Assembly (NCBI GenBank): GCA_903913215.1
Contig: CAIWKE010000021.1
Coordinates: 1-64,000 of the forward strand
Source of the DNA: an uncultured Holophagaceae bacterium
GTDB lineage: Bacteria; Acidobacteriota; Holophagae; Holophagales; Holophagaceae
Reading direction: 5' to 3'
Length of the DNA stretch: 64,000 nucleotides
This document shows positions 1 through 64,000 of this stretch, in pieces. Position 1 is the first letter of the stretch. The number at the start of each line of letters is the position of its first letter. The notes below the pieces were generated by a model. It worked only from the letters and a program-made list of their open reading frames with translations, did not search any database and had not been told where the DNA came from. The position numbers and the translations under genes were made by a program.

Positions 1-139
1 GGGTCTTGAATGTGTCCGCAAGGGTGATGATGGCCTTCAGCTCCTCCTCGGGGTGCTCCCAGGTGAGGAGGAAGTCCTTCTCGAAGAGGTCGGTGTTCAG
101 GGCCTGGAAGGCCCGCAGGTTGTCGGCGAGGCTCGTCAT
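1..139 (-). CDS. ygeW: YgeW-type carbamoyltransferase, N-terminal fragment (cut by window edge)
   Basis: Only the first 46 codons are inside the window; the gene continues beyond position 1. The ATG is at 139 and a GGAG stands 6-9 bases upstream. The fragment contains FEKDFLLTWEHPEEELK, which matches the start of the E. coli YgeW family (knotted aspartate/ornithine carbamoyltransferase-like fold). YgeW sits in the E. coli purine-catabolic region and is thought to handle a carbamoylated intermediate; its exact substrate is not settled. It lies 23 bases after the hydantoinase-type gene in the same direction, so it is probably the last or next gene of that operon. The carbamoyl phosphate it could release is the substrate of the carbamate kinase at 11804-12751. 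Confidence 0.8.
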   Translation of the reverse strand, partial: MTSLADNLRAFQALNTDLFEKDFLLTWEHPEEELKAIITLADTFKT

Positions 140-162
140 GGATGCTCCGTGGATGAGGGGGT

Positions 163-1527
163 TCAGATGAGGGAAAGAGATGCTGGTGAGGACTGGAGCA
201 GTCGGCCTGTGGGGGCCGCCGGATCGATGAGGTGTCCGTCCTGGGCCCGCAGTTCGCCGCGCAGCAGCACCTGCTTCATGGCCAGGGGGGACGTGAAACC
301 CGGGAAGGCCTCATAGGCATCCGCGGCGGTGGAGCGAAGAGGGCGGAGGGGGCCCTGGGGATCCAGAACCACCAGGTCGGCGTCCATGCCTGGCCGGATA
401 GCGCCTTTGCAGTCGCCAAGACCGGCCCGCTCCGCGGGATTCAGGGAGAGTTGGGTGGCCAGGCCCAGGGCGGCGCGATCGGGATCGTCTTCCCAGATCT
501 TCCAGGTGACGTGGGGCAGGGCGCCCAGGCCTGGCATGCCGTTGGGCACCTGGCGGAGGTCCTGGCCATCCCAGTGGTCCTTGTCCCGGCTGCAGAAGGG
601 GCAGTGGTCCGTGGCGATGATATCGGCGGCGCCAGCTCGCACCAGCTCCAGGAAGGGTGCGCGCTGGCCCCGCAGGGGCGGCGAGCAGAGCCAGCGGTGA
701 CCATCCTCGCGGGCCAACCAGGTCTCATCCAGGAAGAGGTACTGGGGGCAGGTCTCGAAGCTGAGGTCGCCTTTGGGGCGGTGGGCCACCAGGTGGCGCA
801 GGCCCTCCAGGGTGGAGACATGAACCACGTGGGCGGAGGCCTGATGCTGGAGGGCGAGGGCCACCACTTTCTGGATGGCCAGGATCTCTGCGGCCTCGGG
901 GCGCAGCAGGGTGTGGGTGAGGGGCTGGGACAGGTCCATTCCGCTGGCGTCAACGGCCTCGATGAGAGCATCGTCCTCGCAGTGCACCAGGAACTGCGTG
1001 CCCAGGGGACCGAAGCGTTGGAACAGCTCAGCGATGCGCTCGTAGCTGGCGAAGATGCCCGCGGACTTGTAAGTGGTGTAGAGCTTCAGGGTGCGGTAGC
1101 CGCCCGCCAGGAGCACCTGCAGGGTGGCCAGATCCTCAGGACTGAAAGTGGTGGGTGTGAGGTGCCAGAGCACGTCACTGTGGCTCTTGCCTTCGGCCTT
1201 GGCCCGGGCCCGGAGCAGGGCGGTCAGCAGGCTCTCGTCGGTGCCCTGCGTGACAAAGGTGCACAGCGTCGTGATGCCGTTCTCCAGGGCCACCCGGGTG
1301 CTGGACTCGTAGGTGTCCGCCAGGTAGTAGGGGCCGATCTCGTCATCCACGTGGGTGTGGAAGTCGATGAAGCCCGGCAGCACGTAGCAGCCGGCGGCAT
1401 CGATGACCCGGTCCGCCTCGCCACTCTGGGGGCCCAGGGCGGCGATGCGCGCTCCATCCACCAGAACATCGAGGTTCTGGAGGGTGCCGTCGAGGGCCAC
1501 GCGGCCGTTGCGGATGAGGGTCTTCAC
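163..1527 (-). CDS. hydA: Dihydropyrimidinase/hydantoinase-family amidohydrolase (HyuA/HydA type)
   Basis: A 454-residue cyclic amidohydrolase of the dihydropyrimidinase family. Ligands for a two-metal centre are all visible: HTH at 57-59, the lysine expected to be carboxylated at K148 (TLKLYTTYK), H182, H236 and D307 (ATDHC). Length and motif order are normal. Family members open cyclic amide rings such as dihydropyrimidines, hydantoins and related ureides. In E. coli the equivalent gene (ygeZ/hyuA) sits with ygeW, ygeX and ygeY in the urate/purine catabolic region. Here it overlaps the upstream PLP-enzyme gene by ATGA (1524-1527), implying translational coupling, and is followed by ygeW. 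Ring opening of a reduced purine or ureide is the likely role; the precise substrate cannot be read from sequence. Confidence 0.88.
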   Translation of the reverse strand: MKTLIRNGRVALDGTLQNLDVLVDGARIAALGPQSGEADRVIDAAGCYVLPGFIDFHTHVDDEIGPYYLADTYESSTRVALENGITTLCTFVTQGTDESLLTALLRARAKAEGKSHSDVLWHLTPTTFSPEDLATLQVLLAGGYRTLKLYTTYKSAGIFASYERIAELFQRFGPLGTQFLVHCEDDALIEAVDASGMDLSQPLTHTLLRPEAAEILAIQKVVALALQHQASAHVVHVSTLEGLRHLVAHRPKGDLSFETCPQYLFLDETWLAREDGHRWLCSPPLRGQRAPFLELVRAGAADIIATDHCPFCSRDKDHWDGQDLRQVPNGMPGLGALPHVTWKIWEDDPDRAALGLATQLSLNPAERAGLGDCKGAIRPGMDADLVVLDPQGPLRPLRSTAADAYEAFPGFTSPLAMKQVLLRGELRAQDGHLIDPAAPTGRLLQSSPASLSLI

Positions 1528-2738
1528 AGGGACAGGCTGGCCAGGTTGGGCGCGACGGCCGGGGGGATGCTAATGCGGGAGAGCGGGGCTTCCACGTCCT
1601 TGAGGCCATGGCCGGTGGCGAGGATCACCACGGGGCCCGCGCCGGGCAGGCGCTCGGCGCCAGCCTGGAGCTTGATGAGGCCCGCCAGGGCGGTGGCGCC
1701 TGCAGGCTCCGTGAAGATGCCCGTGCGATTGGCGAGGATGGCCTGGGCTTCCAGGATCTCGTCGTCGGTCACGGTGAGCGTGAGGCCGCGGCTCTCCTGG
1801 ATGGCGCGGCGGGCGCCATGGGCGTTGCTGGGGCAGGTGACGGAGATCGAGTCGGCGCGGGTGGTGGGGTTCGCGGCGTCCGAATACTGGCCCGTCTGCA
1901 CGTAGCGGTGGATGGAATCGGAGCTCTCCGCCTGGATGCCGATGAGGCGGGGCAGGTGGTCGATCAGGCCGGCCCGCTGCAGGTCCACGAAGGCCTTGTG
2001 GACGCCGCCCAGGATCACGCCATCCCCCACGGAGACGAGGATGGCCTCGGGCACCTGGAAGCCCAGCTGGGCCCAGATCTCCAACCCTGCCGTCTTCTTG
2101 CCCTCGATGGTGAGGGGGTGATAGGCGGTGTTGCGATTCAGCCCGCCGCGCTGGGCGGTGTAGTCGAGGGAGAGGGCGAAGGCGTCGTCATAGGTACCCT
2201 GGATGGGCACCACCGTGGCGCCGTAGAGGACCATCTGCACGAGCTTGGCCTTGGGGGCCTTCTCCGGCACGAAGATGAGGGCCTTGAGTCCCGCGGAGGC
2301 GCACACGGCCGCCAGGGCCGAGGCGGCATTCCCCGTGGAAGCGGCCACGATGAGATCCATGCCCAGGCGGCGCGCTTCGGCCACCACCAGGAAGGAGGCG
2401 CGGTCCTTGAGGCTGCCGCTGGGGTTGAGTCCGTCGTTCTTCACCCACAGGCTCGAGAGGCCCAGCTCCGCGCCCAGACGATCCACACGACCTAGGGGCG
2501 TGTTGCCCACCGGGAGGGGCGGGTGGAATTCCTTTTCCACAGGGCAGAACAGGTTCCAGTCCGGCTGGGCGCGGTCGAAGGCTCGACGGATGGCCTCGTA
2601 ATCAAAGACCACTTCCAGCACGCCCAGGAGGGGGATGCCGGGGTGGTAGCCCTTCCCGCACTCGGGGCAGAGGTAGCGCACCTCGTCCCTGGAGTAGGTC
2701 CGACCACAGTCCGTGCACCGATAGCTGAAGGGAGTCAT
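1524..2738 (-). CDS. Threonine synthase-like PLP enzyme with N-terminal zinc ribbon
   Basis: A fold-type II PLP enzyme of 404 residues. The start is set at the ATG at 2738, preceded by AAGGAAG; a TTG six codons upstream is less convincing because it lies within that ribosome-binding region. Residues 8-27 form a Cys4 zinc-ribbon (C8, C11, C24, C27). The PLP lysine is K111 in NPSGSLKDRAS. A glycine-rich phosphate loop (STGNAAS) follows. The fold resembles threonine synthase, but context is not amino-acid biosynthesis: the gene is ATGA-coupled to the hydantoinase-type gene and sits among ygeW, ygfK and ygeY homologues. In E. coli this slot holds ygeX, a fold-type II PLP 2,3-diaminopropionate ammonia-lyase. 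I infer an ammonia-lyase acting on an open-chain purine product, replacing YgeX. Plain threonine synthase remains possible. Confidence 0.75.
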   Translation of the reverse strand: MTPFSYRCTDCGRTYSRDEVRYLCPECGKGYHPGIPLLGVLEVVFDYEAIRRAFDRAQPDWNLFCPVEKEFHPPLPVGNTPLGRVDRLGAELGLSSLWVKNDGLNPSGSLKDRASFLVVAEARRLGMDLIVAASTGNAASALAAVCASAGLKALIFVPEKAPKAKLVQMVLYGATVVPIQGTYDDAFALSLDYTAQRGGLNRNTAYHPLTIEGKKTAGLEIWAQLGFQVPEAILVSVGDGVILGGVHKAFVDLQRAGLIDHLPRLIGIQAESSDSIHRYVQTGQYSDAANPTTRADSISVTCPSNAHGARRAIQESRGLTLTVTDDEILEAQAILANRTGIFTEPAGATALAGLIKLQAGAERLPGAGPVVILATGHGLKDVEAPLSRISIPPAVAPNLASLSL

Positions 2739-2756
2739 AAAGCTTCCTTGGAACAA

Positions 2757-2793
2757 GAAGAAACCCGCGCGGAAGTCGCCCCCCGCGCGGGTT
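2757..2793 (-). terminator. Hairpin terminator after the Tsx-like gene
   Basis: The arms 2762-2772 and 2783-2793 are a perfect 11-bp inverted repeat (AACCCGCGCGG and its complement) with a 10-base loop. On the minus strand it is followed by TTTCTTCTTGTT. It lies just after the tsx-like stop and 20-50 bases before the PLP-enzyme start, so it should terminate or attenuate transcription between them. The T tract is interrupted, so partial read-through is likely. Confidence 0.7.
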
Positions 2794-2804
2794 GGTACTG
2801 CGGT

Positions 2805-3719
2805 CTAGAAGTGGTATTCGAGCGCCAGCATGAAGCAGCTGACCTGGGGATTCACGGAAGTGAAGACGCCCGTGGAGGCGGTAGCGGCATTGGCGGCAGC
2901 CACGGTCTTGTAGGTGGGATCGCCGAACTTGTTGTCCCAGTACTCGAAGCCGGGGCCGATCTGCCAGGTGCCCTTCTTCGCGCCGAAGACGGGGCTCGCA
3001 TCAAACATCCAGTAGATGTCGACGAGGGTCTCGGGCTTGGTCTTGACGTTGCCGCCATCCTTGCCCTTGGCGCCGGTGTAGGTGCCGAAGCCCTTCACCT
3101 TGGTGTTTACTTCGCCCAGCTTCACATCGATGCCCCAGGCAGCGGCGACCTGGTAGGTGGGATCAAAGGAGACATTGATGTTCTCGCCCTTGTAGGTGGC
3201 GAAGGCGTTGTGGTTCTTTTCGTTGTAGTAGAGGACGCCCAGTGTGAAGAAGCCGGGGACCTGGAAGGCCACCGTGGGGCCAGCCATGACCTTGAACACG
3301 GAAGGAGCGAAGGTGGTGTTCTTGGCGTTGTAGTCCATGCCGGCGGTGAATTCCACGTCGCGCACGATGCCGCCCGACATCTTGGTGCCGAAGAGCTTGC
3401 TCAGGCTGAGGTTGGTGCGGTAGGCCACATAGACTTCCTGGGCGCCGTTGGAACCTTCACCAGCGAACTTGCCAGCGGTGTTCGCAGGATCCTTCGAATC
3501 GGACTTCAGCATGTCCACGTTGAAGAAGTTCGTGCCCATGGAGTAGCCAGACACGTGGCTCAGGGAGTAGATGTCCTTCTTAATGGCGTCCTGGATGCCG
3601 GTTTCCTGGAACTTTGTGCCAGTGCGGTAGCCGAGGAACGTGTCGCTCCAGTCAGCGGCGCTGACGGGGACGGCGGCCAGGGCGGCGAGGCCCAGGGCGA
3701 GGAGGGAAAGTTTCTTCAT
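2805..3719 (-). CDS. Tsx/OmpK-like nucleoside-specific outer-membrane channel
   Basis: A 304-residue outer-membrane beta-barrel. The start at 3719 has AAGGAG upstream and begins a classic signal peptide (MKKLSLLALG...VSA, cleavage before ADWSD). The mature N-terminus DWSDTFLGYRTG, then LSHVSGYSMGTNFFNVDMLKSDSKDP and GAQEVYVAYR, are hallmarks of the Tsx/OmpK nucleoside channel family. The protein ends in phenylalanine, as expected for BAM recognition. In this setting it would let nucleosides or bases across the outer membrane, feeding the BMP-type ABC transporter at 28561-33269. It is monocistronic or semi-independent: its own AT-rich upstream region lies at 3720-4075 and a terminator follows at 2757-2793. 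Confidence 0.85.
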   Translation of the reverse strand: MKKLSLLALGLAALAAVPVSAADWSDTFLGYRTGTKFQETGIQDAIKKDIYSLSHVSGYSMGTNFFNVDMLKSDSKDPANTAGKFAGEGSNGAQEVYVAYRTNLSLSKLFGTKMSGGIVRDVEFTAGMDYNAKNTTFAPSVFKVMAGPTVAFQVPGFFTLGVLYYNEKNHNAFATYKGENINVSFDPTYQVAAAWGIDVKLGEVNTKVKGFGTYTGAKGKDGGNVKTKPETLVDIYWMFDASPVFGAKKGTWQIGPGFEYWDNKFGDPTYKTVAAANAATASTGVFTSVNPQVSCFMLALEYHF

Positions 3720-4075
3720 GCGGGTGCTCCTTAAACGAGGTAGGCAGGAATCCTGCGCCTCAGGTGGGGGGGGAGGGGGAGTTGGTGCAAGGTGCTGTGG
3801 TACAGGGAAAAACTCGAACTCAGAAGGAGAAGGGCAGGCCCAGGGCCAGGGGGTTCGGCGCCCTGGTTTCAAGGGGTCTTCGGAGGCCACAGGCGTCATG
3901 CCATCGCAGACCCTCGGAACCCTGGTCCGGCCGCGAATGGAACTGCGTGTAACCTACCGTCATACAATGCCTTACATGTTTGAGGACATCGGTTGACCGA
4001 AGAGCGATTGTTTCACCTTCAGGTTAGAATAGAAAACCCATAGGTCAATAAAAAAAGAGTCATCATTGAAAAAAT
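3720..4075 (-). promoter_or_regulatory. Long upstream region of the Tsx-like gene with candidate promoter
   Basis: A 356-base gap between ygfK and the tsx-like gene with no convincing gene. The half near ygfK (about 3950-4075) is AT-rich. On the minus strand TTGACC (4043-4048) and TAACCT (4021-4026) are 16 bases apart and could be a sigma-70-type promoter; the -10 is weak. A short inverted repeat TCGGT-TG-ACCGA lies at 3989-4000 just downstream and could be an operator. The remaining leader (3720-3950) shows nothing recognisable; a riboswitch match was not found by eye. Confidence 0.4.
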
Positions 4076-7000
4076 TTATACGCCCCCCTGGGCATGGGTG
4101 GGCAGGACGCTTTCAGCGTTCAGCAGGGCGATGAGGGTGCCGCACGGGGCCAAGTCCACGGCGCAGCCCTCGGGCAAGACGGCGAGGCCCTGGAAGCCCC
4201 TGAGGGACCAGGTGCCGACCTGCAATTGGGCTTCCACCTGCTCGCTGCGGTACTGGGCCATGTCGCCTCGGAGTTCCAGTCTGTGGGCCTTGCCGCCGAG
4301 GCGGGCCTCAATGCTGAGGCCATCAGCTTTGTGGAGGAACCGGAACACGTCCCCCTTCGCCTCCTGGAAGCCCTCCTCGTCGATCCAGAAGCGGGGCTTG
4401 TCCTTGTAGGGGGCACCGGCGGCGGGGCAGAAGCTATCGCAGTTGCCGCACTCGTTGCAGAAGTCACCGATGTTGAGGGTCTGGACCCGCTGCTTCACGG
4501 CGAAGGGCGCGCTGCCCTCGGCCACCAGGCGGCCCTGGCGCTGCACCAGGCGGGGCAGGTCCAGGCTGAAAGGCTCCAACTCGTAGGCCAGGTTGGCGCG
4601 ATTGGGGCAAACCGTGACGCAGAGGCTGCAGAGATCGTCGCAGTCCAGGCAACGGGCGGCCTCGATGGCGGCGGACTCGGCTGTGAAGGGCTTGATCACC
4701 TCGTCGAACCCGTGGCGCTGCGTGAGGGGCAGCACAGGCACCTTCTGGGCCCCCTGCAGACGGCCTTTCTTCTCCATGAGAGCAGCATCGGCCTGGCTCT
4801 TCACGAGCAGGGGTTCCGGCTTCACGTCCACGCCATGGCGCCGGGCGATGCCCTCGGCCACGGCTCGGCCATCGGCGATGGCCATGATGACGGAGGAGGC
4901 TCCGTGCACCACGTCGCCCCCGGCAAAGAGACCCGGTACGGAGGTCTCCCGGCTCTTGGGATCAATCACCAGGTAGCCATTGTGGTTGCGCTTGATCTCC
5001 AGGCCTCCAAGGAAGTCCAGTACGGCCTCCTGGCTGATGGCCGAGATGATGGTGTCTGCGGGCACCACTTCCTCGGCACCCTCCATGGGCACGGGGCGGG
5101 GCCGCCCCGAGGCGTCCCGCTCGCCCAGGCGCATGCGGGTGCAGGAGAGGCCGACGACCTTGCCGTTCTCGGCCACCACGGAAGCCGGAGCCAGCAGGTC
5201 CCTGATCTGGATGCCTTCTTCGATGCAGTCGTGGACTTCAGCCGGGTCGGCGGGCATCTGGGCCCGGGTGCGGCGATACACGATGGTCACCTCGCCGCCC
5301 GGCACCAGCCGGATGGCGGAGCGGACGGCGTCCATGGCGGAGTTGCCCGCGCCGATGACGAGGATACGCTTGCCCAGGTCCATGGGCGTGCCCGCGCGGA
5401 CCTTGTCCAGGAAGTCCAGGGCGTCCATGACGCCGGGCGTATCTTCACCCGGAATACCCAGGCGCTTGCCCTTCTGTGCGCCCACGGCCAGGAACACGCT
5501 GGGGTAGTCACGGCGCAGACTCTCCAGGCTGAAGTCGCGGCCCAGGACCTTGCCCAGGTGGATGGGGACACCCAGTTGCTTGAGGCGGATCAGATCCCCC
5601 TCCAGAGTCGCGTTGGGCAGGCGGTAGGCGGGGATGAGGCCGCCCACCATGCCACCCAGCTCGTGCTTGGCTTCGAAGACCTCTGGATCGAATCCCGCCT
5701 TGGCCAGGAAGTAGGCCGCAGAAAGACCCGCAGGGCCGGCGCCCACAATGGCCACCTTGACGCCCACGGACTTGCCGCGCACTTCGGTGGGACGCGGGCC
5801 CGCTGCTTCGAACGCGAAGCGCTTGATCTCCCGGATGGCCAGGGGCGCGTCGTAGAAGTTGCGCACGCACTTCTCGGTGCATGGGTGGTCGCAGACGCTG
5901 CCTGTGATGCCGGGCTGGGGGTTGGTGCGGAGAATGACCTCCATGGCCTCGGCGGGCTTGCCATGGGCCACCAACCACAGGTAGTCGGGGATGTTCTGGT
6001 TGGTGGGGCAGCCGTCCACGCAAGGGGCCTCGATGCAGTCGAAGCTGCCCAGAGGGCGATGGCCTTTGAACTCCAAGGGGCGGGTGCGGCGCACATAGGT
6101 GTCGTCACCCATGGCCTTCACGCCGTGGCAGGCCAGGTTGAAGCGGGCACCGCGGCCGCCGGAGCGGGCCTCGATGAAGCCGTCCAGGTTGGTGGCGCCC
6201 ACCTCGGCCATGGCGGCCTCGAGGTTGACCAGGTACTGCTGGAGTCGGGCGTAGCCGCCGGGTTTGAGCAGGTCCGTGCAGACCGTGATGGGACCCAGGC
6301 CGTCGGCCACTAGGTCCGCGAAGTTGCGGGCATCGGCGCCGCCGCAGAAGCTGATGGACACCTTCCCGTCCAGCTCCTCCACGACCTGCTGGGCCAGGGT
6401 GAGGGTGATGGGATGCAAGGCCCGGCCCGACATGTACATCATCTTCTCGGCGCTGGGGAAGATGGGGCGGTGGTTCACAACTTCGAGGGTGTTCGAGAGC
6501 TTGAGTCCGAAGCCGTTCTCGCGGCCCTCAGCCAGCTGGGCCAGGCGCTTGACCATGGCGATGGCGTCGTCCCACTTGGGATCGTGGCCGAAGGCCTCGT
6601 CGGGTACCGTGATGTCGAACCCCAGGGTCTCGTTGAGGATGCTGCGCAGGCGCTGGGGCCCCAGCAGGGTGGGGTTCAGCTTCACCCAGGTGTGGACCTT
6701 CAGCTCCGTGAGCAGGAAGGAGGCGATGCGCTCGATCTCGGCAGGGGGGCAGCCGTGCATGGTGGAGAGGGTGATCTGGTTGGAAAGCTCCGTGGGGATG
6801 GCGATGTCCCGCACGCCGGGGTAGATCTTCGCCACGGTGTCGATGGCGGCCTGGAGAGCCGCGCCGCCGTTCCGCATGTCGGCGATGAACTTCTGCACAC
6901 GGGGGTGCTGGATGCCCTCCAGGTTGTAGCCCACGCTCATGCTGAAGTGGGTGCCCGGATTCTTCAGGCCCAGCTTGTGCGCCAGGGCATGGATCAGAAC

Positions 7001-7378
7001 CCAGCCATTCAGGTATTCGGTGAAGGATTCTTCGAGCTTCAGCTCCTGGGACCACTCACAGTTGTAGGTTTCGTCCGCAGCGTCGATGCAGGGACGGCTC
7101 ACGGCGATCTCGTCGAGGATCTGAACGGTTTTCAGCTCGATGAAGCGGGCTCCACAGAGCCAGCTGGCCACGATGTTCTGGGCCAGCTGGGTGTGGGGTC
7201 CTGCGGCCACGCCCAGGGGGGCGGCCACGGTATGGCCGAACATCTCCCGGGCGAGGCTGGGACTGGGAATCTGGAAGTTCTGTTTCGGGATCCCCATGAC
7301 GGAATCCCTGGTCTCCAGCTCATGGAAGATCCAGCTGGTGAGCAGCTCGAGAGAGGCAGAGCGAAAAGCTTTTTCCAT
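4076..7378 (-). CDS. ygfK: YgfK, multi-domain FeS/flavin oxidoreductase of the purine/selenium hydroxylase cluster
   Basis: An 1100-residue protein homologous along its length to E. coli YgfK (often named putative selenate reductase subunit). Domains: dihydroorotate dehydrogenase-like barrel at about 40-400 (AAGPHTQLAQNIV, LSTMHGCPP, KLNPTLLG); a glutamate-synthase-type FeS region with C448, C453, C457 and C496, C500, C504; FAD-binding GAGPAG at 546-551; NAD(P)-binding GAGNSA at 676-681; and two C-terminal ferredoxin-like Cys clusters (C910, C913, C917, C920, C924 and C974, C977, C980, C984). It is built to move electrons from a nicotinamide nucleotide to a substrate through FeS and flavin. 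In E. coli and gut anaerobes it is tied to anaerobic urate/purine breakdown; reduction of a purine ring is a reasonable inference. The start aligns with the E. coli N-terminus. Confidence 0.9.
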   Translation of the reverse strand: MEKAFRSASLELLTSWIFHELETRDSVMGIPKQNFQIPSPSLAREMFGHTVAAPLGVAAGPHTQLAQNIVASWLCGARFIELKTVQILDEIAVSRPCIDAADETYNCEWSQELKLEESFTEYLNGWVLIHALAHKLGLKNPGTHFSMSVGYNLEGIQHPRVQKFIADMRNGGAALQAAIDTVAKIYPGVRDIAIPTELSNQITLSTMHGCPPAEIERIASFLLTELKVHTWVKLNPTLLGPQRLRSILNETLGFDITVPDEAFGHDPKWDDAIAMVKRLAQLAEGRENGFGLKLSNTLEVVNHRPIFPSAEKMMYMSGRALHPITLTLAQQVVEELDGKVSISFCGGADARNFADLVADGLGPITVCTDLLKPGGYARLQQYLVNLEAAMAEVGATNLDGFIEARSGGRGARFNLACHGVKAMGDDTYVRRTRPLEFKGHRPLGSFDCIEAPCVDGCPTNQNIPDYLWLVAHGKPAEAMEVILRTNPQPGITGSVCDHPCTEKCVRNFYDAPLAIREIKRFAFEAAGPRPTEVRGKSVGVKVAIVGAGPAGLSAAYFLAKAGFDPEVFEAKHELGGMVGGLIPAYRLPNATLEGDLIRLKQLGVPIHLGKVLGRDFSLESLRRDYPSVFLAVGAQKGKRLGIPGEDTPGVMDALDFLDKVRAGTPMDLGKRILVIGAGNSAMDAVRSAIRLVPGGEVTIVYRRTRAQMPADPAEVHDCIEEGIQIRDLLAPASVVAENGKVVGLSCTRMRLGERDASGRPRPVPMEGAEEVVPADTIISAISQEAVLDFLGGLEIKRNHNGYLVIDPKSRETSVPGLFAGGDVVHGASSVIMAIADGRAVAEGIARRHGVDVKPEPLLVKSQADAALMEKKGRLQGAQKVPVLPLTQRHGFDEVIKPFTAESAAIEAARCLDCDDLCSLCVTVCPNRANLAYELEPFSLDLPRLVQRQGRLVAEGSAPFAVKQRVQTLNIGDFCNECGNCDSFCPAAGAPYKDKPRFWIDEEGFQEAKGDVFRFLHKADGLSIEARLGGKAHRLELRGDMAQYRSEQVEAQLQVGTWSLRGFQGLAVLPEGCAVDLAPCGTLIALLNAESVLPTHAQGGV

Positions 7379-7446
7379 GGCGCGGTCATTCCCAGGTGTT
7401 CAGGTGCAGGGGGTGCCCGCCGGCTGGAGGCCGGCCTGGCGTACGA

Positions 7447-8979
7447 CTAGGCCTTGCTGGCGAAGACGGTGGGGAAGCGAGCGAGGAAGGCCGCGCTGTG
7501 CTGGAGTTCCCGTTCGTCGAGGCACTCGCCGATCTTGTGCGTGTTCTGCTCGATGCCCGTGCCGAACCCGATCATGGCGGGGTGCTTGTAGACATCATTG
7601 GACACCCACTGCTTCTTGGCGGCGCCGGGGACACTGGCGGCCTTCGGGATGGGATAGCCCACGCCGTCGGTGCTGAAGACCCAGCGGTCCACGCGGGGCT
7701 CCTTGGTGAGGCACCCGCCCGTGCCGACCTTGCCGTCGACGTTGGGGGAGATGACTGCCTTGTAGGCACTCACGGCCGCCTGCACAGCGGGGTGCTCCTC
7801 GGGGGTGAGCCAGCCCAGGTAGACCTGGGGGTTGTTCAGGACATAGCCCTTCCAGGAGGCGTCCGTGTAGGTGGGGATGGAGACTTCCACCTTCAGGCCG
7901 GCCTTGCGGGCGGTCTCCACGGCGTCTAGGGCTTCCACATCGGCCACGGACTGCTCCGGCGTCTCACCGATGGTGAGGCGGCGGTCGAAGCGGAAGGTGA
8001 ACTTCTCAGGCACGGCGCAGTCGCTGGGGGTGTCCAGCTTGGCCCAGGAGGCGGTGCGGGTGCCATGGCCCAGGAACTTGTCATCCTTGAAGCCGATGCG
8101 CTTGTCGTACTTCTCGGCGGCCTCCTTCACGATGGCGCCGCCGAATTCGAGGGGGTTCTTGCCTTCCCAGGGCATGGAGCCGTGGCAGGACTTGCCGGTG
8201 ACTGTGACTTCGATCTGCATGCGGCCGCGCTGGCCGCGGTAGATGCCCAGGGCACCGTTCTTGGAGCAGCCGGTGCTGTCCGTGAGGATCACCACGTCGG
8301 GGACGATCTCGGGGCCGGCAGTGGGGAAGACCTGGCGGTTGAGGAACATGGGGCCGGCACCGTCGTTGTCTTCTTCGCAGACCGTGGCGTAGGAGCGCAC
8401 GATGACACCCTTGAGGGCGCCCTCAGCTTCCAACTCCAGCATGATCTTCGTGGCGATGGCTGCGGAGATGACACCACCCAGCTGGTCTGCGGAGCCGCGG
8501 CCGAAGATGAGGTGGTTCCACTCGTTCTCGGGAGGCAGGTAGCCCAATTCCTTGTTCAGGAAGGCCTTGTTGACCTTCGTGGCGTCTTCGAGGCCGTTGA
8601 AGCAATCGATGCCGCTGTTCTGGAGCCACTGGGCGCGGAGGGGCTTCACGGTGTCCGTGTGGCCGTCGATGTAGATGACCTTCTTCTCAGAGGAGGGGAT
8701 GCCATCGTTGGGGTCTTCGACCCACCAGACCAGGTTGCCGAAGTCATCGAAGAAGGCGTCCTCATCCTTGCGGACGGCCTTGATCGCCACAATCTTCTTG
8801 CGGAGGTAGTCGATGCGGGGGAACTCGTGGTTGGAGGTGCCGCACTGAGGATCACCGCCCTGCTCGGGGCTCTTGTCGACGTAGTCTGCTGGGATGCGAA
8901 TGGCCTCCTTCAGCATTTCCGAGGCGAGGGGCAGGTATTTGGCTGCCAGTTCCGCGATGCGGACGTCAAGGTTCGACAT
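7447..8979 (-). CDS. YgeY-like M20 metallohydrolase, extended form
   Basis: A 510-residue M20/ArgE/DapE-family zinc hydrolase. Metal and catalytic positions are visible: H107 and D109 (DGHTDTV), bridging D165 (RGSADQLGG), E202/E203 (CEEDNDG), D234 (LTDSTG) and H481. M20 proteins cleave amide bonds of small N-acyl or N-carbamoyl compounds. Its place beside ygfK, hydA and ygeW makes it the counterpart of E. coli YgeY, but it is about 100 residues longer than that protein, with extra segments near residues 85-160 and in the C-terminal half. It lies between the single-chain molybdenum hydroxylase and ygfK, all on the same strand. A role in hydrolysing an opened-ring purine intermediate is inferred; peptidase activity cannot be excluded. 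Confidence 0.78.
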   Translation of the reverse strand: MSNLDVRIAELAAKYLPLASEMLKEAIRIPADYVDKSPEQGGDPQCGTSNHEFPRIDYLRKKIVAIKAVRKDEDAFFDDFGNLVWWVEDPNDGIPSSEKKVIYIDGHTDTVKPLRAQWLQNSGIDCFNGLEDATKVNKAFLNKELGYLPPENEWNHLIFGRGSADQLGGVISAAIATKIMLELEAEGALKGVIVRSYATVCEEDNDGAGPMFLNRQVFPTAGPEIVPDVVILTDSTGCSKNGALGIYRGQRGRMQIEVTVTGKSCHGSMPWEGKNPLEFGGAIVKEAAEKYDKRIGFKDDKFLGHGTRTASWAKLDTPSDCAVPEKFTFRFDRRLTIGETPEQSVADVEALDAVETARKAGLKVEVSIPTYTDASWKGYVLNNPQVYLGWLTPEEHPAVQAAVSAYKAVISPNVDGKVGTGGCLTKEPRVDRWVFSTDGVGYPIPKAASVPGAAKKQWVSNDVYKHPAMIGFGTGIEQNTHKIGECLDERELQHSAAFLARFPTVFASKA

Positions 8980-9006
8980 GAGAGGGCTCCAGGGGATCAG
9001 GTGGGC

Positions 9007-9025
9007 GGGCCCCGGCGCGGGGCCC
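9007..9025 (-). other. Intercistronic GC hairpin
   Basis: GGGCCCC (9007-9013) and GGGGCCC (9019-9025) form a stable stem with a tiny loop between the single-chain hydroxylase stop and the YgeY-like start. There is no T run, so it is more likely an mRNA stability or processing element than a terminator. Confidence 0.5.
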
Positions 9026-9041
9026 AGCGGTTGAGAGGGAA

Positions 9042-11642
9042 TCAGGATTTGTTCTTCTTGCCGAGCAGCTTCATTTCCTTGAGAGGCAGGGTGGTGCGGC
9101 GGATGCCATCGTGGCTCCAGAGCGCGTTGCCCACGGCGGCGGCGGTGGGCACCAGGCCGATTTCACCCACGCCCTTGGCGCCATAGGGGCCATGCTCATC
9201 CGTGACTTCCACGCCGATGACTTCCATGTCGGGCATGTCTTTGGAGCGGATGAGCCCCAGGTCCGCCATCTTCCAGGACACCGGGAAGCCGTCCTTGTAA
9301 GGGAAGTCCTCGGTCACGGCATAGCCAAGGCCCATGTGCAGCGCGCCCTCGATCTGGCCTTCGAAGAGGGTGGGGTTCATGATCTTGCCGGCGTCATGGG
9401 CGGCGGTGATGCGGGTGATCTTCCCGGTCTCGTCCAACTCCACCATCTGGGCCGCGAAGCCGTAGGAGTAGTGGGTGACGATGGGTTTGCCCGCCGGGGG
9501 CTCGTAGCCCACCTTGGTGGTCCAGTCGCAAGCCCACTCGCCGCGGAACTCCTGGCCCACGAGGTCGGCCAGGGTCTTACCGCCCTCGAGCAGTTGCTTG
9601 AGATTCCGGCTGGCCACCTTCACGGAGTTGCCCACCAGGGAGGTGCCCCGGCTGGCGGTGGTCATGCCGCAGGAGGTCTCCTCGTCGGTCTCCACCCGAA
9701 CTTCGATGATGGCTGGATCGATGCCGGTTTCGGTGACCAGGGTCTGGAGGGCCATGTTGTGGGCCCCCTGGCCCATCTCGCACCAGCCGTGGTGGAGCAC
9801 TACTTTGTCGGCAGCCAGGATTTGGATCTTGGCCCGGCCGATGTCCACCATGCCGCAGCCGATGCCGGTGTTTTTGATGCCGGCGGCGATGCCAGCGTAT
9901 TTGGCGGCCTGGAAACGGTCCTTGAGAGCCTCCAGGCAGGCGCGCACGCCCACGCCGGACGTGAGGATCTGGCCGGTGGCCGTGGCCTTGCCCTCCACCA
10001 GGGCGTTGTCCCAGCGGAACTGCCAGCGGTCGAAGCCGCCCATGGCGCAGAGCTCGTCCACGGCGCTCTCGATGCCAAAGCAGGCCTGGTTGGCGCCAAA
10101 GCCACGCATGGCGCCGCAGGAGGCGTTGTTGGTGATGACCGCGGTGCCCTTCACGTGGACGTTGGGAATGGCATAGGCCCCTGCAGAGTGGGCCACGGCC
10201 CGCTCGATGACCTTCATGCCCACGCTGGCATAGGCGCCGGAATCCGAGACCATGTTCGCCACCAGGGCCGTGAGCTTGCCTTCCTTGTCACAGCCCACCT
10301 GGTAGTCCATGACGATGGGATGGCGCTTGGCGTGCATGCGGAGCGAGGTCTTGCGGTCAAAGCGGAGCATGACGGGGCGGCCGGTCTTCACGCAGAGCAG
10401 GGCCGCATGGTGCTGGCCCATGAGGTCTTCCTTGCCGCCGAATCCGCCGCCGTTCTGCACCAGCACATCGTTGACCAGGCTTTCCGGCAGGGCCAGCAGC
10501 TCCGCGATCTGGCGTCGGTTCTCGTAGCCGCCCTGGCCACCATCGAAGATCTTTACACCGGCCTGACCGTCCTTGGACCAGGGCACCGCCAGGGCTGCCT
10601 CGGGCTCCATGAAGGCGTGCTCGATGCGCTGGGTGGTGTACCGCTTGCGGACCACGAAGGCGGCCTCGGCCAGCACCTTCTCGGCCTCGCCGACATTCAC
10701 TTCGGAAATCGAGAGGGTGTTGCCCTTGGGCGTGAGCTGGGGTGAGCCGGGCGCCAGGGCCTCGAAGGGATCCGTGACCGGGGCGAGCACCTCATAGGTG
10801 ACGCGGACCAGCGCGGCGGCTTCCCGGGCGATCTCCTCGGTTTCGGCGGCCACGATGGCCAGCACATCCCCGATGCAGCGGGTCTCCTCGCCTTCCATGA
10901 TCATCACGGGCCAGTCCCGGTAGATCATGCCGTTCACTCGCTGGCCCGGGATGTCCTGGGCCTTGAGGACGCTCACCACGCCGGGCAGCTTCTGGGCCGC
11001 GCTGATATCAACACTCAGGACCTTGGCCCGGGGGTGGTCGGAGAAGTGCAGGGCGGCGTAGAGCATGTCCGGCTCTTTCATGTCCGCCACGAAGACTCGC
11101 TGGCCCAGGACGGCTTCCCGGCCCGTGTATTTGGGATGCCGGGTGCCGATGGCGCCGGTGCCCTGGGGATATTCCACGGGCAGGCCCGAGCGCAGGGCCT
11201 CGGCGGCGCACTCGATGGAGTCCACCACTTTCTTGTAGCCGGTGCAGCGGCAGAGGTTCCCGTTGATACCGTCCACGATCTCCTGCCGGCTGGGGTTGGG
11301 ATTCTTCTGGAGGATGGCCGCGGCCTTCATGACGATGCCCGGGGTGCAGAAGCCGCACTGGACGCCGCCCTTCACCACGAAGCCGTCGGCGAAGGCATCC
11401 TGCTCGGCCTTGGACAGGCCCTCGATGGTGGTGAGGCTCTTGCCCGCCACATCCTTCATGGCCATGCGGCAGCTCAGGCGGGCCTTGCCATCGACGAGGA
11501 TGGTGCAGCAGCCGCAGATGCCCTCGCCGGAGCAGCCATCCTTGGGGCTGACGATGCCCGCCACCTCACGCAGGTAGGTGAGCACGTCCAGTTCAGGATC
11601 GGCCTCGAAACGCGTGAGAGTACCGTTGAGCGTGAAGTCCAT
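9042..11642 (-). CDS. Single-chain selenium-dependent-type molybdenum hydroxylase (XdhD-like; FeS-FeS-Mo)
   Basis: An 866-residue xanthine oxidase-family enzyme with two [2Fe-2S] domains fused to the molybdopterin part and no FAD domain. First cluster C37, C43, C46, C58; second cluster C96, C99, C131, C133. Molybdopterin-binding motifs are GGGFGGKED (398-406), GAMRGFGANQ and CEMGQGAH; the catalytic glutamate is E827 (KGVGEIG). This architecture is that of E. coli XdhD and of selenium-dependent xanthine dehydrogenases, whose Mo carries a labile selenium ligand, not selenocysteine. Selenium use is inferred from architecture and from the selD/yqeB/yqeC genes nearby. GGAGG precedes the ATG. It starts a run with the YgeY-like hydrolase and ygfK. 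Purine hydroxylation (xanthine, hypoxanthine or reverse urate reduction) is likely; electrons presumably go to a separate flavoprotein. Confidence 0.85.
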   Translation of the reverse strand: MDFTLNGTLTRFEADPELDVLTYLREVAGIVSPKDGCSGEGICGCCTILVDGKARLSCRMAMKDVAGKSLTTIEGLSKAEQDAFADGFVVKGGVQCGFCTPGIVMKAAAILQKNPNPSRQEIVDGINGNLCRCTGYKKVVDSIECAAEALRSGLPVEYPQGTGAIGTRHPKYTGREAVLGQRVFVADMKEPDMLYAALHFSDHPRAKVLSVDISAAQKLPGVVSVLKAQDIPGQRVNGMIYRDWPVMIMEGEETRCIGDVLAIVAAETEEIAREAAALVRVTYEVLAPVTDPFEALAPGSPQLTPKGNTLSISEVNVGEAEKVLAEAAFVVRKRYTTQRIEHAFMEPEAALAVPWSKDGQAGVKIFDGGQGGYENRRQIAELLALPESLVNDVLVQNGGGFGGKEDLMGQHHAALLCVKTGRPVMLRFDRKTSLRMHAKRHPIVMDYQVGCDKEGKLTALVANMVSDSGAYASVGMKVIERAVAHSAGAYAIPNVHVKGTAVITNNASCGAMRGFGANQACFGIESAVDELCAMGGFDRWQFRWDNALVEGKATATGQILTSGVGVRACLEALKDRFQAAKYAGIAAGIKNTGIGCGMVDIGRAKIQILAADKVVLHHGWCEMGQGAHNMALQTLVTETGIDPAIIEVRVETDEETSCGMTTASRGTSLVGNSVKVASRNLKQLLEGGKTLADLVGQEFRGEWACDWTTKVGYEPPAGKPIVTHYSYGFAAQMVELDETGKITRITAAHDAGKIMNPTLFEGQIEGALHMGLGYAVTEDFPYKDGFPVSWKMADLGLIRSKDMPDMEVIGVEVTDEHGPYGAKGVGEIGLVPTAAAVGNALWSHDGIRRTTLPLKEMKLLGKKNKS

Positions 11643-11690
11643 GGCTCTACCTCCTCTTCTTCGGATGTTCCGTACGGGTGATCCAGGTCC

Positions 11691-11718
11691 AGTTTAGGAA
11701 TCTTGACCACTGGGTCAA
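11691..11718 (-). promoter_or_regulatory. Candidate promoter with palindrome over the -35, upstream of the XdhD-like gene
   Basis: On the minus strand TTGACC (11713-11718) and TAAACT (11691-11696) are separated by 16 bases, placing a transcript start about 40 bases before the ATG at 11642. The -35 is one arm of a perfect inverted repeat TTGACC-N4-GGTCAA (11703-11718), so a regulator bound there would compete with or touch RNA polymerase. The same TTGACC-N16-TAA arrangement is seen before the Tsx-like gene. Confidence 0.5.
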
Positions 11719-11751
11719 TATTTTTTTTCAACAGGAAGAAAATTTTTGTCT

Positions 11752-11770
11752 ATCGACACGAGGTGTTGAT
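11752..11770. promoter_or_regulatory. 19-bp near-palindrome, candidate operator
   Basis: ATCGACAC-GAG-GTGTTGAT is an inverted repeat with 7 of 8 positions paired. It lies in the AT-rich gap between the carbamate kinase and the XdhD-like hydroxylase, about 35 bases upstream of the candidate promoter. Size and symmetry suit a dimeric repressor or activator; no regulator gene is in the window. Confidence 0.4.
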
Positions 11771-11803
11771 CTGATTTATTGCTAAATTTATTATTACAAA
11801 TGT

Positions 11804-12751
11804 TTAGTCGCGGACGATGCGGGTTCCCACTGTGGCCGGAGCCTCCGTGGCCAGGGCCTCGGCCGTGGTGATGAGCACTTCCTGGCCGCCCCCTTCGAGG
11901 TAAGTGAGGGCGCTTTCGATCTTGGGGCCCATGCTGCCCGCCGGGAACTGCCCCTCGGCCAGGTGTCGGCGGGCCTCCGTCGCCGTGAGGCGGTCCACCC
12001 AGCGCTGAGTGGGCTTGCCATAGTCCAGGGCGACCTTGCTCACCCCTGTGAGGATGATGAAGAGGTCGGCCCCCAGCTGGGCCGCCAGCAGGGCACTGAG
12101 GCGATCTTTGTCGATGACCGCTTCCACACCCACCAGGAAGCCGCTGGCATCGCGAATGACGGGAATCCCGCCGCCGCCACCGGCGATGACCGAGCTGCCG
12201 GACTGGAGCAGGGTCTTGATGGCCTGGAGCTGCACGATCTCCAGGGGCCTGGGTGAGGGCACCACCTTGCGCCAGCCGCGCCCAGAGTCCTCCTTCATCT
12301 TCCAGCGGTTGGCCCGCATGAGCTCCATGGCGCGGAACTCAGGATAGAAGGGGCCCACGGGCTTGGTGGGGTCCTGGAAACCCTTGTCTGCCTTGTCCAC
12401 CACCACTTCGGTGAGCACCGAGGTGACGGGGCTCTCCAGGCCCAGGAAGCGCAGTCGGTTGATGAGCATGCGCTCCAGCATGTAGCCCATGGAGCCCTGG
12501 GTCATGGCGCCGCAGACATCCAGGCTGTAGGGGGGGATCTGACCCGAGCCCGCCTCCTGCTGGATGAGCAGGTTCCCTACCTGGGGCCCGTTGCCGTGCA
12601 CCACGCAGAGGGCGTAGCCCTCGGCGACGACCTTCGCCAGCATCTCGGCTGTCTCCCGGGCATTTTCGAGCTGTTCTTCCTGGAGCCCGTGCTCCTTCTC
12701 TTTGAGGAGTGCGTTGCCACCGATGGCCAGGAGAGCGATTTTGCGGGTCAT
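11804..12751 (-). CDS. arcC: Carbamate kinase
   Basis: A 315-residue carbamate kinase of normal length. Family signatures are present: IALLAIGGNALL at the N-terminus, HGNGPQVGNLL, the SVIAGGGGGIPV segment, and AVIDKDRLSALLA. It transfers phosphate from carbamoyl phosphate to ADP, giving ATP, CO2 and ammonia. In fermentative purine or allantoin breakdown this is the ATP-yielding step. A carbamoyl phosphate source is suggested by the YgeW-type carbamoyltransferase at the left edge. The gene stands between the xdh operon and the XdhD-like gene, with a 164-base repeat-bearing gap upstream and a 161-base regulatory gap downstream, so it may be read through from the xdh operon. Confidence 0.93.
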   Translation of the reverse strand: MTRKIALLAIGGNALLKEKEHGLQEEQLENARETAEMLAKVVAEGYALCVVHGNGPQVGNLLIQQEAGSGQIPPYSLDVCGAMTQGSMGYMLERMLINRLRFLGLESPVTSVLTEVVVDKADKGFQDPTKPVGPFYPEFRAMELMRANRWKMKEDSGRGWRKVVPSPRPLEIVQLQAIKTLLQSGSSVIAGGGGGIPVIRDASGFLVGVEAVIDKDRLSALLAAQLGADLFIILTGVSKVALDYGKPTQRWVDRLTATEARRHLAEGQFPAGSMGPKIESALTYLEGGGQEVLITTAEALATEAPATVGTRIVRD

Positions 12752-12793
12752 GCGTGTCCTTGGGATTGAAGTTCAGGGCCATGGATGGGACTG

Positions 12794-12896
12794 ATTCACC
12801 ACGAAGTCGGAAAGACCACGAAGAACAACAAAGGAACCGATCCCTGCTTTTCTTCTGCCTTTTGTCCTTCGTGTCTTCGAGCCTTAGTGGTGGTTC
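12794..12896. repeat. Imperfect palindromic dispersed repeat (CACCACGAAG family), full copy
   Basis: The gap between carbamate kinase and the FAD-subunit gene holds two facing arms: TTCACCACGAAGTCGG... at the left and ...TCTTCGAGCCTTAGTGGTGG at the right, each built from CACGAAG-like units. The stretch CTGCTTTTCTTC followed by TTCGTG/GTCTTCG units occurs again at 41603-41637. It is non-coding and looks like a REP-like or small mobile palindrome. The rest of the gap has nothing else recognisable. Confidence 0.6.
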
Positions 12897-12915
12897 TTTT
12901 TGGAGGGAGTACGGA

Positions 12916-13782
12916 TCAGGCCTGGGTCAGCTCGCGCAGCATCTGGGCCAGGAGGTTGCCGGTGACCACGCTGCGGTAGTGGGCTGTGGCGCGGATGTCG
13001 TCGATGGGGCTGATGTCGCTTCCCAAGGCCAGACGTGCAGCTTCGATGGGCAGGCTGGCCAGGGGCTGACCCAGAAGCAGTTGCTCGACGGCTCGGGCCC
13101 GCACCGGGGCCGGAGCCACGGAACCCAGGCCGATGCGCAGTTCCGCCACGCAGCCCTTCTCAAGGCGGGCGTAGGCGGCCAGACAGACTTTGGAGATGGC
13201 CTGGGCCTGGCGGGTGCCCACCTTGCGGAAGTAGTGGAAGCCCCGGCCCGTGGGCTTGGGCACAAGCACCTTCGCTACCAGCTCGTCTGGGGCCAGGTCC
13301 ATCTGCTTGTAGCCCTGGTGGAAGCTGGCGTAGGCTACGCGGCGGCTGCCCAGGACGGAGACCAGCTCCAGCTCCGCGCCGTAGGCCAGAAGGCTGGGCG
13401 GCGTGTCCGCGGCAGGGCTGGCATTGGCGATGTTGCCCCCCAGGGTGCCACGGTTCTGGATGGCCAGGGCCCCGGTGACCTGGGCGCTCTTCACCAGGTT
13501 GGGGAAGTGCTGGTGCACCGCGCGGCACTCGCGCAGGTCCGTGTAGGTGGAGAGGGATCCGAAGCTGAGGAGGTTGTTGTCCTCCGCAATGCCGCGCAGC
13601 TCGGTCAGGCGGGAGAGGTCGAGGAAACGCGTGGCCTTCAGGTGGCCCGCATTGAAGACCACCATGAGGTCCGTGCCTCCAGCCAGGGGCGTCCAGAGGC
13701 CAGGCTCTGCGGCCAGGAGGGTGAGCGCCTCGCCCAGCGTGGCAGGCACGCGGACCTCAACGGGGGGCAGGTAGCCTCTCAT
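12916..13782 (-). CDS. Molybdenum hydroxylase FAD-binding subunit (second three-subunit enzyme)
   Basis: A 288-residue CoxM/XdhB-type FAD subunit. The ATG at 13782 overlaps the stop of the FeS-subunit gene by ATGA and has GGAGG upstream. FAD-binding motifs are PLAGGTDLMVV near residue 40 and NRGTLGGNIANASPAAD near 110. It would pass electrons from the [2Fe-2S] subunit to NAD+ or another acceptor. It completes the Mo (14245-16482), FeS (13779-14252), FAD set whose gene order differs from the neighbouring xdhA-xdhB-xdhC set. Substrate is not readable from sequence, but context favours a purine or related heterocycle. Confidence 0.85.
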   Translation of the reverse strand: MRGYLPPVEVRVPATLGEALTLLAAEPGLWTPLAGGTDLMVVFNAGHLKATRFLDLSRLTELRGIAEDNNLLSFGSLSTYTDLRECRAVHQHFPNLVKSAQVTGALAIQNRGTLGGNIANASPAADTPPSLLAYGAELELVSVLGSRRVAYASFHQGYKQMDLAPDELVAKVLVPKPTGRGFHYFRKVGTRQAQAISKVCLAAYARLEKGCVAELRIGLGSVAPAPVRARAVEQLLLGQPLASLPIEAARLALGSDISPIDDIRATAHYRSVVTGNLLAQMLRELTQA

Positions 13783-14252
13783 CGGGCCTCCCTGGCGGCG
13801 GTCTGGACTGCGTCCACGATTTTCACGTAGCCCGTGCAGCGGCAGAGATTCCCGGCCAGGCCCTCGCGGACAGCAGCTTCGTCGGGGTGGGGGTTCCGCT
13901 GCAGCAGGTCCGTGGCGGCCAGGAGCATGCCCGGCGTGCAGAAGCCGCACTGGGCGCCGTTCTGCGTAAGGAAGGCGTCCTGCAAGCTGGAGAGCCGTTG
14001 GCCGTCCGCCAGGCCCTCCACCGTGACAATCTCGCCGCCCTGGGCCTGGACTGCGGGCACCAGGCAGCTGTTCACCAATCGGCCGTTCAGCAGGATGCTG
14101 CAGACACCGCACTCACCCTCGCCGCAGCCCTCCTTGGTGCCGGTGAAGCGCAGGTCCTCCCGAAGCACATCCAGCAGCCGGGCGAAGGGATGTACCTGCA
14201 GGCTGTGCGACTGGCCATTCACCTTCAGGCTGAGCATGATCTGGTCAGCCAT
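13779..14252 (-). CDS. Molybdenum hydroxylase [2Fe-2S] subunit (second three-subunit enzyme)
   Basis: A 157-residue CoxS/XdhC-type iron-sulfur subunit with two clusters. The plant-type ferredoxin motif GCGEGECGVCS supplies three cysteines near residues 43-52, with a fourth at NSC. The second, helical cluster uses QCGFCTPG and LCRCTGY. Its start overlaps the Mo-subunit stop by 8 bases and its stop overlaps the FAD-subunit start by 4, so all three are translationally coupled. It relays electrons from the molybdenum centre to FAD. Confidence 0.88.
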   Translation of the reverse strand: MADQIMLSLKVNGQSHSLQVHPFARLLDVLREDLRFTGTKEGCGEGECGVCSILLNGRLVNSCLVPAVQAQGGEIVTVEGLADGQRLSSLQDAFLTQNGAQCGFCTPGMLLAATDLLQRNPHPDEAAVREGLAGNLCRCTGYVKIVDAVQTAAREAR

Positions 14253-16482
14253 GGGCCACCTCCTCGCAGCGGGACAGCAGGCGGTCCGGGGTCATGGGCA
14301 CTTCGTCCAGGCGCAAAGGCCCCAGCGCATTTTCAAGCGCATTGGCGAGGGCCGGGGCGGGCCCGTCCATGGGCAGCTCGCCGATGCCCTTGGCACCGCC
14401 GGGACCGGCGTGGTGGGCGTTCTCCAGGAAGACCACGCGGATGCGGGGCAGGTCGGCGCTGGTGGGGATGATGTAGTTGGTCATCTGGTTGTTCACCATG
14501 CGGCCCTGCTTCATGGTGACCTCCTCCCAGAGGCCCCAGCCGATGCCCTGGGCCACGCCGCCCTCGATCTGGCCGGCGGCCAGGGTGGGGTTCACCACGC
14601 GGCCCACCTCCTGCACGGCCACGAAGTCTTCGACTCGCACCTCGTAGGTGTCCAGGTCTACGGCCACCTCGGCCGCGTAGGCGCCCCAGCTGTAGGTGGG
14701 ATAGGCGTCGCCCCGGTAGGTCTTGTCGTCCCAGCTGATGTTGGGGGGCCGGTGGTACTGGCCATAGCAGCGGAGCCTGCCCAGGTGGGCCACGGCCTTC
14801 TTCACGGCGGCCTGGAAGGCTTCGGCGGTGTAGGGCTCCTGCAGGAAGCCCTGCTGTACCAGACTCTGTTTGAAGCCGATGGCGGCGTCCTCGAGGATTC
14901 GGCCCACCATCATGGTGCTGCGGGAGGCCACCGTGGGGCCGCTGTTGGGCACATGGTCCGTGTCCACGCAGGCCACGTCCACCAGCTCATAAGGGAGGCC
15001 CAGGGCCTCGGCCACAATCTGGGCGAAGACGGTGTTCTTGCCCTGACCCATTTCTGTCGAGGCGGCCAGCACGGACACGGTGCCGTCAGACAGGCCCTCC
15101 ACACCGGCCACGGAGGCCACGTGGGACTCGCCATTGCCCGTGAAGCCGCAGCCATGCATGAAGACAGCCAAACCCAGGCCACGCTTGATGGGGCCGCTTT
15201 CCGTGTTGGTGATGGCGTGGGCCGCCCGGCGATCAGCGTAGTGGATTTCCGCGAGGGCGCGGTCCATGAGGCCTGGGAGGTCCAGGTCCTCGCGGATCAC
15301 CTGGCCCGTGGCCATGGTGTCGCCCATGTGGAGGAAGTTGCGTCGGCGCAGTTCCACGGCATCCAGGCCCAGCCTGCGGGCGCAGAGGTCCATGTGGCGC
15401 TCGATGGCGAAGAGGCTCTGGGGGGCGCCGAAGCCCCGGAAGGCGCCGGGGGGCGGCGTGTTGGTGGCCACGGCCCGGGCGTGGATGCGCACGTTCGGGC
15501 AGCGGTAGACGCCCCCCACATGCACGGCGCCCCGACTCAACACCACGGGCGAGAGAGTGGCATAGGCTCCGCCGTCCAGCACGAAATCCGCTTCCAGGGC
15601 CAGCAGGTGGCCCTCGGCGTCGAAGGCCGTGCGCAGGCGGGTGCGGGAGGGATGGCGCTTGGTGGTGCAGGCCAGGTCCTCCTCACGGTCGTAGATGAGG
15701 CGAACAGGCAGGCCGCTCTTCCAGCTGAGCAGGGCCGCGTGGCCCGCGTTCACCGAGGGGTAGTCCTCCTTGCCGCCGAAGGCGCCGCCCATCTCCATGG
15801 CCACCACCCGCACCCGCCCCTCGGGCAGGCCGAAAAGCTGTTTGAGGGCGCCGTGCACGTAGTAGGGGCACTGCAGGGAACCCCAGACCGAGACCCGGGT
15901 CTCCGCGCCGCGCTCCACCAGGGCCAGCATGGCGTTGGGCTCGAGATACATCTGCTCCTGGGCCCCGGTGCGGTACTCGCCCACGACGACATGGGCCGCC
16001 TGGGCCCAGATGGGGGCTGGATCGCCCTTCTCGATGCGGATCTCTTTGAGGAGGTTGTCCGTGCTGTAGATGACCTGCTCCAGGTCCAGGGAGGCCTGGA
16101 TGTCCAGGATGGCGGGCAGCTCGTCCACCACCAGGCGCACAGCTGCGCGGGCCCGCTCGGCCTCGGCCCGGTCGGAGTGGGCCAGCAGCAGAATGGGCTG
16201 CTCGGGATGGGTGATCTCCTCGCCCAGGCCCACCAGGAAGGGCTGGTCATCCACGACGGAGGCCACACGGTTGGTGCCGGGGATGTCCGCAGCGGTGACG
16301 ATCGTGAACTCGTCCCAGGCGATGCCTTCGCCGAACACAATCTCCCGCAGAATGCCTCGGGGCACCGAGGACCGCACGGTGACGCCGTGGAGGGCTCCGG
16401 GCATGAACTTGTCATCGGTGTAGATGGCCGTACCCAGGACCTTGGCGCGACCTTCCTTGCGGACTGAGTTGGCGCCGATCAT
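14245..16482 (-). CDS. Molybdenum hydroxylase Mo-binding subunit (second three-subunit enzyme)
   Basis: A 745-residue CoxL/XdhA-type catalytic subunit. The ATG at 16482 overlaps the upstream FeS gene stop (ATGA), which decides the start; an open frame continues upstream but is out-of-phase sequence over the FeS gene. Molybdopterin and substrate motifs: MGGAFGGKEDYPS, PGAFRGFGAPQ, STEMGQGKN and the catalytic glutamate in GAKGIGELP. It is clearly diverged from the XdhA at 17867-20194 and is closer in motif style to aldehyde/purine hydroxylases. Possible substrates include hypoxanthine, nicotinate-like rings or purine derivatives; I cannot decide between them. Confidence 0.85.
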   Translation of the reverse strand: MIGANSVRKEGRAKVLGTAIYTDDKFMPGALHGVTVRSSVPRGILREIVFGEGIAWDEFTIVTAADIPGTNRVASVVDDQPFLVGLGEEITHPEQPILLLAHSDRAEAERARAAVRLVVDELPAILDIQASLDLEQVIYSTDNLLKEIRIEKGDPAPIWAQAAHVVVGEYRTGAQEQMYLEPNAMLALVERGAETRVSVWGSLQCPYYVHGALKQLFGLPEGRVRVVAMEMGGAFGGKEDYPSVNAGHAALLSWKSGLPVRLIYDREEDLACTTKRHPSRTRLRTAFDAEGHLLALEADFVLDGGAYATLSPVVLSRGAVHVGGVYRCPNVRIHARAVATNTPPPGAFRGFGAPQSLFAIERHMDLCARRLGLDAVELRRRNFLHMGDTMATGQVIREDLDLPGLMDRALAEIHYADRRAAHAITNTESGPIKRGLGLAVFMHGCGFTGNGESHVASVAGVEGLSDGTVSVLAASTEMGQGKNTVFAQIVAEALGLPYELVDVACVDTDHVPNSGPTVASRSTMMVGRILEDAAIGFKQSLVQQGFLQEPYTAEAFQAAVKKAVAHLGRLRCYGQYHRPPNISWDDKTYRGDAYPTYSWGAYAAEVAVDLDTYEVRVEDFVAVQEVGRVVNPTLAAGQIEGGVAQGIGWGLWEEVTMKQGRMVNNQMTNYIIPTSADLPRIRVVFLENAHHAGPGGAKGIGELPMDGPAPALANALENALGPLRLDEVPMTPDRLLSRCEEVAHG

Positions 16483-17003
16483 GAGGCGGGGCCTTCGTTC
16501 GAGGCCTCGGCAGCTTCGCGCAGGGCGCGCTCGGCGGCGTCCACGATCTTCTGGTAGCCCGTGCAGCGGCAGAGGTGGCCGGACAGCTCGCGGCGGACCT
16601 CGTCGTGGCTGAAGCTGCGGCCGCTTTCGACCATGGCCGTGGTGGAGAGCACCAGGCCCGGAGTGCAGAAGCCGCACTGGATGGCACCCTCATCCACGAA
16701 GGCCTCCTGCACCGGAGAAAGCACGCCGTTGCTGGCCACGCCCTCGATGGTGGTGATGGTCTTCCCGTGGGCCCAGGCCGCCAGGTAGATGCAGGAATTG
16801 GTGGGCACGCCGTCGATGAGCACCGTGCAGGCGCCGCACTCGCCCACGGAGCAGCCCTGCTTCACACCCGTGAACTGGAGGCGGTCGCGGAGCACATCCA
16901 GGAGGGACTCCCGGATATCGATCTCGATCTCCACGGCCCGGCCGTTGACGGTCATGGCCAACCGCTTCTTGGCCAACACACCCGCACTATTTTTCGTCAG
17001 CAC
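16479..17003 (-). CDS. xdhC: Xanthine dehydrogenase [2Fe-2S] subunit
   Basis: A 174-residue iron-sulfur subunit close to E. coli XdhC: QGCSVGECGACTVLIDG, NSCIYLAAWAHGK, IQCGFCTPGLVLSTTAM and HLCRCTGYQKIV. It carries both [2Fe-2S] clusters. It overlaps xdhB upstream (16987-17003) and the next Mo subunit downstream (ATGA), so it links two hydroxylase operons into one translationally coupled unit. The first 17 residues precede the conserved domain and the real start could be the ATG at codon 17 (position 16955). Confidence 0.88.
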   Translation of the reverse strand: MLTKNSAGVLAKKRLAMTVNGRAVEIEIDIRESLLDVLRDRLQFTGVKQGCSVGECGACTVLIDGVPTNSCIYLAAWAHGKTITTIEGVASNGVLSPVQEAFVDEGAIQCGFCTPGLVLSTTAMVESGRSFSHDEVRRELSGHLCRCTGYQKIVDAAERALREAAEASNEGPAS

Positions 17004-17874
17004 AGCAACCTCCCGCCCGCTTCACAGCTTCGGCCACAGCGCGCTGGGCCAGCACTTCGATGAGATGTTCCCGGTATTCCTTGGAAGCGCGCCAGGAGGA
17101 GCGTGCCTTGGCAGGCTTCAGGGCCAGCCGGGCGATCTCCTGCACGGTCTCCAGGGTGACTTCACGGCCCTGGGCATAGGCCTCGGCCTCGAAGCAGCGC
17201 ACGGGCACCGGGGCCGCCACGCCCAGGCCGATGCGCAGCTCCTGGAAGCAGTTGTCCTTGATTCGGCAAAGGGCCGCCACGCCCAGCGTGGCGATGTCCA
17301 TGGCCTTGCGGGGGGCGAACTTGATGTAGTGGCCGCCCATGCCCTCGTAGCCCTCGCGGGGGATGAGGATGGCCACCAGCAGCTCGCCGGGCAGCAGGTT
17401 CACCTTGCCGGGGCCCGCGTAGAAGTCCTTCATGGGGATGATGCGCTCGGAGTCCAGTGTCTGCAGCTTGAGGAGGGCGTCCAGGGCGAACAGCGTGGAG
17501 GCGCTATCGGCCGAAACGGCACCGTTGCAGAGGTTCCCGCCGATGGTGGCCACGTTGCGCACCTGGGGGCCGCCCATGGACACGGCGGCTTCGCCGAGGA
17601 TGGGCACCAGCTTTTGGATCAGCTCGCTCTGGAAGATCTGTGCGAAGGGGGCCATGGCGCCCACTGAGAGGGTGCCGTCGCCCAGTAACTGGATCTCCTC
17701 CAGCTCATGGAGGTTTCGCAGGCTCAGCAGACCGGCACCGGCCAGGCCCCCATGCTGCATGCGGATGAGCACGTCCGTGCCCCCGGCGATGACCTTGAGG
17801 CCGGGGTCGGCGTTGAAGATCCGCTTGGCCTCCAGCAGGGTCTCGGGCTCGTGGAGTTCGCAGATGTCAAACAT
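16987..17874 (-). CDS. xdhB: Xanthine dehydrogenase FAD-binding subunit
   Basis: A 295-residue FAD subunit matching E. coli XdhB: KVIAGGTDVLIRMQH, GPQVRNVATIGGNLCNGAVSADSAS, FYAGPGKVNL and the C-terminal RSSWRASKEYREHLIE. The ATG at 17874 with AAGGAG eight bases upstream is preferred over a GTG three codons earlier, which lies within the ribosome-binding region. It overlaps xdhA by 8 bases and xdhC by 17. It hands electrons from the FeS subunit to NAD+. Confidence 0.9.
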   Translation of the reverse strand: MFDICELHEPETLLEAKRIFNADPGLKVIAGGTDVLIRMQHGGLAGAGLLSLRNLHELEEIQLLGDGTLSVGAMAPFAQIFQSELIQKLVPILGEAAVSMGGPQVRNVATIGGNLCNGAVSADSASTLFALDALLKLQTLDSERIIPMKDFYAGPGKVNLLPGELLVAILIPREGYEGMGGHYIKFAPRKAMDIATLGVAALCRIKDNCFQELRIGLGVAAPVPVRCFEAEAYAQGREVTLETVQEIARLALKPAKARSSWRASKEYREHLIEVLAQRAVAEAVKRAGGCCADEK

Positions 17875-20194
17875 GCTGCACACTCCTTTCCGCTTGGCGG
17901 TCGGGGATCAGGCCCACCTCCCGGAACTTCTCGAAGACCACCTGCGGATAGAGGGGGATCTTGTGGAAGGCCACGCCCGTGGCGTCCAGCACGGCGTTGC
18001 GCACGGCGGGGGCGGGGGAGATGACGGGGCACTCGCCCAGGGACTTGGAGCCGAAGGTGCCCGCCGCATCGAAAGTTTCCACGAAGGCGGCGTTGATGGT
18101 TGGGGTGTCCAGGATGGTGGGCAGTTTGTAGTCCAGCAGGTTGGGGTTGAGAGGCTTGCCGGTGACGGGATCAAAGAGCATCTGCTCCAGCAGGGCGGCC
18201 CCCAGGGACATGCTGACGCCGCCATGGACCTGGCCCTCGGCCAGCTTGGGGTTGATGATGGTGCCGGAGTCGTGGATGTTCCAGAGCTCCAGGACCTCCA
18301 CCCGACCGGTCTCCAGGTCCACTTCCACCTCCACGAAGGTGGCGCCGTAGGACATGGCGTTGATGCGCACGTTGGCGGAGGTGTCGCTGGTGATGGGGGC
18401 GGCCAGGATGCGGTCGTAGTAGGAGTCCATGGCCACGTCTGCCAGGCTGCAGATGACGCGACCCAGGCTGGTCTCCACAATCTGGCGATCGCGGATGTCC
18501 ATCTCGGCCGGGCTCAGGCCCGAGCGACGGGCGGCCACGGCCAGCACCTTCTCGCGCACTTCGAGGGCGGCCTTGCGCACGGCGATACCCGTCACGAAGG
18601 TCTGGCGGGAGGCGTAGGCCCCAGAGTCGAAGGGGGTGATGTCGGTGTCCTGCGTGGTCACCACATGCACCATGTCTGCGGGCAGACCCAGGGTCTCTGC
18701 GGTGATCTGCCCGAAGACAGTGTCGCTGCCCTGGCCGATTTCCGTGGCCCCCACCTGGAGGGTGACGGAGCCGTCCTGGTTCATGACGATGCGGGCTCCT
18801 GCCAGCTCCAGGGCCACGGGGTGGGTGCCCGAGGCGTAAGCGAAGGCGGCCATGCCCAGACCCCGGCGCCGGGGGCCGGTCTGGCCCTTGTGGGCTTTCC
18901 GCTTCTCGTCCCAGCGGATGAGCTCCAGGCCCTTCTCCAGGCACTGGGGTACGCCGAAGGAGCGCACCACGTTCTTGCTGAGTGGGTCCATGTGGCCCAC
19001 GGTGATGAGGTTCTTCTGGCGCAGGGCCACGGGATCCAGGTTCATCTCCCGGGCGATGTCGTCCAGGTGGCTCTCCAAAGCAAAGAAGATCTGGGGCGTG
19101 CCGTAGCCGCGCATGGCGCCTGCCACCGGCAGGTTGGTGTAGACGGTTTTGGGCTCGTACTTGATGGACCTGAAGTTGTACAGAGGCCGGAACTTCCCGC
19201 CCGCAGACATGGCGATGGAGTGGCCGTGGGAGGCGTAGGCGCCAGTATTGCTCAGCACCTGCATATGGATGCCCTGGAGCACACCCTCGTTGGACACGGC
19301 GGTCTTGAGGTGGAGTTTCATGCCGTGGCGGGTGCGGGTGTCGATGAAGACCTCCTCGCGGGTCATGCAGTAGCGGACGGGGCGCCCGCCCGCCGCCAAG
19401 CTCATGGCCGCGGTCAGGGGTTCCACCACCACGTCCTGCTTGTTGCCGAAGCCACCGCCGATGAAGGGCTTGATGACCTTCACTCGGCCCCAGGAGAGGC
19501 CAAGGGCCTGGGCCACGATGCGCCGCACGATGTGGGGGATCTGCGTGGAGGAGTTCACCACCACGCGACCGTCCGAATCCACAAAGGCAAAGGCGCTCAT
19601 GGACTCGATGTGGCAGTGCTGGACGATGCTGGTCTCGTAGTCGCCCTCGATGATGCGGTCCGCGGCCTCGAAGTCCTTTTCCACATCGCCGAAGGACACG
19701 CCGAAGGAGCTGACGATGTTGCCGGGGCGGTTCTCGTGCAGGACCGGGGCGCCCTCGGCCATGGCGTCTTCCGCCGTCAGCACGTGGGGCAGCACCTCGT
19801 ATTCGACCTCAATGAGGTGCAGGGCCTTCTCCGCCGTGAGGAGATCCTCGGCCACCACCGCCGCGATGGCGTCACCCACGAAGCGGGCCTTGTCTGTGAG
19901 GATGAGGCGGTCCTCCACGTCCCGGTGCCCCGGATCCAGGGACCAGGGATGGCCGGCCGTGGCGAATTTGATGGTGGGCAGGTCGGCGGGCGTGATCACC
20001 GCCACCACGCCGGGCAGGGCCTTGGCCTTGGTGGCGTCAATGCGGAGCACCTTGGCATGGGCATGGGGGCTGCGGAGCACCTTGCCCACGAGCATGTCCC
20101 GCTCGAAGAAGTCATCGGTGTACTGGGCGCGCCCAGTCACCTTGGCGACGGCATCCAGTCTCTGGGTACTTTTCCCTACGACCTTGTGGTCCAT
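17867..20194 (-). CDS. xdhA: Xanthine dehydrogenase Mo-binding subunit
   Basis: A 775-residue catalytic subunit strongly resembling E. coli XdhA along its length: LDAVAKVTGRAQYTDDF, SSTQIPHIVRRIVAQAL, KPFIGGGFGNKQDV, NTGAYASHGHSIA, AGAMRGYGTPQ, GATEIGQGSDTVF, TPFDSGAYASRQ, and SLGECPVISPAPA with the catalytic glutamate. The start at 20194 has GGAGG seven bases upstream; upstream in-frame ATG-like codons lack one. It hydroxylates hypoxanthine/xanthine with a molybdopterin cofactor. It leads a six-gene run down to 12916 and has its own AT-rich promoter region. Confidence 0.92.
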   Translation of the reverse strand: MDHKVVGKSTQRLDAVAKVTGRAQYTDDFFERDMLVGKVLRSPHAHAKVLRIDATKAKALPGVVAVITPADLPTIKFATAGHPWSLDPGHRDVEDRLILTDKARFVGDAIAAVVAEDLLTAEKALHLIEVEYEVLPHVLTAEDAMAEGAPVLHENRPGNIVSSFGVSFGDVEKDFEAADRIIEGDYETSIVQHCHIESMSAFAFVDSDGRVVVNSSTQIPHIVRRIVAQALGLSWGRVKVIKPFIGGGFGNKQDVVVEPLTAAMSLAAGGRPVRYCMTREEVFIDTRTRHGMKLHLKTAVSNEGVLQGIHMQVLSNTGAYASHGHSIAMSAGGKFRPLYNFRSIKYEPKTVYTNLPVAGAMRGYGTPQIFFALESHLDDIAREMNLDPVALRQKNLITVGHMDPLSKNVVRSFGVPQCLEKGLELIRWDEKRKAHKGQTGPRRRGLGMAAFAYASGTHPVALELAGARIVMNQDGSVTLQVGATEIGQGSDTVFGQITAETLGLPADMVHVVTTQDTDITPFDSGAYASRQTFVTGIAVRKAALEVREKVLAVAARRSGLSPAEMDIRDRQIVETSLGRVICSLADVAMDSYYDRILAAPITSDTSANVRINAMSYGATFVEVEVDLETGRVEVLELWNIHDSGTIINPKLAEGQVHGGVSMSLGAALLEQMLFDPVTGKPLNPNLLDYKLPTILDTPTINAAFVETFDAAGTFGSKSLGECPVISPAPAVRNAVLDATGVAFHKIPLYPQVVFEKFREVGLIPDRQAERSVQHV

Positions 20195-20318
20195 TCGGCA
20201 CCTCCGAGGGAGGCGGGAAACCCACACCCGCCGCACCTGAAAGTATGGAATGGGGGGGAAGAAATGGTAAAAAAATTACCTCGGGCAGGTCACAATTTTC
20301 ATTAATCCACAGGACTTG
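20195..20318 (-). promoter_or_regulatory. xdhA upstream region with candidate promoter and palindrome
   Basis: An AT-rich gap between yedF and xdhA. On the minus strand TTTACC (20266-20271) and CATACT (20242-20247), 18 bases apart, could be -35 and -10 elements. A perfect inverted repeat GGTAA-AAAAA-TTACC (20266-20280) overlaps that -35 and is a natural operator candidate. The xdh operon may thus be controlled separately from the selenium genes upstream. Confidence 0.4.
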
Positions 20319-20942
20319 CTAGCCGATGCTGAGCGAAGACCCCTCCAACAGGTGCCCGGCGATCTCGTACATGTTCGTGATGCCGCCCACGGCCAGGCTG
20401 CTGGTCAGCTTGAAAAACTCCAGGCAGGTGCCGCAGGCCAGCACCTCCACGCCCCGGGCCTCCAGCTTTTTCAGGTTGGCCAGGGACTCGGAGCCCTCCA
20501 CCGCCAGCCGCACACCACTGTTCATGAGCAGCAGGCGCTTTGGCACCTGGTCAGCCTCGGTGAGCGTGTAGAGGAACCCCCGCATGAGCAGGCGGGCCAG
20601 ATCCGGGTCGCCCTGGCCGATGCCGTCGCTGCTGAGGAGCAGCACCGCCGTGCCGCTGGGGACCTGGGGCGCCGCATTTGGTGCTGGAGCCACCGCGGGC
20701 TGGGTGCCGCCGGTGGCCGGAGGCGTGAAGCTGAGCCGGGTCTGGGTGCCCTCGCCGGGTTGCTCTTCCACCTGGCACTTGGCGTAGGCGCCGAACTTCA
20801 GGAGGTTCTCCCGGGAGGCGGGGTCGTCCACCAGGATGTCCAGGCGCCCGAAGCCCCCCTCGGCCAGGGCCTTACGGGCCAGGATCACCGGCTGGGGGCA
20901 GGGCAAACCCCGGGCGTCCAGGTCTCTAACGATGAGGTTCAT
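20319..20942 (-). CDS. yedF: YedF, TusA/DsrE-type selenium metabolism protein
   Basis: A 207-residue two-domain protein. The start at 20942 follows GGAGGAGCT. Residues 1-75 are a TusA-like fold with the acceptor C14 in ARGLPCPQPVI; a proline/alanine-rich linker follows; residues about 115-207 are a DsrE-like domain with the CGTC motif near residue 170. This arrangement is the 'sulfurtransferase-like selenium metabolism protein YedF' seen with selD and selenium-dependent hydroxylase genes. It probably carries or channels persulfide or perselenide from the desulfurase. It is the last gene of the coupled eight-gene block and overlaps the DUF3343 gene by 17 bases. Confidence 0.87.
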   Translation of the reverse strand: MNLIVRDLDARGLPCPQPVILARKALAEGGFGRLDILVDDPASRENLLKFGAYAKCQVEEQPGEGTQTRLSFTPPATGGTQPAVAPAPNAAPQVPSGTAVLLLSSDGIGQGDPDLARLLMRGFLYTLTEADQVPKRLLLMNSGVRLAVEGSESLANLKKLEARGVEVLACGTCLEFFKLTSSLAVGGITNMYEIAGHLLEGSSLSIG

Positions 20943-21174
20943 AGCTCCTCCGATGTTGGCCCGGCGGGGGTTCCAGCACTCGCCAAAGTCCCTCCGCACC
21001 GCTCTTCCGCAGCGAGATGCCCTCGTCCTGCACTTCGACCAGGAGGCAGAAGCCGCAGGTACTGCGCACGCTGCGGGGGACCGGGATGAGTTCCACGCTG
21101 AGGCCCGTGGCCTTGAGCTGCTGCTCCGCTCGCAGGGCCGCGTGGCTGGAGGGGTAGGTAGCCAGGAGCAGCAT
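20926..21174 (-). CDS. DUF3343 putative Se/S carrier-like protein
   Basis: An 82-residue protein of the DUF3343 type: an alpha/beta N-terminus (LLLATYPSSHAALRAEQQLK), then LIPVPRSVRSTCGFCLLVE with two cysteines in CGFC that suit thiol or selenol chemistry. Proteins of this kind recur next to yedF, selD and the selenium-associated cysteine desulfurase, which is exactly the arrangement here. A carrier role is assumed, not proven. The start is one base from the selD stop codon and the end overlaps yedF. Confidence 0.8.
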   Translation of the reverse strand: MLLLATYPSSHAALRAEQQLKATGLSVELIPVPRSVRSTCGFCLLVEVQDEGISLRKSGAEGLWRVLEPPPGQHRRSYEPHR

Positions 21175-21175
21175 C

Positions 21176-22195
21176 CTAGACGATCCTCACCAGCCCAGCG
21201 GGGCCACCGGTCTCGCCGATGAAGGAGGCAGGCACGCCTGCCTCCTTCATCGCGAGCAGGGCCGCCTCAGCCTCAGAGTCAGGCAGGGCCACCAGCAGCC
21301 CCCCGGAAGTCTGGGGATCGAAGAGCAGGTCCAGGGCCGAGGCCGAGGTGTTGCCCGTGAGGAAGCGGAGCCGTCCCTCGCGGTTGCGGTAGGTGCCTTC
21401 GGGGATGAGGCCCATGGCGGCGTAGCTCTCCACATCCGGCAGCAGAGGGATGAGGTCCAGCTGGAGGCTGAGGCCGCAGTGTTCGCCGCTCACCATTTCC
21501 GCTGCGTGGCCCGCCAGGCCGAAGCCCGTTACATCCGTGCAGGCCATGGGGTGGAAGCGGGCGAGCACCTCGGCGGCGGCCTTGTTGAGGGTGGCCATGG
21601 AGTGCTCCGCCGCGGCCTGGGCCTCGGGCGAGGCACACTGGGCCCGCAGCGCCATGTTCACCAGGCCTGTGCCGATGGGCTTCGTGAGTAGCAGGCGGCC
21701 CCCCGGCAGGAGCGTGTTGTTCCGCCAGGCCCGTTCCGGGTCCACCAGGCCAGTAACTGCATAGCCCAGCTTGGGCTCGGGATCTTCGATGCTGTGTCCG
21801 CCCAGGAGGGCGCAGCCCGCTTCCACCAGGGCCTCCAGGCCTCCGGCCAGCATGGCCTTGAGGGGCTCCAGGCCCAGGGCCTTGAGGGGATGGCAGACCA
21901 GGGCCAGGGCCGTGATGGGCCGGGCCCCCATGGCGTAGAGGTCCGAAAGGGCGTTGGCAGCAGCGATGCGGCCGAAGAGGTGTGGATCATCAACGATGGG
22001 CGGGAAGAAGTCCACGGTCTGCACCAGGGCGAGGTGGGGGCCCAGCCGGAAGAGGCCCGCGTCCTCACTGCCGGAGAAGTCCGCGAGCAGCTCCGGGTAG
22101 GCGGGCTGCACCAGGCCGCAGAGGGCCTGTTCCAGCACGCCCGGGCCCAGCTTGGCGCCGCAGCCGGAGAAGCGGGTGTGGTCCGTGAGCTTCAC
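21176..22195 (-). CDS. selD: Selenide, water dikinase
   Basis: A 339-residue SelD, which makes selenophosphate from selenide and ATP. The active-site Cys is C12 in FSGCGAKLGP with K15; no selenocysteine codon is used. The metal-binding DFFPPIVDDP segment, ANALSDLYAMGARP and the C-terminal DPQTSGGLLVALP motif are present. It overlaps the cysteine desulfurase gene by ATGA. No selA, selB or tRNA-Sec is in the window, so here selenophosphate most likely serves selenium insertion into the molybdenum hydroxylases, though other uses elsewhere in the genome are possible. A striking palindrome lies in the 3' part of the gene. Confidence 0.93.
   Translation of the reverse strand: MKLTDHTRFSGCGAKLGPGVLEQALCGLVQPAYPELLADFSGSEDAGLFRLGPHLALVQTVDFFPPIVDDPHLFGRIAAANALSDLYAMGARPITALALVCHPLKALGLEPLKAMLAGGLEALVEAGCALLGGHSIEDPEPKLGYAVTGLVDPERAWRNNTLLPGGRLLLTKPIGTGLVNMALRAQCASPEAQAAAEHSMATLNKAAAEVLARFHPMACTDVTGFGLAGHAAEMVSGEHCGLSLQLDLIPLLPDVESYAAMGLIPEGTYRNREGRLRFLTGNTSASALDLLFDPQTSGGLLVALPDSEAEAALLAMKEAGVPASFIGETGGPAGLVRIV
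21217..21252. repeat. Perfect 17-bp inverted repeat inside selD
   Basis: CGATGAAGGAGGCAGGC (21217-21233), two bases, then its exact complement (21236-21252). It encodes AMKEAGVPASFIGE near the SelD C-terminus and ends 38 bases before the stop region. In mRNA it would fold into a 16-17 bp hairpin holding both an AAGGAGG-like and a CCTCCTT-like strand. Confidence 0.9.
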
Positions 22196-23322
22196 GAGAG
22201 GATGGCCTCCATGGCTGCCAGGGTGTCGCGGATCTGCAAGGGCGTGGTGAAGAAACCTGGAGAGAAGCGCAGGGTCCCGCCGTTGGCGAGGGTGCCGAGG
22301 CTCTGGTGGGCCGCGGGGGCGCAGTGGAGGCCCACCCGCGTGCAGATGCCGCGCCGATCGAGTTCAAGGGCCACTTCGCCCAGATCCCGCTCCGCGATGG
22401 AAATCGAGATGACCGAAGCCCGCTCGGCGCCCGGGGCCGGGCCCTGGACGGCCACACCCGGCAGGCGCAGCAGGCCCCGCAGCAGGTCGTCGCAGTAGGC
22501 CGCCTCCCGGGCCTGCACCGCCTGGATACCCGTGGCCGCGAGGAAGCGCAGGGCCACCCGCAGGCCCGCCAGGCCGGGCAGGTTGGGCGTCCCCGCCTCG
22601 AAGCGGTCCGGCAGGATGTCCGGTTGCACCTCACTGTCCGAAGCGCTGCCGGTGCCGCCGAATATCAGGGGTCGGAGCTGCGCGTCCTCAGCCAGATGCA
22701 AGCCTCCGGTGCCCGTGGGGCCAAGCAGACCCTTGTGGCCCGAGAAGCAGAGATACTGCCCCACGGGAGGCAGGGGACGGTGCCCCACCACCTGGCTGGC
22801 ATCCACGCAAAGCGGGATGCCCTGGCGTTCGCAGCCCAGCCCGATCTCGGCCAGGGGCGGGAGACCGCCGGTGACGTTGCTGGCGGCCGTGAGCACCATG
22901 AGGTCCGGACGCCGGTCCAGCACCCAGCGCAGCATGGAGGGATCGGGATTGCCGCAACCGTCGAAGGGAATCACCAACAGGCGCAGGCCAGCGGTGGCCT
23001 CCAAATGACGCAGGGGCCGCATGACTGCGTTGTGCTCCAGGGAGCTGACGGCCACCAGACCCCCGGGCGGCACGGCACCCAGGATTACCAGGTTGAGGGC
23101 TTCCGTCGCGTTCTTGGTGAAGATGAGGCGTTCCGAGCCGCTGCGGCCCAACAGGTTGGTGCAGGCTTCCCGCGTCTCGAAGAGCAGGCGGCTGGCGGCC
23201 TGGGCCAGGGGGTGGCTGCCTCTGCCCGGACTGCAGGTGCCCTGCTCGATGCAGGCGGCCAAGGCCGCCGCCACACCGGGGGCCTTGGGATGGCTGGTGG
23301 CGGCATTGTCCAGGTAGATCAT
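22192..23322 (-). CDS. Selenium-associated cysteine desulfurase / selenocysteine lyase-like protein
   Basis: A 376-residue class V aminotransferase-fold enzyme. PLP lysine K197 is in LCFSGHKGLLGPTG; the likely persulfide/selenide cysteine is C334 in RVGLHCAPAAHQSLGT. The N-terminus MIYLDNAATSHPK is standard. This subtype (often labelled EF2568-like) travels with selD, yedF and yqeB, as here. It would release sulfur or selenium from cysteine/selenocysteine and pass it to YedF/DUF3343 or SelD. It is ATGA-coupled on both sides (yqeB upstream, selD downstream). Confidence 0.88.
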   Translation of the reverse strand: MIYLDNAATSHPKAPGVAAALAACIEQGTCSPGRGSHPLAQAASRLLFETREACTNLLGRSGSERLIFTKNATEALNLVILGAVPPGGLVAVSSLEHNAVMRPLRHLEATAGLRLLVIPFDGCGNPDPSMLRWVLDRRPDLMVLTAASNVTGGLPPLAEIGLGCERQGIPLCVDASQVVGHRPLPPVGQYLCFSGHKGLLGPTGTGGLHLAEDAQLRPLIFGGTGSASDSEVQPDILPDRFEAGTPNLPGLAGLRVALRFLAATGIQAVQAREAAYCDDLLRGLLRLPGVAVQGPAPGAERASVISISIAERDLGEVALELDRRGICTRVGLHCAPAAHQSLGTLANGGTLRFSPGFFTTPLQIRDTLAAMEAILS

Positions 23323-24116
23323 CGCCCGCCCAGCCTGAGGATGGCCTCCAGGACGCCCCCGGCAATGGCGTTGGCCTTGTCGGAGACGCTGAAGCAGTGT
23401 TCTCGGCGCCCGCGGGGATCCACGTCGGCCACCTTGAGGCCCTGGCGGGCCTCGAAGCCGGGCCGGATCAGGCCCCGCACCACGCCATCAATGGCGGAGC
23501 GCAACACCTGGCCCCGGATGGCGAGAATGGGATCCCCGGCCTGCACAGAGTCGCTGATGCGGCAGAGGGCTTCCACGGGGCCTGCGGTGGGGGCGTGGAG
23601 AACTCGCTCCTGGCCCTGTCCTCCGATGAGGCCAGGCACGCCGGTGTTGGGCTCGGCGCTGCCGCTCAGGAGCACCCGGCCCAGGTCGTGCCCGCGGTTT
23701 GTCTCGATCACGGCGTGGGCATCGCGGCCCGCCTCGAAACCCGGCCCCAGGGCGATGACCAGGGGGGCCATGTCCAGGTGGGTGCCCAGGTTCCGCTTGG
23801 CAAGAATGGCGTCCACCAGGGCCAGGGGGTGCAGATGCTCCAGGCAGCGGCCTTCGGGATCCAGGAGGATACTTACAGGATCGCCAGGGCACCAGGCCTC
23901 GGGCAGCGCGTCGCAGCGCAGGGCCGTGACACCCTCCACGGTGGCGCTGCCGTCATACATGGCCTCCGAGAAGCTCACGGTGCGGCGAATGGACGTGGGG
24001 GCTTCGACTTCGAGGGCGATGACCCGGAAGCCGCAGCGCACCAGGCGCAGGATGGTGCCTGTGGCCAGGTCCCCGGCCCCCCGCACCACCACCAGATTGC
24101 CCGCGATCATGCTCAT
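23319..24116 (-). CDS. yqeB: YqeB, selenium-dependent molybdenum hydroxylase maturation protein
   Basis: A 265-residue protein of the YqeB/EF2563 family: VVVRGAGDLATGTILRL at the N-terminus, then ALEVEAPTSIRRTVSFSEA and VIALGPGFEAGRDAHAVIETNRGHDLGRV. The ATG at 24116 overlaps the yqeC stop (ATGA). The family is found with selenium-dependent hydroxylases and is thought to help place selenium on the molybdenum cofactor; the mechanism is not established. An open frame extends well upstream but it is antisense-like read-through over yqeC. Confidence 0.87.
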   Translation of the reverse strand: MSMIAGNLVVVRGAGDLATGTILRLVRCGFRVIALEVEAPTSIRRTVSFSEAMYDGSATVEGVTALRCDALPEAWCPGDPVSILLDPEGRCLEHLHPLALVDAILAKRNLGTHLDMAPLVIALGPGFEAGRDAHAVIETNRGHDLGRVLLSGSAEPNTGVPGLIGGQGQERVLHAPTAGPVEALCRISDSVQAGDPILAIRGQVLRSAIDGVVRGLIRPGFEARQGLKVADVDPRGRREHCFSVSDKANAIAGGVLEAILRLGGR

Positions 24117-24877
24117 GGACGTATTCCCTTCACCATGACCATACCTCGCTCCGGGCCCTCCAGGGCACCCAGCAGGATCCAGTCTGCGGGCAGGGCAGCC
24201 AACTGCTCTCGCGTGGGCAGGAAAGGGGCGCGGTCCACCTTGTTGAGGAGCAGGACCCGGCACCCGGGTGCGCCTTTGAACAGACCCAGAGGATGTCCCA
24301 CCAGGGCCGCCAGGTGCTCCCAGCGGATGGGTTCTCCCGGGGCACAACCTGTGATCTGGGAGAACAGCTCGGACCGATGGACGCTGCGGTCGTCCAGGGG
24401 GCGGCCAAGGCCATCCAGCCCCAGCACTCCCACCACTAGGTCGGGTTGCGGGGGTAGCACGGGCTCATGGTCTGCGGGCGCCTTCAGGGGCAGGCGTTTG
24501 GAGCCGTCCGCCTCCACGAGGATGTGGGGCCACGCGGTTCTCAAGGCGGGCAGCCAAGAGGGATGGATGCCCTTCAGCTTTTCGGGCGGCTCGACCCGGG
24601 CCATGAGGAGGCTGAGGCCCGGCTGGGCGGCTGGCAGGGGCAGGGCACTTTCGGGGCCTTCCAGGTCTGGCCTCAGGAGCAGCGTCAGGGGGGGACGTCC
24701 AGCCTCCAGGCGCGGATCCAGCAGGTGGGTGGTGCAGCTGAGCAGCACGGGGCCGCCCAGGACTGTGAGAGCTTCGCCCAGACTGAACAGGGCGCGGGTC
24801 TTGCCCCCGGCGCCCACGAAGGCCACGAGGCCGCCAGCGGTGGGCAGCAGGGGCAGGAGGGTTTCGGCGAAGTTCAA
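24113..24877 (-). CDS. yqeC: YqeC, selenium-dependent hydroxylase accessory protein
   Basis: A 254-residue protein with a P-loop-like GAGGKT at 22-27, SCTTHLLDP, HILVEADGSKRLPLKAPADHEPV and LLNKVDRAPF. These match the YqeC accessory family that accompanies YqeB and XdhC-type chaperones in selenium-dependent molybdenum hydroxylase loci. Probable nucleotide-dependent role in cofactor maturation. It starts nine bases after the upstream XdhC-family gene and overlaps yqeB. Confidence 0.87.
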   Translation of the reverse strand: MNFAETLLPLLPTAGGLVAFVGAGGKTRALFSLGEALTVLGGPVLLSCTTHLLDPRLEAGRPPLTLLLRPDLEGPESALPLPAAQPGLSLLMARVEPPEKLKGIHPSWLPALRTAWPHILVEADGSKRLPLKAPADHEPVLPPQPDLVVGVLGLDGLGRPLDDRSVHRSELFSQITGCAPGEPIRWEHLAALVGHPLGLFKGAPGCRVLLLNKVDRAPFLPTREQLAALPADWILLGALEGPERGMVMVKGIRP

Positions 24878-24886
24878 GACAGGGGC

Positions 24887-25927
24887 TCAGGGGGCCTGGC
24901 GGAGGGCCTTCCGGGCGCCATGGGTGGCCTCGAGGAGGGGGGCCTTCCGCCGGGCGGCGATCAGTTCACCGGCGATGGCCACTGCCAGTTCCTCGGGGGT
25001 TTCGGCGCCCAGTTCCAGGCCAATGGGACCGCGCAGGGCCTCCACCTTGGCCGAATCGAAGCCCTCCTGGGCCACCTGTTCCAGCACCAGGCGGGTCTTG
25101 CGGCGGCTGCCCATGAAGCCCGCATAGCGCCAGGGACGGGGCAGCACAGCGCGCACGCACTCCAGATCCGTGAGGTGCCCTTTGGTGACGATCACCACGT
25201 AGGTGGAGGGGTCGAAGGGGAACTTCCCCACAATCTCTGTGTAGCTGCCACCCAGGGCGACCACGCCGCCGGGGAAGCGCCCCGGGGCCAGGAAGGGGGG
25301 CCGATCATCACCCACGCTGACCTGAAAGCCCAGGCCGGGAGCCAGGGCCGCCAGGGCCTGGCCCACGTGGCCGGCGCCGAGGATCAGCAGCTTCTCCCGG
25401 GGCAGCAAGGGATCATAGAGAATCCGACCGGACTCCGCCAGAACCGGGTGCCCGCTCTGCAAGGCCTGTCGCGCCAGTTCCGGATCTGCAGCGACGACGT
25501 GGCCCTCGAGCCACTGGCCTTGGCCGTCCATGAGGGCGGTCTCGCCCGTGACCGGATCCTTGACCAGCAGGGCCGGGAGGCCCTGGCGCAGCAGGGTTAG
25601 TGCCTTCTGGTAGGGGGCCTTGTTGATCAGAGGCTCTACGAGGATGCGGCTGTTGCCCCCGCAGACCATGGCGTTGCCCTCGACCTCCATGCCCTGCATG
25701 TCGATATCAAGCAGGGTTGGCTGGCGGCCGCCCAGCAGCTCCGCCGCGGCCTTGAGGACCATGGCTTCGCCCCGTCCTCCACCGACGGAACCAAAGACCC
25801 GGCCCTCACGGCCCAGGAGCATCTTGGAACCTGCGTGGCGCGGGGCCGAGCCCTTCACCTGCACCACGGTGCAGAGGACGAACTGCCTGGGCTCCGTGGC
25901 GAGGATCTGGAGGATGTCAAGGCTCAT
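24887..25927 (-). CDS. XdhC/CoxI-family molybdenum cofactor chaperone
   Basis: A 346-residue XdhC/CoxI-type protein (the chaperone family, not the [2Fe-2S] subunit named xdhC in E. coli). N-terminal domain: GSAPRHAGSKMLL, GSVGGGRGEA and MVCGGNSRILVEPL. C-terminal Rossmann domain: LLILGAGHVGQALA and GFMGSRRKT. Such proteins bind, sulfurate or deliver molybdopterin to hydroxylases. Its start overlaps the stop of the adjacent single-chain hydroxylase by ATGA, so that enzyme is its likely main client. Confidence 0.88.
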   Translation of the reverse strand: MSLDILQILATEPRQFVLCTVVQVKGSAPRHAGSKMLLGREGRVFGSVGGGRGEAMVLKAAAELLGGRQPTLLDIDMQGMEVEGNAMVCGGNSRILVEPLINKAPYQKALTLLRQGLPALLVKDPVTGETALMDGQGQWLEGHVVAADPELARQALQSGHPVLAESGRILYDPLLPREKLLILGAGHVGQALAALAPGLGFQVSVGDDRPPFLAPGRFPGGVVALGGSYTEIVGKFPFDPSTYVVIVTKGHLTDLECVRAVLPRPWRYAGFMGSRRKTRLVLEQVAQEGFDSAKVEALRGPIGLELGAETPEELAVAIAGELIAARRKAPLLEATHGARKALRQAP

Positions 25928-28488
25928 GCCTTCTTCCGGGAGTAGGGCGTGCCGGACAAGGGAAGGCTCGTGCGGAAGACCCCATCGCGCAGGAAGTAGG
26001 CGCCGGCGGCGGCTGGGGCTGTGGGGATGGCGACGATCTCCCCGATGCCCTTGGCGCCGAAGGCCAGGGGGTCAAGGTTCTTCTCGATGATGATGGATTC
26101 GATGGGGGGCACCTGGGCGGCCTTGAAGAGGCCCAGGGTGCCGTACTTCACCATGGGCTCGCCCTCTTTGAGCGGGAAGTCCTCGGTCAGGGCATAGCCC
26201 AGGGCCATCACGACCCCACCTTCGATCTGCGCCTCCACCTGCGTGGGGTTGATGGCCTTGCCCACGTCATGGGCGGCCACCACTCGCTCCAGGCGCCCGT
26301 TGGCGTCCAGGAGCACCACCTGGGTGGCGTAGGAGTACGCCACGTGGCTCACGGGGTTCGGCTTGTCGGAGCCCATCGGATCAGTGATGCCGGAGTATTC
26401 GCGGTAGTATTCGCGACCTTCCAAGTCCTCCAGGCTGGCGGAGGCCAGATCCACCTTCAGGTCCAGGGCGGCCAACCGCGCGGCCTCTCCGTTGAACACA
26501 GTCTGGCGTGAGGCCGTGGTGGTGCCGCCGTTGGGCGAGGTGGAGGTGTCGGGCATGGCCACCTCGAGCTGGCCCCAGGAGAGGCCTGAGGCATTGGCCA
26601 CGAACTGCAGGAGTACCGAGGCCAGGCCCTGGCCGATGCAGGCGGCGCTGGTGTAGATGATCGCCTTGCCGCCCTTCACACGGATGCGCACCCTGCCGAC
26701 GTCCGAGAGGCCCACGCCGATGCCCGCGTTCTTCAAGGCACAGGCCACACCGGCGTCGGGGCGGGCCGCGCAGAGATCCTTCACGGCTAGCAGGGTCTCC
26801 TTGAGGGCGGTTCCTGGGTCGGCGAACTGGCCGTTGGGCAGCACATCGCCTGGTTCCACGGCATTCTGGAAGCGGATCTGCCAGGGACTGAGGCCCACTT
26901 CCTTGGCCAGCAGGTTGAGGCAGGATTCCATGGCGAAGCAGGACTGGGTGACGCCGAAGCCCCGGAAGGCGCCCCCCGGCGGGTTGTTGGTATAGACCGC
27001 CGTGCCTAGGATGTCCACGTTGGCGATCTTGTAGGGACCGGCGGCGTGGGTGCAGGCCCGTTGCAGCACGGGGCCGCCCAGGGAGGCGTAGGCGCCGGTG
27101 TCCTCCAGAAGGCGGGCCCGCACGGCGGTGATGTTTCCTGCGGCGTCCGCGGCCACCGTGTATTCCATCTCAAAGGCGTGGCGCTTGGGGTGGACCCGGA
27201 GGCTCTCCTGGCGGCCCAGAGTCACCTTCACTGGGACGCCGGTGGCCCGGGCCAGAAGCGCCGCGTGGTGCTGGACGATGAGGTCCTCCTTGCCACCAAA
27301 GCCCCCGCCCACATAGGCGCTGACCACCTTGACCTGATCTGCGGCAACGCCCAGGACGCCAGTGATGCCCTTGTGGTCGTCATAGATGCTTTGCGTGCCG
27401 GTGTAGACAGTCAATGTCCCATCGGCTTCGGGCACTGCCAGGGCGCTTTCGGGCTCCATGAAAGCGTGCTCGGTTTCGGGCGTGTTGAAGGTGTGGTGGA
27501 TGAGATGGACTGCCTCTGCAAAAGCCTGGTCTACATCGCCGCGCTTCAGAACTGTCCTGGCCAGCAGGTTGCCCTTGGGGTGAAGTTGGGGCGCATCGTC
27601 CGCCAGGGCCAGGCGGGGGTCCACCAGTGGGGGGAGGACCTCGTATTCCAGGTGGATCCTGGCGACGGCGGCCTTGGCCTGGGCCCGGGTTTCCGCAGCT
27701 ACCAGGGCGATGGCATCGCCCACGTAGCGGGTCTCCTCGCCGAGGGCGATCATGGCCGGCCAGTCGTGGATGATGTGGCCCTGGTGGCGCTCACCGGGCA
27801 CGTCCGCGGCGGTGAGGATGCGCTTCACGCCGGGCATGGCCGAGGCCTCCGAGGTGTCGATGCCCAGCACCTTCACTCGGGCCTTGGGCGCACGCAGCAC
27901 GGCCCCGTGCAGCATGCCGGAACGCTTCATGTCGTCTACATAAATGCCCGTGCCCAGCACCTTGTCCCGCACGTCCGTGCGGCAGATGCGGGAGCCCACG
28001 GTCAGGGGCGTGTCAGAGCTGGCGGGGACCGGCAGTTCGTCGCGGAACATCCGGGCCGAGTCCAGCACGGCCTTCTCGATCTTCACATAGCCTGTGCAGC
28101 GGCACATGTTCTGGGCCAGGGCCTTGGTGATGTCTTCGGGCCCGGGATCCGGGTTGGCGTCCAGGAGGCCCTTGGTGCTGATGACCATACCCGGGATGCA
28201 GAAGCCGCACTGCACGGCGCCCGCATTGGCGAAGGACCAGGCATAGACCTCTTTCTCCCGTTCCGAGAGGCCCTCCAGGGTCACGACCCGCTTGCCTTCC
28301 AGCTTGGCCGTGTTGAAGAGGCAGGCCCGCGCGGGCTTGCCATCCACCAGCACCATGCAGGCGCCACAGGCGCCCTCGGAGCAGCCGTTCTTGACGGAGG
28401 TGAGGTTCAGCTCATCGCGCAGGTAGTCCAGGAGGTTCATGTCCTGCGAGGTGACGAGTTCCCGGCCGTTGATCTGAAGCGTGGTCAT
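25924..28488 (-). CDS. Single-chain selenium-dependent-type molybdenum hydroxylase
   Basis: An 854-residue enzyme with two [2Fe-2S] domains fused to the Mo domains and no FAD domain. First cluster C36, C41, C44, C56; second C94, C97, C129, C131. Mo motifs: YVGGGFGGKEDLI, GGAFRGFGVTQ, ACIGQGLAS; catalytic E817 in GAKGIGEI. It is a distant paralogue of the protein at 9042-11642 (same layout, clearly different sequence). Being the first gene of the block that continues with the XdhC chaperone, YqeC, YqeB, desulfurase and SelD makes it the best candidate for a selenium-bearing hydroxylase. The substrate is probably a purine; E. coli-type XdhD or a Clostridium-type purine hydroxylase are the nearest ideas. 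Confidence 0.87.
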   Translation of the reverse strand: MTTLQINGRELVTSQDMNLLDYLRDELNLTSVKNGCSEGACGACMVLVDGKPARACLFNTAKLEGKRVVTLEGLSEREKEVYAWSFANAGAVQCGFCIPGMVISTKGLLDANPDPGPEDITKALAQNMCRCTGYVKIEKAVLDSARMFRDELPVPASSDTPLTVGSRICRTDVRDKVLGTGIYVDDMKRSGMLHGAVLRAPKARVKVLGIDTSEASAMPGVKRILTAADVPGERHQGHIIHDWPAMIALGEETRYVGDAIALVAAETRAQAKAAVARIHLEYEVLPPLVDPRLALADDAPQLHPKGNLLARTVLKRGDVDQAFAEAVHLIHHTFNTPETEHAFMEPESALAVPEADGTLTVYTGTQSIYDDHKGITGVLGVAADQVKVVSAYVGGGFGGKEDLIVQHHAALLARATGVPVKVTLGRQESLRVHPKRHAFEMEYTVAADAAGNITAVRARLLEDTGAYASLGGPVLQRACTHAAGPYKIANVDILGTAVYTNNPPGGAFRGFGVTQSCFAMESCLNLLAKEVGLSPWQIRFQNAVEPGDVLPNGQFADPGTALKETLLAVKDLCAARPDAGVACALKNAGIGVGLSDVGRVRIRVKGGKAIIYTSAACIGQGLASVLLQFVANASGLSWGQLEVAMPDTSTSPNGGTTTASRQTVFNGEAARLAALDLKVDLASASLEDLEGREYYREYSGITDPMGSDKPNPVSHVAYSYATQVVLLDANGRLERVVAAHDVGKAINPTQVEAQIEGGVVMALGYALTEDFPLKEGEPMVKYGTLGLFKAAQVPPIESIIIEKNLDPLAFGAKGIGEIVAIPTAPAAAGAYFLRDGVFRTSLPLSGTPYSRKKA

Positions 28489-28524
28489 CCTCGGCGCCTT
28501 TCACACGTGCACTTCGTTGGGGCT

Positions 28525-28546
28525 CGGGGGGGCCGGAGCCCCCCCG
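28525..28546. other. Strong hairpin between transporter and hydroxylase operons
   Basis: CGGGGGGGC (28525-28533) and GCCCCCCCG (28538-28546) form a 9-bp stem with a four-base loop just after the binding-protein stop. No T tract follows on the minus strand, so it may be a pause, stability or factor-dependent termination element. Confidence 0.5.
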
Positions 28547-28560
28547 ATGCCTGATTCCAG

Positions 28561-29652
28561 CTACTTCTTGGGAAGGGTGGATGCTACGCCCTGCACATAG
28601 TAATCCATGGCACCTAGTTCAGCGTCTGACATGTTCTTACCCTTTGCCACACGCTCCTTGCCGTCCTGATCGACGACGGGGCCCGCGAAGGGGTGGGCCT
28701 TGCCGGTGGCGATATCGGCCTGGAGCTTTGTGACATAGGCCTTCACATCGGCGGGCACCGCAGCATTGATGGGCGCGAGCTTGATCATGCCGTCCTTGAA
28801 GCCGCCCCAGACATTGGTGGCCTTCCACTTGCCGTCCAGGATTTCCTTGACGGTCTTGGTGTAGAAGTCGCCCCAGATGTGGGTGGTGCCACTGAGCTGG
28901 GCGGTGGGGCCGTACTTGGACATGTCGGAGTGGTAGGAGAAGGACCAGGTGCCCTTTTCCTTGTGCTTCTCCTCGGCGGCCTGGACCACGGCGGTGGAAT
29001 CCGTGTGGTGGGTGATCATGTCGGCGCCCTGGGAGATGAGCGTCATGGCAGCCTCGCGCTCTTTGCCAGGATCGAACCAGGAGTTCACCCAGATGACGCG
29101 CACTTCGGCCTTGGGGTTGACGCTCTTCATGCCGCGCGTGAAGGCGTTGATGCCCTGCATCACTTCGGGGATGGGGAAGGCGGCGACGTAACCCGCGATG
29201 TTGGTCTTGGTCATCTTGCCGGCGATGATGCCGTTCAGGTAGCGGCCTTCGTAGAAGCGGGCGTTGTAGATGCCCACGTTCTTGCCCTGCTTGTAGCCCG
29301 TGGCGTGGAAGAAGGTGACGTTGGGGAAGGCGCTGGCGACCTTGAGGGTCGGGTTCATGTAGCCAAAGGAGGTGGTGAAGATGATCTTGTTCCCGTCCTG
29401 GGCCAGCTGGCGGATGATGCGCTCCGCATCGGCGCCCTCGGGGACGTTCTCGATGAACTTGGTGGTCACGGCGCCCTTGAGGGCGGCTTCCATCTGCTTG
29501 CGGCCCTGGTCGTGCTGGAAGGTCCAGCCCGCGTCACCCACAGGGCTGACGTAGACGAAGCCGACCTTGGTGGGCTCCGCGGCGGATAAGAAAGTGGAGG
29601 CGAGCAGTGCCGCTCCACCCAGGGTGGTGAGGACAAATTTCCGGTGGTTCAT
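28561..29652 (-). CDS. BMP-family ABC transporter substrate-binding protein
   Basis: A 363-residue periplasmic binding protein of the BMP/Med family, which binds nucleosides or purine-like ligands. Start at 29652 with GGAGG upstream. The signal peptide (MNHRKFVLTTLGGAALLASTFLSA) has no lipobox cysteine, so the protein is free in the periplasm as expected for a Gram-negative. Family motifs: VGFVYVSPVGDAGWTFQHDQGRK, EGADAERIIRQLA, NARFYEGRYLNG and GADMITHHTDS. It is the most downstream of the four transporter genes, which is unusual since binding proteins often come first. Confidence 0.88.
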   Translation of the reverse strand: MNHRKFVLTTLGGAALLASTFLSAAEPTKVGFVYVSPVGDAGWTFQHDQGRKQMEAALKGAVTTKFIENVPEGADAERIIRQLAQDGNKIIFTTSFGYMNPTLKVASAFPNVTFFHATGYKQGKNVGIYNARFYEGRYLNGIIAGKMTKTNIAGYVAAFPIPEVMQGINAFTRGMKSVNPKAEVRVIWVNSWFDPGKEREAAMTLISQGADMITHHTDSTAVVQAAEEKHKEKGTWSFSYHSDMSKYGPTAQLSGTTHIWGDFYTKTVKEILDGKWKATNVWGGFKDGMIKLAPINAAVPADVKAYVTKLQADIATGKAHPFAGPVVDQDGKERVAKGKNMSDAELGAMDYYVQGVASTLPKK

Positions 29653-29713
29653 TCTTGGTACCTCCATGGTGGTGAAAAGGGATCCGCCCTGGGGCGGGGG
29701 GGAGAGCTGGGGG

Positions 29714-30646
29714 TCAGGCGTCGGGCAGGAAGGGCTGGCCGAGTGAGGCGGGGGAGTTCAGCCGGATGGTACTGCGATTCCGGGAGATCAGGACCAGCAC
29801 CAAGATGGTAGCCACATAGGGAAGGGAGGACAGGAACTGCGCTGGAATACTGATCTTGGCGCCAGATCCCTGTACGAACATCTGAGTGATCATGCAGCCG
29901 CCGAAGAGGTAGGCGCCAATCATGACCCGGCCGGGCCTCCAGGTGGCGAAGACCACCAGCGAGAGGGCGATCCAGCCCCGGCCTGCCACCATGCCCTCCA
30001 CCCACATGGGCGTGTAGAACACGGAGAGGAAGGCGCCGCCAATGCCGGCCATGGCGCCCCCGAAGAGCACGGCCTGGTAGCGGATCTTCACCACGCCGTA
30101 ACCGATGGAGTGCGCGGAGACCGGGGACTCGCCCACAGCCCGCAGGATGAGGCCCGCCTTGCTGCGGTAGAGGAACCAGGCCACAGCCAGAATGAGGAAC
30201 CAGGAGAAGTAGACCAGGCCCTGCTGCTCGAAGAGGGCGGGTCCCAGCACGGGGATTTTGGAGAGTAACGGGATGCGGACGGGATTCACGCTGGCCAGGG
30301 CGATGGACTCATAGGGCTTGCCGATGAAGGCCGAGAGGCCCACGCCGAAGATGGAGAGGGCCAGACCCGAGGCCACCTGGTTGGCCATGAGGGTCAGGGC
30401 CGAGATGCCGAAGAGCAGGGACATGAGCATGCCTGCGGTCATACCCGCGAGGATGCCCAGCATGGGGCTGCCCGAGTGGTGCGTCACGGCGAAGGCCACC
30501 ACGGCACCCACGGACATGATGCCCTCGGCGCCCAGGTTGAGGACGCCGGACTTCTCCGTCACCAGTTCGCCCAGCGCGACGATGATCAAAGGGGTTCCGG
30601 CCACCACGGTGGCGAAGATGATCGAGCTTATGAAGGTCAGTCCCAT
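29714..30646 (-). CDS. ABC transporter permease (nucleoside/BMP type)
   Basis: A 310-residue integral membrane protein with about eight to nine hydrophobic helices. ITSEKSGVLNLGAEGIM-like text (EKSGVLNLGAEGIMSVGA) and the loop RAVGESPVSAHSIGYGVVKIRYQAVLFGGAMAGIGG are typical of the second permease of BMP-type nucleoside importers (YufQ/NupQ-like). It pairs with the permease at 30656-31723. Confidence 0.87.
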   Translation of the reverse strand: MGLTFISSIIFATVVAGTPLIIVALGELVTEKSGVLNLGAEGIMSVGAVVAFAVTHHSGSPMLGILAGMTAGMLMSLLFGISALTLMANQVASGLALSIFGVGLSAFIGKPYESIALASVNPVRIPLLSKIPVLGPALFEQQGLVYFSWFLILAVAWFLYRSKAGLILRAVGESPVSAHSIGYGVVKIRYQAVLFGGAMAGIGGAFLSVFYTPMWVEGMVAGRGWIALSLVVFATWRPGRVMIGAYLFGGCMITQMFVQGSGAKISIPAQFLSSLPYVATILVLVLISRNRSTIRLNSPASLGQPFLPDA

Positions 30647-30655
30647 GGCCGGCCC

Positions 30656-31723
30656 CTACTTCCTGCGCCGGATGAACCGGGGGCGGAAATTGATGAAGAC
30701 ATCTGAGCCCAGCAGGAAGAACAGCAGCATCCCCTGGAACACCTTCGAGATGGAGGAGGGCAGGGCCAGGTACTGCTGGGCCTGCTCGCCGCCCATGTAG
30801 AGCAGGGCCATGAGCAGGCTGGAGAAGAAGATGCCGATGGGATTCAGGCGGCCCACGAAGGCCACGATCATGGCGGCAAAGCCATAGCCGGGGCTGATGT
30901 GCTCGGTGATCTGGCCGACGGGGCCTGAGACCTCGGCGATGCCTGCAATGCCCGCCATGGCGCCGCCAGCCAGCATGCCGATCCAAACGGAGCGCTTGGC
31001 GGAGAAGCCCGCGTATCTGCCCGCATGCTCGGCCTGGCCCGCCACCTTCATCTGGTAGCCCATGAAGCTCTTGTTCATGAAGATCCAGCCCACCAGCAGG
31101 GCGCCGATGGCCAGAAGCAGGGCGGCGTTCACTCGGGTGCCCGTGAGCAGGATGGGCAGGGTGGCCTCGGGGCTCAGGAGCTTAGTCTGGGGGAAATTGA
31201 AGCCGTCCGGGTCCATCCAGGGGCCGTGGACCAGCCAGGAAACCACCAACTCGGCCACGTAGACCAGCATGAGGCTGGTGAGAATCTCGTTGGCATTGAA
31301 GCGGGTTCTAAGGAATGCGGGGATGGCTGCCCAGGCCATGCCGCCAAGGGCCCCAGCCACCACCATGGCGGGGAGGAGGATGGCGCTGCTCGTGTGCTCG
31401 AAGTGGAGGGCGATGCCGCCGCCCACCAGGGCCCCGATGAGCAGCTGGCCCTCGGCGCCAATGTTCCAGACGTTGGCTTTGAAGCCCACGGAGAGGCCCA
31501 CGGCGCAGAGCATGAGGGGCGTGGCCTTGAGGAAGAGCTCGGCGATGCCGTAGGAGTCCTTGAGGGGGTTCAGGAAGAAGACCTTGAAGCCTTCCACGGG
31601 GCTCTTGCCCAGTACCACGAAGAGCAGCAGGCCGCTGAGGAACATCAGAGCCACCGCCAGGATCGGCGAAACATAGCTCATGGTCTTGGAGGGCTCGGGC
31701 CTCTGCTCGAATTTAAGCCACAT
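30656..31723 (-). CDS. ABC transporter permease (nucleoside/BMP type)
   Basis: A 355-residue membrane protein of the YufP/NupP-like type, with KANVWNIGAEGQLLIGALVGG, FNANEILTSLMLVYVAE and AGFSAKRSVWIGMLAGGAMAGIAG. The ATG at 31723 has GGAGAGG upstream and overlaps the ATPase gene by 11 bases. It would form the membrane channel with its partner permease. Confidence 0.87.
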   Translation of the reverse strand: MWLKFEQRPEPSKTMSYVSPILAVALMFLSGLLLFVVLGKSPVEGFKVFFLNPLKDSYGIAELFLKATPLMLCAVGLSVGFKANVWNIGAEGQLLIGALVGGGIALHFEHTSSAILLPAMVVAGALGGMAWAAIPAFLRTRFNANEILTSLMLVYVAELVVSWLVHGPWMDPDGFNFPQTKLLSPEATLPILLTGTRVNAALLLAIGALLVGWIFMNKSFMGYQMKVAGQAEHAGRYAGFSAKRSVWIGMLAGGAMAGIAGIAEVSGPVGQITEHISPGYGFAAMIVAFVGRLNPIGIFFSSLLMALLYMGGEQAQQYLALPSSISKVFQGMLLFFLLGSDVFINFRPRFIRRRK

Positions 31724-33269
31724 GGGGCGCCTCTCCAGACTTCTCGGCATCCGGCCACATGCCACTCATCCAGATGCCGATCTCCTCGACGCCGGTTTCG
31801 GTGGTGGCCTTGCTCGGGGACAGAGTGCCCTTGGCGATGACCACCAGGCGGTCACAGATCTCAAAGAGCTCTTCCAGTTCCTCGGAGATCACCAGCACCG
31901 CGGTGCCGGATTCCCGCAGGTCCAGCAGGGATTGGCGGATGAAGGAGGAGGCCCCCACATCCACGCCCCAGGTGGGCTGGGCCAGGACCAGGACCTTGGG
32001 ATCCTGCATGATCTCGCGGCCCACGATGAATTTCTGGAGGTTGCCGCCTGAGAGGGACTTGGCCTCGGAGTTGGCGCCGCCGCAGCGGACATCGAAGCGC
32101 TTGATGCAGTCCTCGGCAAAACGCTTGGCCACACCAAAGCGGATCAGTCCGCCCAGCAGCATGCCCTTGCGGTAGGCCGTGAGCAGGATGTTTTCCGTGA
32201 GGGTGAGGCGCGGCACGGCGCCGCGGCCCAGGCGTTCCTCGGGCACGAAGCACATGCCCAGGGCCCGCCGCTTGCCCGGATTCAGGTGGCCCACCTGGAT
32301 TCCGCACATCTCAATGACCCGGTTATCGGCCAGGGGCTCCTCGCCGGAGATGGCCTTGAGCAGCTCCTGCTGGCCATTGCCGGAGACCCCGGCGATGCCC
32401 ACGATTTCGCCGCTGCGGACTTCCAGGTTGATGTTTTTGAGGGTGGTGCCGAAGGGATCCTCCGTGGGCTGGCAGAGGTTCACGATGCGCAGGCGCACCT
32501 CACCCTCGTGGCCGGTCTCGCCGTGGCTGTAGGCAGGCAGATCCTCGCCGATCATCATGCGGGCCATGGTCTTGGGGGATTCCTGGGAGGGCGTGCAGCT
32601 GCCCGTGACCTTGCCGTTCCGCAGCACTGTGGCGGTGTGGCAGAGCTCCTGGATCTCGTCCAGCTTGTGGCTGATGTAGAGGATGCTCACGCCCTCGGAG
32701 GCCAACTGGCGCAGGGTCTCGAAGAGCTTGCGGACGGCCTGGGGGGTCAGCACTGAGGTGGGCTCGTCCAGGATGAGAAGCCGGGGGTTCTGCAGCAGGC
32801 AGCGGATGATCTCTACTCGCTGGCGCTCGCCGACGGAGAGGGCATGCACCATGCGCCGGGGATCCACAGGCAGGCCATAGCGCTGGGAGACCTCCTCGAT
32901 GCGCAGGGAGAGGGCTGCCAGGTCGAACTCGCCGGGGATGGCCAGGGCCACGTTCTGCACCACGGAGAGGGTTTCGAAGAGCGAGAAGTGCTGGAACACC
33001 ATGCCGATGCCCAGTTCCCGAGCCTGAGCAGGATTGGGGATGGTCACGGATTGGCCCTCCCAGATGAGCTCGCCTTCGTCGGGGCGGATAACGCCGTAGA
33101 TCACCTTCATGAGCGTGGACTTGCCGGCCCCGTTCTCGCCAAGCACGGCGTGGATCTCGCCGGGCATGACCGTGAGGTCGATGCCATCGTTGGCCACGAT
33201 GGCGGGATAAACCTTGCGGATTCCCCTGATGGCGAGTCTGGGCGTATCGGAGCTGGGGGTTTGCATCAT
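31713..33269 (-). CDS. ABC transporter ATP-binding protein, double NBD (nucleoside/BMP type)
   Basis: A 518-residue protein with two fused nucleotide-binding domains. First NBD is complete: GENGAGKST Walker A, LSVGERQRVEI signature, LLILDEPTSVLTPQ Walker B. Second NBD has a degenerate Walker A (GVSGNGQQEL) and signature LSGGNLQKFIVGRE, with VLAQPTWGVDVG; this asymmetry is normal for sugar/nucleoside importer ATPases. Two adjacent ATG codons (33269 and 33266) follow GGGAAAG; either could start. It is the first gene of the transporter operon, driven by a strong promoter near 33475. Confidence 0.9.
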   Translation of the reverse strand: MMQTPSSDTPRLAIRGIRKVYPAIVANDGIDLTVMPGEIHAVLGENGAGKSTLMKVIYGVIRPDEGELIWEGQSVTIPNPAQARELGIGMVFQHFSLFETLSVVQNVALAIPGEFDLAALSLRIEEVSQRYGLPVDPRRMVHALSVGERQRVEIIRCLLQNPRLLILDEPTSVLTPQAVRKLFETLRQLASEGVSILYISHKLDEIQELCHTATVLRNGKVTGSCTPSQESPKTMARMMIGEDLPAYSHGETGHEGEVRLRIVNLCQPTEDPFGTTLKNINLEVRSGEIVGIAGVSGNGQQELLKAISGEEPLADNRVIEMCGIQVGHLNPGKRRALGMCFVPEERLGRGAVPRLTLTENILLTAYRKGMLLGGLIRFGVAKRFAEDCIKRFDVRCGGANSEAKSLSGGNLQKFIVGREIMQDPKVLVLAQPTWGVDVGASSFIRQSLLDLRESGTAVLVISEELEELFEICDRLVVIAKGTLSPSKATTETGVEEIGIWMSGMWPDAEKSGEAPHVA

Positions 33270-33460
33270 GCTTTCCCGGTTGAAGCGGCAGGGGGAGGGA
33301 CATCCTGGCGGGACTGCGTCCAGGGCGGTCCCAGACCATGGTGCCTGGGTTCGGGGCCTGGGCTTGGAGACCCCGATCACGAACCAGAAAAAAACTGGTT
33401 CAGGGGCGGGACTCCGGTGACGCGGGGGTGGGAAAGAAAGGGAATGCTGGAACGGCACCG

Positions 33461-33488
33461 ATTATAATTTTTTATTCAGATAAGTCAA
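33461..33488 (-). promoter_or_regulatory. Sigma-70-type promoter of the ABC transporter operon
   Basis: On the minus strand TTGACT (33483-33488) and TATAAT (33461-33466) are 16 bases apart: five of six and six of six consensus matches. The expected transcript start is near 33454, about 185 bases before the ATPase start. It is the best promoter in the window. Confidence 0.75.
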
Positions 33489-33589
33489 AAATTTTCATGC
33501 GGTTCGGCCATAAAAGATCTCAAGGATAGATATCGAATAAGGTTAATTGACTGAATAGGAAACGGATGATCCTGATTTTTACATCCGGT

Positions 33590-33618
33590 TTGGGTTTGGC
33601 GGCCACTCTGGCTAGAAT
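33590..33618 (+). promoter_or_regulatory. Candidate guaD promoter
   Basis: TTGGGT (33590-33595) and TAGAAT (33613-33618) with 17 bases between them. The -10 is good, the -35 modest. It would start transcription near 33625. Confidence 0.5.
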
Positions 33619-33734
33619 CCCATCGCCGGGGTGGCCTTGCTGTCCACCTCCGCGAACGACGGCAGGGAAGTCCCTGCGCCTGCGGCGGGGTGCCGACTCG
33701 ACGGGCCCGCGCCCGTACCCACCAAGGAATTCCC

Positions 33735-34217
33735 ATGAATCCGGACCTGGATCCCAGCGTTTTCATGCGCCGTGCTATCGAGCTGTCCCGCAGCCACATG
33801 GAGGCCGGGGAGGGCGGACCCTTCGGAGCGGTGGTGGTGAAGGACGGCACGGTTGTGGCCGAGGGCTGGAACCGCGTCACCTCCAGCCACGATCCTACGG
33901 CCCACGCCGAGGTCACGGCCATCCGGGAGGCCTGCGCCCGTTTGGGCACCTTCGAACTGCGGGGCTGTGAGATCTACACCAGCTGTGAGCCCTGCCCCAT
34001 GTGCCTGTCCGCCATCTACTGGGCCCGCCTGGACCGCATCTGGTACGCCAACGGCCAGGCCGACGCCGCAGCCATCCAGTTCGACGATGCCTGGCTCTAC
34101 CGCGAGGTGGCCCTGCCCCTGGGGGAGCGGAGCCTGCCCCTGACTCAGCTCCTGCGGGATGAGGCGCTGACCGTCTTCAAGGCCTGGGATGCCAAGGTGG
34201 ACAAGATCCGTTATTAG
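33735..34217 (+). CDS. guaD: Guanine deaminase
   Basis: A 160-residue cytidine-deaminase-fold enzyme close to Bacillus GuaD: GGPFGAVVVKDG, DPTAHAEVTAIR (zinc H57, proton-shuttle E59), YTSCEPCPMCLSAIYWAR (zinc C84, C87), QFDDAWLYREV, and a C-terminal IRY like the KEY of GuaD. It converts guanine to xanthine. The ATG at 33735 follows AAGGAATTCCC. It diverges from the transporter operon and ends one base before the convergent 8-oxoguanine deaminase gene, so guanine import, deamination and xanthine oxidation genes sit side by side. Confidence 0.9.
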   Translation: MNPDLDPSVFMRRAIELSRSHMEAGEGGPFGAVVVKDGTVVAEGWNRVTSSHDPTAHAEVTAIREACARLGTFELRGCEIYTSCEPCPMCLSAIYWARLDRIWYANGQADAAAIQFDDAWLYREVALPLGERSLPLTQLLRDEALTVFKAWDAKVDKIRY

Positions 34218-34218
34218 C

Positions 34219-35616
34219 TCAGCCCCTTAGGAGTTGGGCGGCCAGTTCGTTGTGCCGACGCAGCACGGGCTCCAGGTCGAAGGAGACCAGGCGACCCTCC
34301 CGCACCCGCACGACCCCGTCCACGATGGTGTAGGCCGCCGGGGCCGGGGCGCAGAGCAGGAGGGCGCCCACGGGGTCATGGACGGCGCCCCCGGCATAGC
34401 CCAGGGCCGAGAGATCGAAGAGGGCCAGGTCTGCGCACATGCCCGGGGCCAGGTGGCCGATGTCCGTGCGGCCCAATACCTGGGCCCCGCCCCGGGTGGC
34501 CAGGCGGAGGGCATCCCGGGCGGTCATGGCCCCGGGGCCCCGGTCGCAGCCGTAGGGTTCCGCCGCGATGCCAACCCGCTGGAGGAGCATGGCCATGCGG
34601 GCCTCGCCCACCATGTGGGCCGCGTCGTTGCTGGCGCTGCCATCCACACCTAGGCCCACGGGCACACCCGCGTCCAGCATCTTTCGCACGGGGGCGATGC
34701 CTGAGGCCAGGCGCATATTAGAGCAGGGGCAATGGGCCACGCCTGTGCCCGTGGCTGCAAAGCGGGCCATGCCGGGGCCGTCCAGCTTCACACAGTGGGC
34801 ATGCCAGACGTCCGGGCCCACCCAGCCCAGCTCTTCGGCGTATTCGGCGGGGGTGCAGCCGAACTTCTCGCGGGAATAGGCCACATCGTGGTCGTTCTCT
34901 GCCAGGTGGGTGTGCAGGCGCACGCCCCGCTGCCGCGCGAGGAGGGCGGCCTCCCGCATGAGATCCCGACTCACAGAGAATGGGGAGCAGGGGGCCAGGG
35001 CGATCTGGAGCATGGAGCCGGGGGCGGCGTCGTGATAGCGGGACACCAGCCGGTCCATTTCCGCGAGGATGGCGCCTTCGGCTTCCACCACCGAGTCTGG
35101 GGGCAGGCCCCCGGCGCTCCGGCCCACGCTCATAGCGCCGCGGGTGGCCGTGAAGCGCATGCCCGCCAGGCGGGCCCCGTCGATGCTGTCATCCAGACGG
35201 CTGCCATTGGGAAACAGGTACAGGTGGTCGCTGGTGGTGGTGCAGCCGGAGAGCAGCAGTTCCGCCATGGCCACCTGGGTGGAGACGCGGATCATCTCGG
35301 GAGTGAGGCGGGCCCAGATGGGGTAGAGGCCCCGCAGCCAAGTGAAGAGCTCGGCGTCCTGGACGCCGGGCACCGCGCGGGTGAGGGACTGGTACATGTG
35401 GTGGTGGGTGTTCACAAGCCCCGGCAACACCAGATGGCCGCGTGCGTCGATGACCTCATCGGCGCTGTCAGGCAGCTCTGCCGCTGGACCGAGTGCCTCC
35501 ACCTGATTGCCCCGCAGGAGGATGGAAGCGTCGTGCAGCTCCCGTCCGGCCCCATCCAGGGTGGCCACGCAGGTGGCGTGCCGGAGGAGGAGGGTGCGCT
35601 GGGCGGGATCGGGCAT
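34219..35616 (-). CDS. 8-oxoguanine deaminase-like amidohydrolase
   Basis: A 465-residue amidohydrolase of the AtzB/8-oxoguanine deaminase group. Metal ligands: H71 and H73 (NTHHHMYQSLTRAVPG), LHTHLAENDHD, WHAHCVKL and GLGVDGSASND. Segments such as TTTSDHLYLFPNGSRLDDSIDGAR and GVAHCPCSNMRLASGIAPVRKM closely recall the Pseudomonas 8-oxoguanine deaminase, which yields urate and ammonia. In E. coli a related amidohydrolase (ssnA) lies in the same purine cluster as ygfK, so this gene could fill that role here. It converges on guaD, their stops almost touching. Confidence 0.85.
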   Translation of the reverse strand: MPDPAQRTLLLRHATCVATLDGAGRELHDASILLRGNQVEALGPAAELPDSADEVIDARGHLVLPGLVNTHHHMYQSLTRAVPGVQDAELFTWLRGLYPIWARLTPEMIRVSTQVAMAELLLSGCTTTSDHLYLFPNGSRLDDSIDGARLAGMRFTATRGAMSVGRSAGGLPPDSVVEAEGAILAEMDRLVSRYHDAAPGSMLQIALAPCSPFSVSRDLMREAALLARQRGVRLHTHLAENDHDVAYSREKFGCTPAEYAEELGWVGPDVWHAHCVKLDGPGMARFAATGTGVAHCPCSNMRLASGIAPVRKMLDAGVPVGLGVDGSASNDAAHMVGEARMAMLLQRVGIAAEPYGCDRGPGAMTARDALRLATRGGAQVLGRTDIGHLAPGMCADLALFDLSALGYAGGAVHDPVGALLLCAPAPAAYTIVDGVVRVREGRLVSFDLEPVLRRHNELAAQLLRG

Positions 35617-35967
35617 GGGAATCCTGACGAGGGATGGAGGTACCCTCCACTGTATTTTTTAAAGCCTGTTTTCAGCTAGTCGGATTCAGCTGTGGCGACA
35701 TGCGGCAAGGCTTGAGATGGGTGTGTGATGAACCCGGGAGTCAGTGCGCAACATGTTTGTTTCCAGAAATTCACATCGCGGCGCAAGGGGTCTTGTGTCG
35801 CGCATCACAAGGCTGGGAACCTTTGTTGGAATTATATGGACGAGGTTTCAGCCCCCGTTTAGGTTTAACCGATTGAGGCCTCCAGCGCCTGGTGTCCAGG
35901 CGGCTCCTGATCACTGGTGGCTCTTCCTGAAATTCGCCCCCCAACCCTCCCTCCAAGGAGCACTCTC
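35617..35967 (+). promoter_or_regulatory. Porin upstream region with CRP/FNR-like site
   Basis: A 351-base gap without a gene. TTGTG-TCGCGCAT-CACAA (35793-35810) matches TGTGA-N6-TCACA at nine of ten positions. A TTATAT (35832-35837) downstream would start transcription near 35844, putting the site centre about 42 bases upstream, the spacing typical of class II CRP/FNR activation. The leader of about 124 bases ends in AAGGAG before the porin ATG. The part before 35780 shows nothing I recognise. Confidence 0.5.
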
Positions 35968-37257
35968 ATGAAGATCTCTCGCCTCGCTGGTGTCGCCGCG
36001 CTGCTCGCAGCCGGTGTCCTCCAGGCCCAGACTCCCACCATCAAGCTGGACGGCGTTCTGTTCGAGTTCTGGGAAACCCAGATGATGAACAACAACCTGC
36101 GCCTCAACAGCGCCGCCAAGCCCGGTGGTGCCACCGCCTACTACGAGGGCATGAACAGCGCCAAGTTCTCTGAGAACACGTTCAACGTCAAGCGCGCCGA
36201 GGTCTACTTCAGCGGCACGGTGACGGACACCCTCAGCTGGAACGCGATGTTCGACCCCAACAACAACATCACCGCCACGGCCCCCAGCGCCATCCTCCAG
36301 GATCTGGTCCTGACCTGGGCCCCCGTGAAGGGCTTCAACGTGAAGGCCGGTCAGTTCAAGATGCCGACCACCTACGAGGCCACCATGGTCGCCGCCCGCG
36401 AGATCCTGTTCATGGAGCGCAACCAGATCAACCGCATCTTCGGCGACAAGCGCGATCGCGGTATCTGGGCCAGCTACGCCTACGGCGATGCCAAGGGCTT
36501 CCAGGGCAAGCTGAACCTCGCCATCTCCAACGGCACCACGGATGACGGCAGCGGTGGCAAGACGGCCACGGATGCCAATGCCCAGAAGGATTGGACCGCC
36601 CGTTTCGAGGGTGCCTACGGTTCCGCTCACAAGTTTGGCTTCTACTACCGCGAGGGCGAGACCAACCTGAAGGACTCCACCATGCTGGCCGGCACCGTGC
36701 CCGCAAGCTGGACCATCGGCGTCCCCACGGCCACCCAGATCAAGGACAACAAGGACAAGACCACCCTCGAGGGCGCGTACTACGCCTTCAAGAACGACAG
36801 CTGGCAGTTCACGGCTGAATACGCCACGGGCCTTCTCGGTCGCCGCTTCCCCACCCTCTTCGCTGCTGCGACCGCCCCCAGCCGCGATCACCTCGACCAG
36901 AAGTTTGCTGGCTACGCGGTGGAAGGCGCCTACAAGATGGGCAACCACTGGATCACCGCCCGCTACGACACCCTGAACTACAACTCCGGCAACAACTGGT
37001 ACACGGCCTACAACCCCTACACCCAGAGCGCTGTCGGCACCACGCTCCTGGTCAACGGCGCCGCTGTGGACTACAGCCCCAAGTACACCGAGATCACCGT
37101 CGGCTACAACTACGTGTTCATCCCCACCAAGCAGTCCGCGGGCAAGCTGAAGCTCGACTACGTCATGCGCAGCAAGAACTTCCTGGCCCCCCGCGCTGGC
37201 CAGACTGGCGAGCAGGGCGGTGACAGCCTCGTCGCCTCCCTCATGCTCTCCTACTAA
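35968..37257 (+). CDS. Outer-membrane porin, OprO/OprP-like
   Basis: A 429-residue beta-barrel with signal peptide MKISRLAGVAALLAAGVLQA and mature start QTPTIKLDG. NTFNVKRAEVYFSGTVTDTLSWNAMFD and VKAGQFKMPTTYEATM are typical of the phosphate-selective porin O/P superfamily, and alternating aromatic strands end with SYstop-type C-terminus (LMLSY). The ATG at 35968 has AAGGAG upstream. Probable general or anion-selective diffusion porin; real substrate unknown. Codon use is strongly biased toward C-ending codons, which suggests high expression. A hairpin follows. Confidence 0.82.
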   Translation: MKISRLAGVAALLAAGVLQAQTPTIKLDGVLFEFWETQMMNNNLRLNSAAKPGGATAYYEGMNSAKFSENTFNVKRAEVYFSGTVTDTLSWNAMFDPNNNITATAPSAILQDLVLTWAPVKGFNVKAGQFKMPTTYEATMVAAREILFMERNQINRIFGDKRDRGIWASYAYGDAKGFQGKLNLAISNGTTDDGSGGKTATDANAQKDWTARFEGAYGSAHKFGFYYREGETNLKDSTMLAGTVPASWTIGVPTATQIKDNKDKTTLEGAYYAFKNDSWQFTAEYATGLLGRRFPTLFAAATAPSRDHLDQKFAGYAVEGAYKMGNHWITARYDTLNYNSGNNWYTAYNPYTQSAVGTTLLVNGAAVDYSPKYTEITVGYNYVFIPTKQSAGKLKLDYVMRSKNFLAPRAGQTGEQGGDSLVASLMLSY

Positions 37258-37289
37258 GCTCACCTGACCGGCCTCGCCGGTCCCTGCCA

Positions 37290-37325
37290 CACGGAACCCC
37301 TGGGTCACCACCCACGGGTTCCGTG
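37290..37325 (+). terminator. Hairpin terminator after the porin gene
   Basis: CACGGAACCC (37290-37299) pairs with GGGTTCCGTG (37316-37325); inside it TGGGT pairs with ACCCA (37301-37314), so nearly the whole element is one stem. GTGTTTTA follows. The T run is short but position and strength fit termination. Confidence 0.7.
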
Positions 37326-37353
37326 GTGTTTTAGGCCTGGGTGCGCGGGAGGA

Positions 37354-37368
37354 CCAAGTCCGACTTGG
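37354..37368. promoter_or_regulatory. 15-bp perfect palindrome, possible operator
   Basis: CCAAGTC-C-GACTTGG lies between the porin terminator and the CBS-protein gene, about 70 bases upstream of TAGAAT (37433-37438), a possible -10. It may be a regulator site for the CBS gene. Confidence 0.35.
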
Positions 37369-37517
37369 CCAGGCGGGGGTGCCCCGGGAGCGTCCTTGAT
37401 ATTTCCCTTCGGGCCCCGCCCCCGGAAACCGCTAGAATCTTACTCAGGGATAAAGCCGATGGGTGACTCGCCAATGGCCACGCCAAGCCCGCCATTCGGT
37501 CCTGTGAGGAGAGCACG

Positions 37518-37940
37518 ATGAGCACCGTCGCACAGTGGATGACCAAGAACCCCACCACCATCGAGCAGGACGCTTCCATCATTGAGGCCATCCACCTCAT
37601 GAAGGAGAAGGGCATCCGGCGCCTGCCCGTGATGAGCAAGGGCCGCTTCGTCGGCCTCATCACCGAGCGCATGATCAAGGACTACACGCCAGGCAAGGCC
37701 ACGTCCCTGGACACGTGGGAAGTCCACTACCTGCTCTCCAAGACGGCGGTCAAGGACGTGATGAATGACAAGCCCCAGACCGTCACGCCCGAAATGGAAC
37801 TGGGCCATGCAGCCCAGGTGATCCTGGACCACAAGCTCTACGGCCTCTGCGTGGTGGATGCCAAGGGCGAGCTGGTGGGCATCATGTCCGTGGGCGACAT
37901 GCTCAAGGCCCTGGTGGAATTCAGCAAGACTGCCAAGTAG
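37518..37940 (+). CDS. Two-CBS-domain protein
   Basis: A 140-residue protein made of two CBS motifs only: VAQWMTKNPTTI...GIRRLPVMSKGRFVGLITERM and VKDVMNDKPQTV...LYGLCVVDAKGELVGIMSVGDML. Such stand-alone pairs bind adenine nucleotides and regulate partner proteins. GAGGAG lies upstream of the ATG. Its partner is not apparent; the gene appears monocistronic. Confidence 0.88.
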   Translation: MSTVAQWMTKNPTTIEQDASIIEAIHLMKEKGIRRLPVMSKGRFVGLITERMIKDYTPGKATSLDTWEVHYLLSKTAVKDVMNDKPQTVTPEMELGHAAQVILDHKLYGLCVVDAKGELVGIMSVGDMLKALVEFSKTAK

Positions 37941-38031
37941 CCAGGGGAATTCGGGGGTGACCGGTATTCCAGGTTGACCCTGGTTCCCGTTCCCCGGGAA
38001 GATCGAAGGTTCAGCTTCCCCCGGAGGTACC

Positions 38032-39309
38032 TTGAGTGCAGCCCAGCGTTTGCGCGACATCCGCGAGGGTTTTGAGCGCCCCTTCTGGGTGGCCAACATC
38101 AGCGAGTTGTTCGAGCGCCTCTCTTACTATGCGGCGTTCGCCTCGCTGGCGCGTTACCTCAACGAATCTCTCGGGTTCCCGACCCAGGACGCCAGCAGCC
38201 TTGCCGGGTTGTTCGGCGGCTTGGTGTGGTTTCTGGCAGCCTTCGGAGGGGCGATTGCGGATCGGCTCGGATTCCGGCGTGCCCTCTCCCTGGCCTACCT
38301 GATCCTCAGCTGCTCCTACTTCCTGCTGGGTTCGCTGGGATCCACCTGGATGCTCCCGATCCGCGGCATGGTGCCGCTCGGGGCGTTGGTGACGTTTCTG
38401 CTGATGCTTCCAGCCCTGGGCATCGCGCTGGTGAAACCGGCCGTGGTCGGGACCACGGCGCGGGCCTCCAAGGAGAACGTCCGCTCGATCGGCTATTCGA
38501 TCTACTACACCCTGGTGAACATCGGCGGAGCTGCGGGACCCTTTGTGGCTTCGTATGTCCACCGGCATATGAGCGTCGAGAATGTCTTCCGGGTGGCTGC
38601 TGTCAGTGTCTTCCTGATGTTCTTCGCTGTGGTGCTGATGTTCAAGGAACCGCGCAAGGAGGGTGATGTGCCGCCGCCTTCGCTGGCGGAGACCGGCAAG
38701 AACTTTCTCACGGTGCTCTCGAATCCCAAGTTCATGCTGTTCTTGCTGATCTTCACCGGGTACTGGGTGGTGTATTGGCAGGAGTTCATCACCTTGCCCC
38801 TCTACGTGGCGAAGTACATCGATCCGAAGGCGGACACAGAACTGTTGTTGATGACCGGTCCGCTGGTGGTGATCTCGCTGACGGTCCTGCTCAACCTGGC
38901 CACGCAGAAGATCGCTTCGGTGAAGGCAGTCACCCTGGGCACGTTGATGTCCTCGCTGGCCTGGATCGTGCTGATCTTCATGCCGAGCGTGACCGGTGTG
39001 ATCATCACACTCGTCTGCGTCGCGCTGGGTGAGATCGTGCAGTCTCCGCGCTATTACGAATACATCTCGCGCCTGGCACCCCCTGGCCAGCAGGGCACCT
39101 ACATGGGATTCGCGTTCCTGCCGATCGGCCTTGGTTCACTGATCGGCGGCTGGTTTGGCGGGAAGCTGATGCATCACTTCGGTGAGGTGCGCCACAAGCC
39201 CACGGGCATGCTTTGGACCATCATCGGCGTGGGTGTTCTCACGGCGGTGCTGCTCTGGATCTACGACCGAATGCTGCCTGCGAAACCGGAGCAGGTGATT
39301 CCAGCCTGA
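38032..39309 (+). CDS. MFS transporter, proton-dependent oligopeptide (POT/PTR)-like
   Basis: A 425-residue membrane protein with about twelve hydrophobic helices. The N-terminal FWVANISELFERLSYYAAFASLARYL is the POT-type ERxxYY motif; VKPAVVGTTAR and SIYYTLVNIGGAAGPFV also fit. It probably imports small peptides with protons. The start is TTG at 38032 with GGAGG seven bases upstream; no closer ATG fits. The gene uses more TTG, GCG and TCG codons than its neighbours, which hints at different ancestry. It converges on a peptidase gene, so peptide uptake and cleavage may be linked. Confidence 0.8.
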   Translation: MSAAQRLRDIREGFERPFWVANISELFERLSYYAAFASLARYLNESLGFPTQDASSLAGLFGGLVWFLAAFGGAIADRLGFRRALSLAYLILSCSYFLLGSLGSTWMLPIRGMVPLGALVTFLLMLPALGIALVKPAVVGTTARASKENVRSIGYSIYYTLVNIGGAAGPFVASYVHRHMSVENVFRVAAVSVFLMFFAVVLMFKEPRKEGDVPPPSLAETGKNFLTVLSNPKFMLFLLIFTGYWVVYWQEFITLPLYVAKYIDPKADTELLLMTGPLVVISLTVLLNLATQKIASVKAVTLGTLMSSLAWIVLIFMPSVTGVIITLVCVALGEIVQSPRYYEYISRLAPPGQQGTYMGFAFLPIGLGSLIGGWFGGKLMHHFGEVRHKPTGMLWTIIGVGVLTAVLLWIYDRMLPAKPEQVIPA

Positions 39310-39331
39310 TCGGCCTGGGTTGACTCAATCC

Positions 39332-41498
39332 TCAGAGGTTCTTCGAGATGAACTCCCACATGGCCTGGAAGCGGGCCCAGTTGTGCTGGGCTGCGCGGGG
39401 GCTGTGATCGGAGCCGGGCAGCAGCACGATCTGCGGTGAGTGGCCCGCCTTCTGCGGCGTTGATGAGCATGATGCTGTTCTGGGGGTGCACATTGTCGTC
39501 CAGGGTGCCATGCAGGAGCAGCAGCTTGCCCGAGAAGTCCTTGGCCGCATTCAGTACGGAGCTTGAGGCGTAGCCCGCCTTGTTGACCGAGGGCAGGCCC
39601 ATGTAGCGCTCGGTGTAGATGCTGTCGTAGAGGCTCCAGTCCACCACCGGGGCCCCGGCGATGCCCAGCTTCCAGGCCTTGCAGTGGGTGAGGGCGTAGG
39701 TGGTCATGAAGCCGCCGTAGCTCCAGCCATCCAGGCAGAGTCGCTCCATGTCCGCCCAGCCCTGGGCCTTCAGCCAGGCATGGCTATCGAGCAGGTCCTG
39801 GAGCTCCTGGGCACCCAGGTTTTGGTAGATGCCAGCGGCACTGACCTGTCCCTTGGCCGAGGCGCTGCGGTTGTCACAGACCCAGACGATATAGCCCTGC
39901 TGCGCCAGGAACTGGAACCACATCATGCTGCGGCTCCAGGCATTGTGGACCTCGGGAGTGCCGGGGCCGCCGTAGATTTCCTGGAACACGGGATATTTCC
40001 TGGAAGGGTTGAAGTCCACAGGGAGGATCAGCATGGACTCCATGAGGAAGCCATCCCGGGTCTTCACCTGCTGGAAGGAGACCTTGCCCAGCTTGACTTG
40101 CTGCAGGGCCTCGCTGGGGTTGGCGTCGATGAGGCGCAGCAGCTGGCCGGAGCCATTGCACAGGCTCTGCTGGGGGGGTGTCTGGATATCACTCCAGGTG
40201 TCCAGGAACGCCGAGTAGGTTGCGTTGAAGCGGACCGTGTGGGTGCCCGGTCGCTCAGTAAGCCGAGTGAGCCCCGAGCCGTCCAGGTGGATGCTGAAGG
40301 TGTCCTGGCCGATGGGGCTGCGGAGGCTGGCGTCGAAGAACACCAGGCCCCGGGCCTCGTCCAGACCCTGCAGTTTCCGGACCTCCCAAGTCCCCGTCGT
40401 GACCGTATTGACAAGCTTGCCATCGGCCGCATGGCGCTCGATGTGGCGGTGCCCGCTTTGCTCGGATTCCCAGAGGAAGCCGCCATCCTTGAAGAAGATG
40501 GGGGCGCCGTGATGCTCGGCGTCCACCCAGGGCTGGCCCAGCTCTTTCACCAGCACCTTGGAATTGGTGCCCTCGTAGCGGTGGAATTCCATCCAGGTCT
40601 GGATGCGATCCGTCATGACGGCCGTAAGGTAGCCCTTCGGATCCCAAGTGACGCGGGTGATGAGGGTTTCCTGCCCTGCGTGGGGATCCACCATCCATGT
40701 GCTGTGGCCTTGCAGGTCCACCACGCCCAGACGGGCGATGGGGTTGGGTTCCCCGGCCTGGGGATAACGGGCCCGGCGGGGCTGCTGGGGCTGGATGCGG
40801 TCGTCCATGAGGGTGAAGACTGGGACTTTGGTTTCGTCCAGGCTGAGGTAGGCGAGGCGCTTGGAGTCGGGACTCCACCAGAAGGCCTTGAAGCTGCCCC
40901 GGCCATAGACCTCCTCCTGGTAGACCCAGTCCAGGCGGCCGTTAAAGACCGTTTCGCTGCCGCCCGTCGTGAGGCGGGTTTCCTGGCCGTTGGCGAGTTC
41001 CACGCGATAGAGGTCGTTGCCGCGCAGGAAGGCCACCTGCGCACCGTCGGGGCTGAGGCTGGGCTCGTCTGGCTTGCCGCCCGCCACCTTCTTGGCGGAA
41101 GCGGTCAGCACATCCACGTGGAAGAGATCCCCGGCCACATCCAGGAGGAAGCTGCTTCGACGGGAGTCCCAGGCGAAGCTGCCGCGGCCCAGAGCTGCCT
41201 TGGCTGCGTCGGCCGGGGCGCTGGCGGCCACCAGGGCCGCCAGGAGGCGCTCCGAGTCGAGCAGGGGCTTGGCCTCCCAGGTCTTGGGATCTACGCGCAG
41301 CAGGCTGAGTTTCTCACCCTCCCGCTTGGTCTGCAGCAAGGCCCCGTCCGGCAGCCACTCCAGCTTCGTGCCGGGCATCCCCGCATAGGTCTTCTTGAGG
41401 GTGGGGTGGGCGATGGACTCCAGGCTGAGCCGCTCCGAGCCCTGGCCCAGGAGGCAGGAGGCAAGGGTCAGGCAGGCCAGGCTGAGACGCAAAGACAT
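39332..41498 (-). pseudogene. S9 dipeptidyl-peptidase IV-like protein, frameshifted near the 3' end
   Basis: A secreted prolyl-oligopeptidase-family enzyme (about 720 residues if repaired). Start at 41498 with GGAG upstream and a signal segment whose LASC at 12-15 could be a lipobox. Beta-propeller region, then catalytic domain: nucleophile in DGWSYGGFMT (near 39720) and Asp in HGTLDDNVH (near 39495). After NSIMLINA the frame changes at about 39450-39465: the reading frame continues as unrelated sequence to 39261, overlapping the MFS gene, whereas the next frame reads QKAGHSPQIVLLPGSDHSPRAAQHNWARF and stops at 39332. The catalytic His (39404-39406) lies only in that second frame. Either a true inactivating frameshift or a sequence error. 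Confidence 0.8.
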
Positions 41499-41602
41499 GG
41501 GGACTCCGTTGATTTCAGCGATGGGCTCTGCGCGGCGGAAGGAGCAAACGATTGGGAAGCTGTGCCAGCCACGTTGAGTTAGAAAACGACTGTTCAAATT
41601 CA

Positions 41603-41637
41603 CTGCTTTTCTTCGTGCATTCGCGTCTTCGTGGTGG
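41603..41637. repeat. Half copy of the dispersed CACCACGAAG repeat
   Basis: CTGCTTTTCTTCGTGC... ending TCTTCGTGGTGG, in the gap between the PepQ-like and peptidase genes. It shares the CTGCTTTTCTTC block and the TTCG/GTCTTCG/GTGGTGG units with the right arm of the element at 12794-12896. No facing left arm is seen here. Confidence 0.55.
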
Positions 41638-41649
41638 ATTAGTTTTTAA

Positions 41650-42969
41650 CTATGTATACATCGGCAGCTGGGGCCGGGTCAGGTTCCGCTGGCCGGTGGC
41701 GGTCACCAGGAGGTTGTCTTCGATGCGGATGCCGCCGCAGGGCGTCAGCTCGTCGATGAGCTGCCAGTTGAAGAGGCCCTTGTGCTCGTTCTCGCGGAAG
41801 GGCCGGAGCAGCATGGGGATGAAGTAGAGGCCCGGCTCAACCGTGAAAACCTGGCCCGCCTCGATGGTGCGTGTGGTGCGCAGGGTGGGGTGCTGGGGCG
41901 GCGGCGGCGCGGGGGTGCCGTCCGGCGAGCCTTGGCGGCCCGCCACGTCGTGGACCTGGATGCCCAGGTGGTGGCCGAGGCCGTGGGGGAAGAAGGGTCG
42001 GCTGAGGCCCTTCTCCAGGGCCTCCTCGGGTCCGGCCTTGAGGATGCCCTGGGCTTGCAGCAGGTCCGCAATGAGCAGGTGGCCCTGATGGTGGAGGTCG
42101 CCGTAGGCGAGGCCCGGCTTCACCTGGTCGCAGAGCGCCAGTTCCACCCGTTCCATGCCCTGTACCAGAGACTGGAAGGTGGGGTGGCAGTGGGGGGCCG
42201 CCACGGTGCGGGTGATGTCCGCGGCGTAGCGCCGCACTTGGGCGCCGGCGTCGATGAGCAGGACCTGGCCATTCCGCACGTCGGCCCGCTTGCCCTCGTA
42301 GTGGAGGATGGCGCCCTTTTCGTTAAGGCCCACGATGCTGCCGTAGGGCATCTCGTGGTCCACGAGCCCGGCCGCCTGAATATAGGTGTAGTGGATCTCC
42401 AGTTCGCTGCCACCGGCCAGGAAGGCCTCCCGGGCGGCCTGGTGGCCGCGGGCGGCGATGACCGTGGCCTCCTCGATGCAGGCCACCTCGTAGGGGGACT
42501 TGGTGGTGCGGTGCCAGTCCAGGTGGGCGGTGAGCAAGGTGGGGTTCAGGGCCAGGCCCGCAGCCTCGGCCCGGTCGGTCTCATTGCCGATGTAGGCGGC
42601 GCGGGGCAGGGCACCCAGGGCCTTCCAGGCGTCCTCCACGCTGCCCACCTCCTCGATGTCGAAGGCGGAGGCCCAGAAGGGATTCCCGAGGGGGGCCTGC
42701 TCGTACCAGAAGTCCTCGGGGGCGAAGCGGATCAGGCGGGGGCGGCGGCCCTGGCACAGCACCAGCAGGTGGTGGGGCCCTGCCACTGGGCACCAGTGGG
42801 CGAAGTGGGGCGTGGGGTGGAAGGGGGCGTCCTGGTCGTCGGCGAAGTGGGTGTAGACCTTGCCACTGGAGATCACCAGGGCCTCGAAAGCCGTATCCGC
42901 CAGGGCCTGGGCCGTGCTGCGCTGGCGCTCGTCAATGTGGGCCTGGAAGAGGGTGGCGAGCTCGGACAT
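41650..42969 (-). CDS. Xaa-Pro dipeptidase (PepQ-like)
   Basis: A 439-residue M24 metallopeptidase, close in length to E. coli PepQ. Dinuclear metal ligands are visible: LLIDAGAQVRRYAADITRT (two Asp), FFPHGLGHHLGIQVHD (His), FTVEPGLYF (Glu) and GGIRIEDNLLVT (Glu). It cleaves dipeptides with C-terminal proline in the cytoplasm. The ATG at 42969 is preferred over an upstream TTG. With the DPP IV-like and POT-like genes next to it, it suggests use of proline-rich peptides. Confidence 0.88.
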   Translation of the reverse strand: MSELATLFQAHIDERQRSTAQALADTAFEALVISSGKVYTHFADDQDAPFHPTPHFAHWCPVAGPHHLLVLCQGRRPRLIRFAPEDFWYEQAPLGNPFWASAFDIEEVGSVEDAWKALGALPRAAYIGNETDRAEAAGLALNPTLLTAHLDWHRTTKSPYEVACIEEATVIAARGHQAAREAFLAGGSELEIHYTYIQAAGLVDHEMPYGSIVGLNEKGAILHYEGKRADVRNGQVLLIDAGAQVRRYAADITRTVAAPHCHPTFQSLVQGMERVELALCDQVKPGLAYGDLHHQGHLLIADLLQAQGILKAGPEEALEKGLSRPFFPHGLGHHLGIQVHDVAGRQGSPDGTPAPPPPQHPTLRTTRTIEAGQVFTVEPGLYFIPMLLRPFRENEHKGLFNWQLIDELTPCGGIRIEDNLLVTATGQRNLTRPQLPMYT

Positions 42970-43053
42970 GGGTGGATACCTCAATAGGGGATGCTTCGAA
43001 TCATCCAGAGTGTCAGAGGAGCCCGGCTCTTGGAAGCTGGGAACCCACCGATG

Positions 43054-43863
43054 CTAGAGGAAGCGCAGTGGCTGCAGCTCGGGAGCGAAGCCGTGGCGCA
43101 CCGCCTTCTCGAAGAAGAGGGCCAGACTTTCCCGCTCGGCTTCGCCCAGGGTGTAGCTGATGTTCTCGGTGAGGTATTCCTGCAGCTCAATCTTGGTCCA
43201 GCCGATGGTCCGGCGGGCCTCCTCCACGATGGCCGGCAGTTGGGCCAGCCCGATTTCCAGGCTCTTGTGGAAGAAGGGGGCCACGCCGCCCGGCAGGGGC
43301 AGTTCCGGGGCGTCCTTGCGGATGAGCCAGAGGGCGAAGACGAAGGGCAGGCCGGTCCAGGCGTGCCATTCCTCCGCCAGATCCAGCACGAAGAGGCCCT
43401 GCTTGGGCGCTCGCATGGCAGCGTCGCCGATCATCAGGGCCGCGTCGTGGTCCACGAGCATGGCGCCCAGGTCCGGCCCCATGTCCGTCACGGCCGGCGT
43501 CACGCCATAGCGCTCCCGGAGCAGCAGCTGGGCCAGCACCACGCTGGTGCGGCTGGAGGTATCCAGGGCCAGGCTGGTGATCTGCTCCGGGGGCACCTTG
43601 GAAAGGATCACCACGCTGCGAACCCGTTTGGGCGATGCGATGCAAAGCCCCGGCACGATGCGCAGGTCCGGGATCCGCAGATACTCGATGGAGCTGACGA
43701 TGCCGGCATCCACCTCGCCGTTGCGCAGGCGATCCGCGCAGGCCGAGGGGAAGTGGAACTTCAAGTGGAAGTGCTCCCAGCCAAGACCATGCTTGAACCC
43801 ATGGTTCAAGGGGGCGGCGTTCAGGTAATCGATGATGGACAGGCGGAAGGGTTGAGTAGCCAT
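43054..43863 (-). CDS. mqnA: Chorismate dehydratase, futalosine pathway
   Basis: A 269-residue MqnA with a periplasmic-binding-protein-like fold: RLSIIDYLNAAPLNHGF, CADRLRNGEVDAGIVSSIEYL, ALDTSSRTSVVLAQLLL, ALMIGDAAMR and the C-terminal ENISYTLGEAERESLALFFEKA. It dehydrates chorismate to 3-enolpyruvylbenzoate, the first step of menaquinone synthesis by the futalosine route. It starts back-to-back with the alkyltransferase-like gene on the plus strand. Other mqn genes are not in the window. Confidence 0.9.
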   Translation of the reverse strand: MATQPFRLSIIDYLNAAPLNHGFKHGLGWEHFHLKFHFPSACADRLRNGEVDAGIVSSIEYLRIPDLRIVPGLCIASPKRVRSVVILSKVPPEQITSLALDTSSRTSVVLAQLLLRERYGVTPAVTDMGPDLGAMLVDHDAALMIGDAAMRAPKQGLFVLDLAEEWHAWTGLPFVFALWLIRKDAPELPLPGGVAPFFHKSLEIGLAQLPAIVEEARRTIGWTKIELQEYLTENISYTLGEAERESLALFFEKAVRHGFAPELQPLRFL

Positions 43864-43897
43864 GGAATCAGTCTACCGGCCCTGCCATCATGCCTAC

Positions 43898-44365
43898 ATG
43901 GTCCTCTGGCACTACGAGCTGAAGACCCCCATGGGGCAGATGCGCGCCGCCTTCGACGGCCGAGGCCGCTTGCAGGAACTGGTGCTGGAGAACACCTATG
44001 ATCCCCGCCAGACCAGCCCCCTGCCGCCCCGGGAGCAGCGCGAGGCCAAGCGCTATCTGGATCGCCAGCTGGACGCCTACTTGGCGGGCACCCTGCGGAC
44101 CTTCACGGTGCCACTGGATCCCCAGGGTCCCTTCACCAGCCAGCGCATATGGGAAGCCGTCCGTGCCATCCCCTACGGCCGTAGCACCGACCCCGAGACC
44201 CTGGCGACCGACCTGGGCCTCGACCCGGATGTGGTGGTGATGGCCTGCGCCTCCAACCCCATCGTCCTCCTCATTCCGGTCCACCGCGTCATCCTGCCCG
44301 GTGAGGGCCCCCTGCCCAGAGCTCTGCGGGAGCTGGAATCTGGGCACGGCTGGCGAAAGCCCTGA
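43898..44365 (+). CDS. O6-alkylguanine transferase homologue lacking the acceptor cysteine
   Basis: A protein of about 155 residues with the Ogt/MGMT fold: LWHYELKTPMGQMRAAFDGRGRL at the N-terminus, IWEAVRAIPYGRSTDPETLATDLGL, then NPIVLLIPVHRVILPG. The acceptor motif PCHR of active enzymes is PVHR here, so it cannot accept an alkyl group. Alkyltransferase-like (ATL) proteins usually have Trp at this place; Val is unusual. It may bind O6-alkylguanine and recruit excision repair, or be decaying. Start uncertain: ATG at 43898 matches the domain edge, but 43862 is also possible. It heads a run with two intact Ogt genes and an AlkA gene. Confidence 0.75.
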   Translation: MVLWHYELKTPMGQMRAAFDGRGRLQELVLENTYDPRQTSPLPPREQREAKRYLDRQLDAYLAGTLRTFTVPLDPQGPFTSQRIWEAVRAIPYGRSTDPETLATDLGLDPDVVVMACASNPIVLLIPVHRVILPGEGPLPRALRELESGHGWRKP

Positions 44366-44414
44366 ACGCATGCAACAACCAACAAAAAACAGTGATTCTG
44401 CCATACTTAACCCC

Positions 44415-44927
44415 ATGGTTCCCGTCTTCCACCCGCTCGCCACGCCCTTTGGAGATCTGGGGGCGGCCTTCGCCGAGGACGGGCGGCTGTTGAAGCTGGT
44501 GCGCCTGCATGGCGCGCCCATCGAGCCGCCGCTGGGGCCCGAGCCCCGGAGTCTCCCCTTCCTGAAGCGGCAGCTGGAGGCCTACTTCTCCGGCAACCTG
44601 AGGGACTTCAACATTCCCATGCAGGTGGAGGGCACCGAGTTCCAGCGGCGGGTCTGGAAGGAACTGACCAAGATCCCCTACGGTCAGGCCATCTCGTACC
44701 TGGAGCTGGCCCGGCGCCTGGGCGACGAGAAGTGTCTCCGCGCCGCGGCCCGCGCCAATGGTGCCAACAGCATCTCCATTCTCATCCCCTGTCACCGCGT
44801 GATCGGTTCCGACGGTTCCCTGGTGGGCTATGCGGGCGGGCTGGACATGAAGGAGTTCCTCCTGCGCCTGGAGGGCGTGCTGCCCAAGGCCCCGCCTCAG
44901 CCGCGGCTGCCGTTCATCTGGGAATGA
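44415..44927 (+). CDS. ogt: Methylated-DNA–protein cysteine methyltransferase
   Basis: A 170-residue Ogt-type protein with the full active motif ISILIPCHRVIGSDGSLVGYAGGL, the helix-turn-helix EFQRRVWKELTKIPYGQAISYLELARRLG and arginine-finger RANGAN. It repairs O6-alkylguanine by suicidal transfer to cysteine. The start at 44415 matches the domain edge but has no clear ribosome-binding site; 44370 is an alternative. Its stop overlaps the start of the AlkA-type gene by ATGA. Confidence 0.87.
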   Translation: MVPVFHPLATPFGDLGAAFAEDGRLLKLVRLHGAPIEPPLGPEPRSLPFLKRQLEAYFSGNLRDFNIPMQVEGTEFQRRVWKELTKIPYGQAISYLELARRLGDEKCLRAAARANGANSISILIPCHRVIGSDGSLVGYAGGLDMKEFLLRLEGVLPKAPPQPRLPFIWE

Positions 44928-46138
44928 ATTCCGCCCATAAGGACCAGGGCGAGGAAGCCGATCTGGCCCGCTTGGAAGCCGCCCTGGCGCGTCTGGGCGC
45001 AGACCCCAGGGCCTTCCCCGATGTGGACGCCATGGCCAGCGCCCTGGGCGTGGGGGCCATCAAGCTCAAGGACCTGTTCCGGGAGCACCTGCACCTCCAG
45101 CCCGCCGCATACCTGCAGCAGGTGCGCATCCACGCCGCTTGCGCCCGGTTGGTGGCGGGGCCGGCGGATCTTCCGGACCTCGCCTTCGCGGTGGGGTTTG
45201 CCAGCGCCTCGGCCTTCCTCCAGGCCTTCCGCCGCCAGACGGGCCTGAGCCCCGACGCCTATCGGACCCTGCTCGGTGCCGAGGCGTTCAGTCTGCCCCT
45301 GCCCTCAGGGCTGCGGGTGGCGGACGTCCTGCGCTTCCATGGCCGCGATCCCCTGAGCCTCTCGGAGCAGGTGGCAGGCCTGGGCCTCCGCAAAGCCTTC
45401 CTTTGCGAGGGGCAACCTTCGGTACTGAGCCTGGACTTTGGCGAGGAGGTCGTGAGGGTGCGCTTGGAGGGTGCCACGGGGCCCCTTGCGATGGCCCAGG
45501 CCCACGAGGCCGCCCTGCGGCTCCTGGGCTGGCATGGCGATCCTGTGGCCTTCGAGGGGGCCCACCCGGAGCTGGCCAGAGGGCGGGAGGGCCTGCGGGT
45601 GCTGCTCACCCTGGATCCCTTCGAGGCCCTGGTCTGGGCCATCCTGGGCCAGCAGGTGAACCTCGCCTTCGCCTACGCCCTGCGTCGGGATCTGATCCGT
45701 CTGGCTGGGCGCCCCGCGGCGGGGGGCCTCATCGCCCACCCGGATGTGGGGGCCATCGCGGCCCTGGACGGGATGCAACTGCAGGCCCTGCGGTTCTCCC
45801 GGCGCAAGGCCGAGTATCTGCTCAACGCCGCCACCGCCGTGGCCCAGAGGCGCCTGAAGCTGGAAGACCTGCACACCGCCACCGCAACCAACCAGGCCTT
45901 GCTGGCTCTGCGGGGCTGCGGGCCCTGGACCGCCCAGTATGTGCTCATGCGGGGGTTCGGCTACCGGGATGGGGTGCCCGTAGGCGATGCCGGGCTGACC
46001 CTGGCCCTGCAGCGCTGGTTCCAACTGGAGACTCGACCCGACGCACCCGAGACCCTGCGCCTCATGGCCCCCTTCGCTCCCCACCGGAGCCTCGCCACCT
46101 TCCACCTCTGGGCCAGCCTCAAGGGGGTACCCGCATGA
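44924..46138 (+). CDS. AraC-HTH / DNA-3-methyladenine glycosylase II fusion (AlkA-like)
   Basis: A 404-residue fusion. Residues about 10-105 are an AraC-type double helix-turn-helix (DLAFAVGFASASAFLQAFRRQTGLSPDAYR). Residues about 120-400 are an AlkA-type glycosylase: AlkA N-domain, then the HhH-GPD core EALVWAILGQQVNLAFAYAL, LLALRGCGPWTAQYVLMRGFG and catalytic Asp in VPVGDAGL. This resembles Ada-AlkA fusions but without the Ada zinc-cysteine sensor. It should excise alkylated purines and may also bind DNA to regulate the run. It is ATGA-coupled to both flanking ogt genes. Confidence 0.85.
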   Translation: MNSAHKDQGEEADLARLEAALARLGADPRAFPDVDAMASALGVGAIKLKDLFREHLHLQPAAYLQQVRIHAACARLVAGPADLPDLAFAVGFASASAFLQAFRRQTGLSPDAYRTLLGAEAFSLPLPSGLRVADVLRFHGRDPLSLSEQVAGLGLRKAFLCEGQPSVLSLDFGEEVVRVRLEGATGPLAMAQAHEAALRLLGWHGDPVAFEGAHPELARGREGLRVLLTLDPFEALVWAILGQQVNLAFAYALRRDLIRLAGRPAAGGLIAHPDVGAIAALDGMQLQALRFSRRKAEYLLNAATAVAQRRLKLEDLHTATATNQALLALRGCGPWTAQYVLMRGFGYRDGVPVGDAGLTLALQRWFQLETRPDAPETLRLMAPFAPHRSLATFHLWASLKGVPA

Positions 46139-46644
46139 TTGGACTGCAGCGCCTGGAGACCGGTCTTGGCCCAGTCCAGGTGGCCTTCGATGGGGACGGT
46201 GCTGTGATCTACCTGGGCTTCCCCGACCACGAGTTCAGGACCGCGCTGCTGGCCAAGGTGCAGTCCTTGGGGCCGGCGCCACAGGTGCCGGCAGCCATTC
46301 TGGGGCGGCTGGCTCTTCAGCTGGATGCCTATGCGGCGGGCCGCCGCCGGGCCTTCGACCTGCCCTTCCGCCTGCACGGCAGCCCCTTTGAGCAGCGGGT
46401 GTGGGCCGGGCTCCTGCGCATCCCCTACGGAGAACTGCGCAGCTATGGGCAGCTGGCGTCGGAACTGGGGGATCCCAACCTGGCGCGGGCCGTAGGGCGG
46501 GCCAACGGCGCCAACCCCATCTCGATTCTGGTGCCGTGCCACCGGGTCATCGGCGCCAGCGGCGCCCTCACGGGCTATGCCGGGGGCCTGCCCCGGAAGG
46601 AGCAATTCCTGCGCCTGGAAGGCGCGCTCAGGCCCGGCGACTGA
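46135..46644 (+). CDS. ogt: Methylated-DNA–protein cysteine methyltransferase (second intact copy)
   Basis: A 169-residue Ogt-type protein with PFEQRVWAGLLRIPYGELRSYGQLASELG, RANGANPISILVPCHRVIGASGALTGYAGGLPRKE, all catalytic features intact. It overlaps the AlkA-type gene by ATGA and overlaps, tail to tail, the convergent RNA methyltransferase gene by 17 bases. Two intact Ogt copies in one coupled run suggests a dedicated response to alkylation damage. Confidence 0.88.
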   Translation: MIGLQRLETGLGPVQVAFDGDGAVIYLGFPDHEFRTALLAKVQSLGPAPQVPAAILGRLALQLDAYAAGRRRAFDLPFRLHGSPFEQRVWAGLLRIPYGELRSYGQLASELGDPNLARAVGRANGANPISILVPCHRVIGASGALTGYAGGLPRKEQFLRLEGALRPGD

Positions 46645-47923
46645 GGAGGCCCACGCACTCCACGTGGACGGTGTGGGGGAAGAGGTCCAGCACCGCCAGC
46701 TGCTTCAGTTCCCAGGCTTCTCCCAGGCGCTTGAGATCCCGACAGAAGGCCGCGCCATCGCAGCCCACCAGCACCAGGGTGCCGGTCTGGGCCGTGTTCA
46801 GGCGTTCGCAGAGGGTGGCCTCCAGACCGGCCCGGGGTGGGTCCAGCAAGATGACGTCGCCAGGCACGCCCAGGCCCTCGGGGACCCACTCGGCCACATC
46901 GGCCACCAGGCATTCCGAGGGCAGACCTGCGGCCTCCAGGTTGCGCCGGGCCCAGGCCACGGCCGCGGCGCCGGACTCCACGAGCACGCGCTGCTGAAAG
47001 CGCTGACCCAACAGGGCGGAAAAGAGGCCCACGCCGCCATAGAGGTCGTAGAGGGTCTGGCCCTTCAGGTCCCAGTCCTTCAGCACGCCGCCGAAGGCCT
47101 CGGCGGCCCAGGGGGGGCTCACCTGGAAAAAGGCGCCGGACTCGTGGAGCAGGGTGACCTCGCCCAGGCGGTGCCGGATGGGCTCGGTGCTCTGGTGCCA
47201 GCCATCGGGCTCCAGGAGCCAGGTGCGGCCGCGTTCGTCCGTGGCCCAGACCGTGCCCTCAGGGCTGCCCGTGGACAGTTCCCAGCGGCCGACGCGGGTG
47301 GACAGCATGCGCCCCAGCAGGGCCTCCTGCAGGCGGGGAATGGCTTGCGAGATGGAGTCCGCCGCTGCGGGGCAGGCGTTCACGGGCACCATGGAATGGC
47401 TGTTCCGGCGGAAGTAGCCCAGGGCCGCGCCATTCCAATGCAATTGGATGCGGTGGCGACGGGCGGAGTCTGGGGCGGGATGCCAGGTCCAGGCCTGCGC
47501 CTCGCCCAGCTGACGCCGCAGTAGGTCCGCGACCATCTGGCGCTTCAACTCGGGTGCGTGACGGCCGGCTTCCCAGAGATCGCAGCCACCACAGGCTTCG
47601 GCCACGGGGCAGGCAGCTTCGACCCGGCGGGGGTCCTTCGTGACCCAGCGGGTGACCCGGCCCTCGCCGTGGCGCGGCTTCCACTGGACTTCCGCTTCCA
47701 CCACCTCGCCCGGAAACAGAGCCAGGGGGGCCTCCAACAACAGCAGGCGACCATCCTCAGTGCGACCTAGGCCCTTGCCGCCCCAGGCGAGGCGGTCGAT
47801 GTTGCCGCGCCAGGATTCCGTCTTGGCTGGGGAATTCCGATATGCTGGCGGCACCGCAACCTTCGCCTTGCCAGCCATCACCTTCTTGGAGCCTGCTTCC
47901 GCCTTGCGCTTCACCGTGGCCAT
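46628..47923 (-). CDS. TrmA/RlmD-family RNA 5-methyluridine methyltransferase
   Basis: A 431-residue class I methyltransferase with an N-terminal TRAM-like segment (NIDRLAWGGKGLGRTEDGR), an FeS-type cysteine motif (ACPVAEACGGCDLW), SAM-binding DLYGGVGLFSALLG, DVILLDPPRAGLE and the catalytic cysteine in LVLVGCDGAAFCRDL. It methylates a uridine in rRNA or tRNA; which one cannot be told. The start at 47923 follows AGGGGGG; a later ATG at 47878 is possible. Its 5' end overlaps or abuts the divergent HD-GYP gene. Confidence 0.85.
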   Translation of the reverse strand: MATVKRKAEAGSKKVMAGKAKVAVPPAYRNSPAKTESWRGNIDRLAWGGKGLGRTEDGRLLLLEAPLALFPGEVVEAEVQWKPRHGEGRVTRWVTKDPRRVEAACPVAEACGGCDLWEAGRHAPELKRQMVADLLRRQLGEAQAWTWHPAPDSARRHRIQLHWNGAALGYFRRNSHSMVPVNACPAAADSISQAIPRLQEALLGRMLSTRVGRWELSTGSPEGTVWATDERGRTWLLEPDGWHQSTEPIRHRLGEVTLLHESGAFFQVSPPWAAEAFGGVLKDWDLKGQTLYDLYGGVGLFSALLGQRFQQRVLVESGAAAVAWARRNLEAAGLPSECLVADVAEWVPEGLGVPGDVILLDPPRAGLEATLCERLNTAQTGTLVLVGCDGAAFCRDLKRLGEAWELKQLAVLDLFPHTVHVECVGLLSRRA

Positions 47924-49616
47924 CCCCCCTGAGCACCGTAACACCCTCCTGGACCTCATCGCCGGGGAGATGCGTGGATCCCTGGTCTTCATCAGCGGGG
48001 CTCCCGCTGATGTGGTGGTGGGCCTTCCGGGCTCAGGCGTCTTCGCCACCTGCGGCTCCTGGCCCGGTCCCGAGGCGGCCCTGGCCCTGCTGAGGGCGGG
48101 CTTCGAGCGGGCCAAGGACCGGCAGTCCATGGACCGGCTCCATGAGGTGGGGCGAGCCCTGGCTTCCGAGCAGAACCTGGATCGCCTGCTGGACTTGATC
48201 CTCACCAAGGCCCGGGAACTGGTGCAGGCCGAGGCTGGCTCCATCTACCTGCTCAGTGGCGATGGCGAACGCCGTGAGATGCTCTTCGCCCACACGCAGA
48301 ACGCCCGGGTGAGCCTGCCCTTCCACCGCATCGTGCTGCCCGTTTCCAGCCGCACCCTGGCGGGCTACGTGGCTCTCAATCGGGAAACCCTCAACATCGC
48401 GGATGTCTATGAGATCCCTGCGGCGGCACCCTATAAGTTCAATGACAGCTTCGACCGCCAAGCCGGTTACCGCACCCGCTCCCTGCTGGTGGTACCCATG
48501 CTGGATACTGAGGGCCAGGTGCTGGGGATCCTCCAGCTCTTGAACCGCCTGGATGAGGAAGGGCAGGGCGGTGACGCCTTCTCCCCCGAGGATGAGGATC
48601 TGGCCAAGAGTCTCGCCGGCCAGGCCGCGGTAGCCGTGAAGAACGCCCAGCTCCGGGAGGAAATCGAGCAGCTCTTCGAGGGCTTCGTGGCGGCTTCCGT
48701 CATGGCCATCGAGTCCCGCGATCCCGTGACCAGCGGCCACTCGGGCCGGGTGGCGGATCTCACGGTGGGCCTCGCCGAGGCCGTGAACGCCACCCCCAAC
48801 GGCACCTATGGTGACCTGCTCTTCACGGACCGGCAGCTGCGGGAGCTGCGCTACGCCAGCCTGCTGCACGACTTCGGCAAGGTGGGCGTCAGGGAGCAGG
48901 TGCTGGTGAAGGCCAAGAAGCTGGAACCCAGCCAGATGGAGCTGATCCTGCAGCGGCTGCGCCAGCGAGAGCTGGAAGGAGCCCTGGACCTGCTGGCCCA
49001 GGCCTGGAAGGGCGGGGCAGCCTACGAGGCCGGCCACTGGGACCGGGTCATCCGGGACCGTCAGGCAGAGGCCGAGCAGCTCATGGGGCTCGTCCGGCAG
49101 AGCAACGAGCCCTCGGTGCTTTCCCAGGAGGTGGCCGAAGGGCTGGGCCTGCTGGAGTCCCTCACTTTCACCCACTGGAGCGGCGAAAGCCGGGGTGTGG
49201 TGGAACCCGTGAACCTGGCATGCCTGCGCATCCGCAGAGGCAGCCTGTCGGATGCCGAGCGCGAGGAGATCGAGAGCCACGTGACCCACACCTTCCGATT
49301 CCTGGAGCGCATCCCCTGGACCCGGGATCTGGCTGGCATCCCCGAGATCGCCTATGCCCACCACGAGCGCCTCACGGGCCAGGGCTACCCGCGGCAGCTG
49401 AGTGCGGCGGCCATTCCCGTCCAGAGCAAGGCCATGGCCATCGCCGATGTCTTCGACGCCCTCACTGCCAGGGACCGGCCCTACAAGGGGGCTGTGCCCC
49501 TGGATCGCAGCCTCTCGATACTGGAAGAGGAGGCCCGGGAAGGTTCTCTGGACCGGCCCCTTCTGGACCTCTTCATCGCGGCCCGGGTTTTCGAGCGGAC
49601 TGTGCCCAAAGGCTAA
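47916..49616 (+). CDS. GAF / HD-GYP putative cyclic-di-GMP phosphodiesterase
   Basis: About 566 residues. A short N-terminal domain of unknown type (VFISGAPADVVVGLPGSG), a GAF domain at about 80-245 (LDRLLDLILTKARELVQAEAGSIYLL to LLNRLDEEG), then an HD-GYP domain: SGHSGRVADLT, LLHDFGKVGVREQVL, AYAHHERLTGQGYP and ADVFDALTARDRPYK. About 130 residues, partly helical, are inserted between the HD and GYP motifs. It should hydrolyse cyclic-di-GMP in response to a small ligand. The start is uncertain: GTG 47916, ATG 47970 or ATG 47799. Confidence 0.82.
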   Translation: MAIPPEHRNTLLDLIAGEMRGSLVFISGAPADVVVGLPGSGVFATCGSWPGPEAALALLRAGFERAKDRQSMDRLHEVGRALASEQNLDRLLDLILTKARELVQAEAGSIYLLSGDGERREMLFAHTQNARVSLPFHRIVLPVSSRTLAGYVALNRETLNIADVYEIPAAAPYKFNDSFDRQAGYRTRSLLVVPMLDTEGQVLGILQLLNRLDEEGQGGDAFSPEDEDLAKSLAGQAAVAVKNAQLREEIEQLFEGFVAASVMAIESRDPVTSGHSGRVADLTVGLAEAVNATPNGTYGDLLFTDRQLRELRYASLLHDFGKVGVREQVLVKAKKLEPSQMELILQRLRQRELEGALDLLAQAWKGGAAYEAGHWDRVIRDRQAEAEQLMGLVRQSNEPSVLSQEVAEGLGLLESLTFTHWSGESRGVVEPVNLACLRIRRGSLSDAEREEIESHVTHTFRFLERIPWTRDLAGIPEIAYAHHERLTGQGYPRQLSAAAIPVQSKAMAIADVFDALTARDRPYKGAVPLDRSLSILEEEAREGSLDRPLLDLFIAARVFERTVPKG

Positions 49617-49665
49617 AGCTGGAGGCAGGGCCCCGGAAGCGTTAAGCTAGAAGATTGGAGTTTCT

Positions 49666-50130
49666 ATGTCTGAACGGGAACCGCGCACCATCGATTTGCA
49701 GGGGATCATGGACCTGCTGCCCCACCGCTACCCGCTGCTCCTGGTGGACCGCATCCTCGACTTCGAGCCCAAGACCTGGATTCGGGGCATGAAGAATATC
49801 AGTTTCAATGAGCAGGTCTTCCAGGGCCACTTCCCGAGCCGGCCCGTGTTTCCGGGTGTCTACATCGTGGAGGCCATGGCCCAGACCGGCGGCTGCCTGC
49901 TTATGCGCGAGTTCGAGGACCGGGCCCGCAAGGTGATCTACTTCATGGGCATTGACAAGGTGAAGTTCCGCAAGCCCGTGGTGCCCGGCGACCAGCTGGT
50001 CATGGAAGTGAAGGTGCTGCAGTTCAAGAGCCGCATCTGCAAGATGCGCGGCGAGGCATTCGTGGATGGCCAGAAGGTGGCCGAGGCCGAGTTCATGTCC
50101 ATGCTGATGGACCTGGCTGAGGGAGAATGA
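49666..50130 (+). CDS. fabZ: 3-hydroxyacyl-ACP dehydratase FabZ
   Basis: A 154-residue hot-dog-fold dehydratase with catalytic H55 in FQGHFPSRPVFPGV and E69 in VEAMAQTGG. It dehydrates 3-hydroxyacyl-ACP in fatty acid synthesis. It overlaps lpxA by four bases, the usual fabZ-lpxA pairing that balances phospholipid and lipid A supply. Confidence 0.94.
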   Translation: MSEREPRTIDLQGIMDLLPHRYPLLLVDRILDFEPKTWIRGMKNISFNEQVFQGHFPSRPVFPGVYIVEAMAQTGGCLLMREFEDRARKVIYFMGIDKVKFRKPVVPGDQLVMEVKVLQFKSRICKMRGEAFVDGQKVAEAEFMSMLMDLAEGE

Positions 50131-50918
50131 ACATGAGTGCACAGATCCATCCCAGCAGCGTCGTGAGCCCCGAGGCCCAACTGGGCGAGGGGGTTGTCGT
50201 GGGGCCCTTCTGCGTCATCGAAGGCAATGCCAAGATCGGCGCCCGCACGCTGCTGCGCAGCCACCTGGTCATTGGCCCCCACACGGAACTGGGCGAGGAC
50301 AACGACATCTATCCCCACGCCACCCTGGGCATGGGGCCCCAGGATCTGAAGTTCAAGGGCGCCCCCACCCGGCTGGTCATCGGCAACCGCAATGTCATCC
50401 GGGAAGGCTGCACCCTCCACCGAGGCACGGAGGGCGGCGGCGGGCTCACCACCCTGGGCGATGACAACTTCCTCATGACGGGCTCCCACATCGCCCATGA
50501 CTGCCACGTGCAGAACAAGAACATCTTCGCCAATTGCGCCACCCTCGCGGGCCACGTGGAAGTCGGGACCGGCTGCAACATCGGCGCTTTCTCCGCCGTT
50601 CACCAGTTCTGCCGCGTGGGCGACCACGCCTTCATGGGCGGCTTCACGGTGGCTACCCAGGACGTGCTGCCCTTCATGAAGACCGTGGGGGCCCGCGACA
50701 CCAAGAGCTACGGGGTCAACAACATCGGCCTGCAGCGCAAGGGCTTCGCCCTGGAAGTGGTGGAGGCCCTGAAGAAGGCCCACCGCCTGCTCTTCCACGC
50801 AGGGTTGCTGCGCGACGAGGCCATGGCCCAGGTGGAAGCCGAGTGCGGGCAGTATCCCGAAGTCGCCTACCTCCTGACCTTCATCCGCGAAGCCAAGCGG
50901 GGCGTGCATCGTGGCTGA
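50127..50918 (+). CDS. lpxA: Acyl-ACP–UDP-N-acetylglucosamine O-acyltransferase
   Basis: A 263-residue left-handed beta-helix acyltransferase with hexapeptide repeats and the catalytic histidine in MTGSHIAHDCHVQNKN. It adds the first acyl chain in lipid A synthesis, showing a lipopolysaccharide-bearing outer membrane. The ATG at 50127 overlaps fabZ; the ATG at 50133, better spaced from GAGGGAG, may be the real start. It overlaps era by eight bases. Confidence 0.94.
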   Translation: MNMSAQIHPSSVVSPEAQLGEGVVVGPFCVIEGNAKIGARTLLRSHLVIGPHTELGEDNDIYPHATLGMGPQDLKFKGAPTRLVIGNRNVIREGCTLHRGTEGGGGLTTLGDDNFLMTGSHIAHDCHVQNKNIFANCATLAGHVEVGTGCNIGAFSAVHQFCRVGDHAFMGGFTVATQDVLPFMKTVGARDTKSYGVNNIGLQRKGFALEVVEALKKAHRLLFHAGLLRDEAMAQVEAECGQYPEVAYLLTFIREAKRGVHRG

Positions 50919-51822
50919 GCGCCGTCACGCCACCGTCGCCATCATCGGTCTCCCCAACGCCGGCAAGTCCACCCTCCTGAACGCCCTGCTGGGTCAGAAG
51001 CTGGCGGCCACCAGCCAGATGCCCCAGACCACCCGGACCCGCGTGCTGGGCGTCGTGGATCGCGGCGACGTGCAGCTGGCCTTCCTGGACACGCCGGGCA
51101 TCCACCTGCCCAAGCACGCCCTGAACGAGCGCATGATGGCCCACGTGGACCAGGCCCTGGAGGAGGCGGACCTCCTGCTGTGGGTGGTGGACGCGGACGC
51201 CTACCTCGGCACCGGTGAGCACGCCCTGGCCAAGCGCCTGCGCAAGCTGGAGCGGCCCACCTACCTGCTATTGAACAAACTGGACCTGCTCTCCAAGGGG
51301 CGGCTCTTGGAGAAGATCGCCACTTACAAGGATCTGCTGCCCTTCGTGGAGATCGTCCCTGTCAGCGCGAAAATGAGCCAGAACCTGGATCCTCTCTGGT
51401 CCATCCTGGAGCGCGACGCGGCCCAGCCCGGCTGGCTCCACGAGGAGGAAATCTTCACGGACCAGACCGAGCGCACCCTGGCGGCGGAATTCATCCGCGA
51501 GAAGGTGCTCCGCAAGACCCGCGAGGAGGTGCCCCACGGCATCGCTGTCCTCATCGAGCAGTGGGTGGAGTCCGGCCAGGATGACTACCCCGAGGACCTG
51601 GGTGAGGAAGGCGTCTTCATCGCCGCCCAGATCCTCGTGGACCGTGACGGCCACCGGAAGATCCTCCTGGGCCATGGCGGTGAGCGCATCAAGGACATCC
51701 GCCAGAGCGCCCAGCGTGAACTGCGCAAAGTGCTGCAGCGCCCCGTGCGCCTGGAACTGTTCGTGAAGGTGGACGAGGGCTGGCGGGACCGGCCGGAGCG
51801 GCTGGACCGGCTGTCCATCTGA
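50911..51822 (+). CDS. era: GTPase Era
   Basis: A 303-residue Era with G1 GLPNAGKS (13-20), G3 DTPG, G4 NKLD, G5 VSAK and the C-terminal KH domain (LLGHGGERIKDIRQSAQREL). It binds the 3' end of 16S rRNA and assists small-subunit assembly. The start is GTG at 50911, overlapping lpxA by eight bases. Confidence 0.94.
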   Translation: MAERRHATVAIIGLPNAGKSTLLNALLGQKLAATSQMPQTTRTRVLGVVDRGDVQLAFLDTPGIHLPKHALNERMMAHVDQALEEADLLLWVVDADAYLGTGEHALAKRLRKLERPTYLLLNKLDLLSKGRLLEKIATYKDLLPFVEIVPVSAKMSQNLDPLWSILERDAAQPGWLHEEEIFTDQTERTLAAEFIREKVLRKTREEVPHGIAVLIEQWVESGQDDYPEDLGEEGVFIAAQILVDRDGHRKILLGHGGERIKDIRQSAQRELRKVLQRPVRLELFVKVDEGWRDRPERLDRLSI

Positions 51823-51835
51823 AGCCAGAGGCAAC

Positions 51836-52504
51836 CTAGATGGACAGATCCGTGGCGCGGTGTTCTTCAGCCAGGGGCGTGAGCCCATCTGTGCCAGTGA
51901 TCGAGGTGTACTGGCCCCGGGCCTGGTCGAAGGCGAAGACCTCGCCGGTCTCGATTTTGTAGACCCAGGCGTGCAGGCGCAGCATACCACTGGCCAGGGC
52001 CTTGGCCACGGCGGGATGGCTGCGCAAATGCTCCACCTGGACCAGGACGTTCTCCTCCACGGTGGCGTGGAGCAACTCGTTGCCGTGCAGGTGGCCGTAG
52101 CTCTCCCACATGATCTGCTCGGTCTTGCGGGCGTGGGCCAGCCAGGCCTTGGTGGCGGGCAGCTCGGCTAGGGTGCCGGGCTCCATGAGGGACTTCATGG
52201 CCCCGCAGTTGGAGTGGCCACAGACGATGATGTCTTTCACCTGGAGGCTGGCCACGGCGAACTCGACGCCTGCGGTCATGCCGCCCATGCTGGAGTATGG
52301 GGGGACCAGGTTGCCGACATTGCGCAGGATGAACAGCTCACCGGGATCAGTCTGGGTGATGAGGTTCGGATTGATGCGCGAATCAGAGCAGGTGATGAAC
52401 AGCGTCTCGGGCGCCTGATCCTGGTTGAGCCGCTCAAACAACTCCTTGTGGGAGCTGAATATCTGCGTCTGGAAGTGGTGAATGCCCTGGACGAGTTTCT
52501 GCAT
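51836..52504 (-). CDS. Beta-class carbonic anhydrase
   Basis: A 222-residue beta-carbonic anhydrase with zinc ligands C39, H97 and C100 and the Asp41-Arg43 dyad (TCSDSRINPN; VCGHSNCGAM). It interconverts CO2 and bicarbonate in the cytoplasm. It converges on era with a 13-base gap and follows an ABC ATPase gene on the same strand. Confidence 0.92.
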   Translation of the reverse strand: MQKLVQGIHHFQTQIFSSHKELFERLNQDQAPETLFITCSDSRINPNLITQTDPGELFILRNVGNLVPPYSSMGGMTAGVEFAVASLQVKDIIVCGHSNCGAMKSLMEPGTLAELPATKAWLAHARKTEQIMWESYGHLHGNELLHATVEENVLVQVEHLRSHPAVAKALASGMLRLHAWVYKIETGEVFAFDQARGQYTSITGTDGLTPLAEEHRATDLSI

Positions 52505-52547
52505 GCTGAGAGTCTACCGGAGGTAAGGCTTCCAGATCGACCCCAGA

Positions 52548-53279
52548 TCACAGGCTCAGGTTGGCCAGATGCTCCTCAGGTGTGATGGGGGTGTTGGGCT
52601 CGTCGTGGATGACTTTGCCGTCCCGCAGCTTCACGATGCGGTGGGCGTGGCGGGCGATGTCCTCCTCATGGGTCACGAGGATGATGGTGTTGCCCTTCTG
52701 GTAAAGGTCCTCGAAGAGGGCCATGATCTCGATGCTGGTCTTGGTATCGAGGGCGCCGGTGGGCTCGTCCGCCAGGAGGATGGAGGGATCATTGACCAAG
52801 GCCCGGGCGATGGCCACACGCTGGCGCTGGCCGCCGGAAAGCTGGTTGGGCATGTGGTCGCTGCGGGAGCCAAGGCCGACATTCTCTAGGGCCTGTTGAG
52901 CCATTTGGTGGCGTTCGGCGGGAGTCTTGCCTGCGTAGATCAGGGGCAACTCTACATTCTGCAGAGAGGTTGTGCGGGCCAGGAGGTTGAAGGTCTGGAA
53001 AACGAAGCCGATTTCCTCATTGCGGATCTGGGCCAGGTTGTCATCGGTCATGGCCGAGGCGAGTTTGCCATTCAGCTCGTAGGTGCCATCCGTGGGCGTA
53101 TCCAGGCAGCCGATGACGTTCATCATGGTGGATTTGCCCGAGCCTGAAGGGCCCATGATGGCGACGTATTCACCCCGATGGATCTCCATGGAGACCCCGT
53201 CCAGGGCGCGTACTTCCATGTCGCCCATCTGGTAGACCTTGGTGATGTCGGTGAGTCGGATCAGGGGGGCGTCGGTCAT
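52548..53279 (-). CDS. ABC transporter ATP-binding protein, MacB/LolD type
   Basis: A 243-residue ATPase with Walker [11 protein letters not shown]-loop, signature [15 protein letters not shown] and Walker [28 protein letters not shown]-like N-terminus ([23 protein letters not shown]) is typical of the MacB/FtsE/LolD group, which drives export or envelope transport with a separate permease. No permease is adjacent in the window, so the partner is unknown. Confidence 0.88.
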
Positions 53280-53407
53280 GGAATCCTCATGGGAGCCTGG
53301 CGGGTCCAGGTTTATCTTCGCAGAATCCGGTGAAGCGGTTTAGGAGCTGCTGCCAGTTCCAGGTACAATCGCCCTTCCGTCTTCATTTCCGGCAGGTACT
53401 GAATCCG

Positions 53408-56038
53408 ATGATTGCATCCATGCTCCGAGCGCTGGGTCGGCCGCTGTTGCGGCTGCGCTACCGAATCCACTCCGAGGGGCCCCGGCTGGATCTTGCGGAA
53501 TACAAGCCAGGCATCCTCTTCCTGGCCGGGCACCCGACCCTGGTGGATCCCTACCTGCTGCTCGCGGAGCTGCACCCCCGTTTCGCGCCCCTCCTGGTGG
53601 CCGGACGGGACCACGCGGCCTCAGCACCCCTGCGCTGGCTGGCGCGCCTCCTGGGCGCCCGGTCCCTGCCGGACCCGGCGGAGTATGGCTCCCACTGCCG
53701 CGAGGCCATGGAGGCGGAACTCCAGGATCTCAGCGGCCAGCTCCGGGCCGGGCGAAACCTGCTGCTCTTCCCTGGTGGCCGCCTGGCTCGCCAGAAACAG
53801 GAGGACCTCAGGGACAACAGCATCGTGGCCTCCATCCTCCGGCAAGCTCCGGGCACCCGGGTCGTGGTGGTGCGCCTACAGGGCCTCTGGGGCAGCCGTT
53901 TCAGCGCGGCCCGAGGCTGGCGACCCCGGCTGGGACTGGAGCTACTGAAGAGTTTCGGCTACCTATGGGCCAACGGCCTCTTCTTCATGCCCCGCCGGGA
54001 CGTGCATCTGGTGTTGGAGGAGCTGGAGGGGCTGCCCGATCCGAAGCACCGCACCGAGCTGAATGAGGCCCTGGAAGCTCGCCTGAACCGCGAGGCCACT
54101 CCCCGCACCTTCGTGCCCTACCTGGTCTGGAAGGACCACCGGCCCCGGACCCTCCCTGAGCCTCCCCGGCCACGCATCGAGGGCAATCCCCGGTCTGTTC
54201 CCGGCCCCGTGCGGGACGCGGTGCGGCGGCATCTGGTGGAGGTAACCGGCCGTCTAGAGGTTGAAGACACCGAGACCCTGGTGGGGGATCTGGGTCTGGA
54301 TGCCCTGGGCCACCGGGAACTGGAGCTCTGGATCCAACGGGCCTACGGCTATCCCTGCAGCGACCCCGCTTCCCTGCAGACCGTGAGCGACCTGCTCCTG
54401 GCCGCCACGGGCGCTGCCGTGTCCCTGCGCCAGGGCGAGCTCAAGGCCGTTCCGGCGGCCTGGTTCCACTCCCGCACGAACCTGCCCATCGTGGTGCCCG
54501 AGGGCGACACGATCACGGAGGTCTTCCTCAAGCAGGCCCGGCGTGACCCAAAGCGCGTGGTGCTGGCGGACCAGCTGGGAGGGGTGAAGACCTACGCCGA
54601 CGTGCTCACGGCCATCCTCGTGCTGAAACCCATCTTTGAATCCCTGGAAGGCACTCACGTGGGTCTCATGCTGCCCGCCTCCGGGGGCGCGAGCATCCTC
54701 TACCTGGCCTTGCTCTTTGCAGGCAAGACACCGGTGTTGGTGAACTGGACTGCGGGCTCCCGCAGCATGGCCTTTGGCCTGGACCTGCTGCAGGTGAAGC
54801 AGGTCGTCAGCGTGTCCACCCTCATCAACCGCCTGGATGCCCAGGGAGTGGATCTCTCAGCGGTGAAGCCGCGGCTTTTCCTGCTGGATGAGGCCGGAAA
54901 GAAGATCCATCTGGTGACCAAGCTGGCGGCGGCCTTCCAGGCCCGGTTCAACTGGACCTCCCTTCTGACGGCCCAGCCCCCGGCCTGCGCAGCGGTGCTG
55001 TTCACCAGTGGCAGCGAGAGCCACCCCAAGGCCGTGCCCCTCAGCCAGGGCAACATCCTGGCGAATATCCGGGATTCGACTGAGGCCCTGCAATTCCGCG
55101 AAGACGAGCGGGTCATGGGCTGCCTGCCCCCCTTCCATGCCTTTGGCCTCACCACCACCACCATCCTGCCCCTGCTGGCGGGCCTGCGCGTGGTCTACCA
55201 CCCGAACCCCACTGAGGGCCGCATGCTGGCCCGCCTCATCGAGGCCTATCACGCCACCCTGCTGGTGGGCACGCCCACCTTCCTGGGGGGTATCCTCCGG
55301 GTGGCCGAGGACCGGCACCTGGAGTCCCTGCGTGTCGTGGTTTCCGGGGCCGAGAAGTGCCCTGAACACATCTACGCCACCCTGGCTCGGCGCTGGCCCC
55401 GGACCAAGGTACTCGAGGGTTACGGCATCACCGAGTGCTCCCCCGTGGTGTCCGTCAACCGCGAGGACGCTCCCCGCACGGGCACCATCGGCCGACCCTT
55501 GGCCACGGTGGACTGGGTCATCGTGGATCTGGACTCGGGCCGCCGCGCCGAGCCCGGGGAGCCGGGCATGCTCCTGGTGAAGGGGCCAAGCATCTTTTCG
55601 GGTTACCTCAACCAGGACGTGGAATCCCCCTTCGAGACCTTTGAAGGTGCCTCCTGGTACCGCACCGGCGATCTGGTCCGCGCCGAGGAGGGCGTGCTGG
55701 TATTCACGGGCCGCCTCAAGCGCTTTGTGAAACTGGGTGGAGAGATGGTCTCGCTGCCCGCCATCGAGGAGGCTCTCTCCCGCCGCTACCAGGGCGAGGA
55801 GGAACTGGAGCCCCTGCTGGCGGTGGAATCCTCCACCGAAGAGCTGAACCCTGACCTGATCCTGTTCTCCGTGGCGGGCATCCTCCGGGACGACGCCAAT
55901 GCCGTGATCCGGGCGGCTGGGCTGTCCTCCCTGCACAACATCCGCGTGGTGCGTCAAATCAATCAGATCCCGACCCTGGGCACCGGCAAGACCGACTACC
56001 GGGCCCTCCGGGCGCTGCTCAGCGAAACGTCAGTTTAA
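53408..56038 (+). CDS. Acyltransferase / degenerate ACP-like / AMP-binding acyl-activating fusion (Aas-like)
   Basis: About 876 residues in three parts. N-terminal PlsC-type acyltransferase (LFLAGHPTLVDPYLL with the HxxxxD-like motif, LLLFPGGR). Then an acyl-carrier-like segment with VGDLGLDALGHREL, in which the serine that normally carries phosphopantetheine is alanine. C-terminal AMP-forming acyl-CoA/ACP synthetase: LFTSGSESHPKAVPLSQGN, GYGITECSPVVSVN, WYRTGDLVRAEEG and the lysine region KRFVKLGGEMVS. It resembles Aas, which re-acylates lysophospholipids. The ATG at 53408 is chosen; 53420 is possible. It is divergent from the ABC ATPase gene. Confidence 0.8.
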   Translation: MIASMLRALGRPLLRLRYRIHSEGPRLDLAEYKPGILFLAGHPTLVDPYLLLAELHPRFAPLLVAGRDHAASAPLRWLARLLGARSLPDPAEYGSHCREAMEAELQDLSGQLRAGRNLLLFPGGRLARQKQEDLRDNSIVASILRQAPGTRVVVVRLQGLWGSRFSAARGWRPRLGLELLKSFGYLWANGLFFMPRRDVHLVLEELEGLPDPKHRTELNEALEARLNREATPRTFVPYLVWKDHRPRTLPEPPRPRIEGNPRSVPGPVRDAVRRHLVEVTGRLEVEDTETLVGDLGLDALGHRELELWIQRAYGYPCSDPASLQTVSDLLLAATGAAVSLRQGELKAVPAAWFHSRTNLPIVVPEGDTITEVFLKQARRDPKRVVLADQLGGVKTYADVLTAILVLKPIFESLEGTHVGLMLPASGGASILYLALLFAGKTPVLVNWTAGSRSMAFGLDLLQVKQVVSVSTLINRLDAQGVDLSAVKPRLFLLDEAGKKIHLVTKLAAAFQARFNWTSLLTAQPPACAAVLFTSGSESHPKAVPLSQGNILANIRDSTEALQFREDERVMGCLPPFHAFGLTTTTILPLLAGLRVVYHPNPTEGRMLARLIEAYHATLLVGTPTFLGGILRVAEDRHLESLRVVVSGAEKCPEHIYATLARRWPRTKVLEGYGITECSPVVSVNREDAPRTGTIGRPLATVDWVIVDLDSGRRAEPGEPGMLLVKGPSIFSGYLNQDVESPFETFEGASWYRTGDLVRAEEGVLVFTGRLKRFVKLGGEMVSLPAIEEALSRRYQGEEELEPLLAVESSTEELNPDLILFSVAGILRDDANAVIRAAGLSSLHNIRVVRQINQIPTLGTGKTDYRALRALLSETSV

Positions 56039-56067
56039 GCCCGCTCGTGGCTTTGCCACGAGTGGGC
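56039..56067. terminator. Shared hairpin between convergent genes
   Basis: GCCCGCTCGTGGC (56039-56051), TTT, GCCACGAGTGGGC (56055-56067) form a 13-bp stem with one G-T pair, between the convergent Aas-like and thiolase-like stops. There is no T run on either strand, so it may work as a bidirectional block or mRNA end. Confidence 0.55.
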
Positions 56068-56086
56068 GCGGAACCCCCGGGCAACA

Positions 56087-57226
56087 TCAGCCCTCGGTTT
56101 CAACGAGCAACGCCAGACCCAGGCCCCCGCCGATACCCAGCGTCGCCACGCCCAGGCCGCCGCCCCGCTGGCGGAGCTGGTGGACCAGGGTGCAGACGAT
56201 GCGGGCGCCGCTGGCCCCGATGGGATGGCCCAGGGCCACACCGCCCCCGGCCACGTTGAGGCGCTCGGAGGGGATGTCGAGCTGGCGCTGGCAGACCAGG
56301 AGCTGGGCAGAGAAGGCCTCGTTCAGCTCCCAGAGATCGATGTCGGCCACGGTCAGGCCCTGCTGGTCCAGGAGGCGCCGCACGGCGGGCACTGGGGCCT
56401 CGCCCATGTCCAAGGGGTCGATGCCCACTTCAGACCAGCTGAGGATGCGGGCGAGGGGCTGGGCTTCACCGACCTGGTCCCGGCGGGCCAGGAGCAGGGC
56501 CGTGGCCCCATCGGAAATGGCGGAGGCATTCCCGGCGGTGATCTGGCCATCCGGCCTGAATACCGGCGGCAGCTTGGCCAGGGCTGTCAGGGTCTGATCG
56601 GGCCGGGTGCTCTCGTCGTGGTCAAGCAGGGGATGGTCCAGCAATTCCGCGCGGAAGTCCCCCTTGGCCGCGCGGCGGTGGCTCTCCAAGGCCCAGGCAT
56701 CGGCCTCCAGGCGGGTGATGCCCCGCTTGGCGATCAGCTGCTCGATGGTCTCGCCCATGAGCAGCCCCGTGACCGGGCAGAGGAGGCCGTCCTGATGCAT
56801 GACGTCGGGAACCTGGCGATGGCCCATGCGGAAGCCCCAGCGCAGGCCTGGTAGCAGGTGGGGTGTGTCGGACATGGCTTCGCTGCCCCCGACCAGCACC
56901 GGTTCCGAGCCCAGGGCAAGCCGCTCGGCGCCCAGGATGAGGGCCTGGAGGCTGGACCCGCAGGCCATGTTGATGGTGAAGGCGGGGGTGTCCAGGGCGA
57001 GCCCCCCCTTCAGGGCCAAGGTCCGAGCGGGGTTCATGCCCTGGGTGTGGCTGCGGGCCATGCCCCAGAGCAGGCTGCCGGGGCGGGGCAGGGCGGGGTC
57101 CGCCAGCAGGCCTTCCACGGCGGCCAGGCCCAGGGCTACGGACCCCAGGCCAGCCAAACTGCCGCCATAGCGACCCTGGGGCAGTCGCTGAGCGGCCAGG
57201 ATGAGGAGGTCGCCGGCCCTTTTCAT
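56087..57226 (-). CDS. Thiolase-family protein lacking the second catalytic cysteine
   Basis: A 379-residue thiolase-fold protein. The nucleophile cysteine is present in INMACGSSLQALIL, NEAFSAQL fits the NEAF motif, and the histidine is in GHPIGASGAR. The C-terminal motif, normally with Cys before IGGG, reads VATLGIGGGLGLAL: the base/acid cysteine is glycine (GGT at about 56134). So normal thiolysis or Claisen activity is doubtful; an acyl-transfer or other role is possible. The ATG at 57226 overlaps the SanA-like gene stop by ATGA. It could belong with the Aas-like gene in lipid metabolism. Confidence 0.82.
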   Translation of the reverse strand: MKRAGDLLILAAQRLPQGRYGGSLAGLGSVALGLAAVEGLLADPALPRPGSLLWGMARSHTQGMNPARTLALKGGLALDTPAFTINMACGSSLQALILGAERLALGSEPVLVGGSEAMSDTPHLLPGLRWGFRMGHRQVPDVMHQDGLLCPVTGLLMGETIEQLIAKRGITRLEADAWALESHRRAAKGDFRAELLDHPLLDHDESTRPDQTLTALAKLPPVFRPDGQITAGNASAISDGATALLLARRDQVGEAQPLARILSWSEVGIDPLDMGEAPVPAVRRLLDQQGLTVADIDLWELNEAFSAQLLVCQRQLDIPSERLNVAGGGVALGHPIGASGARIVCTLVHQLRQRGGGLGVATLGIGGGLGLALLVETEG

Positions 57227-57906
57227 GGTGCGGGGGCCCAATCATCGGGGGTGGGCTCCCTGGGACCAAGCCGAGCGTCTGGTGGGAACCAGGCATCCCA
57301 GAGGGCCAGGTGCCGGGCGACGTACTCCCGGGTCCAGATCCGGAGGCGGGCGGGCCAGGGGCGGTCGTCGGTGCGGGCTGGCACTCCCCAAGCCCGAAGG
57401 CCCATCTGGTCCGCCAGGTAGAGGGCCCGCGGAAGGTGGAAGTCAGAGGTCACGATCACCACCTGGTGCTGCCCGAACACGGCCTGGGCCCGGCGCAGGC
57501 TGTCCCAGGTGCGCAGCCCGGCATAGTCACTCACGATGAAAGTGGGGGGCACCCCCTGCTTCACCAGCCAGCGGCGCATGGCCTGGGGTTCGTTGTAGGT
57601 GGGGTGCCGGTTGTCGCCGGAGACCAGGATCCAGCGGATCTTTCCGGCGCGATAGAGGTCCAGGGCGGTGCGGAGCCGGCCTTCCAGGATGGAGGTGGGC
57701 TCTCCGTCCCCATAGACACCAGCGCCCAGCACCAGCACAGGCCCCCCCACCACAGGCAGCCGATCTGCGGGATAGATCTGCTGATGGTGCATGGCGGGGA
57801 ACCTTACCAGGGTCCAGAGCAGATCACCGAAGAGGGCCAGTGCCGGGACCAGGATCAGGGGCCACGGACGCTGCCTGCAGCGATGAAGGAAGGCGGAGAT
57901 CGACAT
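57223..57906 (-). CDS. SanA/YdcF-like DUF218 membrane-anchored protein
   Basis: A 227-residue protein with one N-terminal hydrophobic segment (PLILVPALALFGDLLWTLV) and a DUF218 domain: VLVLGAGVYGDGEPTSILEGRLRTALDLYR, ILVSGDNRHPTYNEP, MRRWLVKQGVP and VTSDFHLPRALYLA. SanA-type proteins are linked to envelope barrier function; the biochemical role is unknown. It is coupled to the thiolase-like gene. Confidence 0.82.
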   Translation of the reverse strand: MSISAFLHRCRQRPWPLILVPALALFGDLLWTLVRFPAMHHQQIYPADRLPVVGGPVLVLGAGVYGDGEPTSILEGRLRTALDLYRAGKIRWILVSGDNRHPTYNEPQAMRRWLVKQGVPPTFIVSDYAGLRTWDSLRRAQAVFGQHQVVIVTSDFHLPRALYLADQMGLRAWGVPARTDDRPWPARLRIWTREYVARHLALWDAWFPPDARLGPREPTPDDWAPAP

Positions 57907-57987
57907 CGTGAGTTAGCATAGACCTTCCGGCCGCTTGGACCCATGGACCTCCGCCAAAATTCAGACTTCCCCAGACGAGACCTCTTG

Positions 57988-60900
57988 ATGAACATGAGCA
58001 ACAGCCCCTCTCCCGCCCCCTTCCGGAGCAAGCTCCAGGGCTCTGCGCGGATCCTGGCTCCTCTGGCCCTTCTCCTGGTGGCCGGTGGCACGGGCTGCTT
58101 CAGGGCCACGGGGCTCAGTCGCCCTGCGGTGGCGGTGGAGGAAATTCCAGCGGTGGGTGGGGACCGGATCGTGGGCCTGAAGGCCACGGCCGGGACCGGC
58201 GATTTCTACATCGGCAATGACGCGGCCGCGCTGGCAGTGGACGGGGCGGTCTTCGGCAACCGGGAGGGCCAGTTCGGTGCCGCCTCGGGTGGCGCCATCC
58301 TGGACGTGGGGAGCATCTCCCTGGACCAGAGCTACCACCGTGTTTCCATGCCCACAGACATGGTCGAGCGCCTGGGCCCCGTGGCCAACCAGGATCCAGA
58401 CTTGCCCCTAGTCTTTGATCACTATTCACCTACCTCCGCGGGCGGTGAGACAGGCGGGGACGTGGTCCTGGCCATGACGGGCTACCTGCTGGACCCCAAG
58501 GGTAAACTGGGCGTGGCCCGGGACACCCAGGGTCGGGTCAGCGGCGTGACCGTCGTCCACAGCATCTCCCAGGGCAACAACCAAAACTATTTCACGATCG
58601 AGACCACGCTCACCAACGCCAGCGGCGCCACCCTCCCCCTGCGGAACCTGGGGGATTACCTTTCCCAGCACGGCGGCGGCCTCCGCTTCAACATTCCGGC
58701 CCGGACGGCCTTTGATGGCACTCCCCTCAGCAACTGGGGCGTGGAGATCCCGGGTTCGGACTTCAACGCTCCACTGACCAGCAGCGTGGTGGCCCCCATG
58801 GTGGGCCTCATGGGTGCAGAGTCCTCGGGCGATACGCTGGACAGCCACTCCTCACTGGGCATCATGCCGCTGGATGTGGACACCTTGTTGGTTACCTCGG
58901 ATCCCCAGCACGCCCTCACGGAACTGCGCCCCACCTTCCCGGCCCGGCTCGTGGTGGGCAGCCCCGCTGTGGCCAGCCTGCCCAGCGGCGCCTCCCTGAT
59001 CTACCGCCGCCGACTCTACGTCCTGGGCGGCTCCAGTATCACCAGCTCCCTTCCGGCCGAGGCCACGGTGGTCTTCAGCGAAATGGCCCAGGCCCGCGGC
59101 ACGCTGCGGAATGAGGATGTGGGCTACTTCTCCTTCACAGCCTTCGGCACTGCGGCACCGGACACCATCCTGGGCACAGCGGTACCCGGCGGCGGCTCCC
59201 TGCAGACGGAGTTCCGCTTCGAGCAGTACACCGGCTCCGCCGCGGATCCGACCACAGACCCTTCCAACTGGCTGCTCCAGCGTGTGGAGTGGCATGAGCC
59301 CATGGATCTCTCTACAGGTGCCACGGCCACGGGCCTCTACCTGCCCGTGGGAACGCCCCAGCGCTACCGGATCATCAGCCGGAACGCCCTGCAGCAGAGT
59401 GCTCCCCTCTACTTCGGCACCAATGCAGCGGACACCACCCGGCCCAACCTCGTGACCCCCCTCCTGCTCTCCAGGACTCAGAACTGGCGCCTGGCCGAGC
59501 CCCTCAGCCCCGAGCGGGACGAGGTGCTGGACACTTCCGGCAACGTGATCAAGAAGAAGCGGACTGTGCACGGCTTCTACGCCCGGCAGCTGGGCACCCT
59601 TGAGGATGCGGGCATGAACCCGCTGCGCATCACCTTCTTCGGGGTGGGCAACCCCGACCCCAGCGTGCAGCGCATGCGAAGGCTCTCCAGCACCTACAGT
59701 CCCGTCTACAAGGCCAAGGCCCCTGTGAACCTCACGGCCGGGAATCTGGGTCAATACCAATACACGGCGGGCAACCAGATCTTCGGCACAGCCTTCGGCT
59801 ATGTGGCCTCTGCGGCCGCCATGTACTTCGCGCCCGGTAACTACCTGGCCTACGCCGCCCGGGGTCCCCTGTCCAACCTGGATACCCTGCCCGTGAAGGC
59901 CTTTGATGGCCAGACGGATGTCTGGCACGAGTTTCTGGTAGCCCCGCCCACCCTGCCCACAGGCTGGACCAGCTTCGACCTGCCCGCCCCCACCCAGACC
60001 ACCACTGGCGGGTTCAACCCCGGCGAGATGCTCAGCTCGGCCCTCTCTGAGGGGGTCGAGATCGTCGCCCGCACTGAGGTGGACCTCCTCACGGATCCCA
60101 CGGCCCTGCGCACGGAGTTCCGCGCGGAGATCGACATTCCCAGTGTGACGGCCCTCCAAAAGGCGCCCATCGGCAACAATCCCTTCATCGTCGGTGCCCG
60201 CAGTTCAAGCCTGTCGGACGGCTTTACCACGGCCCTCTTCATCCCTACACCCACCACGGACCGCAATGGTGGCGCCCGCCCCTCCAAGGGCTGGAACCTC
60301 GCGGACTTCATTGCCCAGTCCGAAGGCAGCTACACCGTCGTGCACCGTCCCCGGGGCCCCCAGGGGCTCTTTACGTTGCGTGGCTTCGACCGCACCGTGG
60401 CCCTGGGCACCGGCACCAATGCCTGGTGGAACCTGACTGGCCCCCTAGCGCTGGGCAAGAAACTCGGCGACTTCGACGCCATCGAGCTGCTGCGGGCCGA
60501 AGGTTGCAATCCGGCGGATCCCACGGCCTGGTATGCGGAATACAGCACCCTGCGGGACGACTGGTTCGCCCTGCTCAAGCAGCAGAAGCCCGGTGCCTTC
60601 ACCAAGGGGCTTGGGCTTTCGGCCGCGACCTTCAGCCTCGATACGCCCGTGGGTCTCTCCAGAACGTACCTGAACATCGGCACCAGCACCACGAACCTCA
60701 CCCAGGACGGCACGGTGCCAGTGCTGACTGCCCTGGCGCCGGTTCTCACCGCCCTCCAGAGTGGCGCGGCCGTGGCCTCCACGGGGCCCCTGGTGTTGGC
60801 CACTGCCAACGGGGTCGGGCCTGGCGGCCTGGTGACGGGCACCAATGCCAGCGTCAGCCTCAGCATCTCCCTTTATGCGCCGGACTGGCTCCCCGTGGAC

Positions 60901-61188
60901 GAGGTGCGGGTGGTCGTGAATGGCGCCGCACCCATCCCTGTTCCCCTGGCGAGCTTTGTCGCTGACGCCACGGATTCCCGGCTGCGGAAGGCCACCTTGA
61001 CCGTGCCTATGCCTGCGGGCAAGGACGCCTGGCTGGTGGTGGAAGCGGGTGTCTCGCGCACCCAGACCGGGCCTTACAAGGTCGGGACGCCCTGGAACAA
61101 GCTCATGCGGGGCATCTATCCCATCGCCATCACCAATCCCATCTTTGTGGATGTGAATGGCGGCGGCTACACTCCTCCTGGACTCTAG
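57988..61188 (+). CDS. Large secreted protein, probable lipoprotein, function unknown
   Basis: About 1066 residues. A signal segment (ILAPLALLLVAGGTGC) ends in a cysteine that could be lipidated, though the lipobox is not ideal. The mature part is rich in Gly, Ser, Thr and Ala with many short beta-like stretches, no cysteine clusters and no recognisable catalytic motif. The last residues (IAITNPIFVDVNGGGYTPPG) resemble the tail of CehA/McbA-like PHP metallohydrolases, but the metal-binding histidines of that group are not seen. A surface binding or structural protein is the safest reading. It is 16 bases ahead of dnaB on the same strand, which is an odd pairing. Confidence 0.75.
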   Translation: MNMSNSPSPAPFRSKLQGSARILAPLALLLVAGGTGCFRATGLSRPAVAVEEIPAVGGDRIVGLKATAGTGDFYIGNDAAALAVDGAVFGNREGQFGAASGGAILDVGSISLDQSYHRVSMPTDMVERLGPVANQDPDLPLVFDHYSPTSAGGETGGDVVLAMTGYLLDPKGKLGVARDTQGRVSGVTVVHSISQGNNQNYFTIETTLTNASGATLPLRNLGDYLSQHGGGLRFNIPARTAFDGTPLSNWGVEIPGSDFNAPLTSSVVAPMVGLMGAESSGDTLDSHSSLGIMPLDVDTLLVTSDPQHALTELRPTFPARLVVGSPAVASLPSGASLIYRRRLYVLGGSSITSSLPAEATVVFSEMAQARGTLRNEDVGYFSFTAFGTAAPDTILGTAVPGGGSLQTEFRFEQYTGSAADPTTDPSNWLLQRVEWHEPMDLSTGATATGLYLPVGTPQRYRIISRNALQQSAPLYFGTNAADTTRPNLVTPLLLSRTQNWRLAEPLSPERDEVLDTSGNVIKKKRTVHGFYARQLGTLEDAGMNPLRITFFGVGNPDPSVQRMRRLSSTYSPVYKAKAPVNLTAGNLGQYQYTAGNQIFGTAFGYVASAAAMYFAPGNYLAYAARGPLSNLDTLPVKAFDGQTDVWHEFLVAPPTLPTGWTSFDLPAPTQTTTGGFNPGEMLSSALSEGVEIVARTEVDLLTDPTALRTEFRAEIDIPSVTALQKAPIGNNPFIVGARSSSLSDGFTTALFIPTPTTDRNGGARPSKGWNLADFIAQSEGSYTVVHRPRGPQGLFTLRGFDRTVALGTGTNAWWNLTGPLALGKKLGDFDAIELLRAEGCNPADPTAWYAEYSTLRDDWFALLKQQKPGAFTKGLGLSAATFSLDTPVGLSRTYLNIGTSTTNLTQDGTVPVLTALAPVLTALQSGAAVASTGPLVLATANGVGPGGLVTGTNASVSLSISLYAPDWLPVDEVRVVVNGAAPIPVPLASFVADATDSRLRKATLTVPMPAGKDAWLVVEAGVSRTQTGPYKVGTPWNKLMRGIYPIAITNPIFVDVNGGGYTPPGL

Positions 61189-61204
61189 AGGGCAGGAGCA
61201 GGCC

Positions 61205-62590
61205 ATGGCGGACTGGCTTCCGGAACGGCTTCCGGAGGATATCGATGCGGAGCGGGCCTTCCTGGCGACCTGCTGTGCCCCGGGCGCGGGCTATGTGGCC
61301 AGCGAGGCGGTCTTCAGCCTGTCGGATGAGGACTTCGTCCACCCGGCCCACCGTGCTGTGTTCAGGGCCCTGCGGACCCTCATCGAGGCCCAGGTGGAGG
61401 TCAGCTCCCTCACGCTGAAGGATGCCCTTGATCAGGACGACAGCCTCAACAAGGTGGGCGGCTATCCCGGACTGGTGGAGTTGCTGGCCGGTGAGGACGT
61501 GGAGCGCCCTCAGGTCCTGGCGGACCTCATCCGGCGCAAGGCCAAGCTTCGCCGCCTGGTGCATCTGGGGGCCGCCCTGGTTCGCCGGGCTGCCGAGGAG
61601 GATGAGGCGCCCGAGGTGCTGGTGGACCAGACCGCCCAGGATCTCTTCCACCTGGCCCAGGGCGACGCCAAGGCCAAAGGGTTGCTCACCATCCAGTCCG
61701 TGGCGAACGATGCGATGGAGCGCCTCGCAGAGCGCATGGAGGGGCGGCTCTCTCCAGGCGTGCGGGTGGGCTTCAGCCGCTTTGACGAACTCACCCAGGG
61801 CTTTCAGCCGGGCAACCTTATCGTGCTGGCAGCGCGGCCGGGCATCGGCAAGACCGCCCTGGCCCTGAACTGGATCCTGCGTGCGGCCCAAGAGCGGGAT
61901 GGCCGACCAGGGCATTGCGGCGCCTTCTTCAGCCTGGAGATGAGCCACGAGGAGGTCTTCATGCGCCTCCTGTCGGCCCAGAGCCAGACCAACATGAAAG
62001 ATCTCCAGACCGGACGGGCCAGCAACCGCCTGGACCACGTGCTCCGCTGCCGCGATGAGCTGGTCCAGACGCCCCTCTTCATCTGTGATCAGGCCTCCAT
62101 CACCGTGCCCCAGATCGCCAACATGGTGGTGAAGCAGGGCACCCAGCACAACCGCAAGGTGGAGTTCGTCATCATCGACTACCTGCAGCTGTTGAGCAGC
62201 CCCGAGAACAGCCGTGGCTCCAAGCAGAACGAGGCCGTGCGCATTGGCGAGATCAGCCGTGGGCTGAAGCTCATGGCGAAGGACTTCGGGATTCCCGTGG
62301 TGGTGCTCTCCCAGCTGAACCGCGAAGTGGAGCACCGCACCGGCGGTCGCCCCCAGCTCAGCGATCTCCGGGACTCCGGCGCCATCGAGCAGGATGCTGA
62401 CATGGTGGCCTTCATCCACCGGAAGATGGTGCCCTCCAGCGCCCAGGACGATAATTCTGAGGACTTGAACACCGCCGAACTCATCGTGGCCAAGCACCGC
62501 AACGGCCCCACAGCCATCATCCCGCTGCACTTCCAGGGTGAGTTTGCGATGTACCGGGAGATGGTGCGGGAGACCTCGTACAACGCATAA
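61205..62590 (+). CDS. dnaB: Replicative DNA helicase DnaB
   Basis: A 461-residue DnaB-type helicase: N-terminal DnaB domain (DIDAERAFLATCC, DFVHPAHRAVFRALRTL), RecA-like domain with Walker A AARPGIGKTALALN, FFSLEMSHEEVFMRLL, Walker B VEFVIIDYLQLL and LSDLRDSGAIEQDADMVAFIHR. It unwinds DNA at the fork. The ATG at 61205 follows AGGAG; the upstream in-frame ATG lies inside the preceding gene. A strong terminator follows. Confidence 0.92.
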   Translation: MADWLPERLPEDIDAERAFLATCCAPGAGYVASEAVFSLSDEDFVHPAHRAVFRALRTLIEAQVEVSSLTLKDALDQDDSLNKVGGYPGLVELLAGEDVERPQVLADLIRRKAKLRRLVHLGAALVRRAAEEDEAPEVLVDQTAQDLFHLAQGDAKAKGLLTIQSVANDAMERLAERMEGRLSPGVRVGFSRFDELTQGFQPGNLIVLAARPGIGKTALALNWILRAAQERDGRPGHCGAFFSLEMSHEEVFMRLLSAQSQTNMKDLQTGRASNRLDHVLRCRDELVQTPLFICDQASITVPQIANMVVKQGTQHNRKVEFVIIDYLQLLSSPENSRGSKQNEAVRIGEISRGLKLMAKDFGIPVVVLSQLNREVEHRTGGRPQLSDLRDSGAIEQDADMVAFIHRKMVPSSAQDDNSEDLNTAELIVAKHRNGPTAIIPLHFQGEFAMYREMVRETSYNA

Positions 62591-62619
62591 AAAAGGGCGG
62601 AAAAGCACCGCCCTTTTTT
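62589..62619. terminator. Bidirectional rho-independent terminator after dnaB
   Basis: AAAAAAGGGCGG (62589-62600), loop AAAAGCA, CCGCCCTTTTTT (62608-62619). Perfect stem flanked by A and T tracts, so it works for dnaB on the plus strand and for the E2 gene on the minus strand. Confidence 0.9.
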
Positions 62620-62634
62620 ATGTGGGAAATCAGA

Positions 62635-62676
62635 TTATTCGAGGCCGAAGCTGGAGTTCTCCAGCTCTTTCTTCTC
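62635..62676 (-). pseudogene. Remnant duplicate of the E2 C-terminus
   Basis: On the minus strand this stretch reads EKKELENSSFGLE followed by TAA, nearly the same as the C-terminus of the adjacent E2 (VKKELENSTFGLE). Nothing upstream of it is coding. It is the tail of a second E2 copy, left by deletion, duplication or recombination. Base differences between the two copies show it is not recent. Confidence 0.75.
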
Positions 62677-62677
62677 G

Positions 62678-62704
62678 GTATCGCCCCAAAAACGGGGGCG
62701 ATAC
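62678..62704. other. Hairpin between E2 gene and its tail remnant
   Basis: GTATCGCCCC (62678-62687) and GGGGCGATAC (62695-62704) form a 10-bp stem with a seven-base loop, in the gap left between the E2 stop and the remnant. No T tract; function unclear. Confidence 0.5.
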
Positions 62705-62745
62705 ACGAGACCTCTCCTCTGGTCGGGTAGAGGGTTCGGGGTTGG

Positions 62746-64000
62746 TCACTCCAACCCGAAGGTCGAATTCTCAAGCTCCTTTTTCACGAAGGCCATGAAT
62801 AAGTCGCCGGTGGCACCATCGATGATCCGATGGTCGAAGCCGAGGCTGCTGAACATCATCTGGCGGATGGCGATGAAGTCCGTGCCATCGGGGCCAGTGA
62901 TGACCACAGGGCGCTTCACGATGGCCCCCACGCCCTGGATGGCGACCTGGGGCTGGTTGATGATGGGCAGGCCGAAAGTGTCGCCGTAGACGCCGGGGTT
63001 GGTGATGGTGAAAGTGCCGCCGCTGACTTCGTCAGGCTTGAGCTGCTTGGTGCGGGCGCGCTCGGCCAGGTCGTTCAAGCTGCGGGCCAGGCCGCCCAGG
63101 TTCATCATGTCGGCGTTCTTCACCACGGGGACGATGAGGCCCCAGTCCAGGCTCACGGCGATGCCCAGGTTGAGGTCCTGCTTGTAGATGATGTTGTCGC
63201 CGTCCACGGAGGCGTTGGCCACGGGGTAGGCGCGCAGGGCCTTGCAGGCGGCCATCATCACGAAGGGCATGAAGCTGAGCTTGGTACCGAACTGGTCCTC
63301 GAAGGCCTTCTTGTGCTTGTTGCGCAGCTGGGCCACATGGGTCATGTCGATCTCGAAGACCGTGTAGACATGGGCCGAGGTTCGCTTGCTGGCCACCATG
63401 CCATCAGCGATGAGCTTGCGCATGCGGGTCATGGGTTCCACTTTCACGCGCTCGCCGGGGGCGAAGGCGGGCAGGGTTGGGGCCGGAGGCACCGAGAGGG
63501 CCGCAGTGAGGCCCAGGGTCGGGGCTGAGGGATCGTGCACGGCGGGGAGGCGGGGGGCGAGGCTGGGGGGCGGCGTCGTTGCCGCCTTGGCCAGGTGGGC
63601 CTCCAGATCCTCCTTGGTGACGCGCCCGGCCTGGCCAGTGCCCTCAATGTGAGCCAGGTCGAGGCCATGCTGCTTGGCCATCTCCCGCACCAGGGGACTA
63701 CTCTTGGTGCGCAGACGGCCCTCCAGGCTGTTGTCGTCCTCCAGCGGGGCTGGGGCCGCTGTGGGAGCTGGGGCCAGGGCCACAACCGGGATGGCGGTCG
63801 GGAGCTGGACCACAGGGGGCACGCTCCCGGCGGGCTTTTCGGAGGCGTCCCCGATGCGCGCCACCACGGTGCCCACGGGCACGGTGAGGTTCACGTCCAC
63901 CAGGATTTCCAGCAGGGTGCCACCGGCCGGGGCCGGAATCTCCGCATCGACCTTGTCTGTACTGATTTCGTAGAGGGTGTCGTCCTTGGCGATGACATCC
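62746..64000 (-). CDS. 2-oxoacid dehydrogenase E2, dihydrolipoamide acyltransferase (5' end outside the window)
   Basis: At least 418 residues; the N-terminus lies beyond position 64000. Visible parts in order: the end of a lipoyl domain with the lipoylated lysine in STDKVDAEIPAP, an Ala/Pro-rich linker, a peripheral subunit-binding domain (SSPLVREMAKQHGLDLAHIEGTGQAGRVTKEDLEAHL), a second linker, and the acyltransferase domain ending LGFDHRIIDGATGDLFMAFVKKELE with catalytic His and Asp. It is the core of a pyruvate, 2-oxoglutarate or branched-chain dehydrogenase complex; which cannot be decided here. Confidence 0.9.
   Translation of the reverse strand, partial: DVIAKDDTLYEISTDKVDAEIPAPAGGTLLEILVDVNLTVPVGTVVARIGDASEKPAGSVPPVVQLPTAIPVVALAPAPTAAPAPLEDDNSLEGRLRTKSSPLVREMAKQHGLDLAHIEGTGQAGRVTKEDLEAHLAKAATTPPPSLAPRLPAVHDPSAPTLGLTAALSVPPAPTLPAFAPGERVKVEPMTRMRKLIADGMVASKRTSAHVYTVFEIDMTHVAQLRNKHKKAFEDQFGTKLSFMPFVMMAACKALRAYPVANASVDGDNIIYKQDLNLGIAVSLDWGLIVPVVKNADMMNLGGLARSLNDLAERARTKQLKPDEVSGGTFTITNPGVYGDTFGLPIINQPQVAIQGVGAIVKRPVVITGPDGTDFIAIRQMMFSSLGFDHRIIDGATGDLFMAFVKKELENSTFGLE

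Follow-up and report, generated by a model that had tools for sequence, protein, structure and literature searches.

In 2025 the reductive pathway of uric-acid breakdown was elucidated, its final enzyme being YgeX; YgeY and YgeX together take albizziin via 2,3-diaminopropionate (DAP) to pyruvate (PMC12507026). YgeX was scored there as any PF00291 protein near ssnA (PMC12507026), so that clusters with the two proteins considered below would have counted as having it. Whether the intermediates are D- or L-configured was posed as a question in PMC12990295. The clusters of E. coli, C. difficile and C. sporogenes (PMC12507026, PMC12990295) have HyuA, YgeW, YgfK, SsnA, YgeY, YqeA and xanthine dehydrogenase (XDH) in common with those described here; the difference lies in the terminal lyase slot, which here is taken by a threonine-synthase-like protein, ThrCL, usually together with a second PLP protein of 485 aa, PALP485. 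No paper placing either protein in a uric-acid role was found in the literature searched, that outside subscription papers and preprints, and what we describe is probably a variant ending of an already known pathway.

The locus and its surroundings

The window, the whole 64,000-nucleotide stretch analysed, occupies the left end of a contig 83 kb long, from a 3.9-Mb genome in 41 contigs that is 95% complete. All features given below with window coordinates alone are on the reverse strand where a strand was assigned. The ThrCL gene (1524–2738, reverse strand) starts with the ATG at 2738, five bases 5′ of which the purine-rich AAGGAAG can be read, and encodes 404 aa. Residues 76–376 match Pfam PALP (2.1e-74), and the N-terminal Cys4 ribbon (C8, C11, C24 and C27; codons within 2658–2717) has Cys at all four positions in each of the 37 close relatives aligned from the uricolytic clade. 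The description in the initial annotation of a fold-type II PLP enzyme of threonine-synthase type with a Cys4 zinc ribbon is thus borne out. Its proposal of translational coupling to the hydantoinase-type gene is plausible, since the TGA of ThrCL (1526–1524) and the GTG of that gene (1527–1525) overlap by the four bases GTGA. Just upstream of ThrCL, after the gene for an outer-membrane-type protein, is a terminator-like hairpin (2762–2793; −32.8 kcal/mol, z −3.3).

The surrounding genes are a reductive uric-acid cluster. Its left edge is the start of ygeW, for a knotted carbamoyltransferase, truncated by the contig end (1–139; beginning MTSLADNLRAF and matching YgeW, an intact relative of which, at L011, passes TIGR03316). 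This is followed by the 454-aa HyuA-type cyclic amidohydrolase, or hydantoinase (163–1527; TIGR02033 260 bits, under the cut-off of 393), and, beyond ThrCL, by YgfK (4076–7378; TIGR03315 907 bits, cut-off 835), the E. coli counterpart of which is a flavin-dependent yanthine reductase, by a YgeY-like M20 hydrolase (7447–8979; NF009555 202 bits, under the cut-off of 321), by a xanthine dehydrogenase of selenium-dependent type that is a candidate XdhD-like protein (9042–11642; TIGR03311 882 bits, cut-off 830), by a YqeA-like carbamate kinase (11804–12751; NF009007 329 bits, cut-off 266) and by two XDH sets (12916–20236), one with FAD, Fe-S and Mo subunits (~12916–16677) and one XdhC/XdhB/XdhA (~16539–20236). 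With SsnA, which is on contig C16 after a ygeW tail, the set of YgfK, SsnA, HyuA, YgeW, YgeY, YqeA and XDH is complete for the genome, and in closed relatives it is contiguous.

Several neighbours merit separate mention. The outer-membrane-type protein (2805–3719; 304 aa, with a signal-peptide-like start) is the neighbour of ThrCL at no fewer than 18 further loci and may be a purine channel; an identification of it as Tsx was withdrawn, Pfam assigning no family. The YgeY-like hydrolase has 510 aa as against about 403 in E. coli, and the YgeY model covers only its residues 154–508. Further along, the stretch 21176–28488 holds genes for an AIRS protein (SelD-like), a class-V aminotransferase, YqeB- and YqeC-like proteins and a second selenium-type XDH, and looks like a maturation set for selenium-dependent molybdenum hydroxylases.

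Linkage and distribution

Eighty related loci were taken from genome contigs. At least one of PALP485, YgeY, YgeW, SsnA, HyuA, YgfK, YqeA and XDH was present at 64 of 71 ThrCL loci, and two or more at 57; nine control ThrC loci had none of them. Only 8 of the 50 genomes having ThrCL contain a protein passing the YgeX cut-off, and the Verrucomicrobia, Ignavibacteria and Spirochaetes clusters are not among the eight. Many ThrCL-bearing genomes are incomplete metagenome-assembled ones, and presence was called by score thresholds.

The class Holophagae was represented by 93 genomes, 60 of them good (at least 90% complete). Among these 60, ThrCL and YgfK occur together in 18 and are both lacking in 40, with one genome in each of the discordant classes (p=4e-13). 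The corresponding figures for YgeX and YgfK are 7 with both, 4 with YgeX only, 12 with YgfK only and 37 with neither (p=0.03). ThrCL is present and YgeX absent in 11 of the 19 good genomes with YgfK, and the reverse is seen in none. PALP485 too tracks YgfK closely in the class. That YgeX is missing merely through broken genomes is ruled out by two closed, single-contig genomes (G122 and G123), which carry a contiguous YgeY-YgfK-permease-OMP-ThrCL-HyuA-YgeW-PALP485-SsnA cluster and in which YgeX was not found. In another genome (G127) the cluster is present too, and a YgeX lies at a distance of 1.77 Mb from it, with no uricolytic genes next to that YgeX. Two Spirochaetes loci (L054 and L059) have an E. 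coli-like array of YgfK, SsnA, YgeY, XdhD and YgeW in which ThrCL comes immediately behind YgeY; they lack YgeX.

The cluster is also found in an archaeon. Plasmid pNG700 of Haloarcula marismortui (L138, 12030–31188) carries a hydantoinase-type gene, ThrCL, a xanthine permease and an F420-type LLM reductase in that order, as well as genes for an SsnA-like hydrolase, for a D-aminoacylase that its annotation makes UacY-like, for an allantoate-amidohydrolase-type enzyme and for XDH, which apparently amount to a complete haloarchaeal uricolytic cluster. Its ThrCL keeps K111, A114, S115, A138 and D239, lacks equivalents of the ThrC residues N154, S155 and R160, and is the sole PLP enzyme of the cluster. 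No PALP485 was detected on any of the haloarchaeal plasmids searched.

Taken together, the near-perfect tracking of YgfK by ThrCL, the closed genomes without YgeX and the Haloarcula plasmid make replacement of YgeX well supported for the ThrCL clade.

Two other departures from the E. coli arrangement were seen among the loci. At L036 (4943–7429) and 11 others, mostly from Verrucomicrobia, the YgfK slot beside SsnA is taken by a fusion of about 830 aa, of a GltD-like flavoprotein with a PreA/DHO_dh domain; this dihydropyrimidine-dehydrogenase-like protein is likely to be a further variant of yanthine reductase. At L060 (986–2996) and L068 (6671–8894) a tandem pair of YgeW-like carbamoyltransferases precedes YqeA and ThrCL, and might allow ATP to be gained by phosphorolysis of both ureido groups.

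Relation to YgeX

ThrCL and YgeX (PDB 4d9m and 5ygr; E. coli and Salmonella) share fold-type II (Z 34–35), the slot in the pathway and a number of positions, those of DTAW/NTAY-like character and of Tyr168/Tyr183. They differ in having 18–19% identity, in HMM family and in the zinc ribbon of ThrCL. None of the YgeX models (NF006058, TIGR03528 and TIGR01747) is among the best 25 models for ThrCL, and the residues D120 and D189 of E. coli YgeX, presumably its acid/base catalytic residues, align with T and N. In the phylogeny the uricolytic ThrCL proteins form a clade (support 88) apart from ThrC; the tree is rooted on the distant YgeX, and the branching of ThrC among the ThrC-like proteins is not firm. 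HMM comparison and tree alike reject ThrCL as a YgeX orthologue.

How does this bear on the proposal in the initial annotation of a non-orthologous replacement in the YgeX position? The protein is no orthologue of YgeX, is linked to the cluster and takes the place of YgeX across related genomes; replacement is not forced in the window's genome, which is among the minority also having a bona fide YgeX, and PALP485 competes for the step. As to position, the claim holds loosely, the local order being OMP-ThrCL-HyuA-YgeW and not YgeW-YgeX-YgeY-HyuA, though in Verrucomicrobia and Spirochaetes relatives ThrCL directly follows YgeY.

Other PALP proteins and ygeW copies of the same genome

The window's genome encodes nine PALP proteins. 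One, directly after thrB on contig C11, is a canonical long ThrC; ThrCL is thus not the sole threonine synthase-like gene, the case that the initial annotation had set against its own reading. Another (L005) is a genuine YgeX (NF006058 303 bits, cut-off 276), which rules out strict replacement of YgeX within this genome; YgeX is also carried by nine other Holophagae. PALP485, a divergent PALP, lies between a ygeW tail and ssnA (L098:383–1837, contig C16). There is also a second module (L099:388–3699), of a ygeW tail, yqeA, the gene of this YgeX and an M20 hydrolase, possibly a separate route for ureido-amino acids.

Heads of ygeW are at both ends of the window's contig, C21 (window 1–139; L097 ~19013–19151), and ygeW tails open contigs C16 and C35 (L098 and L099, 1–361), the first 141 bases being common to both. 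There are, then, two near-identical ygeW copies, and their collapse by the assembler broke the assembly. Contiguous relatives (L011, L014, L015, L100 and L101) suggest that the window would continue as ThrCL-HyuA-YgeW-PALP485-SsnA; one locus (L033) shows the alternative, a continuation into yqeA-ygeX.

Which PLP enzyme, and which reaction?

PALP485 belongs to a highly conserved fold-type II PLP family without a curated model, seen next to ygeW or ssnA at L098 and 37 other loci. Its sequence resembles cysteine synthase (103 bits), and its structural model (pLDDT 90) matches beta-cyanoalanine synthase and OASS (Z 32–36). Since its pairing with ThrCL is near-strict (45 of the 50 ThrCL genomes have it, often as the adjacent gene), joint working of the two is suggested, perhaps because intermediates are D-configured. 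It could even be that PALP485 is the DAP lyase and that ThrCL performs a neighbouring PLP step, such as racemisation of D-DAP to L-DAP or a group elimination or exchange on a ureido-amino acid, with YgeX replaced by the two of them jointly. Apart from the co-occurrence, this somewhat unlikely alternative draws on the beta-elimination carried out by the cysteine-synthase/OASS families, on the closeness of the serine racemase fold to the ThrCL model (Z 36) and on a genome (G053) where PALP485 is followed by a different zinc-ribbon-bearing PALP, as if a partner were needed. Against it are the Haloarcula plasmid cluster, with ThrCL and no PALP485, and relatives of PALP485 in Rhizobium and Bosea that have no uricolytic genes in their vicinity.

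Enzymes with the look of threonine synthase and other beta-chemistry have precedent in cysteate synthase and CapA2. CapA2, which is ThrC-like (Z 41.8), and the IlvA/TdcB-type deaminases (Z 35–37) are among the structural neighbours of ThrCL, and some genomes have ThrCL and YgeX both, so that one may think of ThrCL as a generalist Ser/Thr/DAP dehydratase, or as a catalyst of beta-replacement (DAP and sulfide to cysteine, for example), in some other catabolic or salvage role, with the DAP step left to YgeX where present. We regard this as improbable, with YgeX missing from most cluster-bearing genomes and the ThrCL signature strictly conserved with the cluster. Identity as cysteate synthase or CapA was rejected (cysteate_syn 63 bits, cut-off 325; no sulfonate genes in the cluster).

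As for threonine synthase itself, the predicted structure of ThrCL (AlphaFold, pLDDT 95) has ThrC as its best match. The two share the fold (PDB 2c2b, 6cgq, 1v7c and 2d1f; Z 42–46) and the PLP lysine motif. Sequence identity is 33–36% to the bacterial enzymes (about 313 residues) and 29% to that of Arabidopsis (367 residues). ThrCL and ThrC differ in what surrounds the lysine and in the substrate pocket, as well as in the uricolytic context of ThrCL. In the alignment the invariant K111 (2406–2408) is within NPSGSLKDRAS where ThrC has NPTGSFKDRGM, an A instead of G at position 114 and an S instead of M at 115 marking off the ThrCL family; the STGNA loop (2325–2339) corresponds to STGNT, and TAYHPLT (2109–2129) stands where ThrC has NSxNPxR. 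Sixty-eight ThrCL sequences were aligned with 14 of ThrC, of which five come from the PDB, eight are presumptive ones of archaea and one is that of the window's genome. T88, N154, S155, R160, Q164 and N188 (Thermus numbering) are present in all 14 ThrC and in none of the 68 ThrCL, which have A138, T/S204, A/G205, T/M/L210, K214 and D239 instead, A138 and D239 (2022–2024) without exception. All of the six but Q164 presumably bind the substrate phosphate in the Thermus enzyme. By these residues ThrCL would not function as a threonine synthase.

That it is nonetheless an ordinary one located in the cluster by chance hardly merits credence: it passes TIGR00260 (thrC; 188.8, cut-off 167.1), its nearest fold is that of ThrC (Z 45.6) and the Haloarcula member is annotated thrC/threonine synthase, but the closer ThrC model PRK08197 gives 231, under the cut-off of 303, the uricolytic linkage extends across phyla and to an archaeon, and the loss of ThrC-invariant pocket residues from every member, together with the genome's own thrB-thrC, leads to rejection.

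The proposed ending of the pathway

With a candidate enzyme in the clusters for every other step, DAP cleavage is the vacant one, and by this pathway-hole argument it is assigned to ThrCL. On balance we lean slightly towards ThrCL as the terminal DAP lyase, standing in for YgeX in many lineages, usually with PALP485; the substrate, the beta-elimination chemistry and the choice of ThrCL over PALP485 as actor are all read from sequence and context. ThrCL would have its origin in the threonine-synthase branch of the fold-type II PLP enzymes and have turned amino-acid lyase. The change of R160 to a neutral residue and of N188 to Asp may have converted an anion pocket to one suiting a cationic ammonium side chain such as that of DAP. 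The substrate would form the PLP aldimine on K111 and undergo alpha-proton abstraction, and beta-elimination would give ammonia and aminoacrylate, the latter yielding pyruvate and a second ammonia. In the window's genome such a ThrCL would coexist with YgeX. Counting against ThrCL as DAP lyase are the co-occurrence of PALP485, the ten Holophagae with YgeX, the T and N at the YgeX aspartate positions and the TIGR00260 match.

More tentatively, ThrCL and PALP485 may constitute an undescribed, YgeX-independent two-enzyme PLP module finishing anaerobic uric-acid and purine breakdown in many phyla, with ThrCL alone in haloarchaea; the module could be two-step (racemase and lyase) or a heteromeric lyase, and many genes labelled threonine synthase would belong to it.

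If ThrCL, with PALP485, does perform the last step, the pathway would reach Acidobacteriota, Verrucomicrobiota, Spirochaetota, Myxococcota, Chloroflexota and haloarchaea, where today it looks incomplete. The two proteins bear on the question of D- or L-intermediates raised in PMC12990295. On the same condition, predictions of amino-acid prototrophy would be led astray by a family that carries the label of threonine synthase.
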